Assembly (NCBI RefSeq): GCF_000227665.2
Contig: NZ_CP007030.1
Location: forward strand, 1,922,001 to 1,986,000
Length of the DNA: 64,000 nt
Reading direction: 5' to 3'
Source of the DNA: Thiomicrospira aerophila AL3
GTDB lineage: Bacteria > Pseudomonadota > Gammaproteobacteria > Thiomicrospirales > Thiomicrospiraceae
Below the pieces are notes generated by a model that searched no databases, was not told the DNA's origin, and saw only the letters and a list, made by a program, of their open reading frames with translations. Of this stretch, positions 1 to 64,000 are shown piece by piece. Every line of letters starts with the position of its first letter. The stretch's first letter is position 1. The translations under genes and the position numbers were made by a program.

Positions 1-686
1 ATCATTACCGGATGGCCGGCCAACTGCAACATATCGACATCATTTAAGCCATCGCCAAACGCCATCACCTCTTTCGGGTCTAGGCCGTGGCGGGTTAATA
101 GGGCTTGCAAGGCCGCGCCTTTGGATACCCCTTGGTTCATCACTTCTAAATAGATGTCGGTGGTGTAGGTGATATAGAGGCGGTCGCCGAGTTGTTGCTC
201 TAAGCGGGCTTGGAGCGGCGCCAGCGCATCGGGGCTGGCATTAAAATAAAACTTGTCGATATGCCGATGGGAAATTTGGGCAAAATCGGTTATACGATAA
301 GCAAAGCCAGAGGCATGGTGAATGGCTAATAGCGGTTCGTTGGGCTGCTCTACCAGCCACAAGTCTTGTTGGTAAATATTGCGATGCACCGCAAATCCGG
401 CAGACAGTGCTAATACCTGCGCAACCAATTCAGCAGGGATATGGTTTTCGTAAATTAACTGCTGCTGTGGATTATGCACGCGCGCGCCATTGGAGGTAAT
501 CAGCGTAATCGGTAGGTTGAGTTGCTGGGTGAGCAGATAGACATCTTGGTAATGGCGACCGGTGGCAATCGCTAGTTGCACGCCTTGTTGGTGCAGTTGC
601 GCTAAAGCGGCTTGGTTGGCCGGCGAGATGACATGATGTGGGTTGAGCAGCGTGCCATCGAGGTCGAGCACCAGCAGTTTAATCAT
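1..686 (-). CDS. Cof-type HAD-superfamily phosphatase, C-terminus beyond window
   Basis: Cytosolic sugar-phosphate-type phosphatase of the Cof/YidA branch of the HAD superfamily; the true substrate cannot be read from sequence. Translating the minus strand from ATG at 686 gives an N-terminal LVLDLDGTLLN (HAD motif I, nucleophile Asp), a TGR motif near residue 45, a Cof-type cap region, and near the window edge a GDGLNDVDML motif (motif IV, metal-binding Asp residues). About 228 residues are visible and the last roughly 35-45 lie outside the window. The start overlaps the 3' end of the tetR gene by 8 bp (ATGATTAA), so the two are probably translationally coupled and co-transcribed. Confidence 0.9.
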   Translation of the reverse strand, partial: MIKLLVLDLDGTLLNPHHVISPANQAALAQLHQQGVQLAIATGRHYQDVYLLTQQLNLPITLITSNGARVHNPQQQLIYENHIPAELVAQVLALSAGFAVHRNIYQQDLWLVEQPNEPLLAIHHASGFAYRITDFAQISHRHIDKFYFNASPDALAPLQARLEQQLGDRLYITYTTDIYLEVMNQGVSKGAALQALLTRHGLDPKEVMAFGDGLNDVDMLQLAGHPVM

Positions 687-1302
687 GTTGTGCGCCCTGC
701 AAAAAAATCTGAATCGCTTGCTCTAGTACTGCGTCGCATTGGGCCGGGGTGAGGGTTTCGCCAAACAGCGCTCGAAAGTGCAATGGGCCTTTAATCATTT
801 CAACAAACTGAAAGGCGGCGATTTCGCAATCTTGAATCTGCAGCAGGCCTGCGGCTTGTTGTTGGCTTAAAAAACGGCTCAGAATTTTATTCAGCCGATT
901 GGGGCCATATTGCATAAAAATCCGTTGGATTTCAGCTTGATCGGCGCCCTGCTCGGTTAATACCAAGCGATAAATCGCCAGGGCATCGGGTTCAAAAATC
1001 ATCTGCTGAAGTTGGCGACCAAAATTGCGCAGCGAGGTGGGCAGGTCATCGACCCAAAGGCCTTTTTCTTCAAAGTCGGCAAAGGCTTCGCAGGTGGCTT
1101 TTTGAAAACAGGCTTCAAACAAACCCAGTTTGTTGCCAAAAAACTTATAGACCGTGCCTAACGAGCCGCCGGAGCGTTTGACAATTTCATTGACACTGGC
1201 GCGCGCATAGCCCTGCTCGACAAACACTTGTTTGGCGGCGTCTAAAATTTTTTCATGGCGTTGATAACCACGTTTGGTGTGAGGGGTTGGGTCTAATTCC
1301 AT
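679..1302 (-). CDS. TetR/AcrR-family transcriptional repressor of the divergent RND efflux operon
   Basis: Cytosolic DNA-binding regulator of 207 residues, the usual TetR length. The N-terminal helix-turn-helix is clear (residues about 15-60, with VNEIVKRSGGSLGTVYKFFGNK as recognition region), followed by an all-helical ligand-binding and dimerisation domain. It is divergent from the efflux adaptor gene across a 134-bp gap that contains an inverted repeat overlapping the efflux promoter, the usual layout for a local repressor released by a pump substrate. Function as efflux repressor is inferred from family and position; the ligand is unknown. Confidence 0.88.
   Translation of the reverse strand: MELDPTPHTKRGYQRHEKILDAAKQVFVEQGYARASVNEIVKRSGGSLGTVYKFFGNKLGLFEACFQKATCEAFADFEEKGLWVDDLPTSLRNFGRQLQQMIFEPDALAIYRLVLTEQGADQAEIQRIFMQYGPNRLNKILSRFLSQQQAAGLLQIQDCEIAAFQFVEMIKGPLHFRALFGETLTPAQCDAVLEQAIQIFLQGAQHD
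843..852. repeat. Representative of the iterated palindrome CAGGCCTG / GCAGGCCTGC
   Basis: First of 24 CAGGCCTG copies. Octamer starts: 844, 1912, 4068, 5953, 6116, 9024, 9174, 9780, 10674, 32935, 34739, 36065, 37080, 37463, 39111, 39759, 40580, 41407, 42737, 44150, 44559, 50095, 60636, 61479. Ten are the full decamer GCAGGCCTGC. All lie in the core genome and none between 11766 and 32528; nearly all are within coding sequence. Confidence 0.9.
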
Positions 1303-1372
1303 CGGCTAAGTTGGCTGTTTATTTAGCGGTCATTATAACGAATTTATAGCGATTTATTGCACAGAGGTGCGC

Positions 1373-1400
1373 TTGCAAAAAGTGTAACGAATGCTACACT
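1373..1400 (+). promoter_or_regulatory. Efflux operon promoter with overlapping candidate TetR operator
   Basis: A -35-like TTGCAA (1373-1378) and a -10-like TACACT (1395-1400) are 16 bp apart. An inverted repeat AGTGTA-N8-TACACT (1381-1400) covers the spacer and the -10, so a dimeric repressor bound there would block RNA polymerase. The palindrome is seen directly; its use by the neighbouring TetR protein is inferred. Confidence 0.55.
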
Positions 1401-1436
1401 ACATTTCTTTTTATTAAAGGGTATTGGATTAGCGTT

Positions 1437-2600
1437 ATGAATCAGTCATCTGCTCGCGGTAAGGGTTGGGGTCGCTTGGTTACATGGTCTTTGGGCATGG
1501 GCTTGTGTTTTATCGCGCCCTATGCGATTGCCAATGCGCAGGCCGATGCGCCGCCACCGATGCCGGTGCAGGTGCAGGTGATTGAGGCGACAAATGTGGC
1601 GCTCAGTTATGAGTATCCGGCGCGGGTGCAAAGTGCGAATCAGGTAGACATTCATGCTCGGGTTAGTGGCGTGTTGTTAAAACAGCATTTTAACGACGGC
1701 GATGCGGTGAAAAAAGGCCAGCTGCTTTACAGTATTGAAGATCGGATTTACCAAGCGGCGGTGGATCATGCCCAAGCCCAGGTGCTGATGGCGCAGGCGC
1801 AATTACGCCAAGCCGAGCGCGAAAAGGTCCGTGTTGAGGGCTTGTTTAAAGAACAAGCGGTCAGTGAGCAAGAGCGCGATCAGACGATTTCGGCTTATGA
1901 GCTGGCACAAGCAGGCCTGGTAGGTGCGCAAGCGGCGTTGCAATCGGCCCAGATTGATTTGGATTACACGCAAGTACGCGCACCGATTAATGGCATGACC
2001 GGCCAAAAACAACAAACGGTTGGCGATTTAGTCGGTCGCGATTATAACCGCAGCCTGTTGACCACCCTCACCCAGCTCGACCCGATTGAGGTGCATTTTA
2101 CGATTGGCGAGCGCGAGTTTATTGAGCGTCAGCAACAGTTGCAACAGGGCATTTTGCGCTTTAGCCAAGGCGAACAACTGAGCGCGCAGGTGAGCCATTT
2201 GGGTCATCAGCTGACGGGGGTGATTGATTTTGCTGATCATCAAATTAATCCACACACCGGCAGTGTCAGTTTAAGAGCGCGTTTTGCTAACCCGAATGCA
2301 GCGCTGCTGCCGGGTGCGTTTGTGCGTATTCAGCTCGACGGCATTGAAGCGGTCGATGTGATTCAAATTCCGCAATCGGCGGTGCTGCAAATTGGCTCGC
2401 AGGCGTTTGTCTATGTAATCAAAGATGGCACGGCGCAGATGGTACCGGTGGGCTTGCAACGCGCGGTGGAACAAACTTGGTTGGTGGACAGCGGTTTAGC
2501 GGTGGGGGATCAATTGATTTTAAACAACCTGATTAAATTGCGCCCCAATACCCCGGTTCAAGCTGTGCAAGCTAATCACAGCACAGACACCGCTGAATAA
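1437..2600 (+). CDS. RND efflux periplasmic adaptor (membrane fusion protein)
   Basis: Periplasmic adaptor that joins the inner-membrane RND pump to the outer-membrane channel. The 387 residues match the AcrA/MexA family. It has an N-terminal signal region (about residues 1-36, ending after AIANAQA), a first lipoyl half near residues 70-100 (VSGVLLKQHFNDGDAVKKGQ), an alpha-helical hairpin rich in Gln/Ala (about 105-175), a second lipoyl half with VRAPINGMTGQ, then beta-barrel and membrane-proximal domains. There is no lipobox cysteine at the end of the signal, so it is probably not acylated, unlike AcrA. It is followed after 20 bp by the pump gene. Confidence 0.93.
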   Translation: MNQSSARGKGWGRLVTWSLGMGLCFIAPYAIANAQADAPPPMPVQVQVIEATNVALSYEYPARVQSANQVDIHARVSGVLLKQHFNDGDAVKKGQLLYSIEDRIYQAAVDHAQAQVLMAQAQLRQAEREKVRVEGLFKEQAVSEQERDQTISAYELAQAGLVGAQAALQSAQIDLDYTQVRAPINGMTGQKQQTVGDLVGRDYNRSLLTTLTQLDPIEVHFTIGEREFIERQQQLQQGILRFSQGEQLSAQVSHLGHQLTGVIDFADHQINPHTGSVSLRARFANPNAALLPGAFVRIQLDGIEAVDVIQIPQSAVLQIGSQAFVYVIKDGTAQMVPVGLQRAVEQTWLVDSGLAVGDQLILNNLIKLRPNTPVQAVQANHSTDTAE

Positions 2601-2620
2601 CTCGCCTAGGAGCCTTGTCG

Positions 2621-5600
2621 ATGTTTTCTAAATTTTTTATCGAACGCCCGGTGTTTGCGATTGTCATGTCGGTGATTATTGTGTTGGTAGGCTTAATGAG
2701 CCTGCGCGATTTACCGATTGCCGAATACCCCGAAATTGTACCGCCCCAAATTACCGTGTCCACCAGTTACCCCGGTGCTAGTGCCGAAACCATTGCTGAA
2801 ACGGTGGCCGCGCCGCTAGAGCAACAGCTTAATGGCATTGAAAATATGCTGTATATGAATTCGGTCGCCTCCTCGTCCGGTACGGTGACCGTTAGCTTAA
2901 CGTTTGAGGTGGGCAGTAATATTAACGAAGCCTTGATGGATGTGAATAACAAAGTGCAGTCAGCGATTAACCGCTTGCCAGAAGAAGTCCAACGCGTCGG
3001 GTTACAAGTCAATAAACGCTCACCAAGCTTGTTAAAAGTGATTGCGATGTATTCTGAAGATGCCAGCCGCGATACGATTTTTATGGCCAACTATGGCTTG
3101 ATTAATGTGGTGGACGAGCTGAAACGGATTCCGGGTATTGGTGAAGTGCGCCAATTTGGGGCCAAAGACTACTCGATGCGCATTTGGCTAGACCCAAATC
3201 GGATGGCGCAATATGGCATTGCACCGGGCGATGTGGCGCGGGCGATTCGAGAGCAAAATTCGCAGTTTGCCGCCGGACAAATTGGTCAAGAGCCGCTATT
3301 TAATGAACAGGCGTTTACCTACACGATTATTACCGAGGGGCGCTTAAATCAACCCGACCAGTTTGAGAATATCGTGTTGCGCGCCAATGACGATGGCGGG
3401 ATGCTGCGGATTAAGGATGTCGCCCGCGTGGAGCTGGGAGCTGAACTCTATAACTTTGAAGCGACGTTTAACGGCAAACCGACCGTGCCGATTGGGATTT
3501 TCTTGCAAGCCGATGCCAATGCATTGGAGGTGTCGAAATTGGTGGATGACAAGATGGCCGAGTTGGCCGAGCGTTTTCCGCAGGGCGTGAATTACGCGAT
3601 TCCTTACGACACCACCACCTTTGTGAAGGTGTCGATTCAGCAGGTGTTTTATACCTTTATTGAAGCCCTGATTCTGGTGTCGTTTATTGTGTTTTTGTTT
3701 TTACAAAACTGGCGCGCCACCTTTATTCCGCTCTTGGCGATTCCGGTGTCGGTGATTGGCACCTTTATTGGGTTTGAACTGCTCGGTTTTTCGATTAACC
3801 AGCTGACGCTATTTGGGATGATTCTCGCCATCGGCATTGTGGTGGATGATGCGATTATTGTGGTGGAAAACGTCGAACGGATTATGCGCCAAGATAAGCT
3901 GAATGCCAAAGATGCAACGATTAAAGCAATGCGCGAGCTGACCAGCCCGCTGATTGCGATTGTGTTGGTGCTATCGGCGGTGTTTATTCCGGTTGGGTTT
4001 GTTGGTGGGTTTACCGGCGAAATGTATAAACAATTTGCGATTACGATTGTGGTGTCGGTGGCGATATCAGGCCTGGTGGCGCTGACGCTCACGCCGGCGC
4101 TCTGTGCCAGTATGCTTAAAGACCATGATGACAAACCGAGTCGATGGTTTGGTTGGTTTAACCGTTTGTTTGAGTGGCTGAGTGACCGTTTTAGTGACGG
4201 GGTGGCGAAGGTGATGCGCTATAGCTTGCTGAGTTTGCTGTTGTTTGTCGGCTTGGGGTATTTAGCCGTGCAACAATTGCAGGCCTTGCCATCGAGTTTG
4301 GTGCCGCAGGAAGACAAGGGCAGTATGTTTGTGGTCAGTTATTTGCCGCCGGCGGCTTCGCTGTCTAGAACAATTGAGGTGCGTGATCAGGTCACCGAAC
4401 AGGTGTTGGCGCATCCGGCGATGGAAAACTTCATTCATTTTGCCGGCTTTGATTTGCAAACCTTCACTAACCGCACCGATTCGGCCGCTGGGTTTGCGAC
4501 CCTGAAGCATTGGGACGAGCGCAACAGCCCCGATATGCATATTGATGGGGTGGTTGGTCAGTTGTTTGGCCAATTTATGCAAAATGATCAAGCCTTTAGC
4601 CTGCCGCTGGCGATGCCGACGATTATGGGCATGAGCATGACCGGCGGGGTCGAAGGGTATTTGCAAAACCGTATAGGTGCGGATTATCAACAGCTTGGCG
4701 AGGTGATAGATCAGATTGTGGCAGCTGCAAATCAGCGCCCGGAACTGCAACGGGTGCGTACCACTTTCTCGACTAAAACCCCGCAATATCAAGCGATATT
4801 GGATCGAGAAAAAACTCAAACCTTACAAGTGCCAATTAACGAAGCCTTTGCAGCGATGCAAGCGACCTTTGGTAGCCTGTATGTGAATGACTTTAACCTG
4901 TTTGGCCGCACCTTCCGAGTGAATTTACAGTCTGAAGGCGACTATCGCGAAAGCGCGGACAACCTGAAGGATGTGTTTGTGCGTTCTAGTCGCGGCGAGA
5001 TGATTCCGCTGGATAATCTCATTCGCTTTGAGCGTATTACAGGTGCGGATGTGGTTGATCGTTTTAACCTGTTTCCAGCGGCTAAAATTATGGCTGAACC
5101 GCAACCGGGCTTTACTTCCGGCGATGCGATGATGGCGTTGCAACAGGTGGTCGATGAGATTGCGCCGGATGGCTTTACGCTCGGCTGGGTGGGCGAAGCC
5201 TATCAAGCGGATGCCGCGGCGGGGAGTGGCACGCAAGCGTTTTTATTTGGTCTGCTGATTGTGTTTTTGATTTTGGCGGCACAATATGGTCGCTGGACCT
5301 TGCCGTTAGCGGTGGTGATGGCGGTGCCGTTTGCGGTGTTGGGCGCGGCCTTGGCGACCCAATGGCGCGGCTTGGACAATGACATTTATTTCCAGCTTGG
5401 TTTGCTGACGCTGATTGGTTTGTCGGCCAAAAACGCGATTTTGATTGTGGAGTTTGCGATGCAAAAACGCGCGCAGGGTATGGAGCTTAGGTTGGCCGCG
5501 ATTGAAGCGGCGCGGATGCGCTTCCGCCCAATTGTGATGACTTCACTCGCCTTTACCATGGCCGCGATTCCGTTGATGATTAGTGAAGGCGCGGGAGCGG

Positions 5601-5755
5601 CGGCACGTAATGCGGTCGGCACCGGCGTGGTGGGTGGGATGATTCTTGCCACCTTCTTAGCCCCTTTGTTTATTCCAATGTTCTTCCACTGGATGGCGAG
5701 CTTTTCTGAATGGTTTGATCGCAAACGCCAAGCTACGCCTAAAGGAGCCGTCTAA
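2621..5755 (+). CDS. RND multidrug efflux transporter, HAE1 family (AcrB/MexB/AdeB type)
   Basis: Inner-membrane proton/drug antiporter of 1044 residues, twelve membrane spans and two large periplasmic loops, family-typical length. The proton-relay residues are present: the Asp pair in IVVDDAIIVVENVER (residues 409-410) and the Lys in GLSAKNAILIVEF (residue 937), matching AcrB D407/D408 and K940. ATG at 2621 is preferred over the upstream TTG at 2615 because AGGAG at 2608-2612 is 8 nt from the ATG but only 2 nt from the TTG, and family members start MFSKFFI. The stop overlaps the channel gene as TAATG. Substrate range cannot be read from sequence. Confidence 0.95.
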   Translation: MFSKFFIERPVFAIVMSVIIVLVGLMSLRDLPIAEYPEIVPPQITVSTSYPGASAETIAETVAAPLEQQLNGIENMLYMNSVASSSGTVTVSLTFEVGSNINEALMDVNNKVQSAINRLPEEVQRVGLQVNKRSPSLLKVIAMYSEDASRDTIFMANYGLINVVDELKRIPGIGEVRQFGAKDYSMRIWLDPNRMAQYGIAPGDVARAIREQNSQFAAGQIGQEPLFNEQAFTYTIITEGRLNQPDQFENIVLRANDDGGMLRIKDVARVELGAELYNFEATFNGKPTVPIGIFLQADANALEVSKLVDDKMAELAERFPQGVNYAIPYDTTTFVKVSIQQVFYTFIEALILVSFIVFLFLQNWRATFIPLLAIPVSVIGTFIGFELLGFSINQLTLFGMILAIGIVVDDAIIVVENVERIMRQDKLNAKDATIKAMRELTSPLIAIVLVLSAVFIPVGFVGGFTGEMYKQFAITIVVSVAISGLVALTLTPALCASMLKDHDDKPSRWFGWFNRLFEWLSDRFSDGVAKVMRYSLLSLLLFVGLGYLAVQQLQALPSSLVPQEDKGSMFVVSYLPPAASLSRTIEVRDQVTEQVLAHPAMENFIHFAGFDLQTFTNRTDSAAGFATLKHWDERNSPDMHIDGVVGQLFGQFMQNDQAFSLPLAMPTIMGMSMTGGVEGYLQNRIGADYQQLGEVIDQIVAAANQRPELQRVRTTFSTKTPQYQAILDREKTQTLQVPINEAFAAMQATFGSLYVNDFNLFGRTFRVNLQSEGDYRESADNLKDVFVRSSRGEMIPLDNLIRFERITGADVVDRFNLFPAAKIMAEPQPGFTSGDAMMALQQVVDEIAPDGFTLGWVGEAYQADAAAGSGTQAFLFGLLIVFLILAAQYGRWTLPLAVVMAVPFAVLGAALATQWRGLDNDIYFQLGLLTLIGLSAKNAILIVEFAMQKRAQGMELRLAAIEAARMRFRPIVMTSLAFTMAAIPLMISEGAGAAARNAVGTGVVGGMILATFLAPLFIPMFFHWMASFSEWFDRKRQATPKGAV

Positions 5756-7224
5756 TGCGCCTGTTATTTAGTAAAACCTCTTGCGTGACTTGTCGCACGA
5801 CTAGCCGCATGAAACGCTTAACGGCGGCCATCGCTTTAGCTGCTTTAGCGACGGGCTGCTCGCAAATTCCGAGCTACCAAGCGCCGCAAAACGATTTGCC
5901 GCCAAGCTTAACGCTAGCTGATAATTTAAAGCTGGACAATCAGTTAAATGACCAGGCCTGGTGGCAAAGTTTTGCCGATCAACAGCTCACAGAATGGCTA
6001 GAACAGGCGCTCGGCTACAACCGTGATTTAGCGGTGCTGGATCAGCGTTTAGTGCAGGCGCAAGCGGCGCTCACACGCGGTCAAGCAGACAGGCTGCCCA
6101 ATGTGATAGGACAAGCAGGCCTGGGTCGCCAACAAACCAGTGACAATGCTTTTCCGACTAACCAAGGCGCTGAGTTTGATCGATTTACGCTAGAAGGTTT
6201 AGTGAGTTATGAAGTCGATTTATGGGGCCGAGTTCGTGCGCAACAACAAGGCCTGGTTGCACGCTATCAAGCGCTGGCTTCGGATCGTCAAGCCGCACAA
6301 TTAAGCTTAACCAGTGCAGTGGCGCAGCACTATTTTAGCTTGCGGGCGTTAGATGAAATGGTACTGATTGCACAAAATACCGTGGTGTCGCGCCAGGAGA
6401 ATTTGCAATTGCGCCAACGTCAGTTTGAGCTGGGACGTCTTACCCCGTTGGCGGTGCAGCAAGCCGAAGTGGAATTGAGTCGCGTGGAGGTTGAACTGAT
6501 TCGTTTACAGGCTGAGCAAGACCAACAGCGTAACGCCCTGAGTGTATTGTTAGGCCATAACCCGACCCAACAACTTGCGATGGCCCAATCACATCCCGAA
6601 TCGAACACACGATTTATTGATTTAACCCTGCCGCCGCTGCAGCTTGATTGGGACAGTCAGCGGTTATTACAACGACCGGATGTTATCGCTGCGGAACAAC
6701 GCTTGCAAGCCGCCAACGCCGATATCGGTCAGGCCCGCGCCGCCCTATTTCCTAGTTTAAAACTGAATGCTCTGCTCGGATTTAGCAGTGTCGATTTAAA
6801 CAGTTTATTTGATTCAGATGCGCTGCAATGGCAGGCCAATGCTGGTTTAACGGCACCGATTTTTAATGGCGGTGCGTTACGCGCGCAACTTCAGATCACG
6901 GAGGCCGAACAACAAATTATCCTGTTAGATTATCAACAAACTCTACGCCAAGCCTTTGCTGAAACCCTGAATGCCATCAGCCAACTAAACCGTGCCGATG
7001 CGCAACTGGCGGCACAACAGCGTCAACTTGATGCCCTGCGCAAAACGCTGGACTTAGCCCAAAAACGTTTTGATGCTGGCTATTCAAGTTATTTGGAAGT
7101 GCTCGATGCACAACGCGCATTATTTGATGCTGAAATTGCGATGGCTCGCACCCAGCGTGACCTTAGGTTGGCGCGCATTGCACTCTATAAAGCACTCGGA
7201 GGCCATAGTCAGGCCGCCACATGA
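5755..7224 (+). CDS. Outer-membrane efflux channel lipoprotein (NodT/OprM family)
   Basis: Outer-membrane TolC-like channel for the RND pump, 489 residues, with two OEP repeats rich in Gln/Ala helices. The lipoprotein signal MKRLTAAIALAALATGC lies 18 codons inside the open frame, so processing at that Cys is expected whichever start is used. ATG at 5755 is supported by AAAGGAG at 5741-5747 and by the TAATG overlap with the pump gene; ATG at 5809 would give a more standard signal peptide. The gene ends in an ATGA overlap with the LpxR-like gene, making a four-gene operon. Confidence 0.93.
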   Translation: MRLLFSKTSCVTCRTTSRMKRLTAAIALAALATGCSQIPSYQAPQNDLPPSLTLADNLKLDNQLNDQAWWQSFADQQLTEWLEQALGYNRDLAVLDQRLVQAQAALTRGQADRLPNVIGQAGLGRQQTSDNAFPTNQGAEFDRFTLEGLVSYEVDLWGRVRAQQQGLVARYQALASDRQAAQLSLTSAVAQHYFSLRALDEMVLIAQNTVVSRQENLQLRQRQFELGRLTPLAVQQAEVELSRVEVELIRLQAEQDQQRNALSVLLGHNPTQQLAMAQSHPESNTRFIDLTLPPLQLDWDSQRLLQRPDVIAAEQRLQAANADIGQARAALFPSLKLNALLGFSSVDLNSLFDSDALQWQANAGLTAPIFNGGALRAQLQITEAEQQIILLDYQQTLRQAFAETLNAISQLNRADAQLAAQQRQLDALRKTLDLAQKRFDAGYSSYLEVLDAQRALFDAEIAMARTQRDLRLARIALYKALGGHSQAAT

Positions 7225-8249
7225 AGCGATTTAGGTTAGCGAGAGGCCTTGTTGGATGGTTTTTATGGGCTTTTTTAAGCCAGGCTTTCGCATTTGATGG
7301 CATTGACCAACCTGGCAAGAACACTTATCGCGCCGTGCTCACTAGCGACAATGATTCCATAGCGCTATTCAATTCAGATCGTTTTTACACCAATGGACTA
7401 AAACTGACCCTGAGCCACAATAGCCAGAACCAAGCCCCTATATGGCTGCAAACAATCGGACAGTGGCTGCCTTGGTTTCCAGACCATCAGTCAACACGTC
7501 ATGCTTATACCATTGGACAAAGCATGTTTACGCCTGAGGATCTTGCTACAGCCTCATTGCTGCCATTTGATCGCCCCTATGCGGGTTGGTTATATGCGAC
7601 CGCAGACCTTGCCACAAGACAAGATAATCAGTTTGATGCGCTTTCTATTTCTATTGGTATTGTCGGCCCTTATTCCCAAGCTGAGCAATCACAGAAATTT
7701 GTGCACCAATTAATCGGTGCGCAAGACCCAAAAGGTTGGAATAATCAATTGGATAATGCGGTAGGTGTCAATTTGGCCTATCAACGCAGTTGGCGTATTG
7801 TTGAAATTCAGCGAAACCAACACAGTCTATTTGACTTAACACCCTATGCCAGCGGCGCTCTAGGGACTGTCTATCGATATCTTGGCACCGGCATTAACCT
7901 ACGCTATGGTCCTCATTTAGCGGATGATTATGGCGTGCCAAAACTTCAATTCGGTTTACCTATTACTCACTCCATCGCCCTCTCTGCGGCGAAATCATTC
8001 AGCTGGTATATTTTTAGTGGTATTGAAGTGCGTTATGTGGAATATAATTATTTTTTGCATGGCAATAATGCGTTGACCCGCCAAATTCAAATTCAACCTA
8101 ACCCTTGGATAGGCCAATTGCAAGCGGGGGTGGTATTCGATTGGCCACGCTTTAGCCTGACACTTAATCAGATGTTTCAAACTAAAGAATATACCTCACA
8201 AGTGCGCGCGCATAATATTGGCGCACTGTCTTTTTCGCTAAAGTATTAA
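7221..8249 (+). CDS. LpxR-like outer-membrane lipid A deacylase family protein (DUF2219)
   Basis: Predicted outer-membrane beta-barrel of 342 residues with an N-terminal signal (cleavage near AFA-FDG) and a C-terminal aromatic strand ending SFSLKY. The mature N-terminus has the family pattern LTSDNDSIALFNSDRFYTNG, with the Asn-Asp pair that acts in catalysis in Salmonella LpxR (removal of the 3'-acyloxyacyl chain of lipid A). It overlaps the channel gene by 4 bp (ATGA) and so is probably co-transcribed with the efflux pump under the TetR control. Enzymatic activity is inferred from family. Placement in an efflux operon would couple envelope remodelling to drug export. Confidence 0.78.
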   Translation: MKRFRLARGLVGWFLWAFLSQAFAFDGIDQPGKNTYRAVLTSDNDSIALFNSDRFYTNGLKLTLSHNSQNQAPIWLQTIGQWLPWFPDHQSTRHAYTIGQSMFTPEDLATASLLPFDRPYAGWLYATADLATRQDNQFDALSISIGIVGPYSQAEQSQKFVHQLIGAQDPKGWNNQLDNAVGVNLAYQRSWRIVEIQRNQHSLFDLTPYASGALGTVYRYLGTGINLRYGPHLADDYGVPKLQFGLPITHSIALSAAKSFSWYIFSGIEVRYVEYNYFLHGNNALTRQIQIQPNPWIGQLQAGVVFDWPRFSLTLNQMFQTKEYTSQVRAHNIGALSFSLKY

Positions 8250-8373
8250 TCCCAACTTTTTAGCAAATAAATAACACCGAAACCCGCCATTATCAGTAAA
8301 ATATTCCGAGCCGATTTCTTGGCTATTCCTATGTTTTTTTGATCAATCGCAGTATTTTTTTATGGGGTGATGT

Positions 8374-8760
8374 ATGGATGACTTTAATCCATGCTTGTCT
8401 TGCGGTGCCTGCTGTCATCATTTTCGGGTGTCTTTTTACTGGTCTGAAGCCGATCCTTTTTTAGGCGGCAGCGTACCGGTTGAGCTGACGGAAAAAATTA
8501 ATAATAATTATATTTGTATGCAGGGCACCAACCAGCCGAATCCACGCTGTGTGGCGTTGGAAGGCACCTTGGGCGAATGTGTGAGCTGCAAAATTTACGC
8601 GCAACGCCCCACGCCCTGCCGTGAATTTCCCTTGTGGCTAGAGGATGGATCACTTAATCCAGAGTGTAATCGACTGCGCGCGCTGAAAGGTCTACCGGCG
8701 ATTGAGTTACCTGATCATCAGCCCAATGACGAACCACCACTGGTTCCGATTGTGGCTTAG
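8374..8760 (+). CDS. YkgJ-family cysteine cluster protein
   Basis: Small soluble protein of 128 residues with the Cys cluster of the YkgJ/UPF0153 family (predicted Zn/Fe-binding): PCLSCGACCHHFRV at the start, then single Cys near residues 50, 60, a CVSC pair and CREFP, and a late Cys. Those cysteines are thought to bind a metal or iron-sulfur centre; the biochemical role is not established. The start ATG is preceded by GGGGTGA at good spacing. The 124 bp between this gene and the LpxR-like gene show no other feature I can support. Confidence 0.85.
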   Translation: MDDFNPCLSCGACCHHFRVSFYWSEADPFLGGSVPVELTEKINNNYICMQGTNQPNPRCVALEGTLGECVSCKIYAQRPTPCREFPLWLEDGSLNPECNRLRALKGLPAIELPDHQPNDEPPLVPIVA

Positions 8761-8772
8761 GATAACTAAGTA

Positions 8773-8967
8773 TTAAAGTAAAAACAGGCCGATTAGCACG
8801 AGCACGCCACCATAAATGGCGAGCATAAAGGCATGGGCTTTAAACCAGGCTACCACCGTTTGGAAGATTTCTTCTGGGCGATATTGGAAAAACGCCAAAA
8901 CAACCATACCAAGTGCAATGATTAAGAATGCCGCAGGTACGATAAGCAATAATTGATACAGTGTCAT
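8773..8967 (-). CDS. Small two-span membrane protein, unknown function
   Basis: 64 residues with two clear hydrophobic segments (about residues 5-27 and 44-63) separated by a short amphipathic loop containing QYRPEEIFQ. I do not recognise a family. It is the last of three co-directional minus-strand genes (9833 to 8773) with short gaps, suggesting one transcript; it is convergent with the ykgJ-like gene. Confidence 0.7.
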   Translation of the reverse strand: MTLYQLLLIVPAAFLIIALGMVVLAFFQYRPEEIFQTVVAWFKAHAFMLAIYGGVLVLIGLFLL

Positions 8968-8983
8968 GGTTGCGTGACCTCCA

Positions 8984-9286
8984 CTAGATTGACTGTAATA
9001 GATCGGCTTGTAATTGAATTAACCAGGCCTGCGCCTGTTGGGCTGGCAAACTGTGACCGGCTAGTTTAACGGCTAGACACTGTTGTTGCGCATCGCCCTG
9101 CGCAAGTAGATGAGCAAGCTGGTCGTTAAGTTTAGATAAGGCTCGCGGATTTTCTTGGCTAAATAACTGTAAGCAGGCCTGCTGATTGTCATTCTCAGCG
9201 CCGTCTTCAATGGCGATATAGGCTGCCAACAAGCTGTGTAGCTCGGGATAGGTATTTAAAAAATCCATTTGGGCTTGCCAGTCCAA
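8984..9286 (-). CDS. Hypothetical small soluble protein
   Basis: 100 residues, Gln/Leu/Ala-rich and probably all helical, no signal peptide or membrane segment. I do not recognise it. Two copies of the CAGGCCTG palindrome lie inside the gene, so it belongs to the resident genome. It sits between a lipoprotein gene (upstream, 10-bp gap) and a small membrane protein gene (downstream, 16-bp gap). Confidence 0.72.
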   Translation of the reverse strand: MDWQAQMDFLNTYPELHSLLAAYIAIEDGAENDNQQACLQLFSQENPRALSKLNDQLAHLLAQGDAQQQCLAVKLAGHSLPAQQAQAWLIQLQADLLQSI

Positions 9287-9296
9287 TTGAACACCT

Positions 9297-9833
9297 TTAA
9301 TCTGGTTGTGGAAAGGCGGTTAGCACAAAAAAATCATCGCCACGCCGCACCAATACCACCCGCACCACTGCATTTTCTGGCACCCACTGCGGCTGGGCAT
9401 CCGGATTAGCCTCCAGCTGCGTCCGCGTAATATAGCTGCCATGAGTCGGCACCCGCGCAAAAAAGGCTTGTCGTGCCAGCTCGCCCTGCCACCAACGTGC
9501 CACCTGTTCACGTTGTAGATTTAGCACCGCATTGACCGAGGCTTCCGCCACCGCCAGGTTACTAAAGGTTGACGTGGTGTTAAGACGCGCATCACGCTGC
9601 AAACGTTCAATTAAATAGGCATCGCTTTTAGCGACATGGCGTTCAATAGTGTGACCACCCATCGCTTCGTGCTCAACGAGGGACACCTGAATGGGTTGCG
9701 ATAGATCGGCTAAACCGCTGGCGGGTTTGTCACATCCTGACAAACCAAGCAGAATTAAACCCAACATTAAGGTGAATAGCAGGCCTGCTACACGCCCCAA
9801 AACGCCTTGTTGTTTAATCATTGCGTGACTCAC
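9297..9833 (-). CDS. Hypothetical lipoprotein
   Basis: 178 residues beginning with a lipoprotein signal; the lipobox is LSGC near residue 34, followed by DKPASG, so the mature protein is probably anchored to a membrane, facing the periplasm. The rest is a single soluble domain without a motif I can name. It is the first gene of a three-gene minus-strand run. Confidence 0.75.
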   Translation of the reverse strand: MSHAMIKQQGVLGRVAGLLFTLMLGLILLGLSGCDKPASGLADLSQPIQVSLVEHEAMGGHTIERHVAKSDAYLIERLQRDARLNTTSTFSNLAVAEASVNAVLNLQREQVARWWQGELARQAFFARVPTHGSYITRTQLEANPDAQPQWVPENAVVRVVLVRRGDDFFVLTAFPQPD

Positions 9834-9985
9834 TCCTTGATAAAGAATAGGTAAAATACGCCGTTATTAAATTTCTTGCAAAACTTGAGCACCCCTGGTT
9901 ACCAAGTTGTACTTGGAGGGAGTTTCGGGGTTGCTAAGAAGAATAAGGCCAAAACAGATTTGATTATGCGCACAGACTAGGATGT

Positions 9986-10372
9986 TTAATGCTTGGTGGT
10001 GTCTGATTGATTTAGCTTGTCCATCAGTTCATTAAGGGACAGTTGGTATTTTTCAGCAACGGTTTTAACTGGCAGGTTAAAATCCCTAACCATTTCAATT
10101 GCAAGCTCCAGCTTGCCCTTTTCGACACCCTGTTGCATACCCTGCTGCATACCCTGCTGCATACCCTGTTGCATACCCTGTTGCATACCTTTTTCAAGAT
10201 ACAACTGCTCTAATGAATTCACGTATTGCACGTTCTTCTCCTTCTCGATTTCATCAATCTGATGATCAAATTCTATCACAAGCTCTCTCGGCAGCGTAAT
10301 CATCCAATCAATCAGATTAAACAGCGTGATGATCTGTTGTTTGTCATAGTCTTGGTTATAGGATGAACAAGA
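9986..10372 (-). pseudogene. Relic of an Rpn-family nuclease/transposase with GMQQ repeats
   Basis: The annotatable open frame is 9986-10303 (105 residues), but reading upstream in the same frame to a TAG near 10371 continues into YNQDYDKQQIITLFNLID, which fits the middle of Rpn (recombination-promoting nuclease / putative transposase) proteins. The N-terminal PD-(D/E)XK catalytic half is missing, so this is a 5'-truncated remnant. It carries five tandem GMQQ units, a repeat type commonly seen near the C-terminus of this family, and ends in a short helical tail. The assignment is by recognised sequence style, not by a search. Confidence 0.6.
10128..10187 (-). repeat. Five tandem 12-bp repeats encoding GMQQ
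   Basis: Plus-strand unit CCCTG(T/C)TGCATA occurs five times without a gap; the two variants differ only at the wobble base of one Gln codon (CAG/CAA). On the minus strand it encodes GMQQ. In-frame unit number could vary by slippage. Confidence 0.9.
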
Positions 10373-10402
10373 AGTCTATTGATGCGTTATTAAATACTGG
10401 TG

Positions 10403-11098
10403 CTAGTGAATGTTAATACTCAAGGCTTGGTAAATTTGCCAAACGCCCATTGCTATCACGGTTGCACCGGCGCTGCGCTTTACCCAGGTTAATCGCGCCC
10501 AACGGGTAAAGTAAAACGCAAACACGCCCATCAGCATTAAGTTGGGCAAGGTGCCAAGACCAAACGCCAGCATGACCAACGCGCCCTGGGTCATTGAAGC
10601 GGCACTAAAGGCCATAATCAGTACACTGTAAACCAGTCCGCAAGGCAACCATCCCCAAACCAGACCATATAACCAGGCCTGCGGCAAGGTGCGTACCGGG
10701 GTCAGTTTTTGGGTAAAGGGTTGCAGGCGACGCCATAAGCCAGCCCCCACCCGCTCAACGGCGGCTACACCTAACCACCAACCGCCCAAATACAGGCCTA
10801 GCGCAATCATAAACAAGCCAGCAAAGACTTGTAATGCTTGCTGGAACGGCAAAAACGGCACCAGCGTTGACAAGGAAGCCGCTAATAAACCAATCAGAGC
10901 GCCAATAATGACATAGCTACTAATCCGCCCTAAATTATAAGCGAATTGATAAGGCAACATGCGCCACTGACTGAGTTGATGCTGCGGCGATAGGCTAAAG
11001 GTGAGCGTACCCACAACCCCACCACACATGCCTAAACAGTGCACACCGCCCAGTAAGCCGACAATAAACGCAGCGATGAGCATCCCTTCAATGGCCAT
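10403..11098 (-). CDS. TauE/SafE-type (DsbD-2-like) integral membrane protein
   Basis: 231 residues with six or so hydrophobic spans. The first span carries GGVHCLGMCGGVVG, and a later one WGWLPCGLVYS: the paired Cys/Gly-Pro motifs of the small membrane family that annotators call sulfite exporter TauE/SafE or DsbD-like. Relatives are often encoded near cbb3 oxidase assembly genes and have been suggested to act in copper or thiol delivery; that role is inference here. The ATG overlaps the yifB stop codon (TAATG), so it was probably co-transcribed with intact yifB and may now depend on another promoter because yifB is interrupted. Confidence 0.75.
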   Translation of the reverse strand: MAIEGMLIAAFIVGLLGGVHCLGMCGGVVGTLTFSLSPQHQLSQWRMLPYQFAYNLGRISSYVIIGALIGLLAASLSTLVPFLPFQQALQVFAGLFMIALGLYLGGWWLGVAAVERVGAGLWRRLQPFTQKLTPVRTLPQAWLYGLVWGWLPCGLVYSVLIMAFSAASMTQGALVMLAFGLGTLPNLMLMGVFAFYFTRWARLTWVKRSAGATVIAMGVWQIYQALSINIH

Positions 11099-11853
11099 TA
11101 CTGGCTGCCTCCAAGTTGATCTAAATTGCGATAGCCCAAGGCTTCGGCCAAATGGCCACGGCTTATCTGCTCCGCCGCGTTCATATCAGCAAGGGTTTGC
11201 GCAATACGCAGGACTTTGTGATAACTGCGGGCGGATAAGCCTAGTTTAGTGAGCGCGCTGGCTAGGAAGTCTCGATCGGCTTGGGCAATGGGTAAATCTT
11301 GACATTGTTGCGCACTGAGCTGACTGTTTAGACAGCCTTGCCGTGTTTGTTGGCGCGCGCGCGCTGCTGCCACTCTGGCTCGCACAGTTTGTGATGTTTC
11401 AGATATAGACTGTTGTGGTTTAGCTAACTCGGCTAAATCCACCGCCGGTAATTGCAGGTGCAGGTCAATTCGGTCGAGGATGGGGCCGGATAGTTTACGC
11501 TGATAGCGCAAAATTTGGTCGGGGGTTTCTTTACAACGCGGGTCATCGGCAAAATAACCTGACGGGCTAGGATTGAGCGCGCCAATCAGCAGACTATTAC
11601 ATGGATAGCTGACTTGTTGCTTAACGCGGGCGATATTGACCTGTTTAGTTTCCAGTGGCTCCCGCAAAGCTTCGAGGACATCGCGCTTAAACTCGGGCAT
11701 TTCATCGAAAAAAATGACGCCATGATGTGCTAAAGACAAGGCCCCTGGCCGCGGCGTTTGCCCACTGACATTTACAGAAGTTAATGCTACACTTTCTGTT
11801 AATTTCAATAATTTAGAAACCAGTTTACTAAGAATTAATGCTACAAATACCAT
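11098..11853 (-). pseudogene. comM: yifB/comM, 3' half (interrupted by a Tn7-like transposon)
   Basis: C-terminal part of the YifB/ComM Mg-chelatase-like AAA+ helicase. In Gram-negative bacteria ComM drives branch migration during natural transformation. Native sequence runs from 11098 to 11765 and contains LAHHGVIFFDEMPEF (Walker B), the LNPSPSGY segment and the C-terminal Mg_chelatase_C domain. The open frame extends to an ATG at 11853 inside the transposon end, adding about 29 foreign residues. The 5' half with Walker A is at 32529-33374. Splitting between Walker A and Walker B should abolish ATPase activity. Confidence 0.95.
11761..11765. repeat. Target-site duplication CCCAC, left copy
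   Basis: CCCAC here, directly before the transposon end, matches CCCAC at 32529-32533 directly after the other end. Removing the element and one copy joins the two yifB halves in frame through a glycine-rich stretch. Five-base duplication is the rule for Tn7-like elements. Confidence 0.9.
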
Positions 11854-11898
11854 TTATTAATGCTACAACCTTGCTTTTTACCAGAAGTTTTTGCTACA
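11766..11898. repeat. Transposon left end: terminal repeat and four TnsB-type sites
   Basis: The terminal inverted repeat (11766-11791) ends in the motif TTAATGCTACA. The motif recurs as TTAATGCTACA at 11781-11791, 11835-11845 and 11857-11867, and as TTTTTGCTACA at 11888-11898, all in the same orientation. Arrays of repeated 11-22 bp sites are how TnsB recognises Tn7-type ends. The tnsA start codon follows 25 bp later. Confidence 0.85.
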
Positions 11899-11923
11899 AC
11901 CTTTTAACAAAGAGAGTTGTTAA

Positions 11924-12640
11924 TTGAAATTTTCCCATAAGAATAGAAAAATTGGCTACACATACGGTAGTTTATCAGGTGCTTATTCATTTAGAGGTGA
12001 AAAGAGCCTTTCATTTGAGTCAAAAATTGAACGTGATTTTTTAACACTACTAGAATTTGATGATTCGGTCATTGAAGTCACCGAACAGCCATTCACCATT
12101 GAATATGAAAATCACAATGGCCGACCAACAACCTATACACCAGATTTTTTAATTGAATTCAAATCCCCTCTTACCAGCAGCTCTTACAGCGCATATCGCA
12201 AATCTCTCTTGGTAGAAGTTAAACCACATGACATTCTTAAAAAGAAATTTTTAGATCTTAAACCTAAATTCCAAATAGGCATGCGCTTTGCCAAAGCAAA
12301 CGACATGGTTTTTAAAATTTTCTCTGATTCGAAAATACGCACACCAAAACTTAAAAATATTCAAATGATTGCCCGTTACAAGCGTTACAAATACTGTTTA
12401 AATGAAGAAAGTAGAATACGCGAACATCTACAAAACGTTGGGCATACCAGGCTTGATCACTTACTCTGCTTCTTATATGTCACAGAAGAACAGCGCTCAA
12501 TTGCTTTAGGCCAGATCTGGCAGTTGGTATGGAATAAGCAAATTGGTTGTGATTTAACGCTGCCTCTCAACTTGCAAACGGTCGTATGGCTAAAGATTGA
12601 TGAAACTTATGAAGAAGGCGTATTCAATGACAGATTTTGA
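11924..12640 (+). CDS. tnsA: TnsA-like transposase endonuclease
   Basis: Heteromeric transposase subunit that nicks the 5' ends of the transposon, allowing cut-and-paste movement with TnsB. 238 residues. The PD-(D/E)XK core is visible: FESKIERDF (Glu36), TYTPDFLIEF (Asp74) and LLVEVKP (Glu98/Lys100). These correspond to the catalytic Glu, Asp and Lys of Tn7 TnsA. The C-terminal half should be the TnsA helix-turn-helix region. The start is TTG, preceded by AAGAGAG at 8-nt spacing, and the transposon end lies just upstream, so the transposition operon starts at the tip. It overlaps tnsB by 14 bp. Confidence 0.9.
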   Translation: MKFSHKNRKIGYTYGSLSGAYSFRGEKSLSFESKIERDFLTLLEFDDSVIEVTEQPFTIEYENHNGRPTTYTPDFLIEFKSPLTSSSYSAYRKSLLVEVKPHDILKKKFLDLKPKFQIGMRFAKANDMVFKIFSDSKIRTPKLKNIQMIARYKRYKYCLNEESRIREHLQNVGHTRLDHLLCFLYVTEEQRSIALGQIWQLVWNKQIGCDLTLPLNLQTVVWLKIDETYEEGVFNDRF

Positions 12641-14516
12641 ATCAGGCGGTTGTTATGCTGACCGAAGACGCATTACATTTCGTCCGAATGATTTTGTTGA
12701 GAGTTTTGGCGAAGCATTTAGGCTTACACAGATTATTAACTTTGAAGATGTCATAGGCGTTAATTTAAAAACCGGGCGAGCTGAACGTCTTTTAATTAAA
12801 AATCTGAGGCACATCGATGACGTGGATACCGAAGCATACCAATCTCTAAGAGATATGGAGGATTTTTCGGATGCGGAATGGAAGGAAATCGAAAAACGCT
12901 TTATCAGTATTCAACCATTACTTGAGGGCTTAACTCGCAAGGAAATTGAGCAGTATGCAGAAAAGATCGAAATTCATTTTACAACTCTTTACCGTTGGCT
13001 GAAAAATTACCAAACGACAGGAACTATTACTGGCCTGCTACCAAAAAAACGTGGCCCTTCACAAGGAACTTTAAAAATTGAATCTCGTGCCGAGTCAGTC
13101 ATGCATGAGGTCATCAATAACTACTATCTAACCTCTCAAAAACCATCTGTCAGCGATACCATCCTAGTGATCAAAGAACGTTGCGAAGCACAAAATTTAG
13201 CAGCGCCATCCGGAAACACTATTCGAAACCGCATTTCGCAAATTTCAGAAGAAAAAAGATTAAGGCACAGGAACGAGAGAGGGAGAGCTAGAACAAAGTT
13301 TGAACCTACCCCCGGAAAATATGAGGCTGATTACCCATTACAAGTCATACAAATTGACCACACACCCGTAGACTTAATACTTGTGAGTGACGATGAACAC
13401 CGACTTCCCATTGGAAGACCCTACGTTACTTTTGCGATTGATTGTTACAGCCGAATGATCGTTGGCTACCATCTTTCACTTTATGCGCCAAGCACAACCT
13501 CTGTAGCAATGTGCATATCTCAGATGATTAACCCTAAAGATCAGCTTTTAATTCAATTTAAAGTTGATTCAAGTTGGCCTGTCTGGGGAAATCCCGAGTT
13601 TCTTCACCTCGATAATGCCGGTGAATTTCGTTCTGACACTCTTCGACAATCATGTCTTGCTTATGACATAAATATAGATTTCCGCCCTGTAGGAAAACCA
13701 AACTATGGCGGTCATGTTGAGAGCCTAATGAAAACAGTCATGAAAAAGGTTCATAACTTGCCAGGAACAACATTTTCAAACATTGAAGAGCGTGCTGAAT
13801 ACGATTCAGATGGAAATGCTACTCTAACTTTTGATGAGTTTGAGCGCTGGCTTATTATTTACATTACGAAGTTTTACCATAAAAAGAAACATTCAAGTCT
13901 AGGAATATCACCTGAAGATAAATGGCATGAGGGAATTTTTGGTTCAAACCATTCCAATGGAATCGGTCTACCTCCGAAACCATCAGATCCAGAAACGGTT
14001 TACAGGGATTTTTTACCCATCGAACGCCGCACAGTTCAGAGTAATGGCGTTAACATTAACGGTCTAAACTATTACGAGCACGTTCTGAGACCATTTATTC
14101 ATAAATTTGACAATGAGACAAATAAAAAACAGCGCTTCATATTCCGTATAGATCCTCGAAATATACGTCAAATTTGGTTTTATGAGCCTGAGCAAAAGCA
14201 GTATTTCAAGATTCCCCTAGCCAATCCATCCATACCTCACATGAGCTTATGGGAACTTGAAGAAGCCAAAAAACAGATTAAAGAGTTTGGCTTCACTTTT
14301 ACAGAAGAGCAGCTTATTGAAACACACCGTGAAATGCAGGCAATTGTTGAAGCATCTGTGAAAAAGACTAGGAGTGCACGGCGCAAACTAGCAAAATCTA
14401 AAATAAATAAAGAACAAGCTACACCAGAAAGCAAAACCTCTCCATTACCTCAACCATCTCAGCAGCAAGGGTTAGATGACGACCTCTGGGATGATGATAT
14501 TCCAATATTTGATTAA
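12627..14516 (+). CDS. tnsB: TnsB/TniA-like DDE transposase
   Basis: Catalytic DDE recombinase that joins the 3' transposon ends to target DNA. 629 residues from ATG 12627, chosen over the upstream ATG at 12597 because it has GAAGG upstream and starts MTDFESGG. The N-terminal part holds helix-turn-helix domains (ITLYRWLKNYQ-like segment near residues 115-130) that bind the end repeats. The RNase-H core shows Asp244 (IQIDHTPVD), Asp329 (HLDNAGEF) and Glu365 (GGHVESLMK), so all three catalytic acids are intact. The tail is acidic and ends in DDDLWDDD, the kind of flexible tail that contacts TnsC in Tn7. Confidence 0.93.
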   Translation: MTDFESGGCYADRRRITFRPNDFVESFGEAFRLTQIINFEDVIGVNLKTGRAERLLIKNLRHIDDVDTEAYQSLRDMEDFSDAEWKEIEKRFISIQPLLEGLTRKEIEQYAEKIEIHFTTLYRWLKNYQTTGTITGLLPKKRGPSQGTLKIESRAESVMHEVINNYYLTSQKPSVSDTILVIKERCEAQNLAAPSGNTIRNRISQISEEKRLRHRNERGRARTKFEPTPGKYEADYPLQVIQIDHTPVDLILVSDDEHRLPIGRPYVTFAIDCYSRMIVGYHLSLYAPSTTSVAMCISQMINPKDQLLIQFKVDSSWPVWGNPEFLHLDNAGEFRSDTLRQSCLAYDINIDFRPVGKPNYGGHVESLMKTVMKKVHNLPGTTFSNIEERAEYDSDGNATLTFDEFERWLIIYITKFYHKKKHSSLGISPEDKWHEGIFGSNHSNGIGLPPKPSDPETVYRDFLPIERRTVQSNGVNINGLNYYEHVLRPFIHKFDNETNKKQRFIFRIDPRNIRQIWFYEPEQKQYFKIPLANPSIPHMSLWELEEAKKQIKEFGFTFTEEQLIETHREMQAIVEASVKKTRSARRKLAKSKINKEQATPESKTSPLPQPSQQQGLDDDLWDDDIPIFD

Positions 14517-14532
14517 TACACGGGTGAATTAG

Positions 14533-15444
14533 ATGACAGAACAGTACTCTCACCTTCATGAAAGCGTTCACGAGGTAATACTCCAAGGTAAACAGGAACG
14601 AATTGACTATATGAATAACCCCTTATGGATTAACCATAACCGGTCAACGCAAGTCATTCAATTACTCAACCAGCTTCTAAGAAATCCAAAAAAGCCAAGA
14701 ATGCGAAACCTATTGATGATTGGAGAGCCGAATATAGGCAAAACATCGCTGATTAAATACTATTCAAATTTACACCCTAGTTATACGAGTGAGGATGAGG
14801 ACGGAATATCGAGAGCAAACATTCCTCTAATTGTCATAGATGCGCCGACTCTTGAGTCCGAAAAAGCATTGTTTGTTTCAATACTTGAGCAGTTTTGGAC
14901 ACCCTTTAACCCAGAGCACACACCACTTCGCCTTAGAAACCAAGTCATTTCTCTAATGCGGGAATGTAATGTTCGAATGCTGATAATTGATGAATTTCAC
15001 AACTTATTGACATTTTCTGCCTCAAAACGCTTAAAAACAATTGGAATACTAAAGACGCTTGGCAATGAGCTAATGATACCAATTGTTGCCGTTGGCATTC
15101 ACGATGCCATGACATTAATTAATAGCGATCCACAGATAGCGAGTAGATTCGATACACTGACAATTCCACGTTGGGATTTAGATAAAAACTTCAGAGGATT
15201 GCTACTAGCATTTGAAAAGCGGCTACCTCTAAGAAAACCATCAAGATTGCACGAAAAAGATAAAACTGTTCTGCTTCATAACATTTCCCAAGGAAATACA
15301 GGAGATTTACACCGGCTTCTCATAGAGTGCGCAACTTATGCTATTGAAAACGAAATTGAAGAAATTTCGACAAGTGTTATTCAAAAGTTTTCTTGGGTGA
15401 AGCCTACTCATGCCAGTTATTCAAGACAACTTCAAATAAGTTAG
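14533..15444 (+). CDS. tnsC: TnsC/TniB-like AAA+ target-site regulator
   Basis: AAA+ ATPase that links the target selector (TniQ/TnsD) to the TnsAB transposase. 303 residues. Walker A is GEPNIGKT (residues 64-71), Walker B is RMLIIDEFHN (Asp153-Glu154), and a sensor-like arginine follows in ASRFDTL. It is shorter than Tn7 TnsC (555 residues) and nearer TniB in size, like the TnsC proteins of Tn6022-type elements. ATG is 16 bp after the tnsB stop with GGGTGAA upstream. Confidence 0.92.
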   Translation: MTEQYSHLHESVHEVILQGKQERIDYMNNPLWINHNRSTQVIQLLNQLLRNPKKPRMRNLLMIGEPNIGKTSLIKYYSNLHPSYTSEDEDGISRANIPLIVIDAPTLESEKALFVSILEQFWTPFNPEHTPLRLRNQVISLMRECNVRMLIIDEFHNLLTFSASKRLKTIGILKTLGNELMIPIVAVGIHDAMTLINSDPQIASRFDTLTIPRWDLDKNFRGLLLAFEKRLPLRKPSRLHEKDKTVLLHNISQGNTGDLHRLLIECATYAIENEIEEISTSVIQKFSWVKPTHASYSRQLQIS

Positions 15445-15447
15445 AAA

Positions 15448-16521
15448 ATGAATTCGCATCGTCTCTGGCCAATTTTAATACCCATCGAAGACGATGAGTT
15501 GTTGAGCTCTTGGTTAATCAGGAACGCTCTTGCTAACGGTTCAGATCCCATGACTTGGACTTGGTATTTTTGGGGCAAGTGGCGAGCCTGGACACTTGAT
15601 TTTGATCGATACTGCCCCGATGTTATGCTTTATCGAATTGCTAATGCACCCTTTGATATAAATACGCTTCGTAAAGCAACACTGTTATCTATCGCTGCAA
15701 ATATCAATTCAGCTCAACTAAACCCAAAAACAAATTGGAACTGGGTAATCCCCCAAGGTAGTCGTAATAGAGATCGAAGCACTGGCTTAAGATGTTGTCC
15801 TGAGTGCCTTAATGAAAAGGCCTATTTTAAAAAATCATGGCGATTGGCTTGGAACCATTCATGCCCTACTCATAAAACTATACTTCTAGATAAATGCCCA
15901 AATTGCGGGCTTCCGATTAGCCCACATAAAGCAAATCAAGATAACCCCGATATTTGCATTTGTCCTCGATGTCAATTTGATTTACGACTTGCTCATAGTA
16001 AACCAGCCAACTCCAGAGCACTTAATGCCCAACTACTTTTGAACAACGCTATAAACCATGAAGGTAGTGTTTCGTTTGCATGGGGCACAAATGAAACTAA
16101 AGAGCTTTTCAGCACCGTACACTTAATGCTTCGATTTCTTCATTTCACCTGCACACACCCAGCAACCTTAACAAAGTTTAGGAAAGTGATGTGCCTGCCT
16201 GTTATGGAGCAAGAGTTCATCATGGGCGTTAGCATCGAGCAGTATCCACCTGATTGGATACATACTTTATTTTGCGCCCTGGATACGTTACTAAGCATGG
16301 AGATTAAGAGCTTGATTAAACATCTTGCTGCTCATGATGTAACTCAAAAGATGATGATAAAAAATAAAACCAATCTTACTGAGACATTTGCCTTCATCGC
16401 CTCCAAGCTTAGGAGCTCGGAAACAAAACCAACAACAGTCATCAGAGCACGGACTCCTATCAAGCCCAAGTCAAAAGATGAGGTTGATAAAATGTGGCTT
16501 GATATCCAAAGGTACCTTTAG
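15448..16521 (+). CDS. tniQ: TniQ/TnsD-like target-selection protein
   Basis: Sequence-specific target recogniser; in Tn7 TnsD it binds the chromosomal attachment site. 357 residues. The N-terminal TniQ domain begins WPILIPIEDDELLSSWLIRNA. The zinc-finger region has CCPECL, a HSCPTH pair, CPNCG and CPRC at about residues 112-178. The C-terminal part is short compared with TnsD (508 residues), so DNA recognition may need a partner, perhaps the next gene, whose ATG directly follows this stop codon. Recognition of comM is inferred from where the element sits. Confidence 0.9.
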   Translation: MNSHRLWPILIPIEDDELLSSWLIRNALANGSDPMTWTWYFWGKWRAWTLDFDRYCPDVMLYRIANAPFDINTLRKATLLSIAANINSAQLNPKTNWNWVIPQGSRNRDRSTGLRCCPECLNEKAYFKKSWRLAWNHSCPTHKTILLDKCPNCGLPISPHKANQDNPDICICPRCQFDLRLAHSKPANSRALNAQLLLNNAINHEGSVSFAWGTNETKELFSTVHLMLRFLHFTCTHPATLTKFRKVMCLPVMEQEFIMGVSIEQYPPDWIHTLFCALDTLLSMEIKSLIKHLAAHDVTQKMMIKNKTNLTETFAFIASKLRSSETKPTTVIRARTPIKPKSKDEVDKMWLDIQRYL

Positions 16522-17940
16522 ATGCCTCAATGTGATCAATGTGGCCGTGAAGTCGAAAAGTATAAGCGCAGGCATAACAATGAGGGATTTTGTGCAACAT
16601 GCTATGCTCGAACCTTTAAAAAAAGAACTTGCAGTATCTGTGGCGAAATCAAAAAAATCCATAAGAACGATGTGATTCCGGTATGCAATACTTGCAAAAA
16701 GAAAAACACACCATGCATAAGGTGTAATGCGACCGACTACCAGCCCGGGAAGATTACCGAGCATGGCCCCGTTTGCAAAGCTTGTGCAAAACATTACAGA
16801 CCTCGATTAAGATGTCATATATGCGGATCTGACGCTCGGAGCGTTTCAAGACGTTTAATTTTTGGCATAGATAAACCAATATGCAATAAATGTTTTAATA
16901 AGTCTTATGGCTTTAAGTGCATCCGATGTCATACCACCTATGCACCATTCTTTTTTACACTGGACAAAAAACCTGTTTGCAAGCACTGCACGACAAAGCC
17001 GGATAAGGCCTGTAATGTTTGTGGAAAGCATATGCCTGCTGGCTTTAAGAACAATACTTGTTCTACATGCGCTTCAAAGTCGAGATTACGAAAACGTCTT
17101 TCTATTTCCCAAAAAGCATTGTGTCACGAGGTCGCCGAGATATTCGCTAACTATGGGCTATGGATGGAAAAAACGAGAGCTCCAGATATTGCGGCAAGAA
17201 AAATCGTATCAAGCTTTGAAGTATTCAAGTTCTTAAGTGACTGGTATGAAAAACATGAAGCTATGCCCACTTATGCCGAGTATGCAACAAGCCTTACCGT
17301 GGCTAAAACTAGACAACACTTAACCGTAACCTACTTTCTTGATGAGTCAGGCCTCATCCCATTAGACCATGAGCGCAAGTGTGAGATCGGTAATTTAGAT
17401 TGCATTGATAGAGCATTCAATCGCATACCGGCATCCAGCCCACTGTTTAAATACATGGATAGCTATCACAAATTAATCATGACCAAGTATGAAACCGGTA
17501 AAAACACAGCACATACTGCACGATTGAGCTTTGGTACAGCCGTTAATTTTTTAGCACTAGGTGAATACCAAAATAAAAGCCAGCCAGATGTTGAGCTTAT
17601 TCGCCAATACTTATGGTTTCATACCGGGCAACGAGCAAGCCTATGGGGTTTCATTACGCATTTAAGAAAGCACCATAAAGTTGAGTTACCGAGTCTCGAT
17701 AATAAAGTTTATGAGCTGGCGTTAGATCGGCCACATGAATCCACTGAGCGTACTAAACAAAAGTTGATTGCATTGTTGAGGTCTGGCGAGTTTTCCCAAG
17801 AGGATTACATTGAATTAGGTTTAGCTTACTTTCATCGAGTTAGAATGCCGAAAGAGTTGAATGGTATCAGGGAGCTAGTAAGCGTTAATGAACAGAGAGA
17901 AGTAAAACTTTATAAGGATATTTTTTATCTGCCCCCGTAA
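16522..17940 (+). CDS. Zinc-ribbon-rich fifth transposition protein (TniE/TnsF-like)
   Basis: 472 residues. The first 185 or so hold a ladder of CxxC pairs (CDQC, CATC, CSIC, CNTC, CIRC, CKAC, CHIC, CNKC, CIRC, CKHC, CNVC, CSTC), enough for five or six zinc ribbons. The rest is helical and resembles the core-binding part of tyrosine recombinases (segments around LSFGTAVNFLALGEY and LIRQYLWFHTGQ), but I see no Arg-His-Arg-Tyr catalytic set. comM-specific Tn6022/AbaR elements carry a fifth gene beyond tniQ that takes part in targeting, and this is in the same slot with zero spacing. I infer a target-site DNA-binding role; the homology is not proven here. Confidence 0.7.
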   Translation: MPQCDQCGREVEKYKRRHNNEGFCATCYARTFKKRTCSICGEIKKIHKNDVIPVCNTCKKKNTPCIRCNATDYQPGKITEHGPVCKACAKHYRPRLRCHICGSDARSVSRRLIFGIDKPICNKCFNKSYGFKCIRCHTTYAPFFFTLDKKPVCKHCTTKPDKACNVCGKHMPAGFKNNTCSTCASKSRLRKRLSISQKALCHEVAEIFANYGLWMEKTRAPDIAARKIVSSFEVFKFLSDWYEKHEAMPTYAEYATSLTVAKTRQHLTVTYFLDESGLIPLDHERKCEIGNLDCIDRAFNRIPASSPLFKYMDSYHKLIMTKYETGKNTAHTARLSFGTAVNFLALGEYQNKSQPDVELIRQYLWFHTGQRASLWGFITHLRKHHKVELPSLDNKVYELALDRPHESTERTKQKLIALLRSGEFSQEDYIELGLAYFHRVRMPKELNGIRELVSVNEQREVKLYKDIFYLPP

Positions 17941-18048
17941 GATGGGGAGGTAACTTACTTTAGAAGGAGGTAAACCATTGTTAAATCTGGCTACAACTGG
18001 ATACAAAATTAAAGCTTAAAACAAGTAAATCTAGTTACAAATAAGTAA

Positions 18049-19529
18049 TCGGCCCTGAATAACTCACTCAAGCCATGATTTATAAGGGTTGAGCTTTAAT
18101 TTAGTGCTTTAAAAATTGCCAGTTTTAATATAATAATGATTTAATTTCTTGCAAATTGACACGCCTATGAAGCCCAAAACACCGCCCAAAAACCCCAACC
18201 AAGATTTGTTTCGACCCTTGTTGGTTGACATCATCAATCCTGAACATGAACTCGCCCGATTAGAAGGCCTCATCGACTGGGCGTTTTTTGAGCGTGAATG
18301 GGCCGGGTATTTCCCCTCAACCACTGGACGACCTGCGACCTCACCGCGTTTGATTGCCGGTTTGTTTTATCTGCAACATCTCTACGGCCACAGTGATGAA
18401 GGGGTATTGAGTGCCTTTTTGCAATCACCTTACTACCAGCACTTTTGTGGTTGTGTGCACTTTGAACATCAACTGCCGATTGACCCCAGTTCACTTGTGC
18501 GCTGGCGTAAACGGGTCGGTGAAGAAGGGTTAGAATGGTTACACACCCACAGCATTCAGGCGGCCGTCAACGCCAAGATGGTCAAGCCCAAATCCTTTGA
18601 AGAGATTCTGGTTGATACCACGGTCATGGAAAAAGCCATCACCCATCCAACCGACTCCAAGCTGTTAGAAACCGCACGACAACGCCTGGTTAAACAAGCC
18701 CAAGCGCAAGGCATCAACCTTCGCCAAAACTACAACAAAGTCGCCCCTAGACAAGCGATACAAACAGGCCGCTATGCGCACGCCAAACAATTCAAACGCA
18801 TGCGCCAAAGCCTCAAAAAACAACGCACCTACCTCGGGCGGATTGTTCGAGATGTAGAGCGTAAAGCGCAACAGATAACCGATGGGTTAAAGCATGAACT
18901 GAGTCTAGCCAAACGCCTACTCAGCCAAAAACCCAAGGACAAAAACAAACTCTACAGCCTGCATGCGCCGGAAGTCGAATGCATCGGTAAAGGTAAAAGC
19001 CGCAAACCCTACGAGTTCGGTGTGAAAGTCACTGTAGCGACCACCTTAAAAGAAGGCTTAGTGGTGGGGATGCGCAGCCTAGCGGGCAACCCCTATGACG
19101 GGCATACTCTACATGAAGCCTTAGAACAAAAAGAAATCCTCACCGACATGCCAACCAAACTGGTGTGTGTCGATAGAGGCTATAAAGGCCATTGGATTGA
19201 ACAGAGTAAGGTGCTGATAAGCGGCCAAAAGCGTGGCATGACCGCGAGCTTAAAGAGAAAGCTCAAACGCAGAAGTGCCATAGACGCGAGCATCGGGCAT
19301 ATGAAAACCGAAGGACGATTAGACCGTTGCACGCTAAAAGGACAGCTAGGTGATGCGATGTTTGCGCTGTTATGCGGTGCAGGTCACAATCTGCGGTTAA
19401 TCCTAAACTTCCTGCGGGATTTTTTGGCTTTTTTATGGACGGCTATCTGGCAAAGCGAATGGATTAAGGAAAACATTCGTACGAAAAAGCGCAAAATTAA
19501 AGTGGCTTGAGTGGGTTATTCAGGGCCGA
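18049..19529 (+). mobile_element. IS5-family-like insertion sequence, intact
   Basis: 1,481-bp element with 27-bp inverted repeats at 18049-18075 and 19503-19529 that differ at one position (each begins TCGGCCCTGAATAAC). It contains one full transposase gene. The bases outside the repeats (GTAA on the left, CTAA on the right) share only TAA, so a target duplication is doubtful. It interrupts an older IS3-family relic, whose end lies just to the right. Confidence 0.88.
18149..19510 (+). CDS. IS5-family DDE transposase
   Basis: 453 residues, full length. The N-terminal DUF772-type domain (GRPATSPRLIAGLFYLQHLY) is followed by PIDPSSLVRWRKRVGEEG and the DDE core: VDTTVMEKAI (first Asp), VCVDRGYKGHW (second Asp) and the MKTEGRLDRC segment (Glu). 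It is GC-richer than the surrounding cargo, so it arrived separately. The exact IS subgroup cannot be given without a database match. Confidence 0.93.
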   Translation: MQIDTPMKPKTPPKNPNQDLFRPLLVDIINPEHELARLEGLIDWAFFEREWAGYFPSTTGRPATSPRLIAGLFYLQHLYGHSDEGVLSAFLQSPYYQHFCGCVHFEHQLPIDPSSLVRWRKRVGEEGLEWLHTHSIQAAVNAKMVKPKSFEEILVDTTVMEKAITHPTDSKLLETARQRLVKQAQAQGINLRQNYNKVAPRQAIQTGRYAHAKQFKRMRQSLKKQRTYLGRIVRDVERKAQQITDGLKHELSLAKRLLSQKPKDKNKLYSLHAPEVECIGKGKSRKPYEFGVKVTVATTLKEGLVVGMRSLAGNPYDGHTLHEALEQKEILTDMPTKLVCVDRGYKGHWIEQSKVLISGQKRGMTASLKRKLKRRSAIDASIGHMKTEGRLDRCTLKGQLGDAMFALLCGAGHNLRLILNFLRDFLAFLWTAIWQSEWIKENIRTKKRKIKVA

Positions 19530-19658
19530 CTAAATACGTTTGAAAGCATCAAACAAGCGCAATTACTGGCAACTCAATGGTTATGGACATACAATAACGA
19601 ATGGGCACATACTGCAATCGGACAAGTGCAATCAAAAGAATTTATCGAAGCAACTTAA
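19530..19658 (+). pseudogene. 3' remnant of an IS3-family transposase (OrfB)
   Basis: The frame CTA AAT ACG ... reads NTFESIKQAQLLATQWLWT, then YNNEW, and ends with a TAA at 19656-19658. This is the conserved C-terminal segment of IS3-group OrfB integrases. Everything upstream is replaced by the IS5-type element, so only about 42 codons remain. Confidence 0.75.
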
Positions 19659-19840
19659 CCTTCTACTTTTGACTTCGGCTAAAATGTGGTGGTTACAGTC
19701 GACTATGCTAAGTTTAGACTTTTCTTACTCGAAATGTATAAAAATTAGCGGCTTTGCTATAAAGCACTAGGCCAATCGAATATTTTAATCGTTGAAATTT
19801 TATTTTTGTAACTAAATTTATATGGCGGGCTAAAGCACCA
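19659..19840. other. Non-coding gap before the ImmA/IrrE gene set
   Basis: AT-rich sequence between the IS3 relic and the membrane-protein gene at 19841. I see no convincing gene, hairpin terminator or promoter pair; it probably contains the promoter of the following three-gene set. Confidence 0.4.
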
Positions 19841-20464
19841 ATGAACAATGATAAGATAGATAGTATTTTTTTTAAAATTCTAAAATATATCAGCATTATT
19901 CTAGCCGTGTTTCTAGGTGTGCTATTTGCCACTTTAGTATTGACAAAATTCAATATCGACCCTGTTTCTTGGCTATTAAACACAGTTAAAGGAGTGTTCT
20001 ACAAACAGAACAGCCCCCTTACCATAGAAGAACAAGAAGCTTTAAGCCTGTTAATTAAAAATGGTCGAATTCTTCCATCTGATGGCATCATTACACAGGT
20101 AACCAGCTTTTACAGCACTATAATTACGTTTCTTCTTGGTTTAATAGCATTAATTTCTGGGATGGCATTTGTATATATAAAAGCCCAGTCCTATGAAAAA
20201 ATGGAAATTATGACTGAGAAAAAAGTTGAAGAGTACTTTAAAACTGCCGAGTTAACGGATAAGTTAGATATTTTGGTAAAAAGTAAGACTGAAGATATAA
20301 GACAAAACCTGAAACTAGATTTAGATGACTTCTCAGATTGGAAAGATAATATCGAAAATAGACTCAATACAGTGGAGGAACGAAACAATGGAAAATCCAT
20401 TTTCAGTAAATCGCCAACAATTTCGATACCCGATGGATACGATGAGGACGGAGAGAATAAATAA
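19841..20464 (+). CDS. Two-span membrane protein, first gene of ImmA/IrrE-beta set
   Basis: 207 residues. Hydrophobic spans lie at about residues 14-35 and 88-115, followed by a charged, probably coiled-coil C-terminal region (about 120-180) and a short acidic tail. I do not recognise a family. The stop overlaps the following ImmA/IrrE start (TAATG), and that gene in turn overlaps the beta-protein gene, so the three products are made together. It could be the membrane effector or anchor of a small defence system; this is inference from context. Confidence 0.75.
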   Translation: MNNDKIDSIFFKILKYISIILAVFLGVLFATLVLTKFNIDPVSWLLNTVKGVFYKQNSPLTIEEQEALSLLIKNGRILPSDGIITQVTSFYSTIITFLLGLIALISGMAFVYIKAQSYEKMEIMTEKKVEEYFKTAELTDKLDILVKSKTEDIRQNLKLDLDDFSDWKDNIENRLNTVEERNNGKSIFSKSPTISIPDGYDEDGENK

Positions 20465-20997
20465 TGGCTATTCTTCGAAGAAAATCAATTAGGAAAATTC
20501 ATGAAGCACCTACAAAGTTTAATGTTGAGAACCTTCTAAAAACAGCACGAGAACATGGCATTGATACTAACCCTATCGACATAAAAAAATTGGCAAGTTC
20601 TTTAGGCGTGCAGATTAAAAGCATAGAAATGGAAAATGAGGTATCTGGTTACCTAAGAAAAGAAGATGGACACTGGATTATAGGCGTAAATGCGTTACAT
20701 CATCCAAATCGAAAGCGCTTTACAATTGCTCATGAATTGGGTCATTATTGCCTTCACTCTAAAGTCATGGATTGCTTTGAGGATACCGTTTTATTCAGAA
20801 AAGGTGAAACAAACTTATATGAAACTCAAGCAAATAAATTCGCCGCTGAGTTATTAATGCCAAAAGATTTATTCTTAGACTATATAAGGAATAAGTCTTC
20901 AGAAATTGAAAGTATTGCTGAACATTTCGAAGTCTCTTCAATGGCAGTTCGGCTGAGAGCAAAGAATCTTGGGTTAGGAGGTCACGGAGTTGATTGA
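20464..20997 (+). CDS. ImmA/IrrE-family zinc metallopeptidase
   Basis: 177 residues, cytosolic. HELGH at residues 90-94 is the HExxH zinc site, with a third ligand expected in ETQANKFAAELLMP about 30 residues later, the standard ImmA/IrrE (DUF955) pattern. Such enzymes cut repressors or activate effectors in mobile elements, stress responses and toxin-antitoxin systems. There is no N-terminal helix-turn-helix, so its target would be separate. It overlaps the upstream membrane-protein gene by one base and the downstream beta-protein gene by 8 bp. Confidence 0.88.
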   Translation: MAILRRKSIRKIHEAPTKFNVENLLKTAREHGIDTNPIDIKKLASSLGVQIKSIEMENEVSGYLRKEDGHWIIGVNALHHPNRKRFTIAHELGHYCLHSKVMDCFEDTVLFRKGETNLYETQANKFAAELLMPKDLFLDYIRNKSSEIESIAEHFEVSSMAVRLRAKNLGLGGHGVD

Positions 20998-22111
20998 AAA
21001 ATACCAATACATTCCAATCATTAAAACTACCGATGCAGAACTTCGAGGATATGAAGAACTCGATGGGTCGGTAAAAGATGGTGTTTTGCCTTTGTTTGAA
21101 TTGACTAAATCTAGAAAATCTAAATATAACGTAGAAGCAACTGTGCACAAACGCATTGACTCACTTAAAGATATCGTTGGTGATCATAGACCGTTTATTT
21201 TAGATATTACATCTCATGAAGACCTCGCAAATGATGAAATTTACGAGTTCGGAGATGAAATAAACGGCTTTGATAATTGGTGTAGTTTTGTAGAAAGCTT
21301 TAGGGCTGATTTAAAATTAATCCCTGTAATACACATGCTTCCACCTGAAGAGCATTTAGATCATGAAATTAAGTCTCAAATTGAGAGATTAGCAGCAAAT
21401 TTTGAATATTTAGCATTTAGATATACACCATTTGATTTTGTTGATGATGGTTATATGACCACTAAAGATCTAGTCAACGAATTCACCCATTACATAGAAC
21501 TCATTAAAGGATCATTTGATATAGAAAAGCTCATTCTAGTAATTGATGGGCAATACATAGAAAAATCACTGTTTAATTCTAAAGTTTCAGTTATTAAAGA
21601 ATTACTATCAATATTTGAAAGCAATCGTCAGCCATGTAGAACATCAATTACAACCTCATCATTTCCATCCTATGTAAAAGGACATGAGGATGATTGCTAT
21701 GATGATTACGGAACGTTAACCATCCTTGAAAAAAGATTTTTTAGAACTATTTGCAATGAAGCGAAGATGAATTCCATCATTTATGGGGACTATGCAAGCA
21801 TTCACCCTGTTAGAAAAATACAAGGTGGGGGCAACTGGGTTCCACGAATAGATTTTCCATTATCTGAATCTATCATCTATAAAAGGTTTAGAAGGGATGA
21901 TGGCGGTTATGTAAGATGCGGTGAAAAAATGGCTGTTGAAACAAAGTTTCTATCTAACCCCAATCCCTGCTGGGGAGAAGAGCAAATTAAATTGGCATCT
22001 AAAGGTAAACCTCAAGGAAAAAGCCCTTCTTTTTGGATTTCTGTAAGATTAAATCTATTTATTTCAAGGTTATTCCTCGATGGCGAGCTCCCCATTTGCC
22101 ATGTTAAGTAA
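20990..22111 (+). CDS. Beta family protein (phage T4 beta-like)
   Basis: 373 residues. The N-terminus YQYIPIIKTTDAELRGYEEL and LPLFELTKS match the opening of the beta family (PF14350), predicted to form a TIM-barrel-like fold. These proteins are common in defence islands, and their activity is unknown. It starts ATTG-type: TTG at 20990 within an 8-bp overlap with the ImmA/IrrE gene (GGTCACGGAGTTG region), preceded by GGAGGT at 20978-20983. Its last 42 bp overlap the 3' end of the convergent sce7726 gene. Confidence 0.75.
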   Translation: MIEKYQYIPIIKTTDAELRGYEELDGSVKDGVLPLFELTKSRKSKYNVEATVHKRIDSLKDIVGDHRPFILDITSHEDLANDEIYEFGDEINGFDNWCSFVESFRADLKLIPVIHMLPPEEHLDHEIKSQIERLAANFEYLAFRYTPFDFVDDGYMTTKDLVNEFTHYIELIKGSFDIEKLILVIDGQYIEKSLFNSKVSVIKELLSIFESNRQPCRTSITTSSFPSYVKGHEDDCYDDYGTLTILEKRFFRTICNEAKMNSIIYGDYASIHPVRKIQGGGNWVPRIDFPLSESIIYKRFRRDDGGYVRCGEKMAVETKFLSNPNPCWGEEQIKLASKGKPQGKSPSFWISVRLNLFISRLFLDGELPICHVK

Positions 22112-22711
22112 CTGGATGTCATCAATGAGGGTTACATGGCCTCTATCTTTCAAGAATTGATTGAAGTTTGAGCTGTACTTATTAATCACTGTTTTTTTCA
22201 CCAGCTCAAGTGCTTCATTAATTGTTATATTTCGAACAAGAAGCTCCCTAGCGTCTTTAATGCCAAGACTCATTAAATTCTTACAATAAACTTTTTTTTC
22301 TCTTAAAACAGATTTAACCTCTTTAACGCCGATCATTTTTAGCAACGATAATTTACTAAGTTTTTTCTCAACTTTAGCCTGCCTATAAACCTGTATCTTT
22401 GAATCCTTGATTAAAAATACTCCAACATTTTCTGGGCAAATCCCAATAACACCATTCAAATGTTTTTGTGTCGTCACAATACTCACTGACTCAAAACATT
22501 CTAGATAGTTTGCGATCTGACCTGCAAGAGTCGAAAGACTGTCGAAATCACTCTTTATTTCAAACCCTTCTAATAATTCAGAAATACAAAGAATATCTGC
22601 TCGTCTATTCCCATCAGCGAATCTAAATTCAGGATTAATTACTTTTAAAGTATCACCATACTTCTCGATTAAATAATCAATTAAAGCCGCCTTTATAAAA
22701 GGTTCTTTCAT
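22070..22711 (-). CDS. sce7726 family protein (predicted PD-(D/E)XK nuclease-like)
   Basis: 213 residues, cytosolic. The N-terminal part has PEFRFADGNRRADILCI followed by EGFEIKSDFDSL, giving the Asp and Glu-x-Lys of a PD-(D/E)XK nuclease fold, which is the pattern of the sce7726 family. This family occurs with beta-type proteins in other genomes. Its 3' end overlaps the beta-protein gene by 42 bp on the opposite strand. It lies downstream of, and in the same direction as, the type III res gene. Nuclease activity is inferred from the motif. Confidence 0.78.
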   Translation of the reverse strand: MKEPFIKAALIDYLIEKYGDTLKVINPEFRFADGNRRADILCISELLEGFEIKSDFDSLSTLAGQIANYLECFESVSIVTTQKHLNGVIGICPENVGVFLIKDSKIQVYRQAKVEKKLSKLSLLKMIGVKEVKSVLREKKVYCKNLMSLGIKDARELLVRNITINEALELVKKTVINKYSSNFNQFLKDRGHVTLIDDIQLLNMANGELAIEE

Positions 22712-22754
22712 TTTTAGAATTCACTCACTTATTGTTGCTATCCTATCTGCCTGT

Positions 22755-22937
22755 TTACTTCTCAAAAACTGCTAAACCTTCAGAATTATTTAAATACTTT
22801 ATATACCTAAGACGCTTTAAATCAAATGGAATGTCATGAACATATTCCGGCCTAAATTGAACAGACAAACCAGATTGTGAAGCCGTATTTTGAATTGATG
22901 CAGAAATTCGATCTAAAGATGGAGCAAAAGAAATCAT
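22755..22937 (-). CDS. Short ORF, possibly an internally deleted TIR/nucleotide-binding-like protein
   Basis: 60 residues. The first half (MISFAPSLDRISASIQNTA) looks like the start, and the second half (FDLKRLRYIKYLNNSEGL) like the end, of the TIR-like or predicted nucleotide-binding proteins found in defence loci, which are normally much longer. It could be a deletion relic or a genuine small protein; I cannot decide. It lies between res and the sce7726 gene in the same direction. Confidence 0.4.
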   Translation of the reverse strand: MISFAPSLDRISASIQNTASQSGLSVQFRPEYVHDIPFDLKRLRYIKYLNNSEGLAVFEK

Positions 22938-22954
22938 TACTGAAACCTCACGAA

Positions 22955-25663
22955 CTAACTAATTAGATGTAAGATTTGCTGCCTAACATCACGCCCATCT
23001 TTATCTTGTTCAACGGCCATTATGAAAAGGCATTTTCCCCCACTCAGCTTAGCCCACAAGTCACCTACAGCCCGTTTCTCTGCCGAATCATCATTTGACA
23101 CGTAAGCTTCGCCTTTATATTCGACAACAAGCATTCTGCCGTCTTCAAGCTCACAAATGAAGTCAGGATAGAATTTGCCGTGCGCCAATGGAAGCCAAAA
23201 AGAAGACTGGTCTCTACGCACTAGATTGCGTATCCAATGTTTTATTTCGGGTAAACTATCAATAACCTTTGCACATTCATATTCCTCGCCACTGGTCTTT
23301 AAGTCTTCAATCATCCCTTGAGGAAAGTAGTGCTTTTGGAATTTGTATTTTCCAGTATAGTAGGGCGGTCTGGAAGGGTAGCTGCTTGGATTAAACTCAT
23401 AAATAAACTGGTCTGATACGCAGACGCTTGATTCATCACCAAATAACGTTTCTTGATATGCCGTCTTTTGTGCTTGTTTACGATAAATTCTGATTAAATC
23501 TCTAATCGCTCTTGCCAGAGGGAATTTGTTTCTAACCAACGCAGTTAAGGTCATGTTTGGCTGTTGTAGCAAACTTTTCACAATTCGTGATAAAAATGCA
23601 ATCATCTGGCTCTGAACAATGTCTGGTTGCTTTAGTTCACGGTCTAGCCAGCCAATTAAATCCTGCTCTGTAACGTCAAGAAAGCCTTGGTTAAATGTAA
23701 TCACGTTTTGTTGCTTGGATATGCCGTATGTCACCTCCGTTCCATCAATGTCGATAGAGAAGCTGTTACTGGTTTCATGTAAGCTAAAATTCTTTAGTTC
23801 AGCCGGATAATCCAACAAGTCCCAACCATGTGCATGAAGAAATACTTCGGACTCAACTAGGTCTAACTCACCCTGCTCTTGCATGCAAAGATATGGCAGT
23901 GATCCAAAGGGAATGCCTTTTTCTGACGGGGCTTTTTCAGCTTCTAATGCTTGATTGTGAATGCGAATATTTTGTTTAAATGCCTCCGTGCTTTTGCCGT
24001 TCTTGACATGCTTTGTCAACGCTTTCTCGATGCTCTCGGAAACTTCTCCGGTAATCCTAACAACGGTAGTATTGGTTTGCGAATCATGAGACATACTAAT
24101 TCGCCCCTTTTCATCATCAGATAAAGAAGTTAAATCAGGCGTACTTTGGGTTTCAACAACAAGTGACTTCGATACCCTCACCGGTTTAATCTGTAGTTCT
24201 TCATCACCAGCGCCAAACATGTCCTGCTGGTCTGGATTATGGATACCTGGCGTTGCTTCTCTCAAGAAAGCGGCAACCTCCATTTCCTCAAAACCCATTG
24301 CAATCAGTTTGTCGGTCAAGTCCTGCGCGGCTTTACTGAACTTTGAAGTGGAGAGGTGTGCGTAAGCACGGTTAAGGTCTTCTATCAGTCTTCTTTTGGC
24401 ATAAGGCATCCTTAAAACACGCCCTAGCAGTTGTTCGGCATCTTTGCTTGATGAAACTTGCTTAACAGAACAAAAAACGTAAGCAAACGGACAGTCCCAG
24501 CCTTCTTTCAACGCCTCAATTGTAATGATGTATTCAATTTTGCAATTTGGCGAAAACAAGTCTAGACCATCAAGCTCCCGTTGATTGCCGGTAGCTATAG
24601 CAATTTTCTCTTCATGGATGTTGAGCTGATCCATTAGGTGCGTCTTCAAAACATCAACCGTTACTTCGCCACTTTTGTTTTCTGCTTGAAATAGAGCAAT
24701 AGGTCGAATGTAATCCGCATCCTTTTGAGCATCAATAGCAAGCTTGTTTCGGGTGATAACAGCATCTTGAATGGCGTCTTGCCAGTTTTGATGTTCCGTG
24801 AGCATTACCGGCAACTTAATCATTTCTTCGGCTTTCAGCTCAGAAGCGGATACATGAAATAAAACATTGCTTCCATTAGTCTTACTGGTGTTAGGTGTGG
24901 CGGTAAGCTCAATGATTGCAGAGGGGTGGACGCGCTGCAAGACTTCAAATGTTAACGTGGTTCTGGCGTTGTGAGCTTCATCCATAATCACAATCGGTCG
25001 GTGGATAGCAAGAAGATTGGCAAACGAGTATTTAATCTTCCCAATCGCTGAATTGCTTAAACCATTTTCTTGAACATCATCCGCCGATACCTTTTCAAGA
25101 CGAGATATTAACGGGTGGTTTGCTGGTATTTTGGCAAAATGCGGCTCAAAGTTTTCATGATAGGCATAAATTTTTCGCCCGGAGGTATCTGTGACACGCA
25201 GGTTCGCCAGCGTGGAAACAATAACGATTGCCTTGTTCTCAAGGTCTTGTGGCCGAACCTGAGTGACTTCATCAATATCTAAAACTAACACCTGTCTTTT
25301 AAAGGCTTCATCTAGTTTTTGACGGTATGGGTGACTTGGTTTTTTTAGGGCTTCAACGGTTTGTTCTCGAATCGTGATACTTGGTACAAGCCACAAAGCA
25401 ATCGGTGTTTCGGTATCAAGCAAGCTCTTTGATGCAACATCAATCGCATAGGAGCCAAGAACGGTTTTACCGCCCCCTGTGGGTATTCTTAAACAGACAT
25501 AAGGTACTTGTTTAAAACCATAGTCTCGATACTCAAACTCAGGTAATTCTTGTTCTTCAAGTGCTAATCGGTATGCCTCTTCAACATCATTGTCGAGGCA
25601 CTTGGTTAGGAATGATTGCAGAACATCAACGGCACGTTGTTGGTAGCCTTTTAATTGAAACAT
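22955..25663 (-). CDS. res: Type III restriction endonuclease subunit Res (DEAD/DEAH helicase-nuclease)
   Basis: 902 residues. Walker A lies in RIPTGGGKTVLGS (residues 59-71), the DEAH-type motif is VIMDEAHNART, and motif VI region is SSKDAEQLLGRVLRMPYAKR, all of superfamily 2 helicases. The C-terminus has FYPDFICELEDGRMLVVEYK, a PD-(D/E)XK nuclease site (Asp and Glu-x-Lys). In type III systems the Res subunit translocates along DNA after ATP hydrolysis and cuts unmethylated DNA. The mod gene lies upstream in the same direction but is separated by a gene on the other strand. Confidence 0.9.
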   Translation of the reverse strand: MFQLKGYQQRAVDVLQSFLTKCLDNDVEEAYRLALEEQELPEFEYRDYGFKQVPYVCLRIPTGGGKTVLGSYAIDVASKSLLDTETPIALWLVPSITIREQTVEALKKPSHPYRQKLDEAFKRQVLVLDIDEVTQVRPQDLENKAIVIVSTLANLRVTDTSGRKIYAYHENFEPHFAKIPANHPLISRLEKVSADDVQENGLSNSAIGKIKYSFANLLAIHRPIVIMDEAHNARTTLTFEVLQRVHPSAIIELTATPNTSKTNGSNVLFHVSASELKAEEMIKLPVMLTEHQNWQDAIQDAVITRNKLAIDAQKDADYIRPIALFQAENKSGEVTVDVLKTHLMDQLNIHEEKIAIATGNQRELDGLDLFSPNCKIEYIITIEALKEGWDCPFAYVFCSVKQVSSSKDAEQLLGRVLRMPYAKRRLIEDLNRAYAHLSTSKFSKAAQDLTDKLIAMGFEEMEVAAFLREATPGIHNPDQQDMFGAGDEELQIKPVRVSKSLVVETQSTPDLTSLSDDEKGRISMSHDSQTNTTVVRITGEVSESIEKALTKHVKNGKSTEAFKQNIRIHNQALEAEKAPSEKGIPFGSLPYLCMQEQGELDLVESEVFLHAHGWDLLDYPAELKNFSLHETSNSFSIDIDGTEVTYGISKQQNVITFNQGFLDVTEQDLIGWLDRELKQPDIVQSQMIAFLSRIVKSLLQQPNMTLTALVRNKFPLARAIRDLIRIYRKQAQKTAYQETLFGDESSVCVSDQFIYEFNPSSYPSRPPYYTGKYKFQKHYFPQGMIEDLKTSGEEYECAKVIDSLPEIKHWIRNLVRRDQSSFWLPLAHGKFYPDFICELEDGRMLVVEYKGEAYVSNDDSAEKRAVGDLWAKLSGGKCLFIMAVEQDKDGRDVRQQILHLIS

Positions 25664-25757
25664 TTGAATAAATCCGAGTTAAAGTGTGACTCAATGATAG
25701 ATTTATTTGTATTTTACAAAATCTATATCTATTTAACTAAAGCATCATAAAAAATAA

Positions 25758-26576
25758 ATGGCTTTTATGACGATTTACTGGAAAAATGAAGCAAAACTAG
25801 CAGCTATAGAATGGGCTGCTAAAAAGTTGAGATATTCTATTGATAGACTCAATATGAATTCTAGAGGAATTACTGAATCATTAGATGACAAAATCATGGG
25901 AGACTTGGCAACCATCGCTGTCGCGGAATTTTTCAGGTCCAGTGGTTTTGCAGCAATTGCTTATGATCAAATTCGAACAGATAATTTTCAAACACCTGAT
26001 CCCGGCTGGGATTTATTAATTTCAAAGCGAGGCATCGGCCTTGGACCTTGGGCAAGAAAGGTTCAATCTCTTAAAATATCGCCTGACGACATTCCTGAAT
26101 ATGCGGTGACTGTCTCCGTTAAATCCTCTAGATTACCAAGAGGATATAACCTAGAGAAAGCACTAAAACGATGTGATTTTAAGGTACTTAATGAGCATGA
26201 TAATAACATAGCTAAAGACCTTAAAGCACAAATAGAGACACAGGTTTATTTTGACCTCAACAAGTCTCAGTTAAATGGCTTAAGAATAATTGATGAACAC
26301 ATAGATGAAGCCTGTAAAGATACAATCGAAGATAGGAGTAATTGCTCCATCATTTTCGATCAACTCCAGATCGAACACAGGTATATTCCTTGTATATTAA
26401 CTCGCTGGAATTATTCAGGAAAAATACTGGATTACTCCAACAACCTTGCTAAGCAAAATAAAAAACGGACTTGGAATAGCCCTCATGACGGGGAAACCAA
26501 GTCCATGTGGCTGGCTCCTTTAAGAGAAGGAAAGTCATTTCATGAAATACACGAAATTTTTGAGCATCTCCCCTAA
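25758..26576 (+). CDS. Unknown protein encoded antisense between mod and res
   Basis: 272 residues, no signal or membrane span. I do not recognise the family. A possible PD-(D/E)XK-like arrangement is visible: AVAEFFRSSGF, then PDPGWDLLISKRG, then AVTVSVKSSRLP. The third position is Ser-x-Lys instead of Glu-x-Lys, so nuclease activity is uncertain. The gene is on the plus strand while mod, res and the XRE regulator are on the minus strand. It is convergent with mod (14-bp gap) and divergent from res (94-bp gap). It may be an accessory nuclease, a specificity modulator or a later insertion. Confidence 0.72.
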   Translation: MAFMTIYWKNEAKLAAIEWAAKKLRYSIDRLNMNSRGITESLDDKIMGDLATIAVAEFFRSSGFAAIAYDQIRTDNFQTPDPGWDLLISKRGIGLGPWARKVQSLKISPDDIPEYAVTVSVKSSRLPRGYNLEKALKRCDFKVLNEHDNNIAKDLKAQIETQVYFDLNKSQLNGLRIIDEHIDEACKDTIEDRSNCSIIFDQLQIEHRYIPCILTRWNYSGKILDYSNNLAKQNKKRTWNSPHDGETKSMWLAPLREGKSFHEIHEIFEHLP

Positions 26577-26590
26577 AACGCACTAACCGC

Positions 26591-28108
26591 TTAAAACAGG
26601 CCAACATCATAAGGTATTTGCTTAAAAATAATATTGGCTTGTTTTAAGCTATCGCCACCTAACCGACAAGATTCACCATAAATTACAATTTTTTCATGTT
26701 TAGAGACATTAGGAAGTTCGTTTAGAACCTTTCGAGTTAGTACGTTCCCACCACTTGGTCTTCTATCTCCAAGAACACCATTATAAAGAAGGTAGTACGC
26801 TGTTCCGCCATGACATCCTAAAAACGGAGACGGTTCAGTTATATGGATTGGCTTTTTAGTTTCCAAATACCAAATATGAGCAGCAAGAATCGGAAATTTT
26901 ATTTCAGGGTTAATCGAGCCGTACTCATTGAATACCATCTCACCTAATTCATAAAACTTAAAACCTCCACCTCCAGACCAATTTAATGACTTAGAGATCC
27001 CACCCTGTTCCCCATTAACGACTTGCTTTAGTCTATTCTGACAATGAGTCTTTGCATGGTCTCCTATCTCGACACCGATATATCTGCGCTTCATCTTATG
27101 AGCAACAGCTGCGGTAGTACCAGAACCTAAAAAAGAATCTAGAACCAAATCATTTTCTTCAGATGCAAGGGTTAGTATTCTTTGAATAAGCTTTTCAGGT
27201 TTCGGAGTCGCAAAAGCATCGTCTGGATTAAACAATCTGGATTCTTTTTTTGCTTCCTGATTATGTCCAACCTCTTGATACGGCCATATAGTCATCGGAG
27301 TGGTGCCATCCTTTACCTCTGTCAAAAATTTTTTAACAGCAGGGACATTATTTCCACTTTGACCAAACCAAATCCTATTATCTTTAACCATTTCCTCATA
27401 ACGCTCTTTAGAATACCCCCAACAACGGCTTGCTGAGGGCTTTACAACACGTCCTGATGGAACGGTAATAGGGTAATCGTTAGACTCTGAATATGTCTTT
27501 ACAGACATATCTGCTGCTTTCCAAGGTCCTCTAGGATCGTTATCGGGGTTTTTATACCTAGAATTTGCCTCATCACTTCTTGGAAGTAGATTTGGCCTCC
27601 AAGCCTCTTTATTTTTAGCATAAACCAGAATGTGGTCGTGATTGTCGCTAAACCATTTGGCATCATTTTGCGGTGCATACTTTTTTTGCCACACAATATT
27701 GGCTACAAAATTATGACGCCCAAAAATTTCATCCATAACTACTTTTAAATAGTGAGATTCATCGTCATCAATAGAAATCCAAATAGAGCCATTCTCCGAT
27801 AATAGTTCTGCGAGTAATTCCAACCTTGGGTACATTAAGGAAAGCCACTTACTATGCTCTAAATTATCATCGTAATGCTCAAATGCGCCTTTAGTGTTGT
27901 AAGGAGGATCAATAAAGATACATTTAACTTGTCCTGCATAGTATGGAATCAGTGCTTTAAGAGCCTCAAGGTTATCCCCTTGAATCAGCATATTATTGGA
28001 ATCTACCTCACCATAAGAAAACTCCGACTTTTCTTGTAATAGACGATAGCGACAATTCTTAGCATCCAAAAGAGATTCATCTTTATTTAGCCACTGTAAA
28101 ATAGGCAT
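26591..28108 (-). CDS. mod: Type III DNA-methyltransferase subunit Mod (beta-class, adenine-N6 type)
   Basis: 505 residues. Motif IV DPPYNTKG (DPPY residues 67-70) precedes motif I DSFLGSGTTAAVAHK (about residue 320), the beta-class order typical of type III Mod proteins. The target-recognition region should lie between them (about 150-290). The C-terminal 130 residues are unusual for Mod and may be a separate domain. The short length (many Mod are 600 or more) is notable. It should modify one strand of an asymmetric site, and protects DNA from Res. Confidence 0.88.
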   Translation of the reverse strand: MPILQWLNKDESLLDAKNCRYRLLQEKSEFSYGEVDSNNMLIQGDNLEALKALIPYYAGQVKCIFIDPPYNTKGAFEHYDDNLEHSKWLSLMYPRLELLAELLSENGSIWISIDDDESHYLKVVMDEIFGRHNFVANIVWQKKYAPQNDAKWFSDNHDHILVYAKNKEAWRPNLLPRSDEANSRYKNPDNDPRGPWKAADMSVKTYSESNDYPITVPSGRVVKPSASRCWGYSKERYEEMVKDNRIWFGQSGNNVPAVKKFLTEVKDGTTPMTIWPYQEVGHNQEAKKESRLFNPDDAFATPKPEKLIQRILTLASEENDLVLDSFLGSGTTAAVAHKMKRRYIGVEIGDHAKTHCQNRLKQVVNGEQGGISKSLNWSGGGGFKFYELGEMVFNEYGSINPEIKFPILAAHIWYLETKKPIHITEPSPFLGCHGGTAYYLLYNGVLGDRRPSGGNVLTRKVLNELPNVSKHEKIVIYGESCRLGGDSLKQANIIFKQIPYDVGLF

Positions 28109-28149
28109 ATTCCTTCCTTTTCTTAAAATAATTGGCCAAGTTAAACGAC

Positions 28150-28485
28150 TCAGACTCTGTCATAGCAATGAGCAATCAAACTTTTCATATTCTTTAAAGT
28201 CTTAACCAAAGCCTTTTCGGACTCTTTACTCCCGTCCCATAAATCCATCAAAGCCTCTTTTAGCTCTTGGGATAGCTGAACCCTGTCATTTGAATAAATT
28301 TGAATATTTGCATATTCACATATTTTTTTTACATTAGGAGAAACTGTCTTAAAATTCCCAGATAAAATTTTAGAAATCTGCGACTGTGAAACGCCTGTAA
28401 CCATAGATATATCTTTTTGAACATCTGTAATATTTGTGGCCCAAGCGATTAACTCCTTACGAATAACAGCTACACCTTTATCCAT
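28150..28485 (-). CDS. XRE-family transcriptional regulator
   Basis: 111 residues from ATG 28485 (a TTG at 28494 would add MLK). The helix-turn-helix is in ISMVTGVSQSQISKILSG, about residues 29-46. The C-terminal 50 residues are helical and charged. It precedes mod in the same direction and is divergent from the ASCH-domain gene. The 90-bp intergenic region holds repeated TTTGAATA motifs that are candidate binding sites, so it may control both the R-M operon and the ASCH gene. Confidence 0.82.
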   Translation of the reverse strand: MDKGVAVIRKELIAWATNITDVQKDISMVTGVSQSQISKILSGNFKTVSPNVKKICEYANIQIYSNDRVQLSQELKEALMDLWDGSKESEKALVKTLKNMKSLIAHCYDRV

Positions 28486-28498
28486 TTTTAGCAACTTA

Positions 28499-28528
28499 TT
28501 TGAATATTTGAATATTTATTTGTATAAT
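28499..28528 (+). promoter_or_regulatory. Promoter for the ASCH gene with repeated TTTGAATA operator
   Basis: A -35-like TTGAAT (28500-28505) and a perfect TATAAT (28523-28528) are exactly 17 bp apart. TTTGAATATT is directly repeated across the -35 and the spacer (starting near 28499 and 28508). The XRE gene on the other strand begins 15 bp away, so binding at the repeats could control both directions. The promoter is read from sequence; the regulator is inferred. Confidence 0.65.
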
Positions 28529-28574
28529 ATCTAAAAATTTCAACGACATCAACATTTGAAAACGGTGGGTAAAT

Positions 28575-28952
28575 ATGAAAGTTCTACTCTCGATAAAGCC
28601 TCAGTTCGCAGAAAAAATCTTAACGGGCGAAAAGCAGTTTGAGTTCAGAAAGGCCATATTCAGAAATAATTGCGTTACTTCAGTAGTTATTTATGCATCC
28701 AGCCCTTTGCAAAAGGTCATAGGGGAGTTTGATATTTCTAAAATATATGAAATGGAGCCTGATGCTTTATGGAAAGAGACAGCCGATCACTCAGGGATAA
28801 GTAAAGAATATTTCGATAAATACTTTCAAGGTAAGATGAAAGGCTTTGCGATTAAAGTAGGAAAAATGACAAAGTACCCGACACCTCTCAACTTAGAGGA
28901 CTTGGGCATTAGAACTCCGCCTCAATCTTTTTGCTATGTAAGAAAGCATTAA
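28575..28952 (+). CDS. ASCH-domain protein
   Basis: 125 residues with MKVLLSIKPQFAEKILTGEK and QFEFRKAIF at the start and CYVRK at the end, typical of the ASCH/PUA-like fold that binds RNA or modified nucleotides. Some relatives are RNases or N4-acetylcytidine hydrolases; no specific activity can be claimed. It is divergent from the XRE regulator and has a strong sigma70-type promoter, with AACGGTGGG near the start codon. Confidence 0.82.
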   Translation: MKVLLSIKPQFAEKILTGEKQFEFRKAIFRNNCVTSVVIYASSPLQKVIGEFDISKIYEMEPDALWKETADHSGISKEYFDKYFQGKMKGFAIKVGKMTKYPTPLNLEDLGIRTPPQSFCYVRKH

Positions 28953-29188
28953 GGGCTTATAAAATCAATAATTAGCGGAATATTTTCTTGTTCAGAAGTT
29001 ACTTTTAATAATGGAAGGTTTAAGCAACTAGCCACCGCTTTTGCCTGAGATATCTCCAAGTCTGGAACTCTTCTATCAACTTCAAATCAAACAGCTGTCC
29101 TCTGCGCCCTTCCAGCCTACTTCTTATAACTTCAGGAGATTGTGTCCACTTCCCCTAAAATTAGTTAATCGAGGTACCCTTTAATTAA
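28953..29188. other. Gap with possible gene debris
   Basis: No full gene. On the minus strand a stretch of about 45 codons ending at 28949 reads VDRRVPDLEISQAKAVASC and so on, without a start codon, and a second frame overlaps it. Both look like debris of an older gene but cannot be assigned. Confidence 0.3.
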
Positions 29189-29482
29189 TCACTTCAACAT
29201 ATCAAAATACTTTTCAAGATTAGGGTACGCCATTGGTTCTTGATCAACTGACTCTATTGGCTGTAGTCCGAGTTGACTAAATACTTCTGACAACTTTCTA
29301 CCTGCCTTAATCCAGTCAAGACTTCTTCCTAATTCAAGCTGACGAAGCTGCCAAATATTGCAATCTATCAATCGAGCCATTTCTTGATCAGAAGCATTTG
29401 TAAGTTTTTTTATGATCAAAATCACCGCACCAAGCCTGGCAGCCCGAGTGTTTTTTGTTCTCATTAAAGTCATATTAGACAT
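29189..29482 (-). CDS. Hypothetical small helix-turn-helix-like protein
   Basis: 97 residues. The segment NASDQEMARLIDCNIWQLRQLE resembles a helix-turn-helix, with a basic N-terminus (TLMRTKNTRAARLG). I do not recognise a family. It stands alone between the ASCH and DUF6338 groups on the minus strand. The 271 bp before the next gene hold no further gene that I can support, though a GC-richer patch near 29660-29750 looks like debris of another element. Confidence 0.6.
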   Translation of the reverse strand: MSNMTLMRTKNTRAARLGAVILIIKKLTNASDQEMARLIDCNIWQLRQLELGRSLDWIKAGRKLSEVFSQLGLQPIESVDQEPMAYPNLEKYFDMLK

Positions 29483-29753
29483 AGATTTATCTCAATTAAG
29501 TTAGCGGCTTAAGTCATAAAGAAAATTTGAATTTAGAAGCTTTCTTAGAGCATGTTTTCAGCTCACAAATAGCACAACGCTAAAAAAGACACGCTAATTC
29601 ACTTAACAACCATTACAGTATCATTAATGACATATTTACCAAAACATAGTAATACTAATTATCGCAAGAATCTAGTCGTGCCGGATCAACAGCGCCAGAC
29701 CTTGCCGTACTCTTATTATTCGATGATCCTGAACAAATCCACTCAAGTCGCTC

Positions 29754-29885
29754 TCATCGATTTGCATTTGTTTTCTTTGGTTGAGGAGGCGGTGGTGGTG
29801 AGCTTGGTCTTCCCCTTAGCTCACCACTGTTAACCGGTTTTATATTTCCTTTTGTATAACCCTCTTGAAGACTCTTATCACTCAT
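29754..29885 (-). CDS. 43-residue proline-rich micro-protein B of the DUF6338 group
   Basis: Found by reading the minus strand from ATG 29885 to TGA 29754. It begins MSDKSLQEGYTKGN and ends with a polyproline stretch PSSPPPPPQPKK. It is preceded by GGAGAAG at suitable spacing. It shares its layout with the gene 24 bp upstream: MS(D/E)K start, a Tyr near residue 10, glycine-rich middle and RP-x-SPPP tail. Small, probably unstructured; function unknown. Similar tiny proline-rich ORFs are, to my recollection, often found next to DUF6338 genes. Confidence 0.68.
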   Translation of the reverse strand: MSDKSLQEGYTKGNIKPVNSGELRGRPSSPPPPPQPKKTNANR

Positions 29886-29909
29886 AACACTTCTCCATTA
29901 TATTCAAAG

Positions 29910-30035
29910 CTACTTGTTAGGTTTTGGTGCTGGCGGCGGCGAAACAGGTCTAGTATTTTTTTCCGGCTGAGATGTTGAGCGCTCTACACCACCCTTAACA
30001 TGCCCATAATTTTTTACAACATTCTTTTCACTCAT
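29910..30035 (-). CDS. 41-residue proline-rich micro-protein A, coupled to DUF6338
   Basis: Runs from ATG 30035 to TAG 29910, beginning MSEKNVVKNYGHVKGG and ending RPVSPPPAPKPNK. Its start overlaps the stop of the DUF6338 gene by 8 bp (ATGAGTGA), with AAGGAG inside the DUF6338 gene at good spacing. Such overlap and ribosome site strongly suggest a real, translationally coupled gene. It is followed after 24 bp by a paralogue-like 43-codon gene. No known function; a binding tail for another protein's SH3-like domain is one possibility. Confidence 0.75.
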   Translation of the reverse strand: MSEKNVVKNYGHVKGGVERSTSQPEKNTRPVSPPPAPKPNK

Positions 30036-30693
30036 GACCGGACTCCTTCGTCTTAGAAAAATTCTCTTTAGGAACGTACTCAATTAAAAACTCACCTACT
30101 TTTTTTGATAGATAGATTTTGGGCACAGAATAATATTCTTGCGAGTCTTCATACCCATAGACAATAACATCACACAATACCAACTCTTGAATCGATTGGT
30201 TTTCAGAAAAAGATAAGATTCTTCCCTCGTAAGTCAGGTTTCGAGACTGATCCCTTACATATACCCAGTCAGCATCTCGCGCGTTTAAAAAATAACTAAA
30301 TAAGTTCTCATCTCCATACTTGAATGAAACGTGTAAAAAGCTTGCCAATTTATTAATTATCTTATGATTAATTATTGCGGCTACAACAAACCCAAGCGGA
30401 ACAGAAAACACAGTTGCCCAAAAGACCTCTAACATTGAAAATTTTGACGTTGAGTCCAGAATAAAATTCCATACCAACAAATATTCATACTCATCTGGAA
30501 TAATGAAAAATGCTTGAACAATCAAATCAATCATTTGCAATCCTGTATAAGACAGAAGGCCGAGTACAAAAGAGTATATGCCATACTTTAAAACACCCCA
30601 TGGTTTTGCGTGAGTCGTAATTCTCTCTGAAATTACCGCTGATATTAGCCCCGGAAAAAATATCAAACCAATTAGAACAGCAAACTCAGTCAT
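30028..30693 (-). CDS. DUF6338 family membrane protein
   Basis: 221 residues. Three membrane spans are evident (about residues 3-22, 34-56 and 85-115). The C-terminal cytosolic domain starts near ADWVYVRDQSRNLTYEGRI and has a small beta-barrel look (repeated short strands, ending SVPKIYLSKKVGEFLIEY), typical of DUF6338. Function is unknown; members occur in defence-rich regions. The two micro-proteins downstream are very probably part of the same unit. Confidence 0.8.
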   Translation of the reverse strand: MTEFAVLIGLIFFPGLISAVISERITTHAKPWGVLKYGIYSFVLGLLSYTGLQMIDLIVQAFFIIPDEYEYLLVWNFILDSTSKFSMLEVFWATVFSVPLGFVVAAIINHKIINKLASFLHVSFKYGDENLFSYFLNARDADWVYVRDQSRNLTYEGRILSFSENQSIQELVLCDVIVYGYEDSQEYYSVPKIYLSKKVGEFLIEYVPKENFSKTKESGHE

Positions 30694-30757
30694 TATTTAC
30701 TCATCCTAAATTTTCTTAACAACAACCATTTCAACAAAGTCCCCAAGAGTCGCTCCA

Positions 30758-32392
30758 TTAACTAAACCCAGAGGACATCAAGTTCTTCAGCTTTTGTGCC
30801 AGGTTCTTGGGGTGCTTAAATACTTTAACTTGCCCCAAATGATCTTCCAAAGAGTTTTTCGCCTTGAGTAATAACCCTTGTTCGTCTTTAATGCACTTCA
30901 TTAAGTTGTAAACTAAGTCACATTCAAGTAAGCCTTTTGGAGAGCTAAACATTAATCCACGATACTTATCACTTACTGTTCTAGGCTGAATTTCAACAAA
31001 GTAAAACTGTTTCCCGTCATATTTCACTTTTATAAGAGCTATCTTTCGATAGGTAATAGCATACTCAGGAGGGAATACATTTTTAATCTTCTTCCGTGTC
31101 ATCTGATGCCAGAGTATTTTTCCTTCATCTTTATCGCCATCACGAGTAAATGAAATTCCAAAAAATGCACCGGGTTCCATTTCATAAATAGAATCATTGC
31201 AACCTAAGACAGCGTAACCTTTCATCTTCTCATCTGAAGCCTTAAGTATTTCCAGAGATTCAATGAATTCCTTTTCAATACCTGACGCTTTTTTGTCTGA
31301 AGCCTTTGCTGTCTTCAACTTGCCAATTTTGTCGTTGTCAGAAAACTCACTACCTGAAGAAAACTGTTCTGGTTCATTTGCATCTTTATCTCGAGGGGCT
31401 GGAATAGGCTCTTTTCGCTCCACTACAGTCTCGGTTACTATGTTTGAGTCATGCACAACAACACCTGATTCAATGTATTGGGTATTACTACCCACACCTG
31501 GTGGAATTGAATTTTGAACATAGATTTCGTCATGTTCTGTGATTTTGGAATTTGGCTTGCGGCCAACATTAGGCTTATTGGGTTTGCTGGTGATTTCTTC
31601 CTTTACCTGAACTAAAGGTATATCAGTCGGAGTTCTAAATTTATTTATTCTATGTACAAAGATTACCCCATTATTTTCTTCATAAGCGGCTTCAAAAGAC
31701 AGTTTATTCGGGTGGTAAGGAATGGCATCAATAAAACGGCGACCCCGATTAATCTGGGAGCGAATTTTTGATAAGCGCTGACGTGTAACGTGATGATTCG
31801 CAATATAAGCTAGAAATACAGCATTAGATCGCTCAAAACCCTTTGGAAGAATATACTGCCCATTAATCATACCTTGCTGATCTTTCGGCACGAAGTTGTC
31901 TACAACACCATCCAGATCAAAGTTCAATAAAGCTCTACGAATATTTTTGTTTTCAGGAGTATAAAGAGAAGTGAATATTTCTAAAGATTGTACGTAAACA
32001 ACTTTTCCTGTCGTTGTTAAAAGTTTAGCTACACGTGTTTTACCAATTTCCTGATCAGCCGGATAGATATTTATTAGCTGATAGAGATCGAAAAACTCAA
32101 CTTGCTGGCTAGAAAGGTCAAATTCTAGCCATCCATTTTGTAGAACCTTATTGTCTTTAAGCTCATTTTGAATGCCAAAACTTCCCCTCCAAACGCTGCC
32201 TATACGCAACACATCAAGCTCTGAAATGGCCGCTGTAGAGTACTCAATCTGACCACAAGAAACTCTTCTGAAAGCAATAGTAACCAATGGATTTGAGCGG
32301 TCAGATGTGTTTTGTTTAACACTACAAAAAGCTCTTACAACTCTTTCGATGTTGTCACTGAATAACGTTTCTATATGGAAAGTTTTAGCCAA
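30758..32392 (-). CDS. tnsE: TnsE-like transposition targeting protein
   Basis: 544 residues, close to the 538 of Tn7 TnsE. Several stretches line up by eye with remembered TnsE sequence in the same order: WLEFDLSSQQVEFFDLYQL, then VYVQSLEIFTSLYTPENKN, an unstructured charged middle (about 265-360), and a C-terminal domain with YFVEIQPRTVSDKYRG and VKVFKHPKNLAQKL. In Tn7, TnsE directs insertion into replicating DNA by binding the sliding clamp and DNA ends. Here it is alone at the far tip, about 110 bp from the last end repeat and pointing inwards, far from tnsABC. The homology needs a profile search. Confidence 0.68.
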   Translation of the reverse strand: MAKTFHIETLFSDNIERVVRAFCSVKQNTSDRSNPLVTIAFRRVSCGQIEYSTAAISELDVLRIGSVWRGSFGIQNELKDNKVLQNGWLEFDLSSQQVEFFDLYQLINIYPADQEIGKTRVAKLLTTTGKVVYVQSLEIFTSLYTPENKNIRRALLNFDLDGVVDNFVPKDQQGMINGQYILPKGFERSNAVFLAYIANHHVTRQRLSKIRSQINRGRRFIDAIPYHPNKLSFEAAYEENNGVIFVHRINKFRTPTDIPLVQVKEEITSKPNKPNVGRKPNSKITEHDEIYVQNSIPPGVGSNTQYIESGVVVHDSNIVTETVVERKEPIPAPRDKDANEPEQFSSGSEFSDNDKIGKLKTAKASDKKASGIEKEFIESLEILKASDEKMKGYAVLGCNDSIYEMEPGAFFGISFTRDGDKDEGKILWHQMTRKKIKNVFPPEYAITYRKIALIKVKYDGKQFYFVEIQPRTVSDKYRGLMFSSPKGLLECDLVYNLMKCIKDEQGLLLKAKNSLEDHLGQVKVFKHPKNLAQKLKNLMSSGFS

Positions 32393-32482
32393 TACTGCAC
32401 CTCCTCGAATAAAAAGGGGCGCAAACCAAAATATTTAGTGATGAACCTTGATGAAGAAAGCCTAAGAATTTAACGAGAAAGC

Positions 32483-32528
32483 TGTAGCATAATCTTTTGT
32501 AATGTAGCAAAAACCGTTGGAAATACCA
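32483..32528. repeat. Transposon right end: terminal repeat and two TnsB-type sites
   Basis: Read on the minus strand from 32528, the end begins TGGTATTTCCAACGG and contains TTTTTGCTACA (32503-32513) and ATTATGCTACA (32483-32493). Two sites here against four at the other end gives the asymmetry typical of Tn7-like elements. Confidence 0.85.
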
Positions 32529-32533
32529 CCCAC
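32529..32533. repeat. Target-site duplication CCCAC, right copy
   Basis: Second copy of the 5-bp duplication (first at 11761-11765), in the codons for the glycine-rich stretch VIGGG of YifB. Confidence 0.9.
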
Positions 32534-33370
32534 CGCCAATGACCGCTGCAGCCGATGACGAATGATGCGGCGCTTGCCAAGGTCGATTCAAAAACTGGGC
32601 AGCGGTGATTCGCTGCCCAGCTAAGGAATGCAGTTGAGCGACTTCCAACGCCTCATCACGATTTAGCGGCGGCAACAAACTGACCAAACGTTGCGCCAGC
32701 ATACTTTTACCCGCCCCTGGTGGGCCAACCATTAATAACGAATGATGACCACTCGCGGCGATTTCAAGAACGCGCTTCGCTTGCGCCTGACCTTGAACAT
32801 CGCCTAGATCAAATGGATAGTCTTGCACCATAGGGGTTGTGGTTGGCAATGGATTGAGTTGCGCCTCACCAGTAAGGTAATCGCAGAGTTGGCGTAAATT
32901 ATCGGCTAAACCGCAATGCGCATAATCTAATAAGCAGGCCTGGTCAGCCAAGTCCGCTGGCAATACCAGTTTATTACCTGCCTTGGCACCGGCGACCAGT
33001 GCCGGCAACAAACCTTGGCAGCTACGAACCTGTCCTTCCAGCCCCAACTCGCCATAAAACTCGTGCCCGTCAAGGCGTGCTGCGGCTAATTGCCCAGTGG
33101 CCACCAAAATACCCAATGCAATACCCAAATCAAAACGGCTACCCGACTTGGGTAAGTCAGCCGGGGCAAGATTGATGGTAATCCGCTTCGGCGGTAAGTC
33201 AAAGCCGCTGTTTAGAATGGCACTGCGCACGCGGTCTTTACTTTCTTTAACCGCGGCCTCTGGCAAGCCCACCAGGGTTAGACTGGGCAAACCATTGGCG
33301 GCATGGACTTCAATGGTGACCCGTTCAGCGGCAAGGCCCGTTTGGGTACGACAATAAACCCGCGCGACAC

Positions 33371-33646
33371 TCAAACGGATTGTTCACCTGATGACGTGGT
33401 CGCCTCGGTGGCTTGCTCAAAAGCCGCCAACTTCGCTTCCAGCGTGTCTAATTTAGCGCGTGTTTTTGCTAGAACTTGTTGCTGAATTTCAAACTCCTCA
33501 CGCGTGACGAGATCCATTTCGTGCAAGGCCTGCTGAATTTTAGCTTTCACTTGCGCTTTAAATTGTTCAGGCGCTTGACCGACCTCAGCCGGAATCGCGT
33601 CTAGTACTTGTTTGACAATGCCATCTAGGTGCTGTGGATTAAACAT
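33371..33646 (-). CDS. ubiK: UbiK-family accessory factor for ubiquinone biosynthesis
   Basis: 91 residues, all helical, of the YqiC/BMFP family: N-terminal amphipathic helix (MFNPQHLDGIVKQVLDAIP), then the conserved VTREEFEIQQQVLAKTRAKL coiled coil. In E. coli UbiK binds UbiJ and helps the aerobic ubiquinone pathway, possibly at the membrane. It lies directly upstream of yifB with a 4-bp overlap. Confidence 0.88.
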   Translation of the reverse strand: MFNPQHLDGIVKQVLDAIPAEVGQAPEQFKAQVKAKIQQALHEMDLVTREEFEIQQQVLAKTRAKLDTLEAKLAAFEQATEATTSSGEQSV

Positions 33647-33730
33647 GGGATAACCTTTTGTTGGTGATGATATGAAGCAGTATAACGCAAAAAAATCACT
33701 AGAAGAGTAAAAATTAAGTATTTTTACTCA

Positions 33731-34444
33731 TTAATCTATCGTGGACTGGGGCGCTATTTTAACGACCCGGGTATCCGCGCCAAAGCGACGCAGTTCGTTA
33801 CGGTGCTGATTTAATTTTAACCGATCGGTGTAAGGTCCAATGACGATCCGATAAAACTTACCATTGGGCGTTTCAATCGGCGCAATTTGCATCACCCGCT
33901 CATCGGTCGAGAGTCGGCGTTGTTCGCGTTGGGCTTGTTCTAAATGACGAAATGAGCCGGCTTGAATCCACATAGGCTCGGGCAACTGGACCGGTAGTGG
34001 TTGCACATCGGTCACCGTTGTTAAGCGTGGCAAATCATCATAAAACCGAAAGCTGGGCTTAGGCGGTTCGATAACGGCGGCGGAGGCCTCTGCTTCGACT
34101 GGCACAGGCGGAGCCACCGGCACCGCAACGACTTGAGTGGGAGCGGATTCCGGCTGTGCTTGAGGCTGAACAATCGGTGTGCTGGCCGGCTCCACCATCA
34201 ACCCGCGCTCTTGCTCAGTTAAGTCAGCTTGCGACCACTGGCTTTTAGGGCCATGCTGTTTGAAATGATTGGTGATATAAAATGACGCGGCTAATGCTAG
34301 GCTTAACCCAATCACTAACCAGACAAAGCCTTTCGAGCTTAAAGGGCGACCCGTGGCTTTCGACTCGTTTGTGGCCGCAGGTTGTTGCGATTTACGTTGG
34401 TAACCGGCCTTTTGCGCCGGGCCGTAGCGAAAGTCACGCGCCAT
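33731..34444 (-). CDS. SPOR-domain protein (FtsN-like)
   Basis: 237 residues: a basic cytosolic N-terminus, one membrane span (about 38-60, FVWLVIGLSLALAASFYIT), a proline/alanine/valine-rich periplasmic linker, and a C-terminal SPOR domain (about 155-235, from PMWIQAGSFRHLEQAQREQR to DTRVVKI). SPOR domains bind denuded glycan at the division septum. Position after argS and the topology match FtsN-like proteins; FtsN function itself is inferred. Confidence 0.85.
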   Translation of the reverse strand: MARDFRYGPAQKAGYQRKSQQPAATNESKATGRPLSSKGFVWLVIGLSLALAASFYITNHFKQHGPKSQWSQADLTEQERGLMVEPASTPIVQPQAQPESAPTQVVAVPVAPPVPVEAEASAAVIEPPKPSFRFYDDLPRLTTVTDVQPLPVQLPEPMWIQAGSFRHLEQAQREQRRLSTDERVMQIAPIETPNGKFYRIVIGPYTDRLKLNQHRNELRRFGADTRVVKIAPQSTID

Positions 34445-34453
34445 GATGGTTCA

Positions 34454-36235
34454 CTACATACGCTCTGGGGCGCTAACCCCAAGTAGGGTTAAGCCATTGA
34501 CTAATACCTGTTTAATCGCGACCAATAACGACAAACGCGCATTACGCAGGGCATCATCGGCGACTAACAGCGGCTGCGCATTATAGTAGCTATGAAGTGC
34601 ATGGGCGAGGTCTTTCAAATAATAGGCAATTTGATGGGGTTCGCGCGCTTCAGCGGCCCGGCCAATTAACTCCGGAAATTGCGCGAGTTTTGCGGCCACA
34701 TCTTGCTCATGCTCAGTGGTTAATAAGGCAAGGTTTGCCAGGCCTGCTTGCGCATCAAACGCGCTAAACCCTTTTTCGCTCACCTGCTGCAGGACACTGC
34801 AAATGCGCGCATGAGCGTATTGAATGTAATACACCGGGTTTTCATTGGATTTGGATTTGGCTAAGTCCAAGTCAAAGTCCATGTGTTGCTCGGATTTACG
34901 CGACACATAAAAATAACGCGCGGCATCATTACCTACTTCGTCACGCAATTCGCGCAAGGTGACAAACTGACCACTGCGCGTGGACATTTGCGCACGCTCA
35001 CCGCCGCGATACAAAATAGCAAACTGCACCAGCTGCACTTGTAACGCATCGGGGTTTGTGCCCATCGCATCCATCGCCGCTTTGACGCGCGGAATGTAAC
35101 CATGATGGTCGGCACCCCAAATATCAATCAGGGTTTCAAATTCGCGCTCAAGTTTGTTGAAGTGGTAGGCAATATCTGACGCAAAATAGGTTTTAATGCC
35201 GTTTTCACGCACCACCACGCGATCTTTTTCATCGCCATAATCCGTTGAGCGGAACCAGAGCGCGCCGTTTTGCTCGTAAATTTTTCCGGCTTGCTGCAGT
35301 TTTTCAATCGCCGCATCAACCACGCCGGAATGCATCAATGAACGCTCGGAGAACCAGTTATCAAATTTAACCCCAAATTCGGCGAGATCTTCTTCAATAT
35401 CGGCCAAAATATCGTGTAAAGCGAGGTTAAACACCTGCTCATAATCCTGCACGCCTAATAGCGCTTTGGCTTTGGCAATTAAATCGTCAATGTGACGCTC
35501 TTTGTCACCGGCTTGACCTTGTGCATCCGTTTGACCTTCATCGGCAAAAATACCGGCCATGACTTCAAAGCTAGGTTTACGCAGGGTATGACCAAACTTG
35601 GCTTCTAATTGACGCGCAATCGCGTAGATGTAGTCGCCCTTATAACCGTTGCTGGGGAAAGGGAAGGTTTCGCCACACAATTCCAGGTAACGTAACCAGA
35701 CCGAGGTGGCTAAAATATCCATTTGACGACCGGCATCGTTCACATAGTATTCGCGGGTGACTTGATAACCGGCATAGGCCAGTAGGTTGGCTAAACTCGC
35801 GCCATAGGCTGCGCCTCGGCCGTGCCCTACGTGCAATGGCCCGGTGGGGTTGGCGGACACAAACTCCACCAACACTGACGCACCTTGTCCGGTGCTGGTT
35901 TGTCCAAACTGAGCGGCTTGTTGATGAATCTGCGCCACCACCGCCATCTTGGCTTGTTCATTAACATAAAAGTTAATAAAACCCGGCCCAGCAATGACAA
36001 CCTGTGTCACCGAGTCATGCGCGGGCAAGGCAGCGACAATTTTTTCCGCTAAGGCACGCGGTGGCAGGCCTGCTTGTTTGGCTAACATCATGGCTAAGTT
36101 GGTCGCAAAATCACCATGGGCTTTGTCTTTAGTGGCATCAATTTGCACAGTAAAATTGAGTTCTTGCGGTAAAACCTGGTCTGCCTGCAGGGTGTTAATG
36201 GCAGTAATCAATAATTGGTTTAACGTGTTTTTCAT
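34454..36235 (-). CDS. argS: Arginyl-tRNA synthetase
   Basis: Class I aminoacyl-tRNA synthetase that charges tRNA-Arg. 593 residues from the ATG at 36235 (MKNTLNQLL); upstream in-frame ATG at 36271 would add 12 unlikely residues. The HIGH-type signature is GPLHVGHGRGAAYG, and the N-terminal Add1 domain and C-terminal DALR anticodon-binding domain (YARICS...LRNARLSLL) are present. It ends 9 bp before the SPOR protein gene. Confidence 0.97.
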   Translation of the reverse strand: MKNTLNQLLITAINTLQADQVLPQELNFTVQIDATKDKAHGDFATNLAMMLAKQAGLPPRALAEKIVAALPAHDSVTQVVIAGPGFINFYVNEQAKMAVVAQIHQQAAQFGQTSTGQGASVLVEFVSANPTGPLHVGHGRGAAYGASLANLLAYAGYQVTREYYVNDAGRQMDILATSVWLRYLELCGETFPFPSNGYKGDYIYAIARQLEAKFGHTLRKPSFEVMAGIFADEGQTDAQGQAGDKERHIDDLIAKAKALLGVQDYEQVFNLALHDILADIEEDLAEFGVKFDNWFSERSLMHSGVVDAAIEKLQQAGKIYEQNGALWFRSTDYGDEKDRVVVRENGIKTYFASDIAYHFNKLEREFETLIDIWGADHHGYIPRVKAAMDAMGTNPDALQVQLVQFAILYRGGERAQMSTRSGQFVTLRELRDEVGNDAARYFYVSRKSEQHMDFDLDLAKSKSNENPVYYIQYAHARICSVLQQVSEKGFSAFDAQAGLANLALLTTEHEQDVAAKLAQFPELIGRAAEAREPHQIAYYLKDLAHALHSYYNAQPLLVADDALRNARLSLLVAIKQVLVNGLTLLGVSAPERM

Positions 36236-36292
36236 GTCTATCTCATTCAGCTCATTCAGCCTAGACGGCATAGGTTGTTCGTAATTCGTAGG

Positions 36293-38755
36293 TTATTTTT
36301 TCGCGGTCACTTTTTTGCTGCGCGTCGTGCCGGTGGCTTTCTTAGCCGCTGGCTTTGCCGTGGTTTTTTTAGCAGCGGGCTTTTTAGGCGCTGCCGCTCG
36401 ACCGCGTTTTTTGGGTGGCGGCGCCGCGGCTAAACGCGCGTTGCACTCGTCCAAGGTTAGGCTCATCAGGTCCTCGTCCTTGGCGATTTTTGCATTCACT
36501 TTCGTCACCGTGTCGGTTATATAGGGTCCCCAGCGACCTTTGAGGATTTTGACATCGGTGCCCGGAAAGCTGCGCACGATTTTATCCGCATCGGCCTGAA
36601 TTTTGGCTTCAATCACCAAGACCGCTTCTTCGAGAGTAATGCTGAGCGGGTCATAGCCTTTAATCGGCGCAAATTGCTTGTCACCGTATTCCAAATAAGG
36701 ACCAAATGGCCCTTGTTTAGCGATAATCAGCTGACCTTGCTCGACCCCAAATGGCGTACCATCAGCTGCGGTAGCATGATAAGCCTCGGGCATTTCGCCC
36801 AAAGTACGTGGGAGCTTGAATAGCTCCAAGGCTTCTTCGAGTTTAATCGTATCCATTTTTTGACCGGGCTTGAGGCTGGCAAAGGTCGGCTTTTCGTCGT
36901 TTTCGCCATCTCCAAGCTGCACAAACGGGCCAAAGCGGCCAATTTTGACCAACATTGGCTTCCCGGTTTTCGGGTCATTACCCAATAATCGGGCTTGCCC
37001 CGCTTCTTCACGTGAAAGGGTTTCAGCCAATTCAACATTAGGGTGAAACTTGGCATAAAAATCTTCCAGCATATCTTGCCAGGCCTGCTGACCCATGGCA
37101 ATTTCATCAAACTTGGCTTCCACCTGCGCGGTAAATTGAAAATCTAACACTTGACCAAAATTTTTGACCAAAAAGTCATTCACGATGCCCGCAATATCCG
37201 TTGGAAAGAGTTTGTTTTTTTCGCTACCGGTGATTTCTTCTAGGGTTTCGGCTTTCACTTGTCCCGCTTGCCAACTTAACAAACGTACGGCACGCGGTGT
37301 GCCTTCACGATCTTCTTTAATCACATAACCACGTTGCTGAATGGTATCAATGGTTGGCGCATAAGTGGACGGACGCCCAATGCCCATTTCTTCGAGAGTA
37401 CGCACCAAGCTGGCTTCGTTATAACGCGCCGGCGCGCGGCTAAAACTTTGTTTAGCTTGCAGCAGGCCTGGTTGCAGGGTTTGCCCTACAGTTAATGCCG
37501 GCAACAACACATCTTGGTCTTTTTGACCTTCTAGATTATAGACTTTCATAAAGCCTTCAAAGGTGACGATTTCACCCTTGGCCACCAGGACTTCATTGTT
37601 GGATGGCGCAATCGCAATATCGACCTGACTGCGGAGGAGTTCAGCTTCACTCATTTGCGAGGCCAATGCCCGCGCCCAAATCAATTGATATAAACGCTGT
37701 TCATTACGCTCGCCCCCCACATCCGTTACCGTAAAATCAGTCGGACGAATGGCTTCATGCGCCTCTTGAGCATCGGCTTGTTTGGTTTTATAGCGACGAG
37801 GGTGACTGTAATTAGCCCCAAAACGCTTGGTAATCACCTCTTTAGCTTGTCCAATCGCCACTTCAGATAGATTCACCGAGTCGGTACGCATATAAGTAAT
37901 CTTGCCCGACTCATATAACCGCTGGGCAATGACCATGGTTTGCTTGACAGAAAAACCCAGTTTTTGCGAGGCTTCTTGCTGCAAAGTCGAAGTGGTAAAC
38001 GGTGGCTTTGGCGAGCGTTTGGCCGGTTTTTGATCTAACTGGGCTACACTAAAGGTCGCGCCCGTTAAGCTAGTTAGATAGGCTTGGGCACTGGCTTCGT
38101 CATCAAATGCAGCTAGGCGCTTAACCGGCAAGGTTTCATCCGGTTGGCCTTGCGCGTTGAGGGTATAAAGCTCACCGGACACTTTAAAACTAGATGTCGG
38201 TGTAAAGCCATCGATTTCGCGCTCACGCTCAACAATCAGCCGCACCGCAACAGATTGCACCCGCCCAGCCGATAGACCGGTACGAATCTTCTTCCATAAA
38301 ATAGGCGATAACTCAAAGCCAACAACGCGATCGAGAATGCGTCGAGCTTGCTGCGCATTGACCAGATTAAGATCAACCTGACGCGGATTAGCGACCGCTT
38401 GGGTAATGGCAGGCTTGGTAATTTCATGAAAAACAATGCGCTTGGTTGCCATGACATCCAAGTTCAGCGCTTCAGCAAGGTGCCAGGCAATCGCCTCCCC
38501 TTCGCGGTCCTCGTCCGTTGCCAACCACACCGCATCCGCTTCCTTGGCAAGCTTACGTAACTCGGTCACGGTTTTTTTCTTATCCGGCGAGACTTCATAA
38601 CTTGGCACAAAGCGATTGGCAATATCAATGCCCATGCCTTTTTTGGATAGGTCGCGAATATGCCCATAGCTGGAACGCACCACAAAGTCCTTACCTAAAT
38701 ACTGCTCTATGGTTTTGGCCTTGGCCGGCGATTCCACAATGACTAAGTTCTTCAT
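36293..38755 (-). CDS. topA: DNA topoisomerase I
   Basis: Type IA topoisomerase that relaxes negative supercoils. 820 residues. The Toprim domain begins NLVIVESPAKAKTIEQYLG and contains DEDREGEAIAWH; the active-site Tyr is in KITYMRTDSVNLS. Beyond the core are Topo_C repeats (GRFGPFVQLG, GPFGPYLEYG, GRWGPYITD) instead of the Cys4 zinc fingers of E. coli TopA, and a lysine/alanine-rich tail of about 40 residues likely to bind DNA. A 14-bp palindrome lies upstream of the start. Confidence 0.97.
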   Translation of the reverse strand: MKNLVIVESPAKAKTIEQYLGKDFVVRSSYGHIRDLSKKGMGIDIANRFVPSYEVSPDKKKTVTELRKLAKEADAVWLATDEDREGEAIAWHLAEALNLDVMATKRIVFHEITKPAITQAVANPRQVDLNLVNAQQARRILDRVVGFELSPILWKKIRTGLSAGRVQSVAVRLIVEREREIDGFTPTSSFKVSGELYTLNAQGQPDETLPVKRLAAFDDEASAQAYLTSLTGATFSVAQLDQKPAKRSPKPPFTTSTLQQEASQKLGFSVKQTMVIAQRLYESGKITYMRTDSVNLSEVAIGQAKEVITKRFGANYSHPRRYKTKQADAQEAHEAIRPTDFTVTDVGGERNEQRLYQLIWARALASQMSEAELLRSQVDIAIAPSNNEVLVAKGEIVTFEGFMKVYNLEGQKDQDVLLPALTVGQTLQPGLLQAKQSFSRAPARYNEASLVRTLEEMGIGRPSTYAPTIDTIQQRGYVIKEDREGTPRAVRLLSWQAGQVKAETLEEITGSEKNKLFPTDIAGIVNDFLVKNFGQVLDFQFTAQVEAKFDEIAMGQQAWQDMLEDFYAKFHPNVELAETLSREEAGQARLLGNDPKTGKPMLVKIGRFGPFVQLGDGENDEKPTFASLKPGQKMDTIKLEEALELFKLPRTLGEMPEAYHATAADGTPFGVEQGQLIIAKQGPFGPYLEYGDKQFAPIKGYDPLSITLEEAVLVIEAKIQADADKIVRSFPGTDVKILKGRWGPYITDTVTKVNAKIAKDEDLMSLTLDECNARLAAAPPPKKRGRAAAPKKPAAKKTTAKPAAKKATGTTRSKKVTAKK

Positions 38756-38780
38756 TCACTTTAACCTAAAAAAATTGTTT

Positions 38781-38794
38781 TGCATTTAAATGCA
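38781..38794. promoter_or_regulatory. 14-bp palindrome upstream of topA
   Basis: TGCATTTAAATGCA is a perfect palindrome 26 bp upstream of the topA start codon and may be an operator. No named regulator can be assigned. Confidence 0.35.
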
Positions 38795-38854
38795 GGCATT
38801 CTACCGAAAACTCTGGCATTACCCAATAAAATCAGCTTTAAAATCAATACTAAA

Positions 38855-39883
38855 TCAACGCCGACATTGTAATGGCCCGCAATCAGTAAAGGATAGCGGG
38901 GGGAGTTGATCTAAATCAGGCAGACCTAAATTGGCTGCGGTATTGATTAAAAACGGCGCATCCGGTTGACGTTGCCAACCGCATTGTAATGCCTGTTGCG
39001 CCAAGCTAGGACACCCTTGCGCTGACAGCCATACCGCCCAGTTATTCCATAATTGTGCCGAGCTTTGATGCTGTTGCCAAAGTTGCGCTAATAACGCATC
39101 GCCTGCTGACCAGGCCTGCTGCTCATAATAATCATTAAGTAACGCGAGGCCAAAGGGCAAAAACGCCGGCCAACGCTGATAGCCTGAGGCATAAGCGGCG
39201 TGCGCGGCATCAAGCTGGCCGACAGACTCTAAATCAAACGCACGCTGAAACCATGGGCGCGCTTGCGCAAAAGGGGGGGGCGCTGCCGGATCAGCTAAGA
39301 CCATGCCCCAATAGCCGCCGCGTGCCCAGGTACGTTCAAACACACCCGCGGCGGTCAGGCGTCGAGGTTCCTGTTCAGAACGCAATATCCAGTGTCTGCT
39401 GGCTCGATCAAAACCCACCACCACCGCATAATGCCATCTAGGCGCCCAATCTAAACCGAGATTTTGTAAGACCAACACGGGATAACCTGCAAGAACCGCC
39501 TGTTCTAGGGCGGCCAAATCTCCCTCAATTTGGTAAGGCAACCAACCGGCTTGGCGCGCCACCGCGCTCAGCTCAATTTGTAACGTCCCTTCCTTAGCCG
39601 GAATAACCAAGCGATTAATAAGCTGCTCTGGCGTCACCGCCTCACCTTGATAAGTCATCATACTGGCGAGCGCAGCCGGACCACAATAGTAATCTTGATT
39701 AGGGAAAAAAGGCACATCCACTAATTCAAACTGAATGGGCGCATCGGTGGTTTGCAACCAGGCCTGGCTTTGTTTGGGAGTGGCACAACCCGATAAGGTT
39801 GTGAGTCCAAACAGGCCGATTAAAAACAAAACACCCAGCCAAAGCCGGGTGTTAAGTTGCCCTGTAACGGCGAATCTTGTCAT
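38855..39883 (-). CDS. PA2778-family C39-like cysteine peptidase lipoprotein
   Basis: 342 residues. The lipobox is LSGC near residue 33. The C39-like peptidase core has the catalytic Cys in NQDYYCGPAALASM and His in PRWHYAVVVGFD, then a C-terminal tetratricopeptide-like helical part (FLPFGLALLNDYYEQQAW onward). The family is known from Pseudomonas PA2778, always paired with a PA2779-type protein, as here (one-base overlap TAATG). The substrate is unknown. Confidence 0.85.
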   Translation of the reverse strand: MTRFAVTGQLNTRLWLGVLFLIGLFGLTTLSGCATPKQSQAWLQTTDAPIQFELVDVPFFPNQDYYCGPAALASMMTYQGEAVTPEQLINRLVIPAKEGTLQIELSAVARQAGWLPYQIEGDLAALEQAVLAGYPVLVLQNLGLDWAPRWHYAVVVGFDRASRHWILRSEQEPRRLTAAGVFERTWARGGYWGMVLADPAAPPPFAQARPWFQRAFDLESVGQLDAAHAAYASGYQRWPAFLPFGLALLNDYYEQQAWSAGDALLAQLWQQHQSSAQLWNNWAVWLSAQGCPSLAQQALQCGWQRQPDAPFLINTAANLGLPDLDQLPPLSFTDCGPLQCRR

Positions 39884-40263
39884 TATCTAACCGGTTGAAT
39901 GAACGGGAAAATATCCGTTGCACCAAGCACATCAGTAATTACAAATACCACAAAAACAAACAAAGCGATACCAATCACACCGGCACCCGCTGGAAGGTCT
40001 TGTAATTGACTGTGCAACTGCGCAATTTCAGCATCGGTCATCGCGGCAATACGCTGTTCAACGTCTTTAACCGATACACCCATCGCCACTAACTGTTGCT
40101 GCACATCGGCACGGGTAATTTGCTGCATCACTTGATCACGCAATTCAAGCTGTGCTTCAACGGCTGCTAATTCGGCATTTGAAATCATGCTCGCTTGCGC
40201 ACCCATACTTGCCACACCCAGTACCATCGCGGCTAATGCGCCACCTAACCATTTCTTAATCAT
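39883..40263 (-). CDS. PA2779-family small membrane protein
   Basis: 126 residues: a signal-like N-terminus (MIKKWLGGALAAMVLGVAS ending AQA), a helical Gln-rich region, and one C-terminal span (GVIGIALFVFVVFVITDVLG) before DIFPF. It is the partner of the PA2778-type peptidase immediately downstream. AAAGGAG stands before its ATG. Function unknown. Confidence 0.85.
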   Translation of the reverse strand: MIKKWLGGALAAMVLGVASMGAQASMISNAELAAVEAQLELRDQVMQQITRADVQQQLVAMGVSVKDVEQRIAAMTDAEIAQLHSQLQDLPAGAGVIGIALFVFVVFVITDVLGATDIFPFIQPVR

Positions 40264-40379
40264 GCTATTGCTCCTTTAAATGAGTAAAACGAAAATAGCT
40301 ATTTAAACAACGCTTTAAGTTTAGCCGCAATCGCTTACTTTGCTCAAGCGAAATATGCAGACTCTTTGCAAAACAGAAT

Positions 40380-41582
40380 TTAGCAGCGCTGCCATCGCCC
40401 GGCTGACAGAGCCTGGCACAAGCCAGCTATCTCAAGCATCATCATACTACTTTGTACCTCTGCCGCGCTCAAATGACTCAAACTCATCAGTTGATCTAGC
40501 GACACCGCCTCATATTCCATCAGCTGATATAGACTGCGTTCTGCAGCGGTTAAACTATCTAGGGCTAATGAATGCGTAGCAGGCCTGCTCGGACTATTAG
40601 GACAGGCAGGTTGTTTCGCGTCTTCATGTGATGGGGTTAAGGCTAGCGCTTGGTGTTTTTGCAGCAAAGGTACTAATTCTTCTAAGATGTCATCAACCTG
40701 TTCAACCAGTTTTGCCCCTTGACGAATCATCGCATGCGGACCACGGGCAAGGCTATTTTGGATGGATCCCGGAATGGCAAATACTTCCCGTCCCTGCTCT
40801 AAAGCTTGGCGGGCTGTAATCAGCGAACCACTTTGCAAGGCCGCTTCAACCACAAGACAACCTAGTGCCATGCCGCTGATAATTCGATTACGCTGTGGAA
40901 AATGATGGCGCAAAGGTGGCGTGCCAAGCGGGTATTCACTGATGAGTGCACCTTGTTCACTGATTTGGGCGGCTAAACGCTGATGCGCTTTTGGATAGAC
41001 CTGATCCAACCCCGTGCCAACCACCGCAATAGTGCCAGCCAGTCCTGCTAAACCGCCCAGGTGTGCTGCCGCATCAATACCTCGCGCCAGCCCGCTGACA
41101 ATCTGCAACCCGGCATTGGCCAGAGCACAGGCAAAATCCTCAGTCATTTTGAGACCTTGCCGTGTCGCATGACGACTGCCCACTATCGCAAATTGCGGAC
41201 GTTGTAAACAGCCGATATCCCCTTGCACAAATAACGCAATCGGCGGATCTACTATGGTTTTTAACAGCGGCGGATAGGCCGCATCACCTAATAACACCAG
41301 GTGATGCTGCGGTTGTAACAGCCAATTATCCAAAGCCTCAATGGCCTGAGCGCTAACCTCAAAACATCGCTTAGCCGCTTCATAACGCCAGCCTGCTTGA
41401 TGTGACCAGGCCTGCTGATCAGCCTGTGCTATCGCGCTCCAGCTCGGAAAGGCGTGCACTAGCGCGGTGAGGTTTTTAAAGCTCGCTTGTCCTAGCACCA
41501 AACGCTTGATTAAAGTGGGTGAAAGGTCTGGCGTGGCTTCGAGGCTGAAACTTGTGTGTAGGTCGGTAAGTGAACTGGTCAT
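40380..41582 (-). CDS. dprA: DNA-processing protein DprA (Smf)
   Basis: Loads RecA on incoming single-stranded DNA during natural transformation. 400 residues from ATG 41582 (MTSSLTDLHTSF); the longer frame to 41642 would overlap the def start. The Rossmann-fold core is clear: FAIVGSRHATRQGLKM, GLARGIDAAAHLGGL, VVGTGLDQVYPKAH, EYPLGTPPLRHHFPQRNR. A C-terminal winged-helix (DprA_WH) region starts near YQLMEYEAVSLDQL. It is divergent from def across about 54 bp holding AT-rich promoter sequence. Confidence 0.95.
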   Translation of the reverse strand: MTSSLTDLHTSFSLEATPDLSPTLIKRLVLGQASFKNLTALVHAFPSWSAIAQADQQAWSHQAGWRYEAAKRCFEVSAQAIEALDNWLLQPQHHLVLLGDAAYPPLLKTIVDPPIALFVQGDIGCLQRPQFAIVGSRHATRQGLKMTEDFACALANAGLQIVSGLARGIDAAAHLGGLAGLAGTIAVVGTGLDQVYPKAHQRLAAQISEQGALISEYPLGTPPLRHHFPQRNRIISGMALGCLVVEAALQSGSLITARQALEQGREVFAIPGSIQNSLARGPHAMIRQGAKLVEQVDDILEELVPLLQKHQALALTPSHEDAKQPACPNSPSRPATHSLALDSLTAAERSLYQLMEYEAVSLDQLMSLSHLSAAEVQSSMMMLEIAGLCQALSAGRWQRC

Positions 41583-41636
41583 AATTTCGCTATAATAAGA
41601 AGATGTACAATTTAAAATATAAGTATAACTACTAAT

Positions 41637-42149
41637 ATGCAAAAACTCGAGCTTGTTTTATATCCTGATGCAGGATTGCGTGAAAAATGTCGCCCCGTTG
41701 CGGACATGTCCGACCGGATTGATCAACTTATTGATGATATGTTTTATACCATGTACGAGGCACCAGGCATTGGTTTAGCTGCCCCGCAAATTGCCGTACA
41801 AGAACGGATCATTGTGGTGGATGTCAGTGAAGATAATTCAAAACCCTTGGCACTGATTAACCCTGAAATTATCGGCACCGACGGCGAAATTAGCTGGGAG
41901 GAAGGCTGTTTATCCCTGCCCGGCATTTATGGTGAGGTCAAACGGCCGCGCCATATTAAAGTGCGTGCGCTCAACCGAGATGGCCAACCGATTGAAATGA
42001 TTGCCGATGATTTGCTGGCGGTCTGCATTCAGCATGAAATAGATCATTTAAACGGTGTGCTGTTTACCGACCATTTGTCGGCACTGAAACGCACACGCTT
42101 GCTGCATAAGTTTAAGAAAATGCAAGCCGCTGAACGAGGAGCAAATTAA
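41637..42149 (+). CDS. def: Peptide deformylase
   Basis: Removes the N-formyl group from nascent proteins. 170 residues with the three metal-site motifs: GIGLAAPQI, EEGCLSLPGI and QHEIDHLNG (Cys and two His ligands plus catalytic Glu). It starts the def-fmt-rsmB-DUF4390-ntrY-ntrX-trkA-trkH run; stop and fmt start overlap as TAATG. Confidence 0.97.
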   Translation: MQKLELVLYPDAGLREKCRPVADMSDRIDQLIDDMFYTMYEAPGIGLAAPQIAVQERIIVVDVSEDNSKPLALINPEIIGTDGEISWEEGCLSLPGIYGEVKRPRHIKVRALNRDGQPIEMIADDLLAVCIQHEIDHLNGVLFTDHLSALKRTRLLHKFKKMQAAERGAN

Positions 42150-43096
42150 TGGGCTATCGGATTGTGTTTGCCGGCACCCCGGAGTTTTCGGTGGCGCCTT
42201 TACGCGCGTTATTAGCCTCCGAGCATGAGGTAGTCGCGGTTTATACTCAGCCGGATCGCCCCGCCGGACGTGGGCGCAAATTAACGCCTAGCCCGGTTAA
42301 ACAGCTTGCGCTTGAACATCAATTACCGGTAGAGCAACCCGAATCACTGAAAACGACTGCAGCGCAAGCGACCTTTGCTGCCTATCAAACCGATTTAATG
42401 ATCGTGGTAGCCTATGGTTTACTGCTCCCTCCTGCGGTACTGGCCACGCCGAAACTTGGTTGTTTAAATATCCATGCTTCGCTATTACCACGCTGGCGGG
42501 GTGCCGCACCGATTCAGCGCGCCATCGCTGCAGGCGATGCGGTCTCGGGGATTACGATTATGCAAATGGATGCAGGACTGGACACTGGCGCGATGCTTTA
42601 TAAAGCTGAACTACCCATTCATCCCGAGGATACCGCTCAAAGCCTGCACGATAAGTTAGCCCCGCTGGGCGCGCAAGCCTTAATGACCGCCCTTGCGCTA
42701 TTACCCGGTTTGACGCCGAAAGTACAGGACGAGCAGCAGGCCTGCTATGCCGCTAAACTCACCAAAGCTGAAGCCCAAATTGATTGGCAAGCCGACGCGA
42801 TAAATATCGTGCGCCTAATCCATGCCTATAATCCCTGGCCGATGGCGTTTGCATTATTGGAGGAACAACCCCTGCGCCTATTAAACGCGCAGGCCGTTAC
42901 AGCAACGGTGACGACTGGCGCGACAGCTCAGTCACACCAAGCGGGTGAAATCGTGGCATTAGATAAAACAGGGCTTTATATCGCTTGTGGCCAAGGGCAG
43001 GTGCGCTTAACTCAGGTGCAGCCGGCTGGCAAGAAACCGATGAGCGCCTATGACTTTGCTCAAGCGCGCAATCTCATCGGTCAGGTACTGCGCTGA
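42149..43096 (+). CDS. fmt: Methionyl-tRNA formyltransferase
   Basis: Formylates initiator Met-tRNA. 315 residues. Signature ASLLPRWRGAAPIQRAI and the GYRIVFAGTPEFSV N-terminus are family-typical; C-terminal tRNA-binding domain follows. Its stop overlaps the rsmB start (TGATG). Confidence 0.97.
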   Translation: MGYRIVFAGTPEFSVAPLRALLASEHEVVAVYTQPDRPAGRGRKLTPSPVKQLALEHQLPVEQPESLKTTAAQATFAAYQTDLMIVVAYGLLLPPAVLATPKLGCLNIHASLLPRWRGAAPIQRAIAAGDAVSGITIMQMDAGLDTGAMLYKAELPIHPEDTAQSLHDKLAPLGAQALMTALALLPGLTPKVQDEQQACYAAKLTKAEAQIDWQADAINIVRLIHAYNPWPMAFALLEEQPLRLLNAQAVTATVTTGATAQSHQAGEIVALDKTGLYIACGQGQVRLTQVQPAGKKPMSAYDFAQARNLIGQVLR

Positions 43097-44397
43097 TGTC
43101 ACGACAACTCGCGCTTAAAGCCCTATTGCAAGTTACTCAACATGGCCAATCACTGAGTCACGTGATGCCAGAAGTTTTAGCTAAGATTGCAGACCGACGC
43201 GACCGTGCTTTTTGCCAAAACCTGGTTTTTGGGTGTTTGCGCTGGTATGACCGACTGGTGGCGATCCGTGCACAGCTACTCGACAAACCGATGCGGGCTA
43301 AGGATGAAGATGTTAATAGTTTGATTTTGCTAGCGCTTTATCAAATCCTATATTTAGACACACCCAGTCATGCGGCGGTGGCCGAAACCTTGAAAGTGGC
43401 CCAAAAGCTGAAAAAGCCATGGGCAAAAGGCTTGTTAAACGGCCTATTACGCCGATTTATTCGTGAACAAGACGCGCTGTTGGCCAATTTGCCCGCCACC
43501 GCGACGATTGCTCACGCTCATCCGCAGTGGTTGGTGGATGAATTAGCTCAAGCCTATCCTAATGACTATCTTGAGCTGCTCGCCGCCAACAATAACAATC
43601 CGCTGATTACCCTACGGGTCAATCGTCATCTATGCCAGTTTGACGCGTTTCATCAACAACTAACTGATGCCGGCATTCTCGCTGAACCTCATCCAGCCAG
43701 TGCCGATGCACTCGTGCTCCAGCAGCACACCGATATTACCAGCTTACCTGGCTATACGGAGGGTTGGTTTAGTGTGCAGGATATCGCGGCACAACAGGCC
43801 GCGCCATTACTCGCACCGATTCCAGGTGAACGCTTACTCGATGCCTGTGCCGCCCCCGGCGGTAAAACGACGCACTTACTAGAGTTTGCCCGAAACCAAC
43901 TCGCGCTGACCGCTTTAGACAAAGACACAAGCCGGTTAGACCGCGTCGCCGAAAATTTAGCGCGTTTACAGCTTCATGCCAGCTTAAAAGCCGCTGATGC
44001 AGCGAAGCTAGCCGATTGGTGGGATGGCCAGCTGTTTGACAAAATTTTATTAGACGCGCCCTGTTCGGCCACTGGTATTATTCGACGTCACCCCGACATA
44101 AAAGTGCACCGTCGCCCTGAGGATATTGCCGCACTGCTGCCCATTCAAGCAGGCCTGCTCAACCAACTCTGGACGACACTTAAACCCGGTGGTCGCCTGT
44201 TGTATGCGACCTGCTCGGTTTTACCGCAAGAAAATAGTGAACAAATTAGTGCGTTTTTGGGCGCCCATGCAGATGCGCAGCTTATCCCCATTAGCTTGCC
44301 TGCTGGCCTAACATCCGCCTCGGCGCTAGGGTGGCAGATTTTGCCTGGTCAAGCGGGCATGGATGGTTTTTACTATGCGCTGCTTGAAAAGCGTTAG
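43096..44397 (+). CDS. rsmB: 16S rRNA (cytosine-967-C5) methyltransferase
   Basis: 433 residues: N-terminal NusB-like domain (about 1-130) and SAM-dependent methyltransferase domain with DACAAPGGKTTHLLE (SAM site), LLDAPCSATGIIRRHPDIK and YATCSVLPQEN (two catalytic Cys). It modifies C967 of 16S rRNA. The 3' end overlaps the DUF4390 gene by about 23 bp. Confidence 0.96.
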   Translation: MSRQLALKALLQVTQHGQSLSHVMPEVLAKIADRRDRAFCQNLVFGCLRWYDRLVAIRAQLLDKPMRAKDEDVNSLILLALYQILYLDTPSHAAVAETLKVAQKLKKPWAKGLLNGLLRRFIREQDALLANLPATATIAHAHPQWLVDELAQAYPNDYLELLAANNNNPLITLRVNRHLCQFDAFHQQLTDAGILAEPHPASADALVLQQHTDITSLPGYTEGWFSVQDIAAQQAAPLLAPIPGERLLDACAAPGGKTTHLLEFARNQLALTALDKDTSRLDRVAENLARLQLHASLKAADAAKLADWWDGQLFDKILLDAPCSATGIIRRHPDIKVHRRPEDIAALLPIQAGLLNQLWTTLKPGGRLLYATCSVLPQENSEQISAFLGAHADAQLIPISLPAGLTSASALGWQILPGQAGMDGFYYALLEKR

Positions 44398-44980
44398 AGT
44401 CTACTTCTATCTCTGCTTGTTATTGGGCTGGTCGCTTAATGCGAGCGCCCAAGCTGACTCCAAGGCTATTAGTGGCCATATTGATGTCATTCATTTGAAT
44501 GAATCGCAACAAAACGGACAGCTATTGCTGGACGCTCAAGGCGATATTGCGCTATCAGCAGGCCTGCTAGAAGCTCTTGCAAAGGGGATTACACTTTATT
44601 TTAGAACCGATATTGAAGTGCGTCAGTTAAAATCAGGCTTAATGCGATGGCATCAACCTATCGTTACGCGCATTGATTACCTGACCGAACTCAGTTATTC
44701 TCGGTTTTATCAACGCTACACCCTGGTTAATCAGCGCAATGGCAATGTGCAACATTTTCAAGATTTGCAGCAGGCACTTAATACGCTGACGCGCTTACAA
44801 AGCGTTGCACTAGTGGCGATGAATCAGCTTCACCCAGGCTTAAACTATCAAATTCGGCTTAGGTTTTCAGTTGACTACTGGCAGTTGAATGCCCCCTTGT
44901 TAACCCATGCGCTGTTTCATCGTGAATGGCGTTTAACGAGTGATTGGCACTATACGCCGATTCAATTAGGACGATTATAA
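44375..44980 (+). CDS. DUF4390 family exported protein
   Basis: 201 residues from ATG 44375 (an ATG at 44363 is also possible), with a signal peptide MRCLKSVRVYFYLCLLLGWS ending near ASAQA. The rest is a soluble beta-rich domain, with FRTDIEVRQLKSGLMRWHQP and YSRFYQRYTLVNQRNG, which is the DUF4390 pattern. Relatives lie upstream of ntrYX in many proteobacteria; it may be a periplasmic partner of the NtrY sensor (inference). Confidence 0.82.
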   Translation: MRCLKSVRVYFYLCLLLGWSLNASAQADSKAISGHIDVIHLNESQQNGQLLLDAQGDIALSAGLLEALAKGITLYFRTDIEVRQLKSGLMRWHQPIVTRIDYLTELSYSRFYQRYTLVNQRNGNVQHFQDLQQALNTLTRLQSVALVAMNQLHPGLNYQIRLRFSVDYWQLNAPLLTHALFHREWRLTSDWHYTPIQLGRL

Positions 44981-47191
44981 GTGGCGGGACGGGGTCGACA
45001 ATTTTTTAATAGCTATGGCTGGATCTTGCTTAGTACACTGTTATTAATCAGTGCCTTAGCGGTCATGCGCTATTTATTACAGCACGCGCCCGATTTGGTG
45101 TCTTACTATCTTGCGCTATTAGTCTTTAGCCTCTTTGCCAGCCTTGGCTTGCTGGCTATTTTGGCACGCAGCTTAATTAAACTCTATCAACAATACCGTC
45201 GCGGCGAATCCGGCATCCAAACCACGGTGCAACTTTCTGGCACCCTGTCATTGCTGTTAGCCGTGCCCATTTTAATTATGTTTTACTTTTCTTTAAGCGT
45301 TATTCATCAAAGTATTGACCAATGGTTTGATTTAAAAACCGAACAGGCGTTGAGTGATGCCAGTGCATTGGTGAGGAGTAATTTAGACAATGCCACTCGT
45401 GATCATCTTAATGCCACGCTGCGCGCCGAAGAACGCCAACGTGATGCGCTGATTCAACGTCCTGCTTTTAGCATTAACGATGTACGCGAGCTGCTGAATG
45501 CGCAAGAGGTGTCGTTGTATCAAAGCAATGGTCAGTTGATTGCATTTAGTAATGCTTTTGGCTTAACTATCTTGCCAGAACGCCCTGCCGATAATTTGCT
45601 GCAACAAGTGCGCCAACGCAATAACTATGCCGCCTTAGAAACCCAAGATGCCAATGAACAGGACATTATTCGTGTGCTAGTGCCCGTTATTGACCCGTTT
45701 CTAAATCAAACCTTCGCATTACAAGCGATTTTTGCGGTACCGGATCATATTACCCGCTACGCTGAATCGGTCAGATTAGCTGAAAGCCAATACCAAGAAC
45801 TCAATTACCTGCGTCAGCCGCTGAAAACCAGCTTTAGTCTGCTACTTTTTTTAGTGGTGCTAGGTACCTTAGTCAGTACCATTTTGTTTACCATTCAAGC
45901 TGTGCAAAACCTTACCCGCCCGATTCGACAACTTATTCAAAGCACGCAACGCGTAGCCGATGGTGATTACACCACCGTGATGCCTATAGAGCGCAATGAT
46001 GAATTTGGCCGGCTGATTCAATCCTTTAACATAATGACCCAGCAGGTCGCGAAAGCACGTAATGATATTAAGCTGAATCATCAACAAACAGAATTGCAAA
46101 AGCTCTACTTTCAAGCGGTCATTCGCAACCTGACCAATGGGGTGATTACTTTTGATATCAATAAACGATTACGCACCTTTAATAATCGCGCTATCGAGAT
46201 TTTACAACTTCATCATCACCCCTTGACGGGCCAGGTATTTAGCGAAGTATTTAATGAAATTGAAGACCCTCACCTCAGCCCGCTTATTCAGCAGTTGATT
46301 AATAAACTGCAAAAACCGCAAATATTACAGGATGAGCATCATTATAAAGATCATAAGCCTTGGGCTTTTGAGGTAACTTTACAGCTTGATAACCAACAGC
46401 GTATTTTAAGAGTGCAAGGCGCGAGCTTGACTACGCTGGATCATCAATTGGCTGGCTATGTTCTGGTATTGGATGACATTACCGACTTAGTGCAAGCGCA
46501 ACTTCACGCTGCCTGGGGGGATGTCGCGCGACGCTTGGCGCATGAAATCAAAAACCCACTGACACCCATTCAACTCAGCGCCGAACGCTTGGCCTTTAAA
46601 CTCGCACCCAAGCTCACTGATGCGGATCAACAATTACTGGTGCGTATGACCCAAACTATTACCCATCAGGTTCAAAGTATGCAAAGTTTAGTGCAGGCCT
46701 TTATTGACTATGCACACACACCGGAACTGCATTTAGCTGAGGTGAATTTGAACCACCTGGTCGCTGAAATCGCGCTGCTGTATCAAACCAGTTTACCGGC
46801 CAATAGCGTGGAACTGCAACTGACTGATGGCGAGGCCCACGTTGCGGTAGATCCTAATCGAATTCGTCAAATGCTACATAACCTTGTCAAAAATGCCATT
46901 GAGGCCTTAGAGGATCGGCCTAATCCACACATTATTATTAGCACGATTCAAGCGAGCCAACCTGAGCGCATTTGCTTATGCGTAAAAGATAATGGTCCAG
47001 GTATTCCGAATGCGGCAGATAACTGGGTGTTTGAGCCCTATGCCACCAATAAGCCTAAAGGCACTGGTCTGGGCTTAGCGATCGTTAAAAAAATAGTCGA
47101 AGAGCATCAAGCTAGCATTGCGCTCGATACCGACGAACATGGCACAGCGTTTACAATTTGCTTTAGTCGCCTCACAAAGGATAGTCACTGA
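44981..47191 (+). CDS. ntrY: NtrY-type sensor histidine kinase
   Basis: Membrane sensor kinase of 736 residues. Four hydrophobic spans near residues 10-32, 40-65, 80-105 and 288-308, a HAMP linker (about 309-362), a PAS domain (about 375-490), HisKA with RRLAHEIKNPLTPIQLSAE (phospho-His) and HATPase with NLVKNAIEAL, DNGPGIP and GTGLGLAIV. The start is GTG 44981 with AGGA upstream. NtrY/NtrX control nitrogen or redox responses in other bacteria. Its stop overlaps the ntrX ATG. Confidence 0.92.
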   Translation: MAGRGRQFFNSYGWILLSTLLLISALAVMRYLLQHAPDLVSYYLALLVFSLFASLGLLAILARSLIKLYQQYRRGESGIQTTVQLSGTLSLLLAVPILIMFYFSLSVIHQSIDQWFDLKTEQALSDASALVRSNLDNATRDHLNATLRAEERQRDALIQRPAFSINDVRELLNAQEVSLYQSNGQLIAFSNAFGLTILPERPADNLLQQVRQRNNYAALETQDANEQDIIRVLVPVIDPFLNQTFALQAIFAVPDHITRYAESVRLAESQYQELNYLRQPLKTSFSLLLFLVVLGTLVSTILFTIQAVQNLTRPIRQLIQSTQRVADGDYTTVMPIERNDEFGRLIQSFNIMTQQVAKARNDIKLNHQQTELQKLYFQAVIRNLTNGVITFDINKRLRTFNNRAIEILQLHHHPLTGQVFSEVFNEIEDPHLSPLIQQLINKLQKPQILQDEHHYKDHKPWAFEVTLQLDNQQRILRVQGASLTTLDHQLAGYVLVLDDITDLVQAQLHAAWGDVARRLAHEIKNPLTPIQLSAERLAFKLAPKLTDADQQLLVRMTQTITHQVQSMQSLVQAFIDYAHTPELHLAEVNLNHLVAEIALLYQTSLPANSVELQLTDGEAHVAVDPNRIRQMLHNLVKNAIEALEDRPNPHIIISTIQASQPERICLCVKDNGPGIPNAADNWVFEPYATNKPKGTGLGLAIVKKIVEEHQASIALDTDEHGTAFTICFSRLTKDSH

Positions 47192-48534
47192 TGGCCGGTA
47201 CCCTATTAATTATTGATGATGAAAAAGATATTCGTCTGTTAATGAAAGAAATTTTTGACGAAGAAGGCTATGACGTATTTTTAGCTAGTAATGGCACCCA
47301 AGGCCAGCAACTTTGGCAAGAGCATCGACCTGATGTGGTGTTTTTAGATATCTGGATGCCCGACACCGATGGCTTAACCCTGTTAAAAAACATGGCCCAT
47401 GATCATTGGTTGGAACACACCACTGTGATTATGATGTCTGGCCACGGCACCATTGAAACAGCGATGGAAGCCACTCGGCATGGCGCGTATGATTTTTTGG
47501 AAAAACCGCTTTCGTTGGCGAAAGTCATTTTAACCGCGGAGCGCGCTTTTGAGCATAATCGCTTGAAATCTGAAAACTCAGCCTGGCGCCGTCAACAGCC
47601 TGATCAAATTTTGCCAATTGGTAAAAGTAAGGTGATGCGCGAATTGCGTGACACTATCACGCGTTTAGCAAAATACACCATGCCGGTGTTAATTAGTGGT
47701 GAAGCGGGGGTGGGCAAACACTTATTTGCCAAAGCGCTGCATAGTCACTCAAGTCGACAACAAGCTCGTCTGAGCGAGGTTCATGCCTATGAGTTGTCGC
47801 ATAATTTAGCGGCTTGGCAGTTAAATACTGATCAGCCTAGTTTGCTTGATCAGTTAAAAGGTGGCACGCTGGTTATTTCGCATCTGGATCAATTAAGTAG
47901 CGCGGCCCAAAACTTTTTAGCCGAGCTTATTTTTGCCCCTAACCATCATGATACCTTGGCCAATAAAATCACCAAACTGGATCTGAGGGTACTGTGCACC
48001 ACTCAGCAGGATTTGGCGCCATTAGTAGCCGAAGGTAGCTTTCGCGAAGATGTTTATAAACGCCTAAGCGTGATGCCGATTATGGTGCCGCCCTTGCGCC
48101 AACATCTGGAAGACATTCCTGAACTGGTTGCGCATTTTGTTGAACAAGCGGTACACCAAGAAGGGCTGCCAAAACGCGAATTTAGTGACGAGGATCTCAG
48201 TTTACTGATGCATCACCCCTGGCCCGGCAACGTGCGTGAGCTGAAAAACCTGGTGCAGCGGTTACTTATTTTTGGCCAAACCCATCAGCTAACACCCAGT
48301 GAAATTCATCAAATGTTGACCCAAAAACATTTGCAACACTATAATGAGATGCAGATTGATACTTCCGTTCCCCTTAAGCAGGCGAAAGAGGTATTTGAAG
48401 CGCAGTATTTAAAAAAACTACTGCTTGAAACCCAAGGCAATGTAAGCGAAGCCGCCAAGATGGCTGGACTAGAGCGTACCCACCTCTATCGAAAACTTAA
48501 AAGCCTCGATATTGATCCAAAAGATCCTTTGTAG
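47191..48534 (+). CDS. ntrX: NtrX-type response regulator with degenerate AAA+ domain
   Basis: 447 residues: receiver domain with VVFLDIWMPDTDG (phospho-Asp about residue 54), a central sigma54-activator-type AAA+ domain, and a Fis-like helix-turn-helix (SEAAKMAGLERTHLYRKLKS). Walker A GEAGVGKHLFAKAL is present. But the GAFTGA loop that contacts sigma54 is absent and Walker B reads GGTLVISHLDQL, without the Asp-Glu pair. It is therefore unlikely to remodel sigma54 and probably acts as a conventional DNA-binding regulator. Confidence 0.92.
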   Translation: MAGTLLIIDDEKDIRLLMKEIFDEEGYDVFLASNGTQGQQLWQEHRPDVVFLDIWMPDTDGLTLLKNMAHDHWLEHTTVIMMSGHGTIETAMEATRHGAYDFLEKPLSLAKVILTAERAFEHNRLKSENSAWRRQQPDQILPIGKSKVMRELRDTITRLAKYTMPVLISGEAGVGKHLFAKALHSHSSRQQARLSEVHAYELSHNLAAWQLNTDQPSLLDQLKGGTLVISHLDQLSSAAQNFLAELIFAPNHHDTLANKITKLDLRVLCTTQQDLAPLVAEGSFREDVYKRLSVMPIMVPPLRQHLEDIPELVAHFVEQAVHQEGLPKREFSDEDLSLLMHHPWPGNVRELKNLVQRLLIFGQTHQLTPSEIHQMLTQKHLQHYNEMQIDTSVPLKQAKEVFEAQYLKKLLLETQGNVSEAAKMAGLERTHLYRKLKSLDIDPKDPL

Positions 48535-48546
48535 GAATAGTCTTTA

Positions 48547-49947
48547 ATGAACATAATTATTCTCGGCGCCGGTCAAGTGGGCTCATCACTGGCCGAATTG
48601 CTGGTTACTGATGATAACGATATTACCCTCGTTGACCTAGACAATAGCCACCTGCAACGCTTACAAGACCGACTAGACATTCGCACGGTACATGGGCACG
48701 CCTCTCACCCGGATATTCTGATTCAAGCAGGCTTGGAAACGGCCGACCTGTTGATCGCTGCGACTCAGAATGACGAAACCAATATTTGTGCCTGCCAAAT
48801 CGCCCATATTTTGCAAAAAAGTGTCACCAAAATCGCACGCGTACGGGGCACCAGCTATCTAGATCACCCTGAACTCTTTGATAAATCACTCAACGATAAC
48901 GCGATTCCGATTGATGTGCTAATCAGTCCAGAAGGTCTGGTCACCAACTACATTATGCAATTAATCAACTATCCGGGCTCATTGCAAGTCATTGATTTTG
49001 CGGATGGTCGAGTGCGACTGGTGGCGATGCGCGCGCACAATGGCGGCCCATTAGTCGGCAAAAAAATTGCTGAACTCAAACATCACCTGCCGAGTAGGCT
49101 GCGCTTTCGAATTGTCGCCATTTATCGCCAAGATGAGGTGGTCATGCCAACCGGGGATGTCACTATTCGTGTTGGCGATGAAGTGTTTTTTATGGCCGAG
49201 CCGCACGATATCTCGCAGATTGTGGAAGAGTTTCGCCGTGAAAAGCAGAAACGCGCTCGTAACATCATGATTGCCGGCGGTGGCCACATTGGTTTTAACC
49301 TCGCCAAGCAGCTTGAGAACAGCCACCAAGTTAAGATTATTGAACACAATATCACGCGCGCTCGAGAAATTGCCGAAGTGCTTGACCGTGCCATCATTAT
49401 TAACGGTGATGTCGCGGATAAAGACTTATTAATTGAAGAAAACATCGACGAAATTGATTTATTTATTGCGGTTACCAATCAAGATGAAGCCAATATTATT
49501 TCGTCAATGCTGGCTAAAAAATTGGGCGTTAAACGCGTCATCGCCTTAGTAAACAACCAGTCTTACCTTGATCTTATTCATCTCAACTCCATCGATATTG
49601 CGATTTCTGCCGACCGTATCACCACGAATAACCTGCTGCACTATATGCGCAAAGGCGATACCGTCAAGGCCTTTACTCTGCGCCGTGGTACGGCTGAGGC
49701 GATGGAGGTGATTGTGCATGGCAGTGAGAACTCGTCCAAAATTATTGGCAAACGCCTGATTGATGTAGATTGGCCACAAGACATCACCATCGGCTGTATT
49801 ATTCGGGACAATAAAGTCATGTTGGCGCATCGTGATTTGGTGATTGAAGCAGAAGATCATGTCATTTTGTTCTTAACCGACCGTAGCCGAACCCAGCAAA
49901 TTTCAGAGCTGTTTTCTCCCGAACAAAAACGAGGCTGGTTGCGCTAA
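48547..49947 (+). CDS. trkA: Trk potassium uptake regulatory protein TrkA
   Basis: 466 residues with two RCK units. Each has an NAD-binding Rossmann motif (IIILGAGQVGSSLAELL at the start and IMIAGGGHIGFNLAKQL midway) and a TrkA-C domain. It is the cytosolic gate of the TrkH channel encoded two bases downstream. Confidence 0.95.
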   Translation: MNIIILGAGQVGSSLAELLVTDDNDITLVDLDNSHLQRLQDRLDIRTVHGHASHPDILIQAGLETADLLIAATQNDETNICACQIAHILQKSVTKIARVRGTSYLDHPELFDKSLNDNAIPIDVLISPEGLVTNYIMQLINYPGSLQVIDFADGRVRLVAMRAHNGGPLVGKKIAELKHHLPSRLRFRIVAIYRQDEVVMPTGDVTIRVGDEVFFMAEPHDISQIVEEFRREKQKRARNIMIAGGGHIGFNLAKQLENSHQVKIIEHNITRAREIAEVLDRAIIINGDVADKDLLIEENIDEIDLFIAVTNQDEANIISSMLAKKLGVKRVIALVNNQSYLDLIHLNSIDIAISADRITTNNLLHYMRKGDTVKAFTLRRGTAEAMEVIVHGSENSSKIIGKRLIDVDWPQDITIGCIIRDNKVMLAHRDLVIEAEDHVILFLTDRSRTQQISELFSPEQKRGWLR

Positions 49948-49949
49948 GC

Positions 49950-51401
49950 ATGCAAAACTCGATGATTATCAAAATTTTGGGTTTACTGCTAATGGTATAT
50001 AGCGTGACCCTGGTGCCACCAATTATCGTTGCGCTCATTTACCAAGATGGCGCACATTGGGCATTTGCAACAGCCTTGGTGCTGACATTAATAGCAGGCC
50101 TGCTACTTTGGTATCCTAATCGTCACGAACGACGCGAACTTAAAATCCGTGATGGCTTTATTGTGGTGGTGATGTTCTGGACCGCACTTGGCTTAGTGGG
50201 CGCGCTTCCTCTCGTGCTCGAAGAAGAAGTGCCCATTAGTATCACCGATGCCGTGTTTGAATCTTTTTCGGGCTTAACGACTACTGGAGCAACGGTGTTA
50301 AGTGGCTTGGACACCATGCCACATGCCATTTTATGGTACCGCCAACAATTACAATGGTTGGGCGGAATGGGCATCATCGTGTTAGCCGTAGCAATTCTGC
50401 CAATGCTTGGCATTGGGGGGATGCAGCTGTATCGTGCTGAAATGCCTGGTCCCACCAAAGACAATAAAATTGCCCCCAGAATTTCTGAGACCGCCAAAAC
50501 CCTTTGGCTTATTTATGTGGCCCTGACTGTCGCTTGTGCGGCGGCTTACAAACTAGCCGGGATGAATTGGTTTGATGCCATTGGCCATAGCTTTTCTACC
50601 GTGGCGATTGGTGGCTTTTCAACACATGACGCGAGTATCGGCTATTTTGATAGTGCGTTAATCGAAGCTATCGCGATTTTCTTTATGTTTTTAGCAGGCG
50701 CTAACTTCGCCTTGCACTTTCGCGCTTTTAGAACCCTTGAAGTCCGTACCTATTTCACCGATCCCGAGTTTAAGACCTATACCAGTGTGTTATTGATTGG
50801 CGTGTTAATTAGTACCGGCTATCTGTATTGGCAAGCGGTTTATCCAAGTTGGACAGAAGCCTTACGCTATGGCAGTTTTATGACGGTATCGATTGCGACC
50901 ACCACCGGTTTTGGCAATGCCGATTTTGCCACCTGGCCAGGGTTTTTACCCGTTATGCTGATTTTAATGAGTTTTATCGGTGGCAGTGCCGGTTCAACAG
51001 GTGGCGGTATTAAGGTTATTCGCTTTTTGTTATTATTAAAACAAGGCGTAAGAGAAGTGCAGCGCTTAATGCACCCTAATGCACTGATGCCCGTTAAGCT
51101 TAATGGACGCGCTATTTCAGAACGCGTTATGTCATCTGTTTGGGGCTTTTTTGCGCTCTATGTGGCCACGTTTGTGGTGATTTTATTGTTACTGATGGCA
51201 TTTGGGATGGATCAGGTCACCGCCTTTTCGGCTACAGCCGCGACACTGAACAATTTAGGCCCAGGTTTGGGTGAGGTTGCTGCAAACTTTGGGCAAATTA
51301 ATGATCCACAAAAATGGATTTTAACCCTGTCTATGTTGTTAGGGCGTTTAGAGATCTTTACCTTACTGGTTATTCTAACCCGTACCTTTTGGCGCGCTTG
51401 A
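49950..51401 (+). CDS. trkH: Trk potassium uptake channel TrkH
   Basis: 483 residues, multi-span inner-membrane potassium channel. The four selectivity-filter-like loops are visible (LTTTGATVL, VAIGGFSTHD, ATTTGFGNAD and TLNNLGPG). It follows trkA and ends the operon; it is convergent with ccoS, and 26 bp separate the stops without a clear terminator hairpin. Confidence 0.95.
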   Translation: MQNSMIIKILGLLLMVYSVTLVPPIIVALIYQDGAHWAFATALVLTLIAGLLLWYPNRHERRELKIRDGFIVVVMFWTALGLVGALPLVLEEEVPISITDAVFESFSGLTTTGATVLSGLDTMPHAILWYRQQLQWLGGMGIIVLAVAILPMLGIGGMQLYRAEMPGPTKDNKIAPRISETAKTLWLIYVALTVACAAAYKLAGMNWFDAIGHSFSTVAIGGFSTHDASIGYFDSALIEAIAIFFMFLAGANFALHFRAFRTLEVRTYFTDPEFKTYTSVLLIGVLISTGYLYWQAVYPSWTEALRYGSFMTVSIATTTGFGNADFATWPGFLPVMLILMSFIGGSAGSTGGGIKVIRFLLLLKQGVREVQRLMHPNALMPVKLNGRAISERVMSSVWGFFALYVATFVVILLLLMAFGMDQVTAFSATAATLNNLGPGLGEVAANFGQINDPQKWILTLSMLLGRLEIFTLLVILTRTFWRA

Positions 51402-51427
51402 GGTTGGACTTAAGGTTAGAATTTGAT

Positions 51428-51646
51428 TCAGCCCTGTGATTCGCGTTTGGGGTCACCTGGCATCACCACCTTTTTACCACCGGCGGCTTCTTGAGCATCG
51501 GCTGAAACGTCTTCTTCCATTAACATCCGGTGGGCGGCACCGTCCATGTCATCAAATTGCCCGCTTTTCGCCATCAAAATAAATACTGCTACCACTAGTG
51601 CGCCCACAATCAATACCAAGGGGATCGTAATATAAATAATTTCCAC
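51428..51646 (-). CDS. ccoS: cbb3 oxidase assembly protein CcoS
   Basis: 72 residues: one membrane span (about 4-26) followed by GQFDDMDGAAHRMLMEED, the hallmark of CcoS. It is needed for heme and copper insertion into CcoN in Rhodobacter. Last gene of ccoGHIS. Confidence 0.93.
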   Translation of the reverse strand: MEIIYITIPLVLIVGALVVAVFILMAKSGQFDDMDGAAHRMLMEEDVSADAQEAAGGKKVVMPGDPKRESQG

Positions 51647-51647
51647 T

Positions 51648-54155
51648 CTACACCTCTTTCTTCAATTCGCTGAGCGCTGCATCATTAAAACGTGGATTAC
51701 GCGCTTGACCATCTTTATAAAAACGCCTAATGCGCATCGCATTCAATATCACCACCAGACCACTTAATGGCATGGTAATCGATGCAATAATCGGGGTCAA
51801 CATCGCTGCCATAGCTAAGGGCACCATGGTTATATTGTAAGCAATTGAAATCGCAATGTTTTCCTTAACCGTTTTTAGCGTGCGTTTAGCCAAATCAAAC
51901 GCGGTATCAATCGCCAGCAATCGACTATGTAGTAACACAATATCGGATGAATCCATTGAAACATCGGTGCCACTGCCCATGGCAATACCCACATCGGCAC
52001 GACTCAATGCCGGTGCATCGTTAATCCCATCACCGACCATCGCCACACGCTGCCCCTGTGCTTGCAAATCCGCAATAACCTGACTTTTATCTTCTGGCAT
52101 CACCTCGGCAATCACATTCATGCCACCAAGCTGCTTAGCGACGGCGTGAGCCACTTCATTACGGTCGCCACTTAGCAGGGTAATGGCTTTGCCTCGCGCT
52201 TTTAGCCGGTTAATGAGGGTCAATGCATCCGGGCGAAGCTGATCTTCTATAAACACTACCCCTAGCACCTGTTGATCACGTGCAACCCACATACTTGTTC
52301 GACCCAAATGCGCCTGCTCATTGGCGGTTACGATCAGTGCTTCTGGACACTCTATTCCCTGTTCAGCAAACCATTTTTGGGTGCCCAAATACCAGGTCTG
52401 CTGCTCCACTGTTGCTGAGACACCTTGACCCGGCCAGGCTTTAAAAGCATCACACACTATTTGACGGTTCCAGTCTGGTACATGATGATTTGCGTAATCC
52501 ATAATCGCTTGAGCCAAGCTATGTTCAGACTGCTGCTCAATCTTAGCCATCACTGCGATGATCTGCTTGGTGTCTAAATCGTCTAACCAGACCTGGTCAA
52601 CCCAAGCCATTTTGCCCTGGGTTAAGGTACCGGTCTTATCAAATACAATGTGATCGACATCATTTAAGGTTTCTAGCACCACGGTGTTTTTGATCAAAAT
52701 ACCGTTTTTAGCCGATACACCCGCTGCGACCGCCATTGCCATCGGCGTGGCCAGGCCCAAAGCACATGGACAAGTAATAATAAGTACCGCCGTACCGGCC
52801 ATTACGGCCACCTCTATACCCGCTTGCCAATACCAGAATACAAACGCAGCCACGGCTAATGACACGGTCACGGTTACAAACCAAGGCATAATTTTTTCAG
52901 CCGTACACTGAATGCCTGCTTTCGAACCTTGTGCATCAGATACGAGATGAATAATTTGACCTAATTTGGTGTTTTCTAGCGTGGCTTCAACGCGGATTTC
53001 TAGGCTACCATCTAGATTAATCGTACCTGCTGCGACTTGGTCACCCTGTTGCTTAAATACTTCACGCGACTCGCCACTTAGCATCGATTCATTGACACTA
53101 CCCTGCCCAGCCATCACCATCCCATCTACTGGAAATTTTTCACCCGGCTTAACTCGAACAAGGTCACCTAGTTTTAGCACATTAACCGGCGTTATTTTTT
53201 CTTCGCCATTCAGCCACTGCCGCGCCATTTTTGGCTGTAGATCCATTAGGCGCTTAGTCGCATCAAGGGCCTTATTTTTTGAAATGGCCTCTAAATAGCG
53301 ACCAATCAGGAGTAGAAAGGTTAGATCAATGACCGTTCCAAAAAAGGCACGGCCAAACTCTTCGGGATGAAGCATCACCCAAGTCGAATAGATAAAGGTG
53401 ACCAATAAACCCAGCGTAATGGAGAAATCCATACCAAGCGTTTTAGCTTTTAGACCCTGCCATGCTCCTTTGAAAAAAGGCTGGGCAGAGTAAATCAGGG
53501 TAACCCCAGCAAGGAAGAAAAGCATCCAGTAGAAATAGATACGATAGGCCGAATCATCTTGGGCCCCGGTATATAGTGCAACCGAAAACCACATAGAGTT
53601 CATTAAGGCAAAACCCGCAAAACCTATTCGATAAAGTAAATCGCGATTGGCTTTACGATAAGCTTGTTCACTCTCGGCAGCATCATAAGGACGCGCCTCA
53701 TAACCGATTCTGGCCAATTCTTTAAGAATAGTCGATAGCTTAACCTGCTGTTGATTCCAGCGGATTTTAATTTGCTTATTGGTGAAATTGACATTGGCAT
53801 AGCTAATGCCGATGATTTTGGCTAACGAATGTTCGATCAACCAAATACAAGCGGCACAGTGAATGGAATCTGACATTAACGTCACTTCACGCTGCTTACC
53901 TTTATGCTTGACGAAGTCCGCTTGCACTTCGTCATAGTCATAAAAATCAGCGGAAGCAAGCTGCTTCAAATCGGGTGCAACAGGACGTTGCGTATCCGGT
54001 GACAGTTTATAGAAACTGGCTAGGCCTGCGGCGTGAATAGTTTCGCATACCGATGCACAGCCGTGGCAACAAAAATCACGTTCATGGCCTTCGATAGATC
54101 GTACTACCTTTTCACCAGCAGGTATGGCCTGACCACAATGATAGCAGCCTGACAT
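51648..54155 (-). CDS. ccoI: Copper-translocating P1B-type ATPase CcoI (FixI)
   Basis: 835 residues. The N-terminal part has a cysteine-rich CYHCGQAIP...CCHGCASVC segment and an HMA domain with CAACIWLIEHS. The membrane metal-site motif is TCPCALGLATP, the phosphorylation site FDKTGTLTQGK, and the hinge MVGDGINDAPALSR. It supplies copper for the cbb3 oxidase by export to the periplasmic side. Two bp separate it from ccoS. Confidence 0.96.
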   Translation of the reverse strand: MSGCYHCGQAIPAGEKVVRSIEGHERDFCCHGCASVCETIHAAGLASFYKLSPDTQRPVAPDLKQLASADFYDYDEVQADFVKHKGKQREVTLMSDSIHCAACIWLIEHSLAKIIGISYANVNFTNKQIKIRWNQQQVKLSTILKELARIGYEARPYDAAESEQAYRKANRDLLYRIGFAGFALMNSMWFSVALYTGAQDDSAYRIYFYWMLFFLAGVTLIYSAQPFFKGAWQGLKAKTLGMDFSITLGLLVTFIYSTWVMLHPEEFGRAFFGTVIDLTFLLLIGRYLEAISKNKALDATKRLMDLQPKMARQWLNGEEKITPVNVLKLGDLVRVKPGEKFPVDGMVMAGQGSVNESMLSGESREVFKQQGDQVAAGTINLDGSLEIRVEATLENTKLGQIIHLVSDAQGSKAGIQCTAEKIMPWFVTVTVSLAVAAFVFWYWQAGIEVAVMAGTAVLIITCPCALGLATPMAMAVAAGVSAKNGILIKNTVVLETLNDVDHIVFDKTGTLTQGKMAWVDQVWLDDLDTKQIIAVMAKIEQQSEHSLAQAIMDYANHHVPDWNRQIVCDAFKAWPGQGVSATVEQQTWYLGTQKWFAEQGIECPEALIVTANEQAHLGRTSMWVARDQQVLGVVFIEDQLRPDALTLINRLKARGKAITLLSGDRNEVAHAVAKQLGGMNVIAEVMPEDKSQVIADLQAQGQRVAMVGDGINDAPALSRADVGIAMGSGTDVSMDSSDIVLLHSRLLAIDTAFDLAKRTLKTVKENIAISIAYNITMVPLAMAAMLTPIIASITMPLSGLVVILNAMRIRRFYKDGQARNPRFNDAALSELKKEV

Positions 54156-54159
54156 CGAG

Positions 54160-54678
54160 CTACGAGTCTGCTTGAACCATTATTGAGCGGCCAATACTAA
54201 AGTGTTTATCACCTTTGACCACCTCAACGATTAAATCCCACTTACCCTTAACAGGTAATTCAAAGTCTGCCATATATTGACCTGACGAACCGGCTGACTG
54301 CAGTACCAATTCGCCATCCAAATTTTTGTCAGATGGACGATAAAAATAAAGGGTCGCTGAATCAACATCAAAGGGAACATTATCTCGGTCTAAAATGTTA
54401 AGCGTAACCCGCTCTGCTCTACCTTCAGTAAGGATGGGCATATCAACACGAAGCTGCCAGCCCATTTGCTCCATTTCTTGACGTCGAGCAATAATCGCAG
54501 CATGATTTTTACCACGCTCGTAGGCATTGTCAATAACCAATCCAGGGTTGGTTGAAATCGCCATACCTACCATGAAAAAGTTAGTCATGAGCACGGCCAT
54601 TAACACACCGAACCACATCAAAACGATTGGATTCTTCCAGGGTTTACTCCAATCGCGTTTATCAATTTTTTGTGCCAT
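54160..54678 (-). CDS. ccoH: cbb3 oxidase assembly protein CcoH (FixH)
   Basis: 172 residues: one N-terminal membrane span (PIVLMWFGVLMAVLMTNFFM) and a periplasmic immunoglobulin-like FixH domain (GWQLRVDMPILTEGRAERV onward). It belongs to the ccoGHIS assembly set and lies directly upstream of ccoI. Confidence 0.92.
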   Translation of the reverse strand: MAQKIDKRDWSKPWKNPIVLMWFGVLMAVLMTNFFMVGMAISTNPGLVIDNAYERGKNHAAIIARRQEMEQMGWQLRVDMPILTEGRAERVTLNILDRDNVPFDVDSATLYFYRPSDKNLDGELVLQSAGSSGQYMADFELPVKGKWDLIVEVVKGDKHFSIGRSIMVQADS

Positions 54679-54703
54679 CTTATTTTCTCTTGTATTACTA
54701 ATA

Positions 54704-56170
54704 CTATTGAGCCGGACCGTGGAATACTGCTTGGTAGTTCACCACCGTACTCGGATTATTTAAGTCCGTCACACGAACGGTAATAGGTGTCGAAACCTGG
54801 GTTACTTCATCGCGCGGAATACGAATGAATAAACCTATCGTGGCAACATTACCAGGATCCACCTCGGCCACCCTGTCAGGTAAAGCCAGCAGGCCGTCAT
54901 GTCCAAATACTTCAACCTGTGCACGCATCACATCATTGGTTTTATTAACTACTTTTACGTCGTAGCGGTTCTGAATTGAACCGTCACTCATTTGCACAAA
55001 TAACGGTGCACGTGCTTTCAGCACCGTCACATCCATCGGTGACATGTTCATTAAGCCCCACAACAACGCTGCTGCCGCAATACCCATGATTGAAGAATAA
55101 ACCACCACTCGCGGACGACGCCAAATGGGCGGCAAGGCTTTTCCTGCAAATTCATTTAAAGCCGCATAGCGAATCAAGCCTTTAGGTTTATTCACCTTGG
55201 TCATGATCTCATCGCAAGCATCAATACATAAACCGCAGGTAATACAACCAAATTGCTGACCTAGGCGTATATCCACACCGGTTGGGCAGACATCCACACA
55301 CATGCGGCAATCTATACAATCCCCAAGAGGTTCAGCTTCCTCACCAGGCTTAACCCGGCGTTGACGACCACGTGGCTCACCGCGATCACGATCATAGGTT
55401 GGCAGGACGGTCTCGGTATCCGTCATAGCCCCCTGAATACGTGAATATGGGCAAAAACCTATACAAACCTGCTCGCGCATAAAACCTGCAATCAGGTAAG
55501 TTAACAAAGTTAAGCCAGCTATTATCGCAAATTCATAATAACCAAGTTGGAAATAAAAAAGTCTTAACCATAAATCAAACGCATCGGTGAAGTAGGCAAC
55601 AAAGCTGAACCCAGTCATAAACGCAATGAACAACCAAATCAAATGCTTTGGTAACTTGACCTTCAATTTTTGCATACTAAAAGGGGCTGCGTCCATCTTG
55701 ATACGCTTAGCAGGCTTGCCTTCAAACTTATCTTCTAACCAAGTGTAAACATCGACCCAGACGGTATGAAAGCAAAAAAAACCACACCAAACACGTCCTG
55801 CTATAGCCGTTGCAGCGGCAAGGAAGAGGGCAAAGAACAACAGAATCATCGCCAATAACCAAATATCCTGTGGCAGGACAGTAATACCAAAAATATGAAA
55901 TTGACGATTACCTAAATCCCAAAGTACAGCCTGACGCCCATCCCAGCGCAAATAAGGACCAAAAAATAGCAGCAGCCAAAAAGAAGCCGCAATCCATTTT
56001 AGGGTTCGAAAACGACCTGGAATACGTTTAGCATGAATGGTTCCGCCAGTATGAATAGGCAGAATTTCGACGCCAATATCATCAAGTGTTTTGGAATGCA
56101 CCTTAACATCGTCTAGGACAGATCCAGTATGGATATTTGGACGATAGGCCTCTTTATTGTGTTCAGACAT
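54704..56170 (-). CDS. ccoG: Cytochrome c oxidase accessory protein CcoG (FixG/RdxA)
   Basis: 488 residues. Five or so membrane spans in the N-terminal half, with FCxxCxxVWVD-like and CIGFCPYSRIQ motifs, two 4Fe-4S clusters (CIDCRMCVDVCP and CITCGLCIDACD) and a C-terminal periplasmic Ig-like domain. Related proteins act as Cu(II) reductases for oxidase assembly. A terminator-like hairpin lies upstream, so it may have its own promoter. Confidence 0.95.
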   Translation of the reverse strand: MSEHNKEAYRPNIHTGSVLDDVKVHSKTLDDIGVEILPIHTGGTIHAKRIPGRFRTLKWIAASFWLLLFFGPYLRWDGRQAVLWDLGNRQFHIFGITVLPQDIWLLAMILLFFALFLAAATAIAGRVWCGFFCFHTVWVDVYTWLEDKFEGKPAKRIKMDAAPFSMQKLKVKLPKHLIWLFIAFMTGFSFVAYFTDAFDLWLRLFYFQLGYYEFAIIAGLTLLTYLIAGFMREQVCIGFCPYSRIQGAMTDTETVLPTYDRDRGEPRGRQRRVKPGEEAEPLGDCIDCRMCVDVCPTGVDIRLGQQFGCITCGLCIDACDEIMTKVNKPKGLIRYAALNEFAGKALPPIWRRPRVVVYSSIMGIAAAALLWGLMNMSPMDVTVLKARAPLFVQMSDGSIQNRYDVKVVNKTNDVMRAQVEVFGHDGLLALPDRVAEVDPGNVATIGLFIRIPRDEVTQVSTPITVRVTDLNNPSTVVNYQAVFHGPAQ

Positions 56171-56252
56171 CTCTTACCCCTATGTTTTGCACTATTGTAC
56201 TCAGATATAAGTGAACAAAACATACAAAAATTTTTATAAACTAGCATTAACA

Positions 56253-56276
56253 AAAATGGGCCCTAAGGCCCATTTT
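56253..56276. terminator. Bidirectional terminator-like hairpin between the ccoNOQP unit and ccoG
   Basis: AAAATGGGCC-CTAA-GGCCCATTTT is a perfect 10-bp stem with a 4-base loop, flanked by A/T tracts. It lies directly after the stop of the 41-codon gene (56277) and 83 bp upstream of ccoG, so structural and assembly genes are probably separate transcripts. Confidence 0.75.
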
Positions 56277-56402
56277 CTATTTCTCTGAGTTGCTGTCCAA
56301 CTTCCTAAACATTTTCCAACCGAAAGCTAGAAAAGCAATTAATGAAATAACGACACTTAAAATTGAGGCCCAAAGCACCCAATCATTATTTAACTCGTTC
56401 AT
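56277..56402 (-). CDS. 41-residue single-span membrane protein, possible extra cbb3 subunit
   Basis: ATG at 56402 to TAG at 56277. The protein begins MNELNNDWVLWASILSVV, has one hydrophobic span (about residues 9-29) and a short basic C-terminal end (WKMFRKLDSNSEK). AGAGGAG precedes the ATG at 7-8 nt. It lies 30 bp downstream of ccoP and just before the terminator, so it is the last gene of the oxidase transcript. Tiny subunits are known in cbb3 oxidases (CcoM in Pseudomonas stutzeri; CcoQ). I infer a similar role but see no sequence match to CcoM. Confidence 0.78.
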   Translation of the reverse strand: MNELNNDWVLWASILSVVISLIAFLAFGWKMFRKLDSNSEK

Positions 56403-56432
56403 ATTAGTCTCCTCTTTAGAACACTACTAAAA

Positions 56433-57359
56433 TTACTGGCCACCGCCTAAAGAATGAACATAGACAGCTAAACGCTTAATGTTCACTTCTGCATCAGGCA
56501 AACGCTCCTTGAAAGAAGGCATTTCAGCACGACGAGTATTTTCGAGGAAACCACCGCCTTGTCGTACGTTGACACCATATTTAATCGTAAAAATATATGA
56601 ATCTAAACGGCTAGCTTGAAGGTTATCAGGCACGCCTTGGAAACGGTTAATTTCGTTGGCAAGATTAGCTGCGCCATTAGGTGCGAGTGGTTTACCCGCT
56701 GGACCATGGCAAGCCATACACATGCCTTTACCATTGTATAAAGCCTTACCTGCAGCAAATTCTTCTGCATCTGGATTCCCTTCAGATAACGCGATTGAGT
56801 ACTTAGCTACTTCAATTACTTCTTCATCGGTTAAGTTACCCATCATGCCGCGTGCTGGCATATTACCAACACGACCATTAATCATGGCTGCTTCAATTGC
56901 TTTAACTGAACCACCCCACAACCAGTCGTCGTTTGCAAGAATCGGGAAGTTAGGGTTACCTGAACCTTCGGCACCATGACAAGCCATACAATAGTCAGAG
57001 AACAACACCCGTGAAGTATTGATTGCATAAGCACGAAGATTATCATCTTGAATGATTTCAGTCACATCTAACGCACGAAGCTGCTCTTCTTCAGCCGCGA
57101 AAGTACGTTGACGCCAATTATTTAATACCTGAAAATCTTGGTTGTATTCTTCAATAGCCGTCCATCCTGCAACCCCTTTTGTGTGTGAATTGACCCATGG
57201 AATAGCTGGGTAGTAAATCACATAAAAAATAATTGCAACAAAACCCGCATAGAAAGCTAGCATCCACCATAAGGGTGGCGGATTATCTAGTTCGCGGATG
57301 TCATCATCCCAAATGTGTCCAGTGTTTCCCTCATCTGGCCATGGATTATGTTGTGTCAT
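56433..57359 (-). CDS. ccoP: cbb3 oxidase diheme cytochrome c subunit CcoP
   Basis: 308 residues: two N-terminal hydrophobic parts with LWWMLAFYAGFVAIIFYVI as the span, then two cytochrome c domains with CMACHGAEGSG and CMACHGPAGKP as heme sites. It passes electrons from soluble cytochromes to CcoO. Confidence 0.97.
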   Translation of the reverse strand: MTQHNPWPDEGNTGHIWDDDIRELDNPPPLWWMLAFYAGFVAIIFYVIYYPAIPWVNSHTKGVAGWTAIEEYNQDFQVLNNWRQRTFAAEEEQLRALDVTEIIQDDNLRAYAINTSRVLFSDYCMACHGAEGSGNPNFPILANDDWLWGGSVKAIEAAMINGRVGNMPARGMMGNLTDEEVIEVAKYSIALSEGNPDAEEFAAGKALYNGKGMCMACHGPAGKPLAPNGAANLANEINRFQGVPDNLQASRLDSYIFTIKYGVNVRQGGGFLENTRRAEMPSFKERLPDAEVNIKRLAVYVHSLGGGQ

Positions 57360-57380
57360 CCTTATTCTCCTCAGAATAGA

Positions 57381-57563
57381 TCAATCTTCGTCTAAAACTT
57401 TAAACTTTTGTTCTTCGAGTTCTTTTTTCTTGCTCGGACGCAGCGCCCACCAAAAGGCATAGGCTAAGCCAAAAAAGATCACTACCGTAACGATGAGCCC
57501 TGCCCAGTCGTGACCGGTCATCGCTGACCAGTCCGTACTAAAGTAGTTCTGTAAATTACTCAC
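57381..57563 (-). CDS. ccoQ: cbb3 oxidase small subunit CcoQ
   Basis: 60 residues from GTG 57563, chosen because AAGG stands 6 nt upstream and the start overlaps the ccoO stop by 8 bp (GTGAGTAA). A TTG at 57584 would lengthen it. One membrane span ([20 protein letters not shown]) is followed by a charged tail [11 protein letters not shown]. It stabilises the oxidase under oxygen in other species. Confidence 0.88.
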
Positions 57564-58410
57564 GGTAAACCTTACTGTCGTCAAGTCTAACCATGGTGCC
57601 TAGCACTTGCATGTATGCCACAATTGCATCCATCTCAGTTTTACCCTTAACATACTCTTGAGCCATATCAATTTCATCATCGGTGTAAGGCACACCAATT
57701 CGACGCATCGCACGCAAACGAGCTTGCATATCACGGGTCATACCAAAGAAGTAACTCTCGATACTTCTTTCAGCTAACCATGGGTAGGCTGGCATGATCG
57801 ATTCTGGGATCAAGTCTTTTGGACGGATAAGGTGCATAACATGCCATTCATCAGAGTATTTACCACCTACACGAGCTAAATCTGGACCCGTACGCTTAGA
57901 TCCCCATTGGAATGGGTGATCGTAGATGGATTCAGTCGCAAGTGAGAAGTGGCCATAACGCTCACGCTCATCACGGAAAGGACGAATCATTTGTGAATGG
58001 CAAATGTAGCAACCTTCACGAATGTAGATGTCACGGCCCGCTAATTCTAATGGCGTGTAAGGACGAACACCATCACCGGCTTTCCAATCGGAACCCCAGC
58101 TGCCATCTTCACGCTTATAAATTAGACGCTTGTTTTCGCTACCCGGAGCTAATACCACGCGACCATTGTCATCCATGACAAATTCACGTTGCCAAACCAA
58201 CTCTGGGAACTTTTCATTTTTGATGTTACCAAATTGGTCGACTTTCTCAGTGTAATCAACCGCTGATTTCAAATAAAACAATGGAACGATCTGAACGATA
58301 CCGGCAATAGACACTGCAAATGCGGTGGCAATCATTAACGCAAAAATATTACGCTCAAATCGGTCTTGTAGGTTCTTGGGTTTATCTTCACCACTGACAC
58401 CTCTTGCCAT
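57556..58410 (-). CDS. ccoO: cbb3 oxidase monoheme cytochrome c subunit CcoO
   Basis: 284 residues: one N-terminal span and a heme c site [13 protein letters not shown]. Its product carries electrons from CcoP to CcoN. It lies 65 bp downstream of ccoN with a strong hairpin between, and overlaps ccoQ. Confidence 0.97.
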
Positions 58411-58439
58411 GAGTTCTTCTCCTCAACTCAATTCATTAC

Positions 58440-58460
58440 CGCCACCCAGAATGGGTGGCG
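58440..58460. promoter_or_regulatory. Strong hairpin between ccoN and ccoO
   Basis: CGCCACCCA-GAA-TGGGTGGCG is a perfect 9-bp, GC-rich stem with a 3-base loop in the 65-bp ccoN-ccoO gap. It has no U-tract in the minus-strand transcript, so it is more likely an mRNA-stabilising or processing element than a terminator. Confidence 0.55.
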
Positions 58461-58475
58461 AAATTACACTATAAA

Positions 58476-59918
58476 TTACGCTGTTGCGGCTGCAACATTC
58501 TGGCCTGCGTTTTGACGCGCCTTAGCCATTTTGATGGTCATGATGATGTTAAATAACATCAACGCAGCACCGGAGGTAAACAAGATACCGCCCATAGTAC
58601 GCATCACATAGTAAGGATGCATTGCAGCAACAGACTCAACAAAGGAGTAAGCCAACATACCGTACTCGTCGTAAGCACGCCACATTAGACCCTGCATAAT
58701 GCCTGATACCCACATAGCAACGATATACAGAACGGTACCAATAGTCGCTAACCAGAAATGGAAGTTAATTAACTTCATAGAATACATTTCTGTGTTCCAC
58801 AACTTCATCACCATGTGGTAAATCGCACCAATCGACACCATTGCAACCCAGCCGAGTGCACCAGAGTGAACGTGACCGATGGTCCAGTCAGTGTAATGAG
58901 AAAGCGCATTTACTGTTTTTGATGACATAACCGGACCTTCAAAGGTTGCCATCGCGTAGAAAGCCAATGCCATAATCAAGAAACGTAAAATATAGTCTGT
59001 ACGCAGACGATCCCAAGCACCTGACAGGGTCAACATACCGTTAAGCGCGCCACCCCATGATGGAATAATCATCGCTAAAGAAATGGCCGCACCCAAAGAG
59101 CCTGTCCAGTCTGGCAATGCTGTATATTGTAGATGGTGAGCACCCAACCAAACGTAACCAAACATCAAGGCCCAAAAGTGGATTACCGATAGACGGTATG
59201 AATAAATTGGACGCTGTGCTTGCTTAGGTACGAAGTAGTACATGATGGCCAAGAAACCAGCCGTTAAGAAGAAACCTACTGCATTATGCCCCCACCACCA
59301 TTGAATCATGGCATCTTGCACACCACTAAAAATCGAGTAGGAAGTGAACAAAGATACTGGAATCGCTAATCCGTTTACCACGTATAGGTAGGTGATCATG
59401 ATCATCATACCCATGTAGAACCAGTTAGACACGTAAACATGGGAATGAGTTTGTTTGTTACGTGAAGCAATAGTCATAATGAAGTTAAAGGTAAACATCA
59501 ACCAGACAATTGCAACTGCAATATCTAATGGCCAAATTAACTCATGATACTCTTTACCTTGTGTCATCCCCATAGATAAAGAGATTACACCTAACACAAG
59601 GCCAATTGTGAATAGAATAGACATCGTCCATGCCATTCCATTACTAAATAACTTAACGCCATTAGTACGCTGCACGGTATAGAAAGCCGTCGCCATCAAT
59701 GTCATACCACCAAATGCAAAAATAACAGTATTGGTGTGCATTACACGAAGACGTGCAAACGTGATTTCAGCTATATCGAAGTTTAAAGCCGGCCAAGCAA
59801 GCTGTGCCGCTGCCATAGTACCCATGGAGGTACCGAGTACCAAAAATACAACGGCCATGACAGTCAAATACTTGACCACATTATCGTCATACTTAGGTTT
59901 AGCTATTGCTGTATCCAT
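58476..59918 (-). CDS. ccoN: cbb3 oxidase catalytic subunit CcoN
   Basis: Heme-copper oxygen reductase, 480 residues from ATG 59918 (MDTAIAKPKYDDN), with AAGGGG upstream; the longer frame to 59996 is not supported. Twelve spans, with conserved heme/copper histidines such as in RVMHTNTVIFAF, QWWWGHNAVGFF, GAHHLQY and YTDWTIGHVHSGALGW. It is the high-affinity terminal oxidase used at low oxygen. Confidence 0.97.
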   Translation of the reverse strand: MDTAIAKPKYDDNVVKYLTVMAVVFLVLGTSMGTMAAAQLAWPALNFDIAEITFARLRVMHTNTVIFAFGGMTLMATAFYTVQRTNGVKLFSNGMAWTMSILFTIGLVLGVISLSMGMTQGKEYHELIWPLDIAVAIVWLMFTFNFIMTIASRNKQTHSHVYVSNWFYMGMMIMITYLYVVNGLAIPVSLFTSYSIFSGVQDAMIQWWWGHNAVGFFLTAGFLAIMYYFVPKQAQRPIYSYRLSVIHFWALMFGYVWLGAHHLQYTALPDWTGSLGAAISLAMIIPSWGGALNGMLTLSGAWDRLRTDYILRFLIMALAFYAMATFEGPVMSSKTVNALSHYTDWTIGHVHSGALGWVAMVSIGAIYHMVMKLWNTEMYSMKLINFHFWLATIGTVLYIVAMWVSGIMQGLMWRAYDEYGMLAYSFVESVAAMHPYYVMRTMGGILFTSGAALMLFNIIMTIKMAKARQNAGQNVAAATA

Positions 59919-60292
59919 TTCTTGGATTCCCCTTAGTTTAATAATACGTTTTGAATGCTTTGCCTCATTACTTGTAATTCCATACCATGTGCCCAAAACA
60001 CTCTCGTCACATTCAACTTACTACAAGATTTAAAGCAAATTACTCTAGACATTTATAAATTCTCGCGAATTATCTTATAACCATAGCGACATATACAATT
60101 AAAAAAAATTTATGACCCAAGATTAAATAGCTTTAACTGGCAAGTTAATTTAAGTCATTTCACCAATCATCTAAGACGAACACAGGCAATTACCCCAGTT
60201 TTTATAAGGTTTTAGATTAATTCCTGCAAAAAACAACAAATTTCGTTATCATAAAAAAATTTTAGCCCTCTGTTAATTTAAGGACACACTTC
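59919..60292. other. Divergent intergenic region between ccoN and hisB
   Basis: 374 bp of AT-rich sequence that must contain the ccoN and hisB promoters. I looked for an FNR box (TTGAT-N4-ATCAA) and did not find one on either strand. AAGGAC precedes hisB and AAGGGG precedes ccoN. No gene or hairpin can be supported. Confidence 0.6.
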
Positions 60293-60886
60293 ATGAATGC
60301 ACGCAAAGCTGACATCGAGCGCAATACGCTTGAAACTAAAATAAAGCTTTCGGTCAATTTAGATGGCACAGGCCTTGCAGATTTTAACACTGGCGTGCCT
60401 TTCTTTGAGCATATGCTAGATCAAATCGCTCGCCACGGTTTAATCGATCTGAGCATAAAAGCCGATGGTGACCTGCATATTGATGACCACCACACAGTTG
60501 AAGACATAGGTATTGCACTCGGCCAAGCCCTGTTAAATGCAGTCGGCGATAAAAGAGGCATCGTGCGCTATGGCCATGCCTATGTCCCTTTGGATGAAGC
60601 CCTGTCCCGTGTTGTGATTGACCTGTCTGGCAGACCAGGCCTGGTATTTAATGCCAACTTTACCCGTGAAAAGATTGGTCAATTCGACACCCAGCTAGTT
60701 GAAGAGTTCTTTCAGGCCTTTGCAAACAATGCTCGCGTCACATTGCATATAGATAACTTGGATGGCAAGAACGCTCACCATCAAGTTGAAACTATCTTTA
60801 AAGCCTTTGGCCGCGCCTTACGTATGGCGCTATCCGCAGACCAGCGGATGCAAGACCAACTGCCCTCTACTAAAGGGGCGTTGTAA
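60293..60886 (+). CDS. hisB: Imidazoleglycerol-phosphate dehydratase
   Basis: Sixth step of histidine synthesis. 197 residues; the metal-binding patterns [31 protein letters not shown] and [17 protein letters not shown] are complete. Monofunctional: it lacks the N-terminal histidinol-phosphatase domain of E. coli HisB. First gene of hisBHAFE. Confidence 0.97.
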
Positions 60887-60889
60887 CTA

Positions 60890-61531
60890 ATGAACAGTAA
60901 ACTCGTTGTTGTTGTAGATTATGGCATGGGCAACCTTCGCTCAGTCGCAAAAGCCGCTGAACACGTTGCACCGAGCCACTGTCATATCAAACTTAGTGAT
61001 AGCGCAACAGATATTGAAGCGGCCGATGCAGTGATTTTTCCAGGGCAAGGCGCGGCAAAAGCTTGCATGTCTGCTATTAATGACAATCAGTTAGGTGAAA
61101 CCCTTCGTCAGGCTGCCAGCACCAAGCCTTTTTTAGGCATCTGTATGGGACTGCAAGTTTTGATGACCCACTCCTCTGAAAATGGTGGTATCGATTGCCT
61201 TGACTGCATTGAGGGCGATGTTAGCAAGTTCCAACCGGCCGCTGAGTTTAAAATTCCACACATGGGCTGGAATCAAATTCACCAATACGCAGACCACCCT
61301 ATGTGGCATAAGATCGAACAGGATGCACGCTTTTATTTTGTTCACAGCTACTTCGTAGTGCCTAAAAATGACAGGCTAGTACTCGGCACCACTGAATACG
61401 CCAATCAAACATTTGCGAGCTGCATTGCACAAAATCAGTTATTTGCGATTCAAGCGCACCCTGAAAAAAGTTCACAAGCAGGCCTGCAATTGTTTAAAAA
61501 CTTTATGAACTGGCAAACCAAATCGGCATAA
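60890..61531 (+). CDS. hisH: Imidazole glycerol phosphate synthase, glutaminase subunit
   Basis: 213 residues, class I glutamine amidotransferase. Catalytic Cys is in LGICMGLQVLM, and His and Glu in AIQAHPEKSSQAG. It supplies ammonia to HisF. It lies 3 bp after hisB. Confidence 0.96.
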   Translation: MNSKLVVVVDYGMGNLRSVAKAAEHVAPSHCHIKLSDSATDIEAADAVIFPGQGAAKACMSAINDNQLGETLRQAASTKPFLGICMGLQVLMTHSSENGGIDCLDCIEGDVSKFQPAAEFKIPHMGWNQIHQYADHPMWHKIEQDARFYFVHSYFVVPKNDRLVLGTTEYANQTFASCIAQNQLFAIQAHPEKSSQAGLQLFKNFMNWQTKSA

Positions 61532-61580
61532 AATAATGCCAACATTTAATTTTAGCTCAAACTAGGATCAAAGAATTTCC

Positions 61581-62327
61581 ATGCTACTCATTCCCGCAAT
61601 TGATTTAAAAGATGGTCAATGCGTTCGCCTCAGACAAGGTCTGATGGACGATGCAACGGTTTTTTCAAGCGATATTACGGCCATGGCTGACCGGTGGGTC
61701 AAGCAAGGTGCACGTCGCTTACACATGGTTGACCTTAATGGTGCATTCGAAGGCACGCCGGTCAATCGCCAAGCGATCCTGGAAGTTACGCAAGCCTTCC
61801 CCGCCCTACCTATTCAAATTGGCGGTGGCATACGTGATCTTAAAACGATTGAAGCTTATTTAACAGCGGGAATCGAAACCTGCATCATTGGTACTCAAGC
61901 CGTTTACAACCCAGGATTCGTTGCACAAGCCTGCAAAGCCTTCCCTGGTCACATCATGGTCGGTCTTGACGCTAAAGAAGGACTCGTCGCAATAAATGGT
62001 TGGGCTGAACTAACTGACCATCAAGTTATTGATTTGGCAAAACGCTTTGAACAGGATGGCATTGCCGCCATTATTTATACGGATATTGGCCGTGACGGCA
62101 TGATGCAGGGAGTCAATATTGCCGCTACGCAACAACTGGCTCAAGCGACTAGCACACCGATCATTGCGTCAGGCGGCATTACCAATCTTGATGATATTAG
62201 CGCCCTCGCACCGCTTGCTGCAGATGGTGTAATGGGTGCCATTACTGGACGCGCTATTTATGAAGGCAGTTTAGACTTTGCTGAAGGTCAAAATCTAGCT
62301 GACCAATTGGCTGGAGCGAAGTTTTAA
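61581..62327 (+). CDS. hisA: Phosphoribosylformimino-5-aminoimidazole carboxamide ribotide isomerase
   Basis: 248 residues, TIM barrel. It begins [19 protein letters not shown] (catalytic Asp) and has the phosphate sites IQIGGGIR and IIASGGITN. It isomerises ProFAR to PRFAR. Its stop overlaps the hisF start (TAATG). Confidence 0.97.
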
Positions 62328-63100
62328 TGGGTTTAGCAAAACGCATTATCCCTTGTCTGGATGTCGCGAATGGTCGCGTTGTAAAAGGCGTTCAATTTGT
62401 TGACATTCGTGATGCGGGCGACCCTGTTGAGGTAGCGAAGCGCTATGACTTACAAGGTGCCGATGAAATCACTTTTTTGGATATTACGGCGAGTTCTGAT
62501 CAACGCGACACGCTGATTGACACGGTTGCTCAAGTTGCCAGCCAAGTATTTATTCCCTTAACCGTTGGCGGCGGAGTGAGGACCGTTGAGGATATTCGAC
62601 GCCTACTGAATGCTGGCGCGGATAAAGTGTCGATTAACACGGCAGCTATTCATCGCCCCGAGTTTGTTAAAGAGGCCGCTGATCGCTTTGGCTCCCAATG
62701 CATTGTGGTGGCCATTGATGCTAAACGTGTCAGCGCTGACGGTGAAGCCTTACGCTGGGAAATCTTTACCCACGGCGGACGCAAGGCCACAGGGATTGAT
62801 GCCATATTGTGGGCACAAAAAATGGTGAAATTTGGAGCAGGTGAACTCTTAGTAACCAGCATGGATAAAGACGGCACTCGAAGCGGCTTTGACCTTAAAC
62901 TCACCCGCGCTATTGCCGATAGCGTCAGTGCGCCGGTTATTGCCTCTGGGGGAGTTGGCCAACTTAATGACCTTGTCGATGGCGTAGTTGAAGGCCATGC
63001 GCAAGCTGTACTTGCAGCCAGCATTTTTCACTTTGGCCAACATACGATTGCTGAAGCCAAACAGGCCATGCAACTGGCTGGCGTCGAGGTAAGATTATGA
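62327..63100 (+). CDS. hisF: Imidazole glycerol phosphate synthase, cyclase subunit
   Basis: 257 residues, TIM barrel with [16 protein letters not shown] (first catalytic Asp), [14 protein letters not shown], and [16 protein letters not shown] (second catalytic Asp). It works with HisH. It overlaps hisE by 4 bp. Confidence 0.97.
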
Positions 63101-63420
63101 GTGATATTTTAACCCGCCTCGATCAAGAACTAAACGCACGTAAAGGTCTTGATCCGGACTCTTCTTATGTCGCTAGCCTGTATGCCAAAGGGCTCGAAAA
63201 AATATTAAAAAAAGTGGGCGAAGAAGCCATTGAAACGGTGATGGCCGCTAAAGATGGTGACAAAGAACATCTTATTTATGAAGTCACCGATTTGTGGTTT
63301 CATACCCTAATACTGCTTGCCCACCAAGACTTAACCAGTGAAGACGTGCTTAAGGAACTAGAGCGCCGCTTTGGCGTGTCAGGCCACACTGAAAAAGCAC
63401 AACGCCAAACTGACCAATAA
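63097..63420 (+). CDS. hisE: Phosphoribosyl-ATP diphosphatase
   Basis: 107 residues, MazG-like fold with [16 protein letters not shown] and [18 protein letters not shown]. It hydrolyses PR-ATP to PR-AMP. It is a separate gene and not fused to hisI, which is not in the window. Confidence 0.95.
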
Positions 63421-63434
63421 CAGGGATAAACATC

Positions 63435-63755
63435 ATGAGCAACCAAGACACTATTTTTACCCGCATCATTAATCGGGAATTACCCGCAGATATCGTCTAT
63501 GAAGATGATAAATGCATTGTCATTAAAGACATCAATCCACGCGCACGCATTCACTTGTTAGTTATACCGAAAAAACCTATCGCTACGCTATTTGACCTTA
63601 CACCGGAAGATAAGGATTTAATGGGCCATATGATGTTATTGTTGCCACAGTTAGCACAGTCGCAAAACTTGGATGGCTTTAAAACCCAAATTCACACCGG
63701 TGAGTCAGGCGGACAAGAGGTTTTTCATATCCACATACATTTACTTGGTAACTAA
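63435..63755 (+). CDS. HIT-family (HinT-like) nucleotide hydrolase
   Basis: 106 residues of the histidine-triad family, with FTRIINRELPADIVYEDD at the start and the triad GQEVFHIHIHLLG at the end. It hydrolyses purine nucleotide conjugates such as AMP-lysine. It lies between the his genes and tatA. The sequence ends soon after the triad, shorter than E. coli HinT. Confidence 0.92.
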   Translation: MSNQDTIFTRIINRELPADIVYEDDKCIVIKDINPRARIHLLVIPKKPIATLFDLTPEDKDLMGHMMLLLPQLAQSQNLDGFKTQIHTGESGGQEVFHIHIHLLGN

Positions 63756-63812
63756 CAAACAAGTTTGTTATTATTCATTCTTTAACCCAACCCGCTAATT
63801 TTGGAGTGCATT

Positions 63813-64000
63813 ATGGGCATTAGTATTTGGCAGTTATTAATCATCTTAGCCATTGTTTTAGTTATTTTTGGTGCTAAACGTTTGAAAAATGTTGGTACAG
63901 ATTTAGGCAGCGCCATCAAAGGCTTCAAAAAAGCTGTCGCAGAAGATGAAGATAAAAAAAACACCGAACAAGCGCAAGCTAAAACCCTAGCCGATGAGCA
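63813..64000 (+). CDS. tatA: Twin-arginine translocase subunit TatA, C-terminus beyond window
   Basis: 62 codons visible from ATG 63813. It begins [20 protein letters not shown] (membrane span), then [20 protein letters not shown] (amphipathic helix with the FG-hinge) and an acidic tail. TatA forms the Tat export pore. GGAG at 63803-63806 is the ribosome site. The reading frame is open at the window edge; TatB and TatC probably follow. Confidence 0.93.

Follow-up and report, generated by a model that had tools for sequence, protein, structure and literature searches.

A probable, highly diverged TnsE at the tip of a comM-inserted Tn6022-type transposon in Thiomicrospira aerophila

We analysed a stretch of 64,000 nucleotides from Thiomicrospira aerophila AL3 (hereafter the window), in which a Tn7-like element of 20,763 bp interrupts comM. 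Its boundaries are given by a target-site duplication (TSD), by terminal repeats and by the two flanks, which on rejoining yield an open ComM frame of 502 aa (Table 1). The termini read TG...CA, the short repeats inside both ends are probable TnsB sites, and ComM is cut between IGGG and QTPRPG, a little ahead of the stretch that we read as Walker B. The transposition module consists of tnsA, tnsB, tnsC, tniQ and a fifth gene whose product is 28% identical (E 2.5e-53) to TnsF of a Tn6022-type element on the Acinetobacter baumannii plasmid pTY918A and has conserved Cys residues; together with TniQ, this TnsF is presumed to be the selector of comM, a role taken from the available text of Faure et al. 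(PMC10293859). The part of the cargo at window 19841-28108 is of the defence type, with a CapP-like peptidase, beta- and cll-like proteins and a type III restriction-modification pair. Cargo also seems to move between different elements, because a 221-aa gene beside tnsE (window 30028-30693) has a 60% identical relative in an element that occupies a second site of comM in another genome, G028.

Table 1. Features of the transposon and TnsE-like genes of related groups (window positions, except where a locus label is given)
Feature	Position	Strand	Evidence or remark
Whole Tn7-like (Tn6022-type) transposon	11766..32528	.	TSD, terminal repeats, open ComM when flanks joined
Target-site duplication CCCAC, tnsA side	11761..11765	.	
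Target-site duplication CCCAC, tnsE side	32529..32533	.	
tnsA-side end	11766..11900	.	TGCTACA repeats starting at 11785, 11839, 11861, 11892
tnsE-side end	32483..32528	.	TGTAGC repeats starting at 32483, 32503
comM 3' half	11098..11760	-	Pfam Mg_chelatase, Mg_chelatase_C; junction
comM 5' half	32534..33374	-	Pfam ChlI, Mg_chelatase; junction
tnsA	11924..12640	+	PF08722 4.6e-17, PF08721 1e-5
tnsB	12597..14516	+	PF09299, PF00665
tnsC (TniB-like AAA ATPase)	14533..15444	+	PF05621 9.5e-57
tniQ	15448..16521	+	PF06527 1.2e-19
tnsF (tniE/orf3)	16522..17940	+	Match to tnsF of Tn6022-type element, pTY918A
IS5-family transposase gene, between tnsF and cargo	18149..19510	+	NCBIfam transpos_IS5_1 1.9e-155
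Cargo: CapP-like peptidase, beta and cll-like genes, type III restriction-modification pair, others	19841..28952	.	Pfam, PADLOC
tnsE-like gene, 544 aa, inward-facing, 136 bp from element end	30758..32392	-	ORF; hhalign to canonical TnsE
Motif YVQSLEIFTSLYTP, residues 133-146, aligned with IPQLELARxLF	31955..31996	-	hhalign alignment
TnsE-like frames, comM second-site elements	L086:1654-3453 (G028), L097:2700-4517 (G401)		
TnsE-like genes, lipA elements	L035:5685-7364 (G013), L037:7976-9619 (G035)		

At the opposite tip lies a single gene that starts with TTG just downstream of GGAGG. The initial annotation had placed this gene facing inward, about 13 kb from the transposition module, which agrees with the 12.8 kb measured from its end to the end of tnsF, and about 110 bp from the element end, a distance that has to be corrected to that of the start codon in Table 1. 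The open reading frame is genuine: another genome of the family has a full-length relative, 75% identical, at the corresponding tip, and more distant ones are found in other classes and phyla. The relatives were gathered from genomes and plasmids (4 plasmid records) and are uncommon; matches were found in 9 of 62 genomes of the host family and in 2 of 369 genomes drawn from the class, the T. aerophila genome itself being included in both counts, and none appeared in two scans of viral contigs or in the first genome scan. The gene is broken in G413, where it lies beside the comM 5' half on a short contig, and split in G431, where it is on another contig than tnsF. A TnsE-like gene is also present on the Aliarcobacter plasmid pCNAC48 (L008:14800-16593), and a search of this 162-kb record at E 1e-3 found nothing related to the window tnsABC, tniQ or tnsF.

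Searched as a single sequence, the tip protein matched no Pfam family and no relevant PDB sequence, and its one NCBIfam hit was insignificant; a profile search of the PDB (profile A1) found no chain, and AlphaFold2 with four sequences gave a pLDDT of 30.5. The similarity to TnsE comes from profile-profile comparison. An alignment of nine tip proteins (A3), among which only those of the window and G031 are more than 60% alike, was compared by hhalign with ten canonical Tn7 TnsE proteins (A2; plasmids supplied nine and genome G177 one, and two of the ten are 93% alike), and residues 122-541 of the window protein matched TnsE residues 105-537 with a probability of 95.7%, E 8.7e-9 and a score of 77.2. 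This is beyond chance, as the highest score among 200 column shuffles of A2 was 25.9 and A2 reversed reached 14.3; moreover, the N-terminal part matches TnsE by itself (34.8, with 100 shuffles at most 24.2), and so does the C-terminal part (45.0, with 100 shuffles at most 19.5).

Canonical Tn7 TnsE (PF18623; PDB 5d16, 5d17 and 9d5l) is similar in length to the window protein and can be aligned with it over the region given above; however, identity is about 11%, the window gene lies outside any tnsABCDE operon, and a conserved motif is altered. Canonical TnsE proteins strongly conserve IPQLELARxLF, which we take to be the sliding-clamp-binding motif, and the window sequence YVQSLEIFTSLYTP falls beneath it in the alignment; SLEIF stands under PQLELAR, which is not kept, the window protein reading VQSLEIF. 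None of the nine tip proteins matches the TnsE_C model PF18623, a model that does detect the canonical TnsE of G177. The TnsE of Tn6022 was likewise detected only weakly according to the available text of Faure et al. (PMC10293859), so the miss reflects the limited reach of the model, a match to which does not define the TnsE family. The gene is encoded in a Tn7-like element alongside TnsABC, and the earlier reading of TnsE-like stretches in its product is borne out by the profile comparison with its shuffle controls and by membership in the published Tn6022 group (PMC10293859, as far as its text is available). We consider it highly probable that the tip gene encodes a strongly diverged TnsE, which would act as second target selector for this Tn7-like transposon of the Tn6022 type.

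The membership itself follows from the layout: TnsABC, TniQ and TnsF occur together, comM is entered near the Walker B region with a 5-bp TSD, and a remote tnsE lies near the other end on the opposite strand. In the part of Faure et al. 2023 available to us (PMC10293859), TnsE is described in Tn7 relatives and in Tn6022-type elements; in the latter its gene is remote from the others, close to the left end and on the opposite strand, and the protein is less than 10% identical to the TnsE of Tn7 and closely similar to it in predicted structure. The remote arrangement is, to that extent, already published for Tn6022-type elements, and the same authors propose conjugative plasmids as the target of this TnsE. 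A review, in its available text (PMC11406308), calls TnsE almost universal in comM-targeting elements and states that Tn6022 reaches conjugal plasmids "presumably with TnsE"; Benler et al. (PMC8649781, available text) report plasmid insertions of elements with no identifiable tnsE and name weak conservation as one of several possible reasons.

Tn6022/AbaR of Acinetobacter shares with the window element its gene set, the comM target, the 5-bp TSD and the opposite-strand tnsE at the other end, and its remote TnsE is probably the "orf4" of the Acinetobacter literature; in the accessible part of a 2026 paper (PMC12904642), orf4 is 26-28% identical between elements whose tni genes are 56-76% identical. 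Compared with the Tn6022-type element of pTY918A, the TnsA, TnsB, TnsC, TniQ and TnsF proteins of the window are 26-38% identical and TnsE is 20% identical, with other cargo and another host. The Tsy elements, which combine TnsF with a tyrosine recombinase in comM, have the TnsF selector and the comM target in common with the window element; in contrast to it, with its tnsABC and tniQ, their neighbourhood has no Tn7 components in the available account (PMC10293859).

Position was followed across relatives from the side of tnsF. In the 62 genomes of the host family, tnsF was found in six genomes at seven places, and five of these have an inward-facing tnsE on the same contig (the window, G001, G031, G403 and G028); the two others are a 6.1-kb contig of G022 that ends at tnsF and a second tnsF fragment in G031. 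This fragmentary tnsF-like gene (G031:C1:1378764-1379825) is far from the complete element of that genome, for which no TSD pair was found. In G001, G031, G192, G433, G028, pTY918A and a Methylobacter plasmid, tnsE is at most 200 bp from the comM 5' half or the element end. A scan of genomes with TnsF alone gave eight named loci, and seven of the eight genomes so selected have TnsE, the exception being a Sulfurimonas metagenome-assembled genome (MAG). In Geomonas, Marinobacter and an Alcaligenaceae MAG, 10-16 kb separate tnsF from a tnsE on the other strand, and past tnsE the comM 5' half is reached within 1 kb. These surveys follow the initial suggestion to look for the same gene at the same tip of comM-inserted elements; an inward tnsE near the end was found in many relatives.

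The accompanying idea, that cargo is sandwiched between the two modules, describes many elements but not all of them. In Sulfurimonas and a relative (loci L063 and L065), tnsE adjoins tnsF tail to tail with a gap of less than 20 bp, and in Sulfurovum (L066) the gap is about 0.4 kb. The comM 5' half at L063 is 27 kb beyond tnsE, and therefore cargo lies outside tnsE there; a rule that TnsE occurs only at the tip was dropped after this locus. L065 has nearly the same TnsF and TnsE as L063 and different genes beyond tnsE, which may be cargo or flank; this element is not in comM, an open comM frame of 510 being present on another contig. G403 and the plasmid pC13-2 each have one gene outside tnsE. 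Cargo is usually, not always, between the two modules.

The same layout extends to Tn7-like elements in which tnsF was not recognised. Elements of G401 and G028 cut comM at a second position, have tnsABC-tniQ at one end and gave no match to the window tnsF; each carries an inward TnsE-like frame of about 600 codons, 1.5 kb inside the end in G401 (TSD GCTGT, ends 24/30 alike) and 0.13 kb inside it in G028 (TSD GTTGT, ends 22/30). The G401 locus contains two TnsE-like genes of different groups in tandem (L097:2700-6855), the second, of the lipA type, being split into two open frames. In G013 and G035 the layout is found beside the 3' end of lipA (identified by NCBIfam with E 7e-128 and 4e-129), with an inward TnsE-like gene at the tip and tnsABC-tniQ several kilobases away; the G013 element has the TSD ACAGC and ends 22/30 alike, and for G035 no TSD with good terminal repeats was found. 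For both groups the presence of a TSD was a condition of the search, as it was for three of the elements outside comM described below. The four TnsE-like proteins of G401, G028, G013 and G035 score 125.7 against A3 and 63.3 (probability 93%) against canonical TnsE, where 100 shuffles reach at most 23.7. A whole-word literature search found no paper joining Tn7, lipA and TnsE, and the main texts of Faure and Benler do not mention "lipA"; even so, Faure et al. may have included the second-comM-site and lipA elements in their count of TnsE loci.

Two targeting routes had been proposed for the window element, one to comM by TniQ and the fifth gene and one to replicating or conjugating DNA by TnsE. 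The second route gains indirect support from relatives with the gene, delimited at eight sites outside comM with 5-bp TSDs, seven of them on plasmids, which suggest use of a target other than comM; these insertions come from relatives, and none was seen for the window element. Three elements were delimited by requiring identical 5-bp duplications and ranking the candidates by similarity of the ends, competing pairs reaching at most 13: on pTY918A (TSD TTTAT, ends 19/30 alike), on the Methylobacter plasmid (AGTGC, 24/30) and on the chromosome of G028 (CATGC, 23/30). The G028 copy sits between open frames, and comM of this genome is occupied by a different element at another position. The Methylobacter protein was at first taken for one without Tn7 genes, a reading given up because that plasmid also carries tnsC, tnsB and tnsA at a distance of 26-29 kb; the tnsF there is annotated as several fragments and forms a single open frame of 493 residues.

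Relatives of the pTY918A TnsE were found in 150 plasmid records, in 123 of them over at least 80% of the length; 75 of the 150 are conjugative plasmids, a proportion that has no baseline and is not counted as evidence. We chose and read 13 of these records, and the 12 with a readable left flank gave seven distinct insertion sites. Both ends were located by sequence at six of the seven Acinetobacter-type plasmid sites, and all six have identical 5-bp TSDs; these six, with the Methylobacter plasmid and G028, make up the eight delimited sites. For pC13-2, a ninth element outside comM, the ends were not found. On pAC29b (L099 near 600) the site is that of pA85-3, but about 20 bases of the transposon end are repeated outside the end. 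Outside tnsE, pC13-2 has a gene annotated with a SAVED domain (L111:40224-41395), in a Tn6022-type element with copper-resistance genes near a mobF relaxase gene. None of the eight sites stands out as comM-like when compared with the window comM site (local scores 7-11, with shuffles reaching 13-17), whereas scores of 20-120 were obtained for three comM sites in the same comparison; two plasmid sites are at the upper edge of the shuffles, 10 and 14 of 300 being as high.

Five sites fall within one plasmid family with one parA (253 records, 250 typed conjugative), and there tnsE and parA run in opposite directions in eight of eight records and at five of five distinct sites, the records being those of our choice. 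CP072400 and CP110467 agree in tnsE orientation, their insertion sites being unassigned to distinct ones, and so does pC13-2, which is of a different subfamily and has its TnsE by profile (185.8 bits). By the arithmetic of a single orientation, five of five corresponds to p = 0.06 two-sided and six of six to 0.03. TnsE in Tn7 gives a fixed orientation, and the shared orientation at the five sites would be as expected of TnsE. Targeting by this TnsE, and the mechanism by which it would find its target, we infer from Tn7.

Whether tnsE belongs with the transposition genes or with the homing genes was approached by Mantel comparison of 12 elements carrying all six genes. TnsE distances correlate with those of TnsABC (r 0.89; partial given TniQ-TnsF 0.82, p 0.0002), and the partial correlation with TniQ-TnsF given TnsABC is 0.10 (p 0.18); with ranks, the partials are 0.40 (p 0.005) for TnsABC and 0.23 (p 0.04) for TniQ-TnsF, ranging on leaving out one element from 0.33 to 0.52 and from 0.06 to 0.54, respectively, and becoming about equal (0.52 and 0.54) when pTY918A is left out. 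Single pairs illustrate the exchange. Between the window and G031, TnsA, TnsB and TnsC are 86, 90 and 92% identical and TnsE 74%, but TniQ is 40% and TnsF 42%; between the window and G001, TniQ is 51% and TnsF 65%, but TnsABC is 34-40% and TnsE 23%, and both TnsABC and TnsE of G001 are closest to pTY918A. G028 is a partial exception, with TnsABC 55-57% and TnsE 20% identical to the window. From these distances, TnsE appears to share the inheritance of TnsABC, which lies up to 30 kb from it, to a greater extent than that of the exchanged TniQ-TnsF.

We propose that TnsA, TnsB and TnsC would move the element, and that TniQ and TnsF would direct it into comM, its present site. TnsE would recognise a structural feature of DNA in replication, with lagging-strand synthesis on conjugatively transferred DNA as the likeliest candidate, and would recruit TnsC, allowing entry into conjugative plasmids, and occasionally into other chromosomal sites, in a fixed orientation. 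Its gene would have come to lie at the tip through the usual gain of cargo between tnsF and tnsE. We infer the activity of TnsE, its binding to fork structures and its part in causing the insertions outside comM.

This proposal must be weighed against others. The tip gene could be cargo, for example a defence gene that came to lie at the tip by chance, considering that defence genes fill the cargo and that a related protein stands apart from recognisable tns genes on the Aliarcobacter plasmid; however, the tip protein has no PADLOC match, is homologous to TnsE over most of its length, keeps a near-end place in many relatives, is present in seven of the eight TnsF-selected genomes and is co-inherited with TnsABC, and we regard this origin as very improbable. 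It is also conceivable that the protein is a TnsE homologue by descent that no longer selects targets, the plasmid copies being products of leaky TniQ-TnsF or of a gain-of-activity TnsC. A gain-of-activity allele that broadens targeting has reportedly been described for A. baumannii Tn6022. Leakiness can be read from the available text of Faure et al. (PMC10293859), whose reconstitution used TnsABC, TniQ and TnsF: with a helper lacking TnsE, comM took 96.7-97.4% of insertions, a few percent falling elsewhere. Against such a loss of selection, tnsE is open over its full length in most relatives (G413 and G431 excepted), it follows TnsABC, the plasmid insertions are in one orientation with exact TSDs, and the TnsE of Tn7 is known for events of this kind in the accessible part of the review (PMC11406308); the loss seems to us quite unlikely.

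A TnsE that is active but directed to another structure than conjugating DNA, such as double-strand breaks or the replication terminus, would fit the G028 copy in a chromosomal site between open frames, and Tn7 TnsE also uses features of termination and break repair (PMC11406308, available text). Seven of the eight sites outside comM are on plasmids, which speaks against it, though plasmid records were searched most, and we consider it unlikely. Our preferred reading remains a TnsE that would direct the element to replicating, probably conjugating, DNA.

A wider view can be proposed, to which we give about an even chance: an inward, highly diverged TnsE at the tip may be a general design of several Tn7-like lineages beyond Tn6022, the second-comM-site and lipA groups included. 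It would be a part of the core machine that descends together with TnsABC over long stretches of cargo, the TniQ-TnsF homing cassette being the portion exchanged, and it would send elements into conjugative plasmids in one orientation, as a main route of AbaR-type islands to plasmids. Beyond what is in print, our analysis adds evidence that the second route is used and that TnsE belongs to the core machine. The natural insertions collected here make the proposal that TnsE of Tn6022-type elements leads to plasmids directly testable, through orientation and target dependence, and the exchange of TniQ-TnsF against TnsABC and TnsE shows which parts of these transposons behave as modules.
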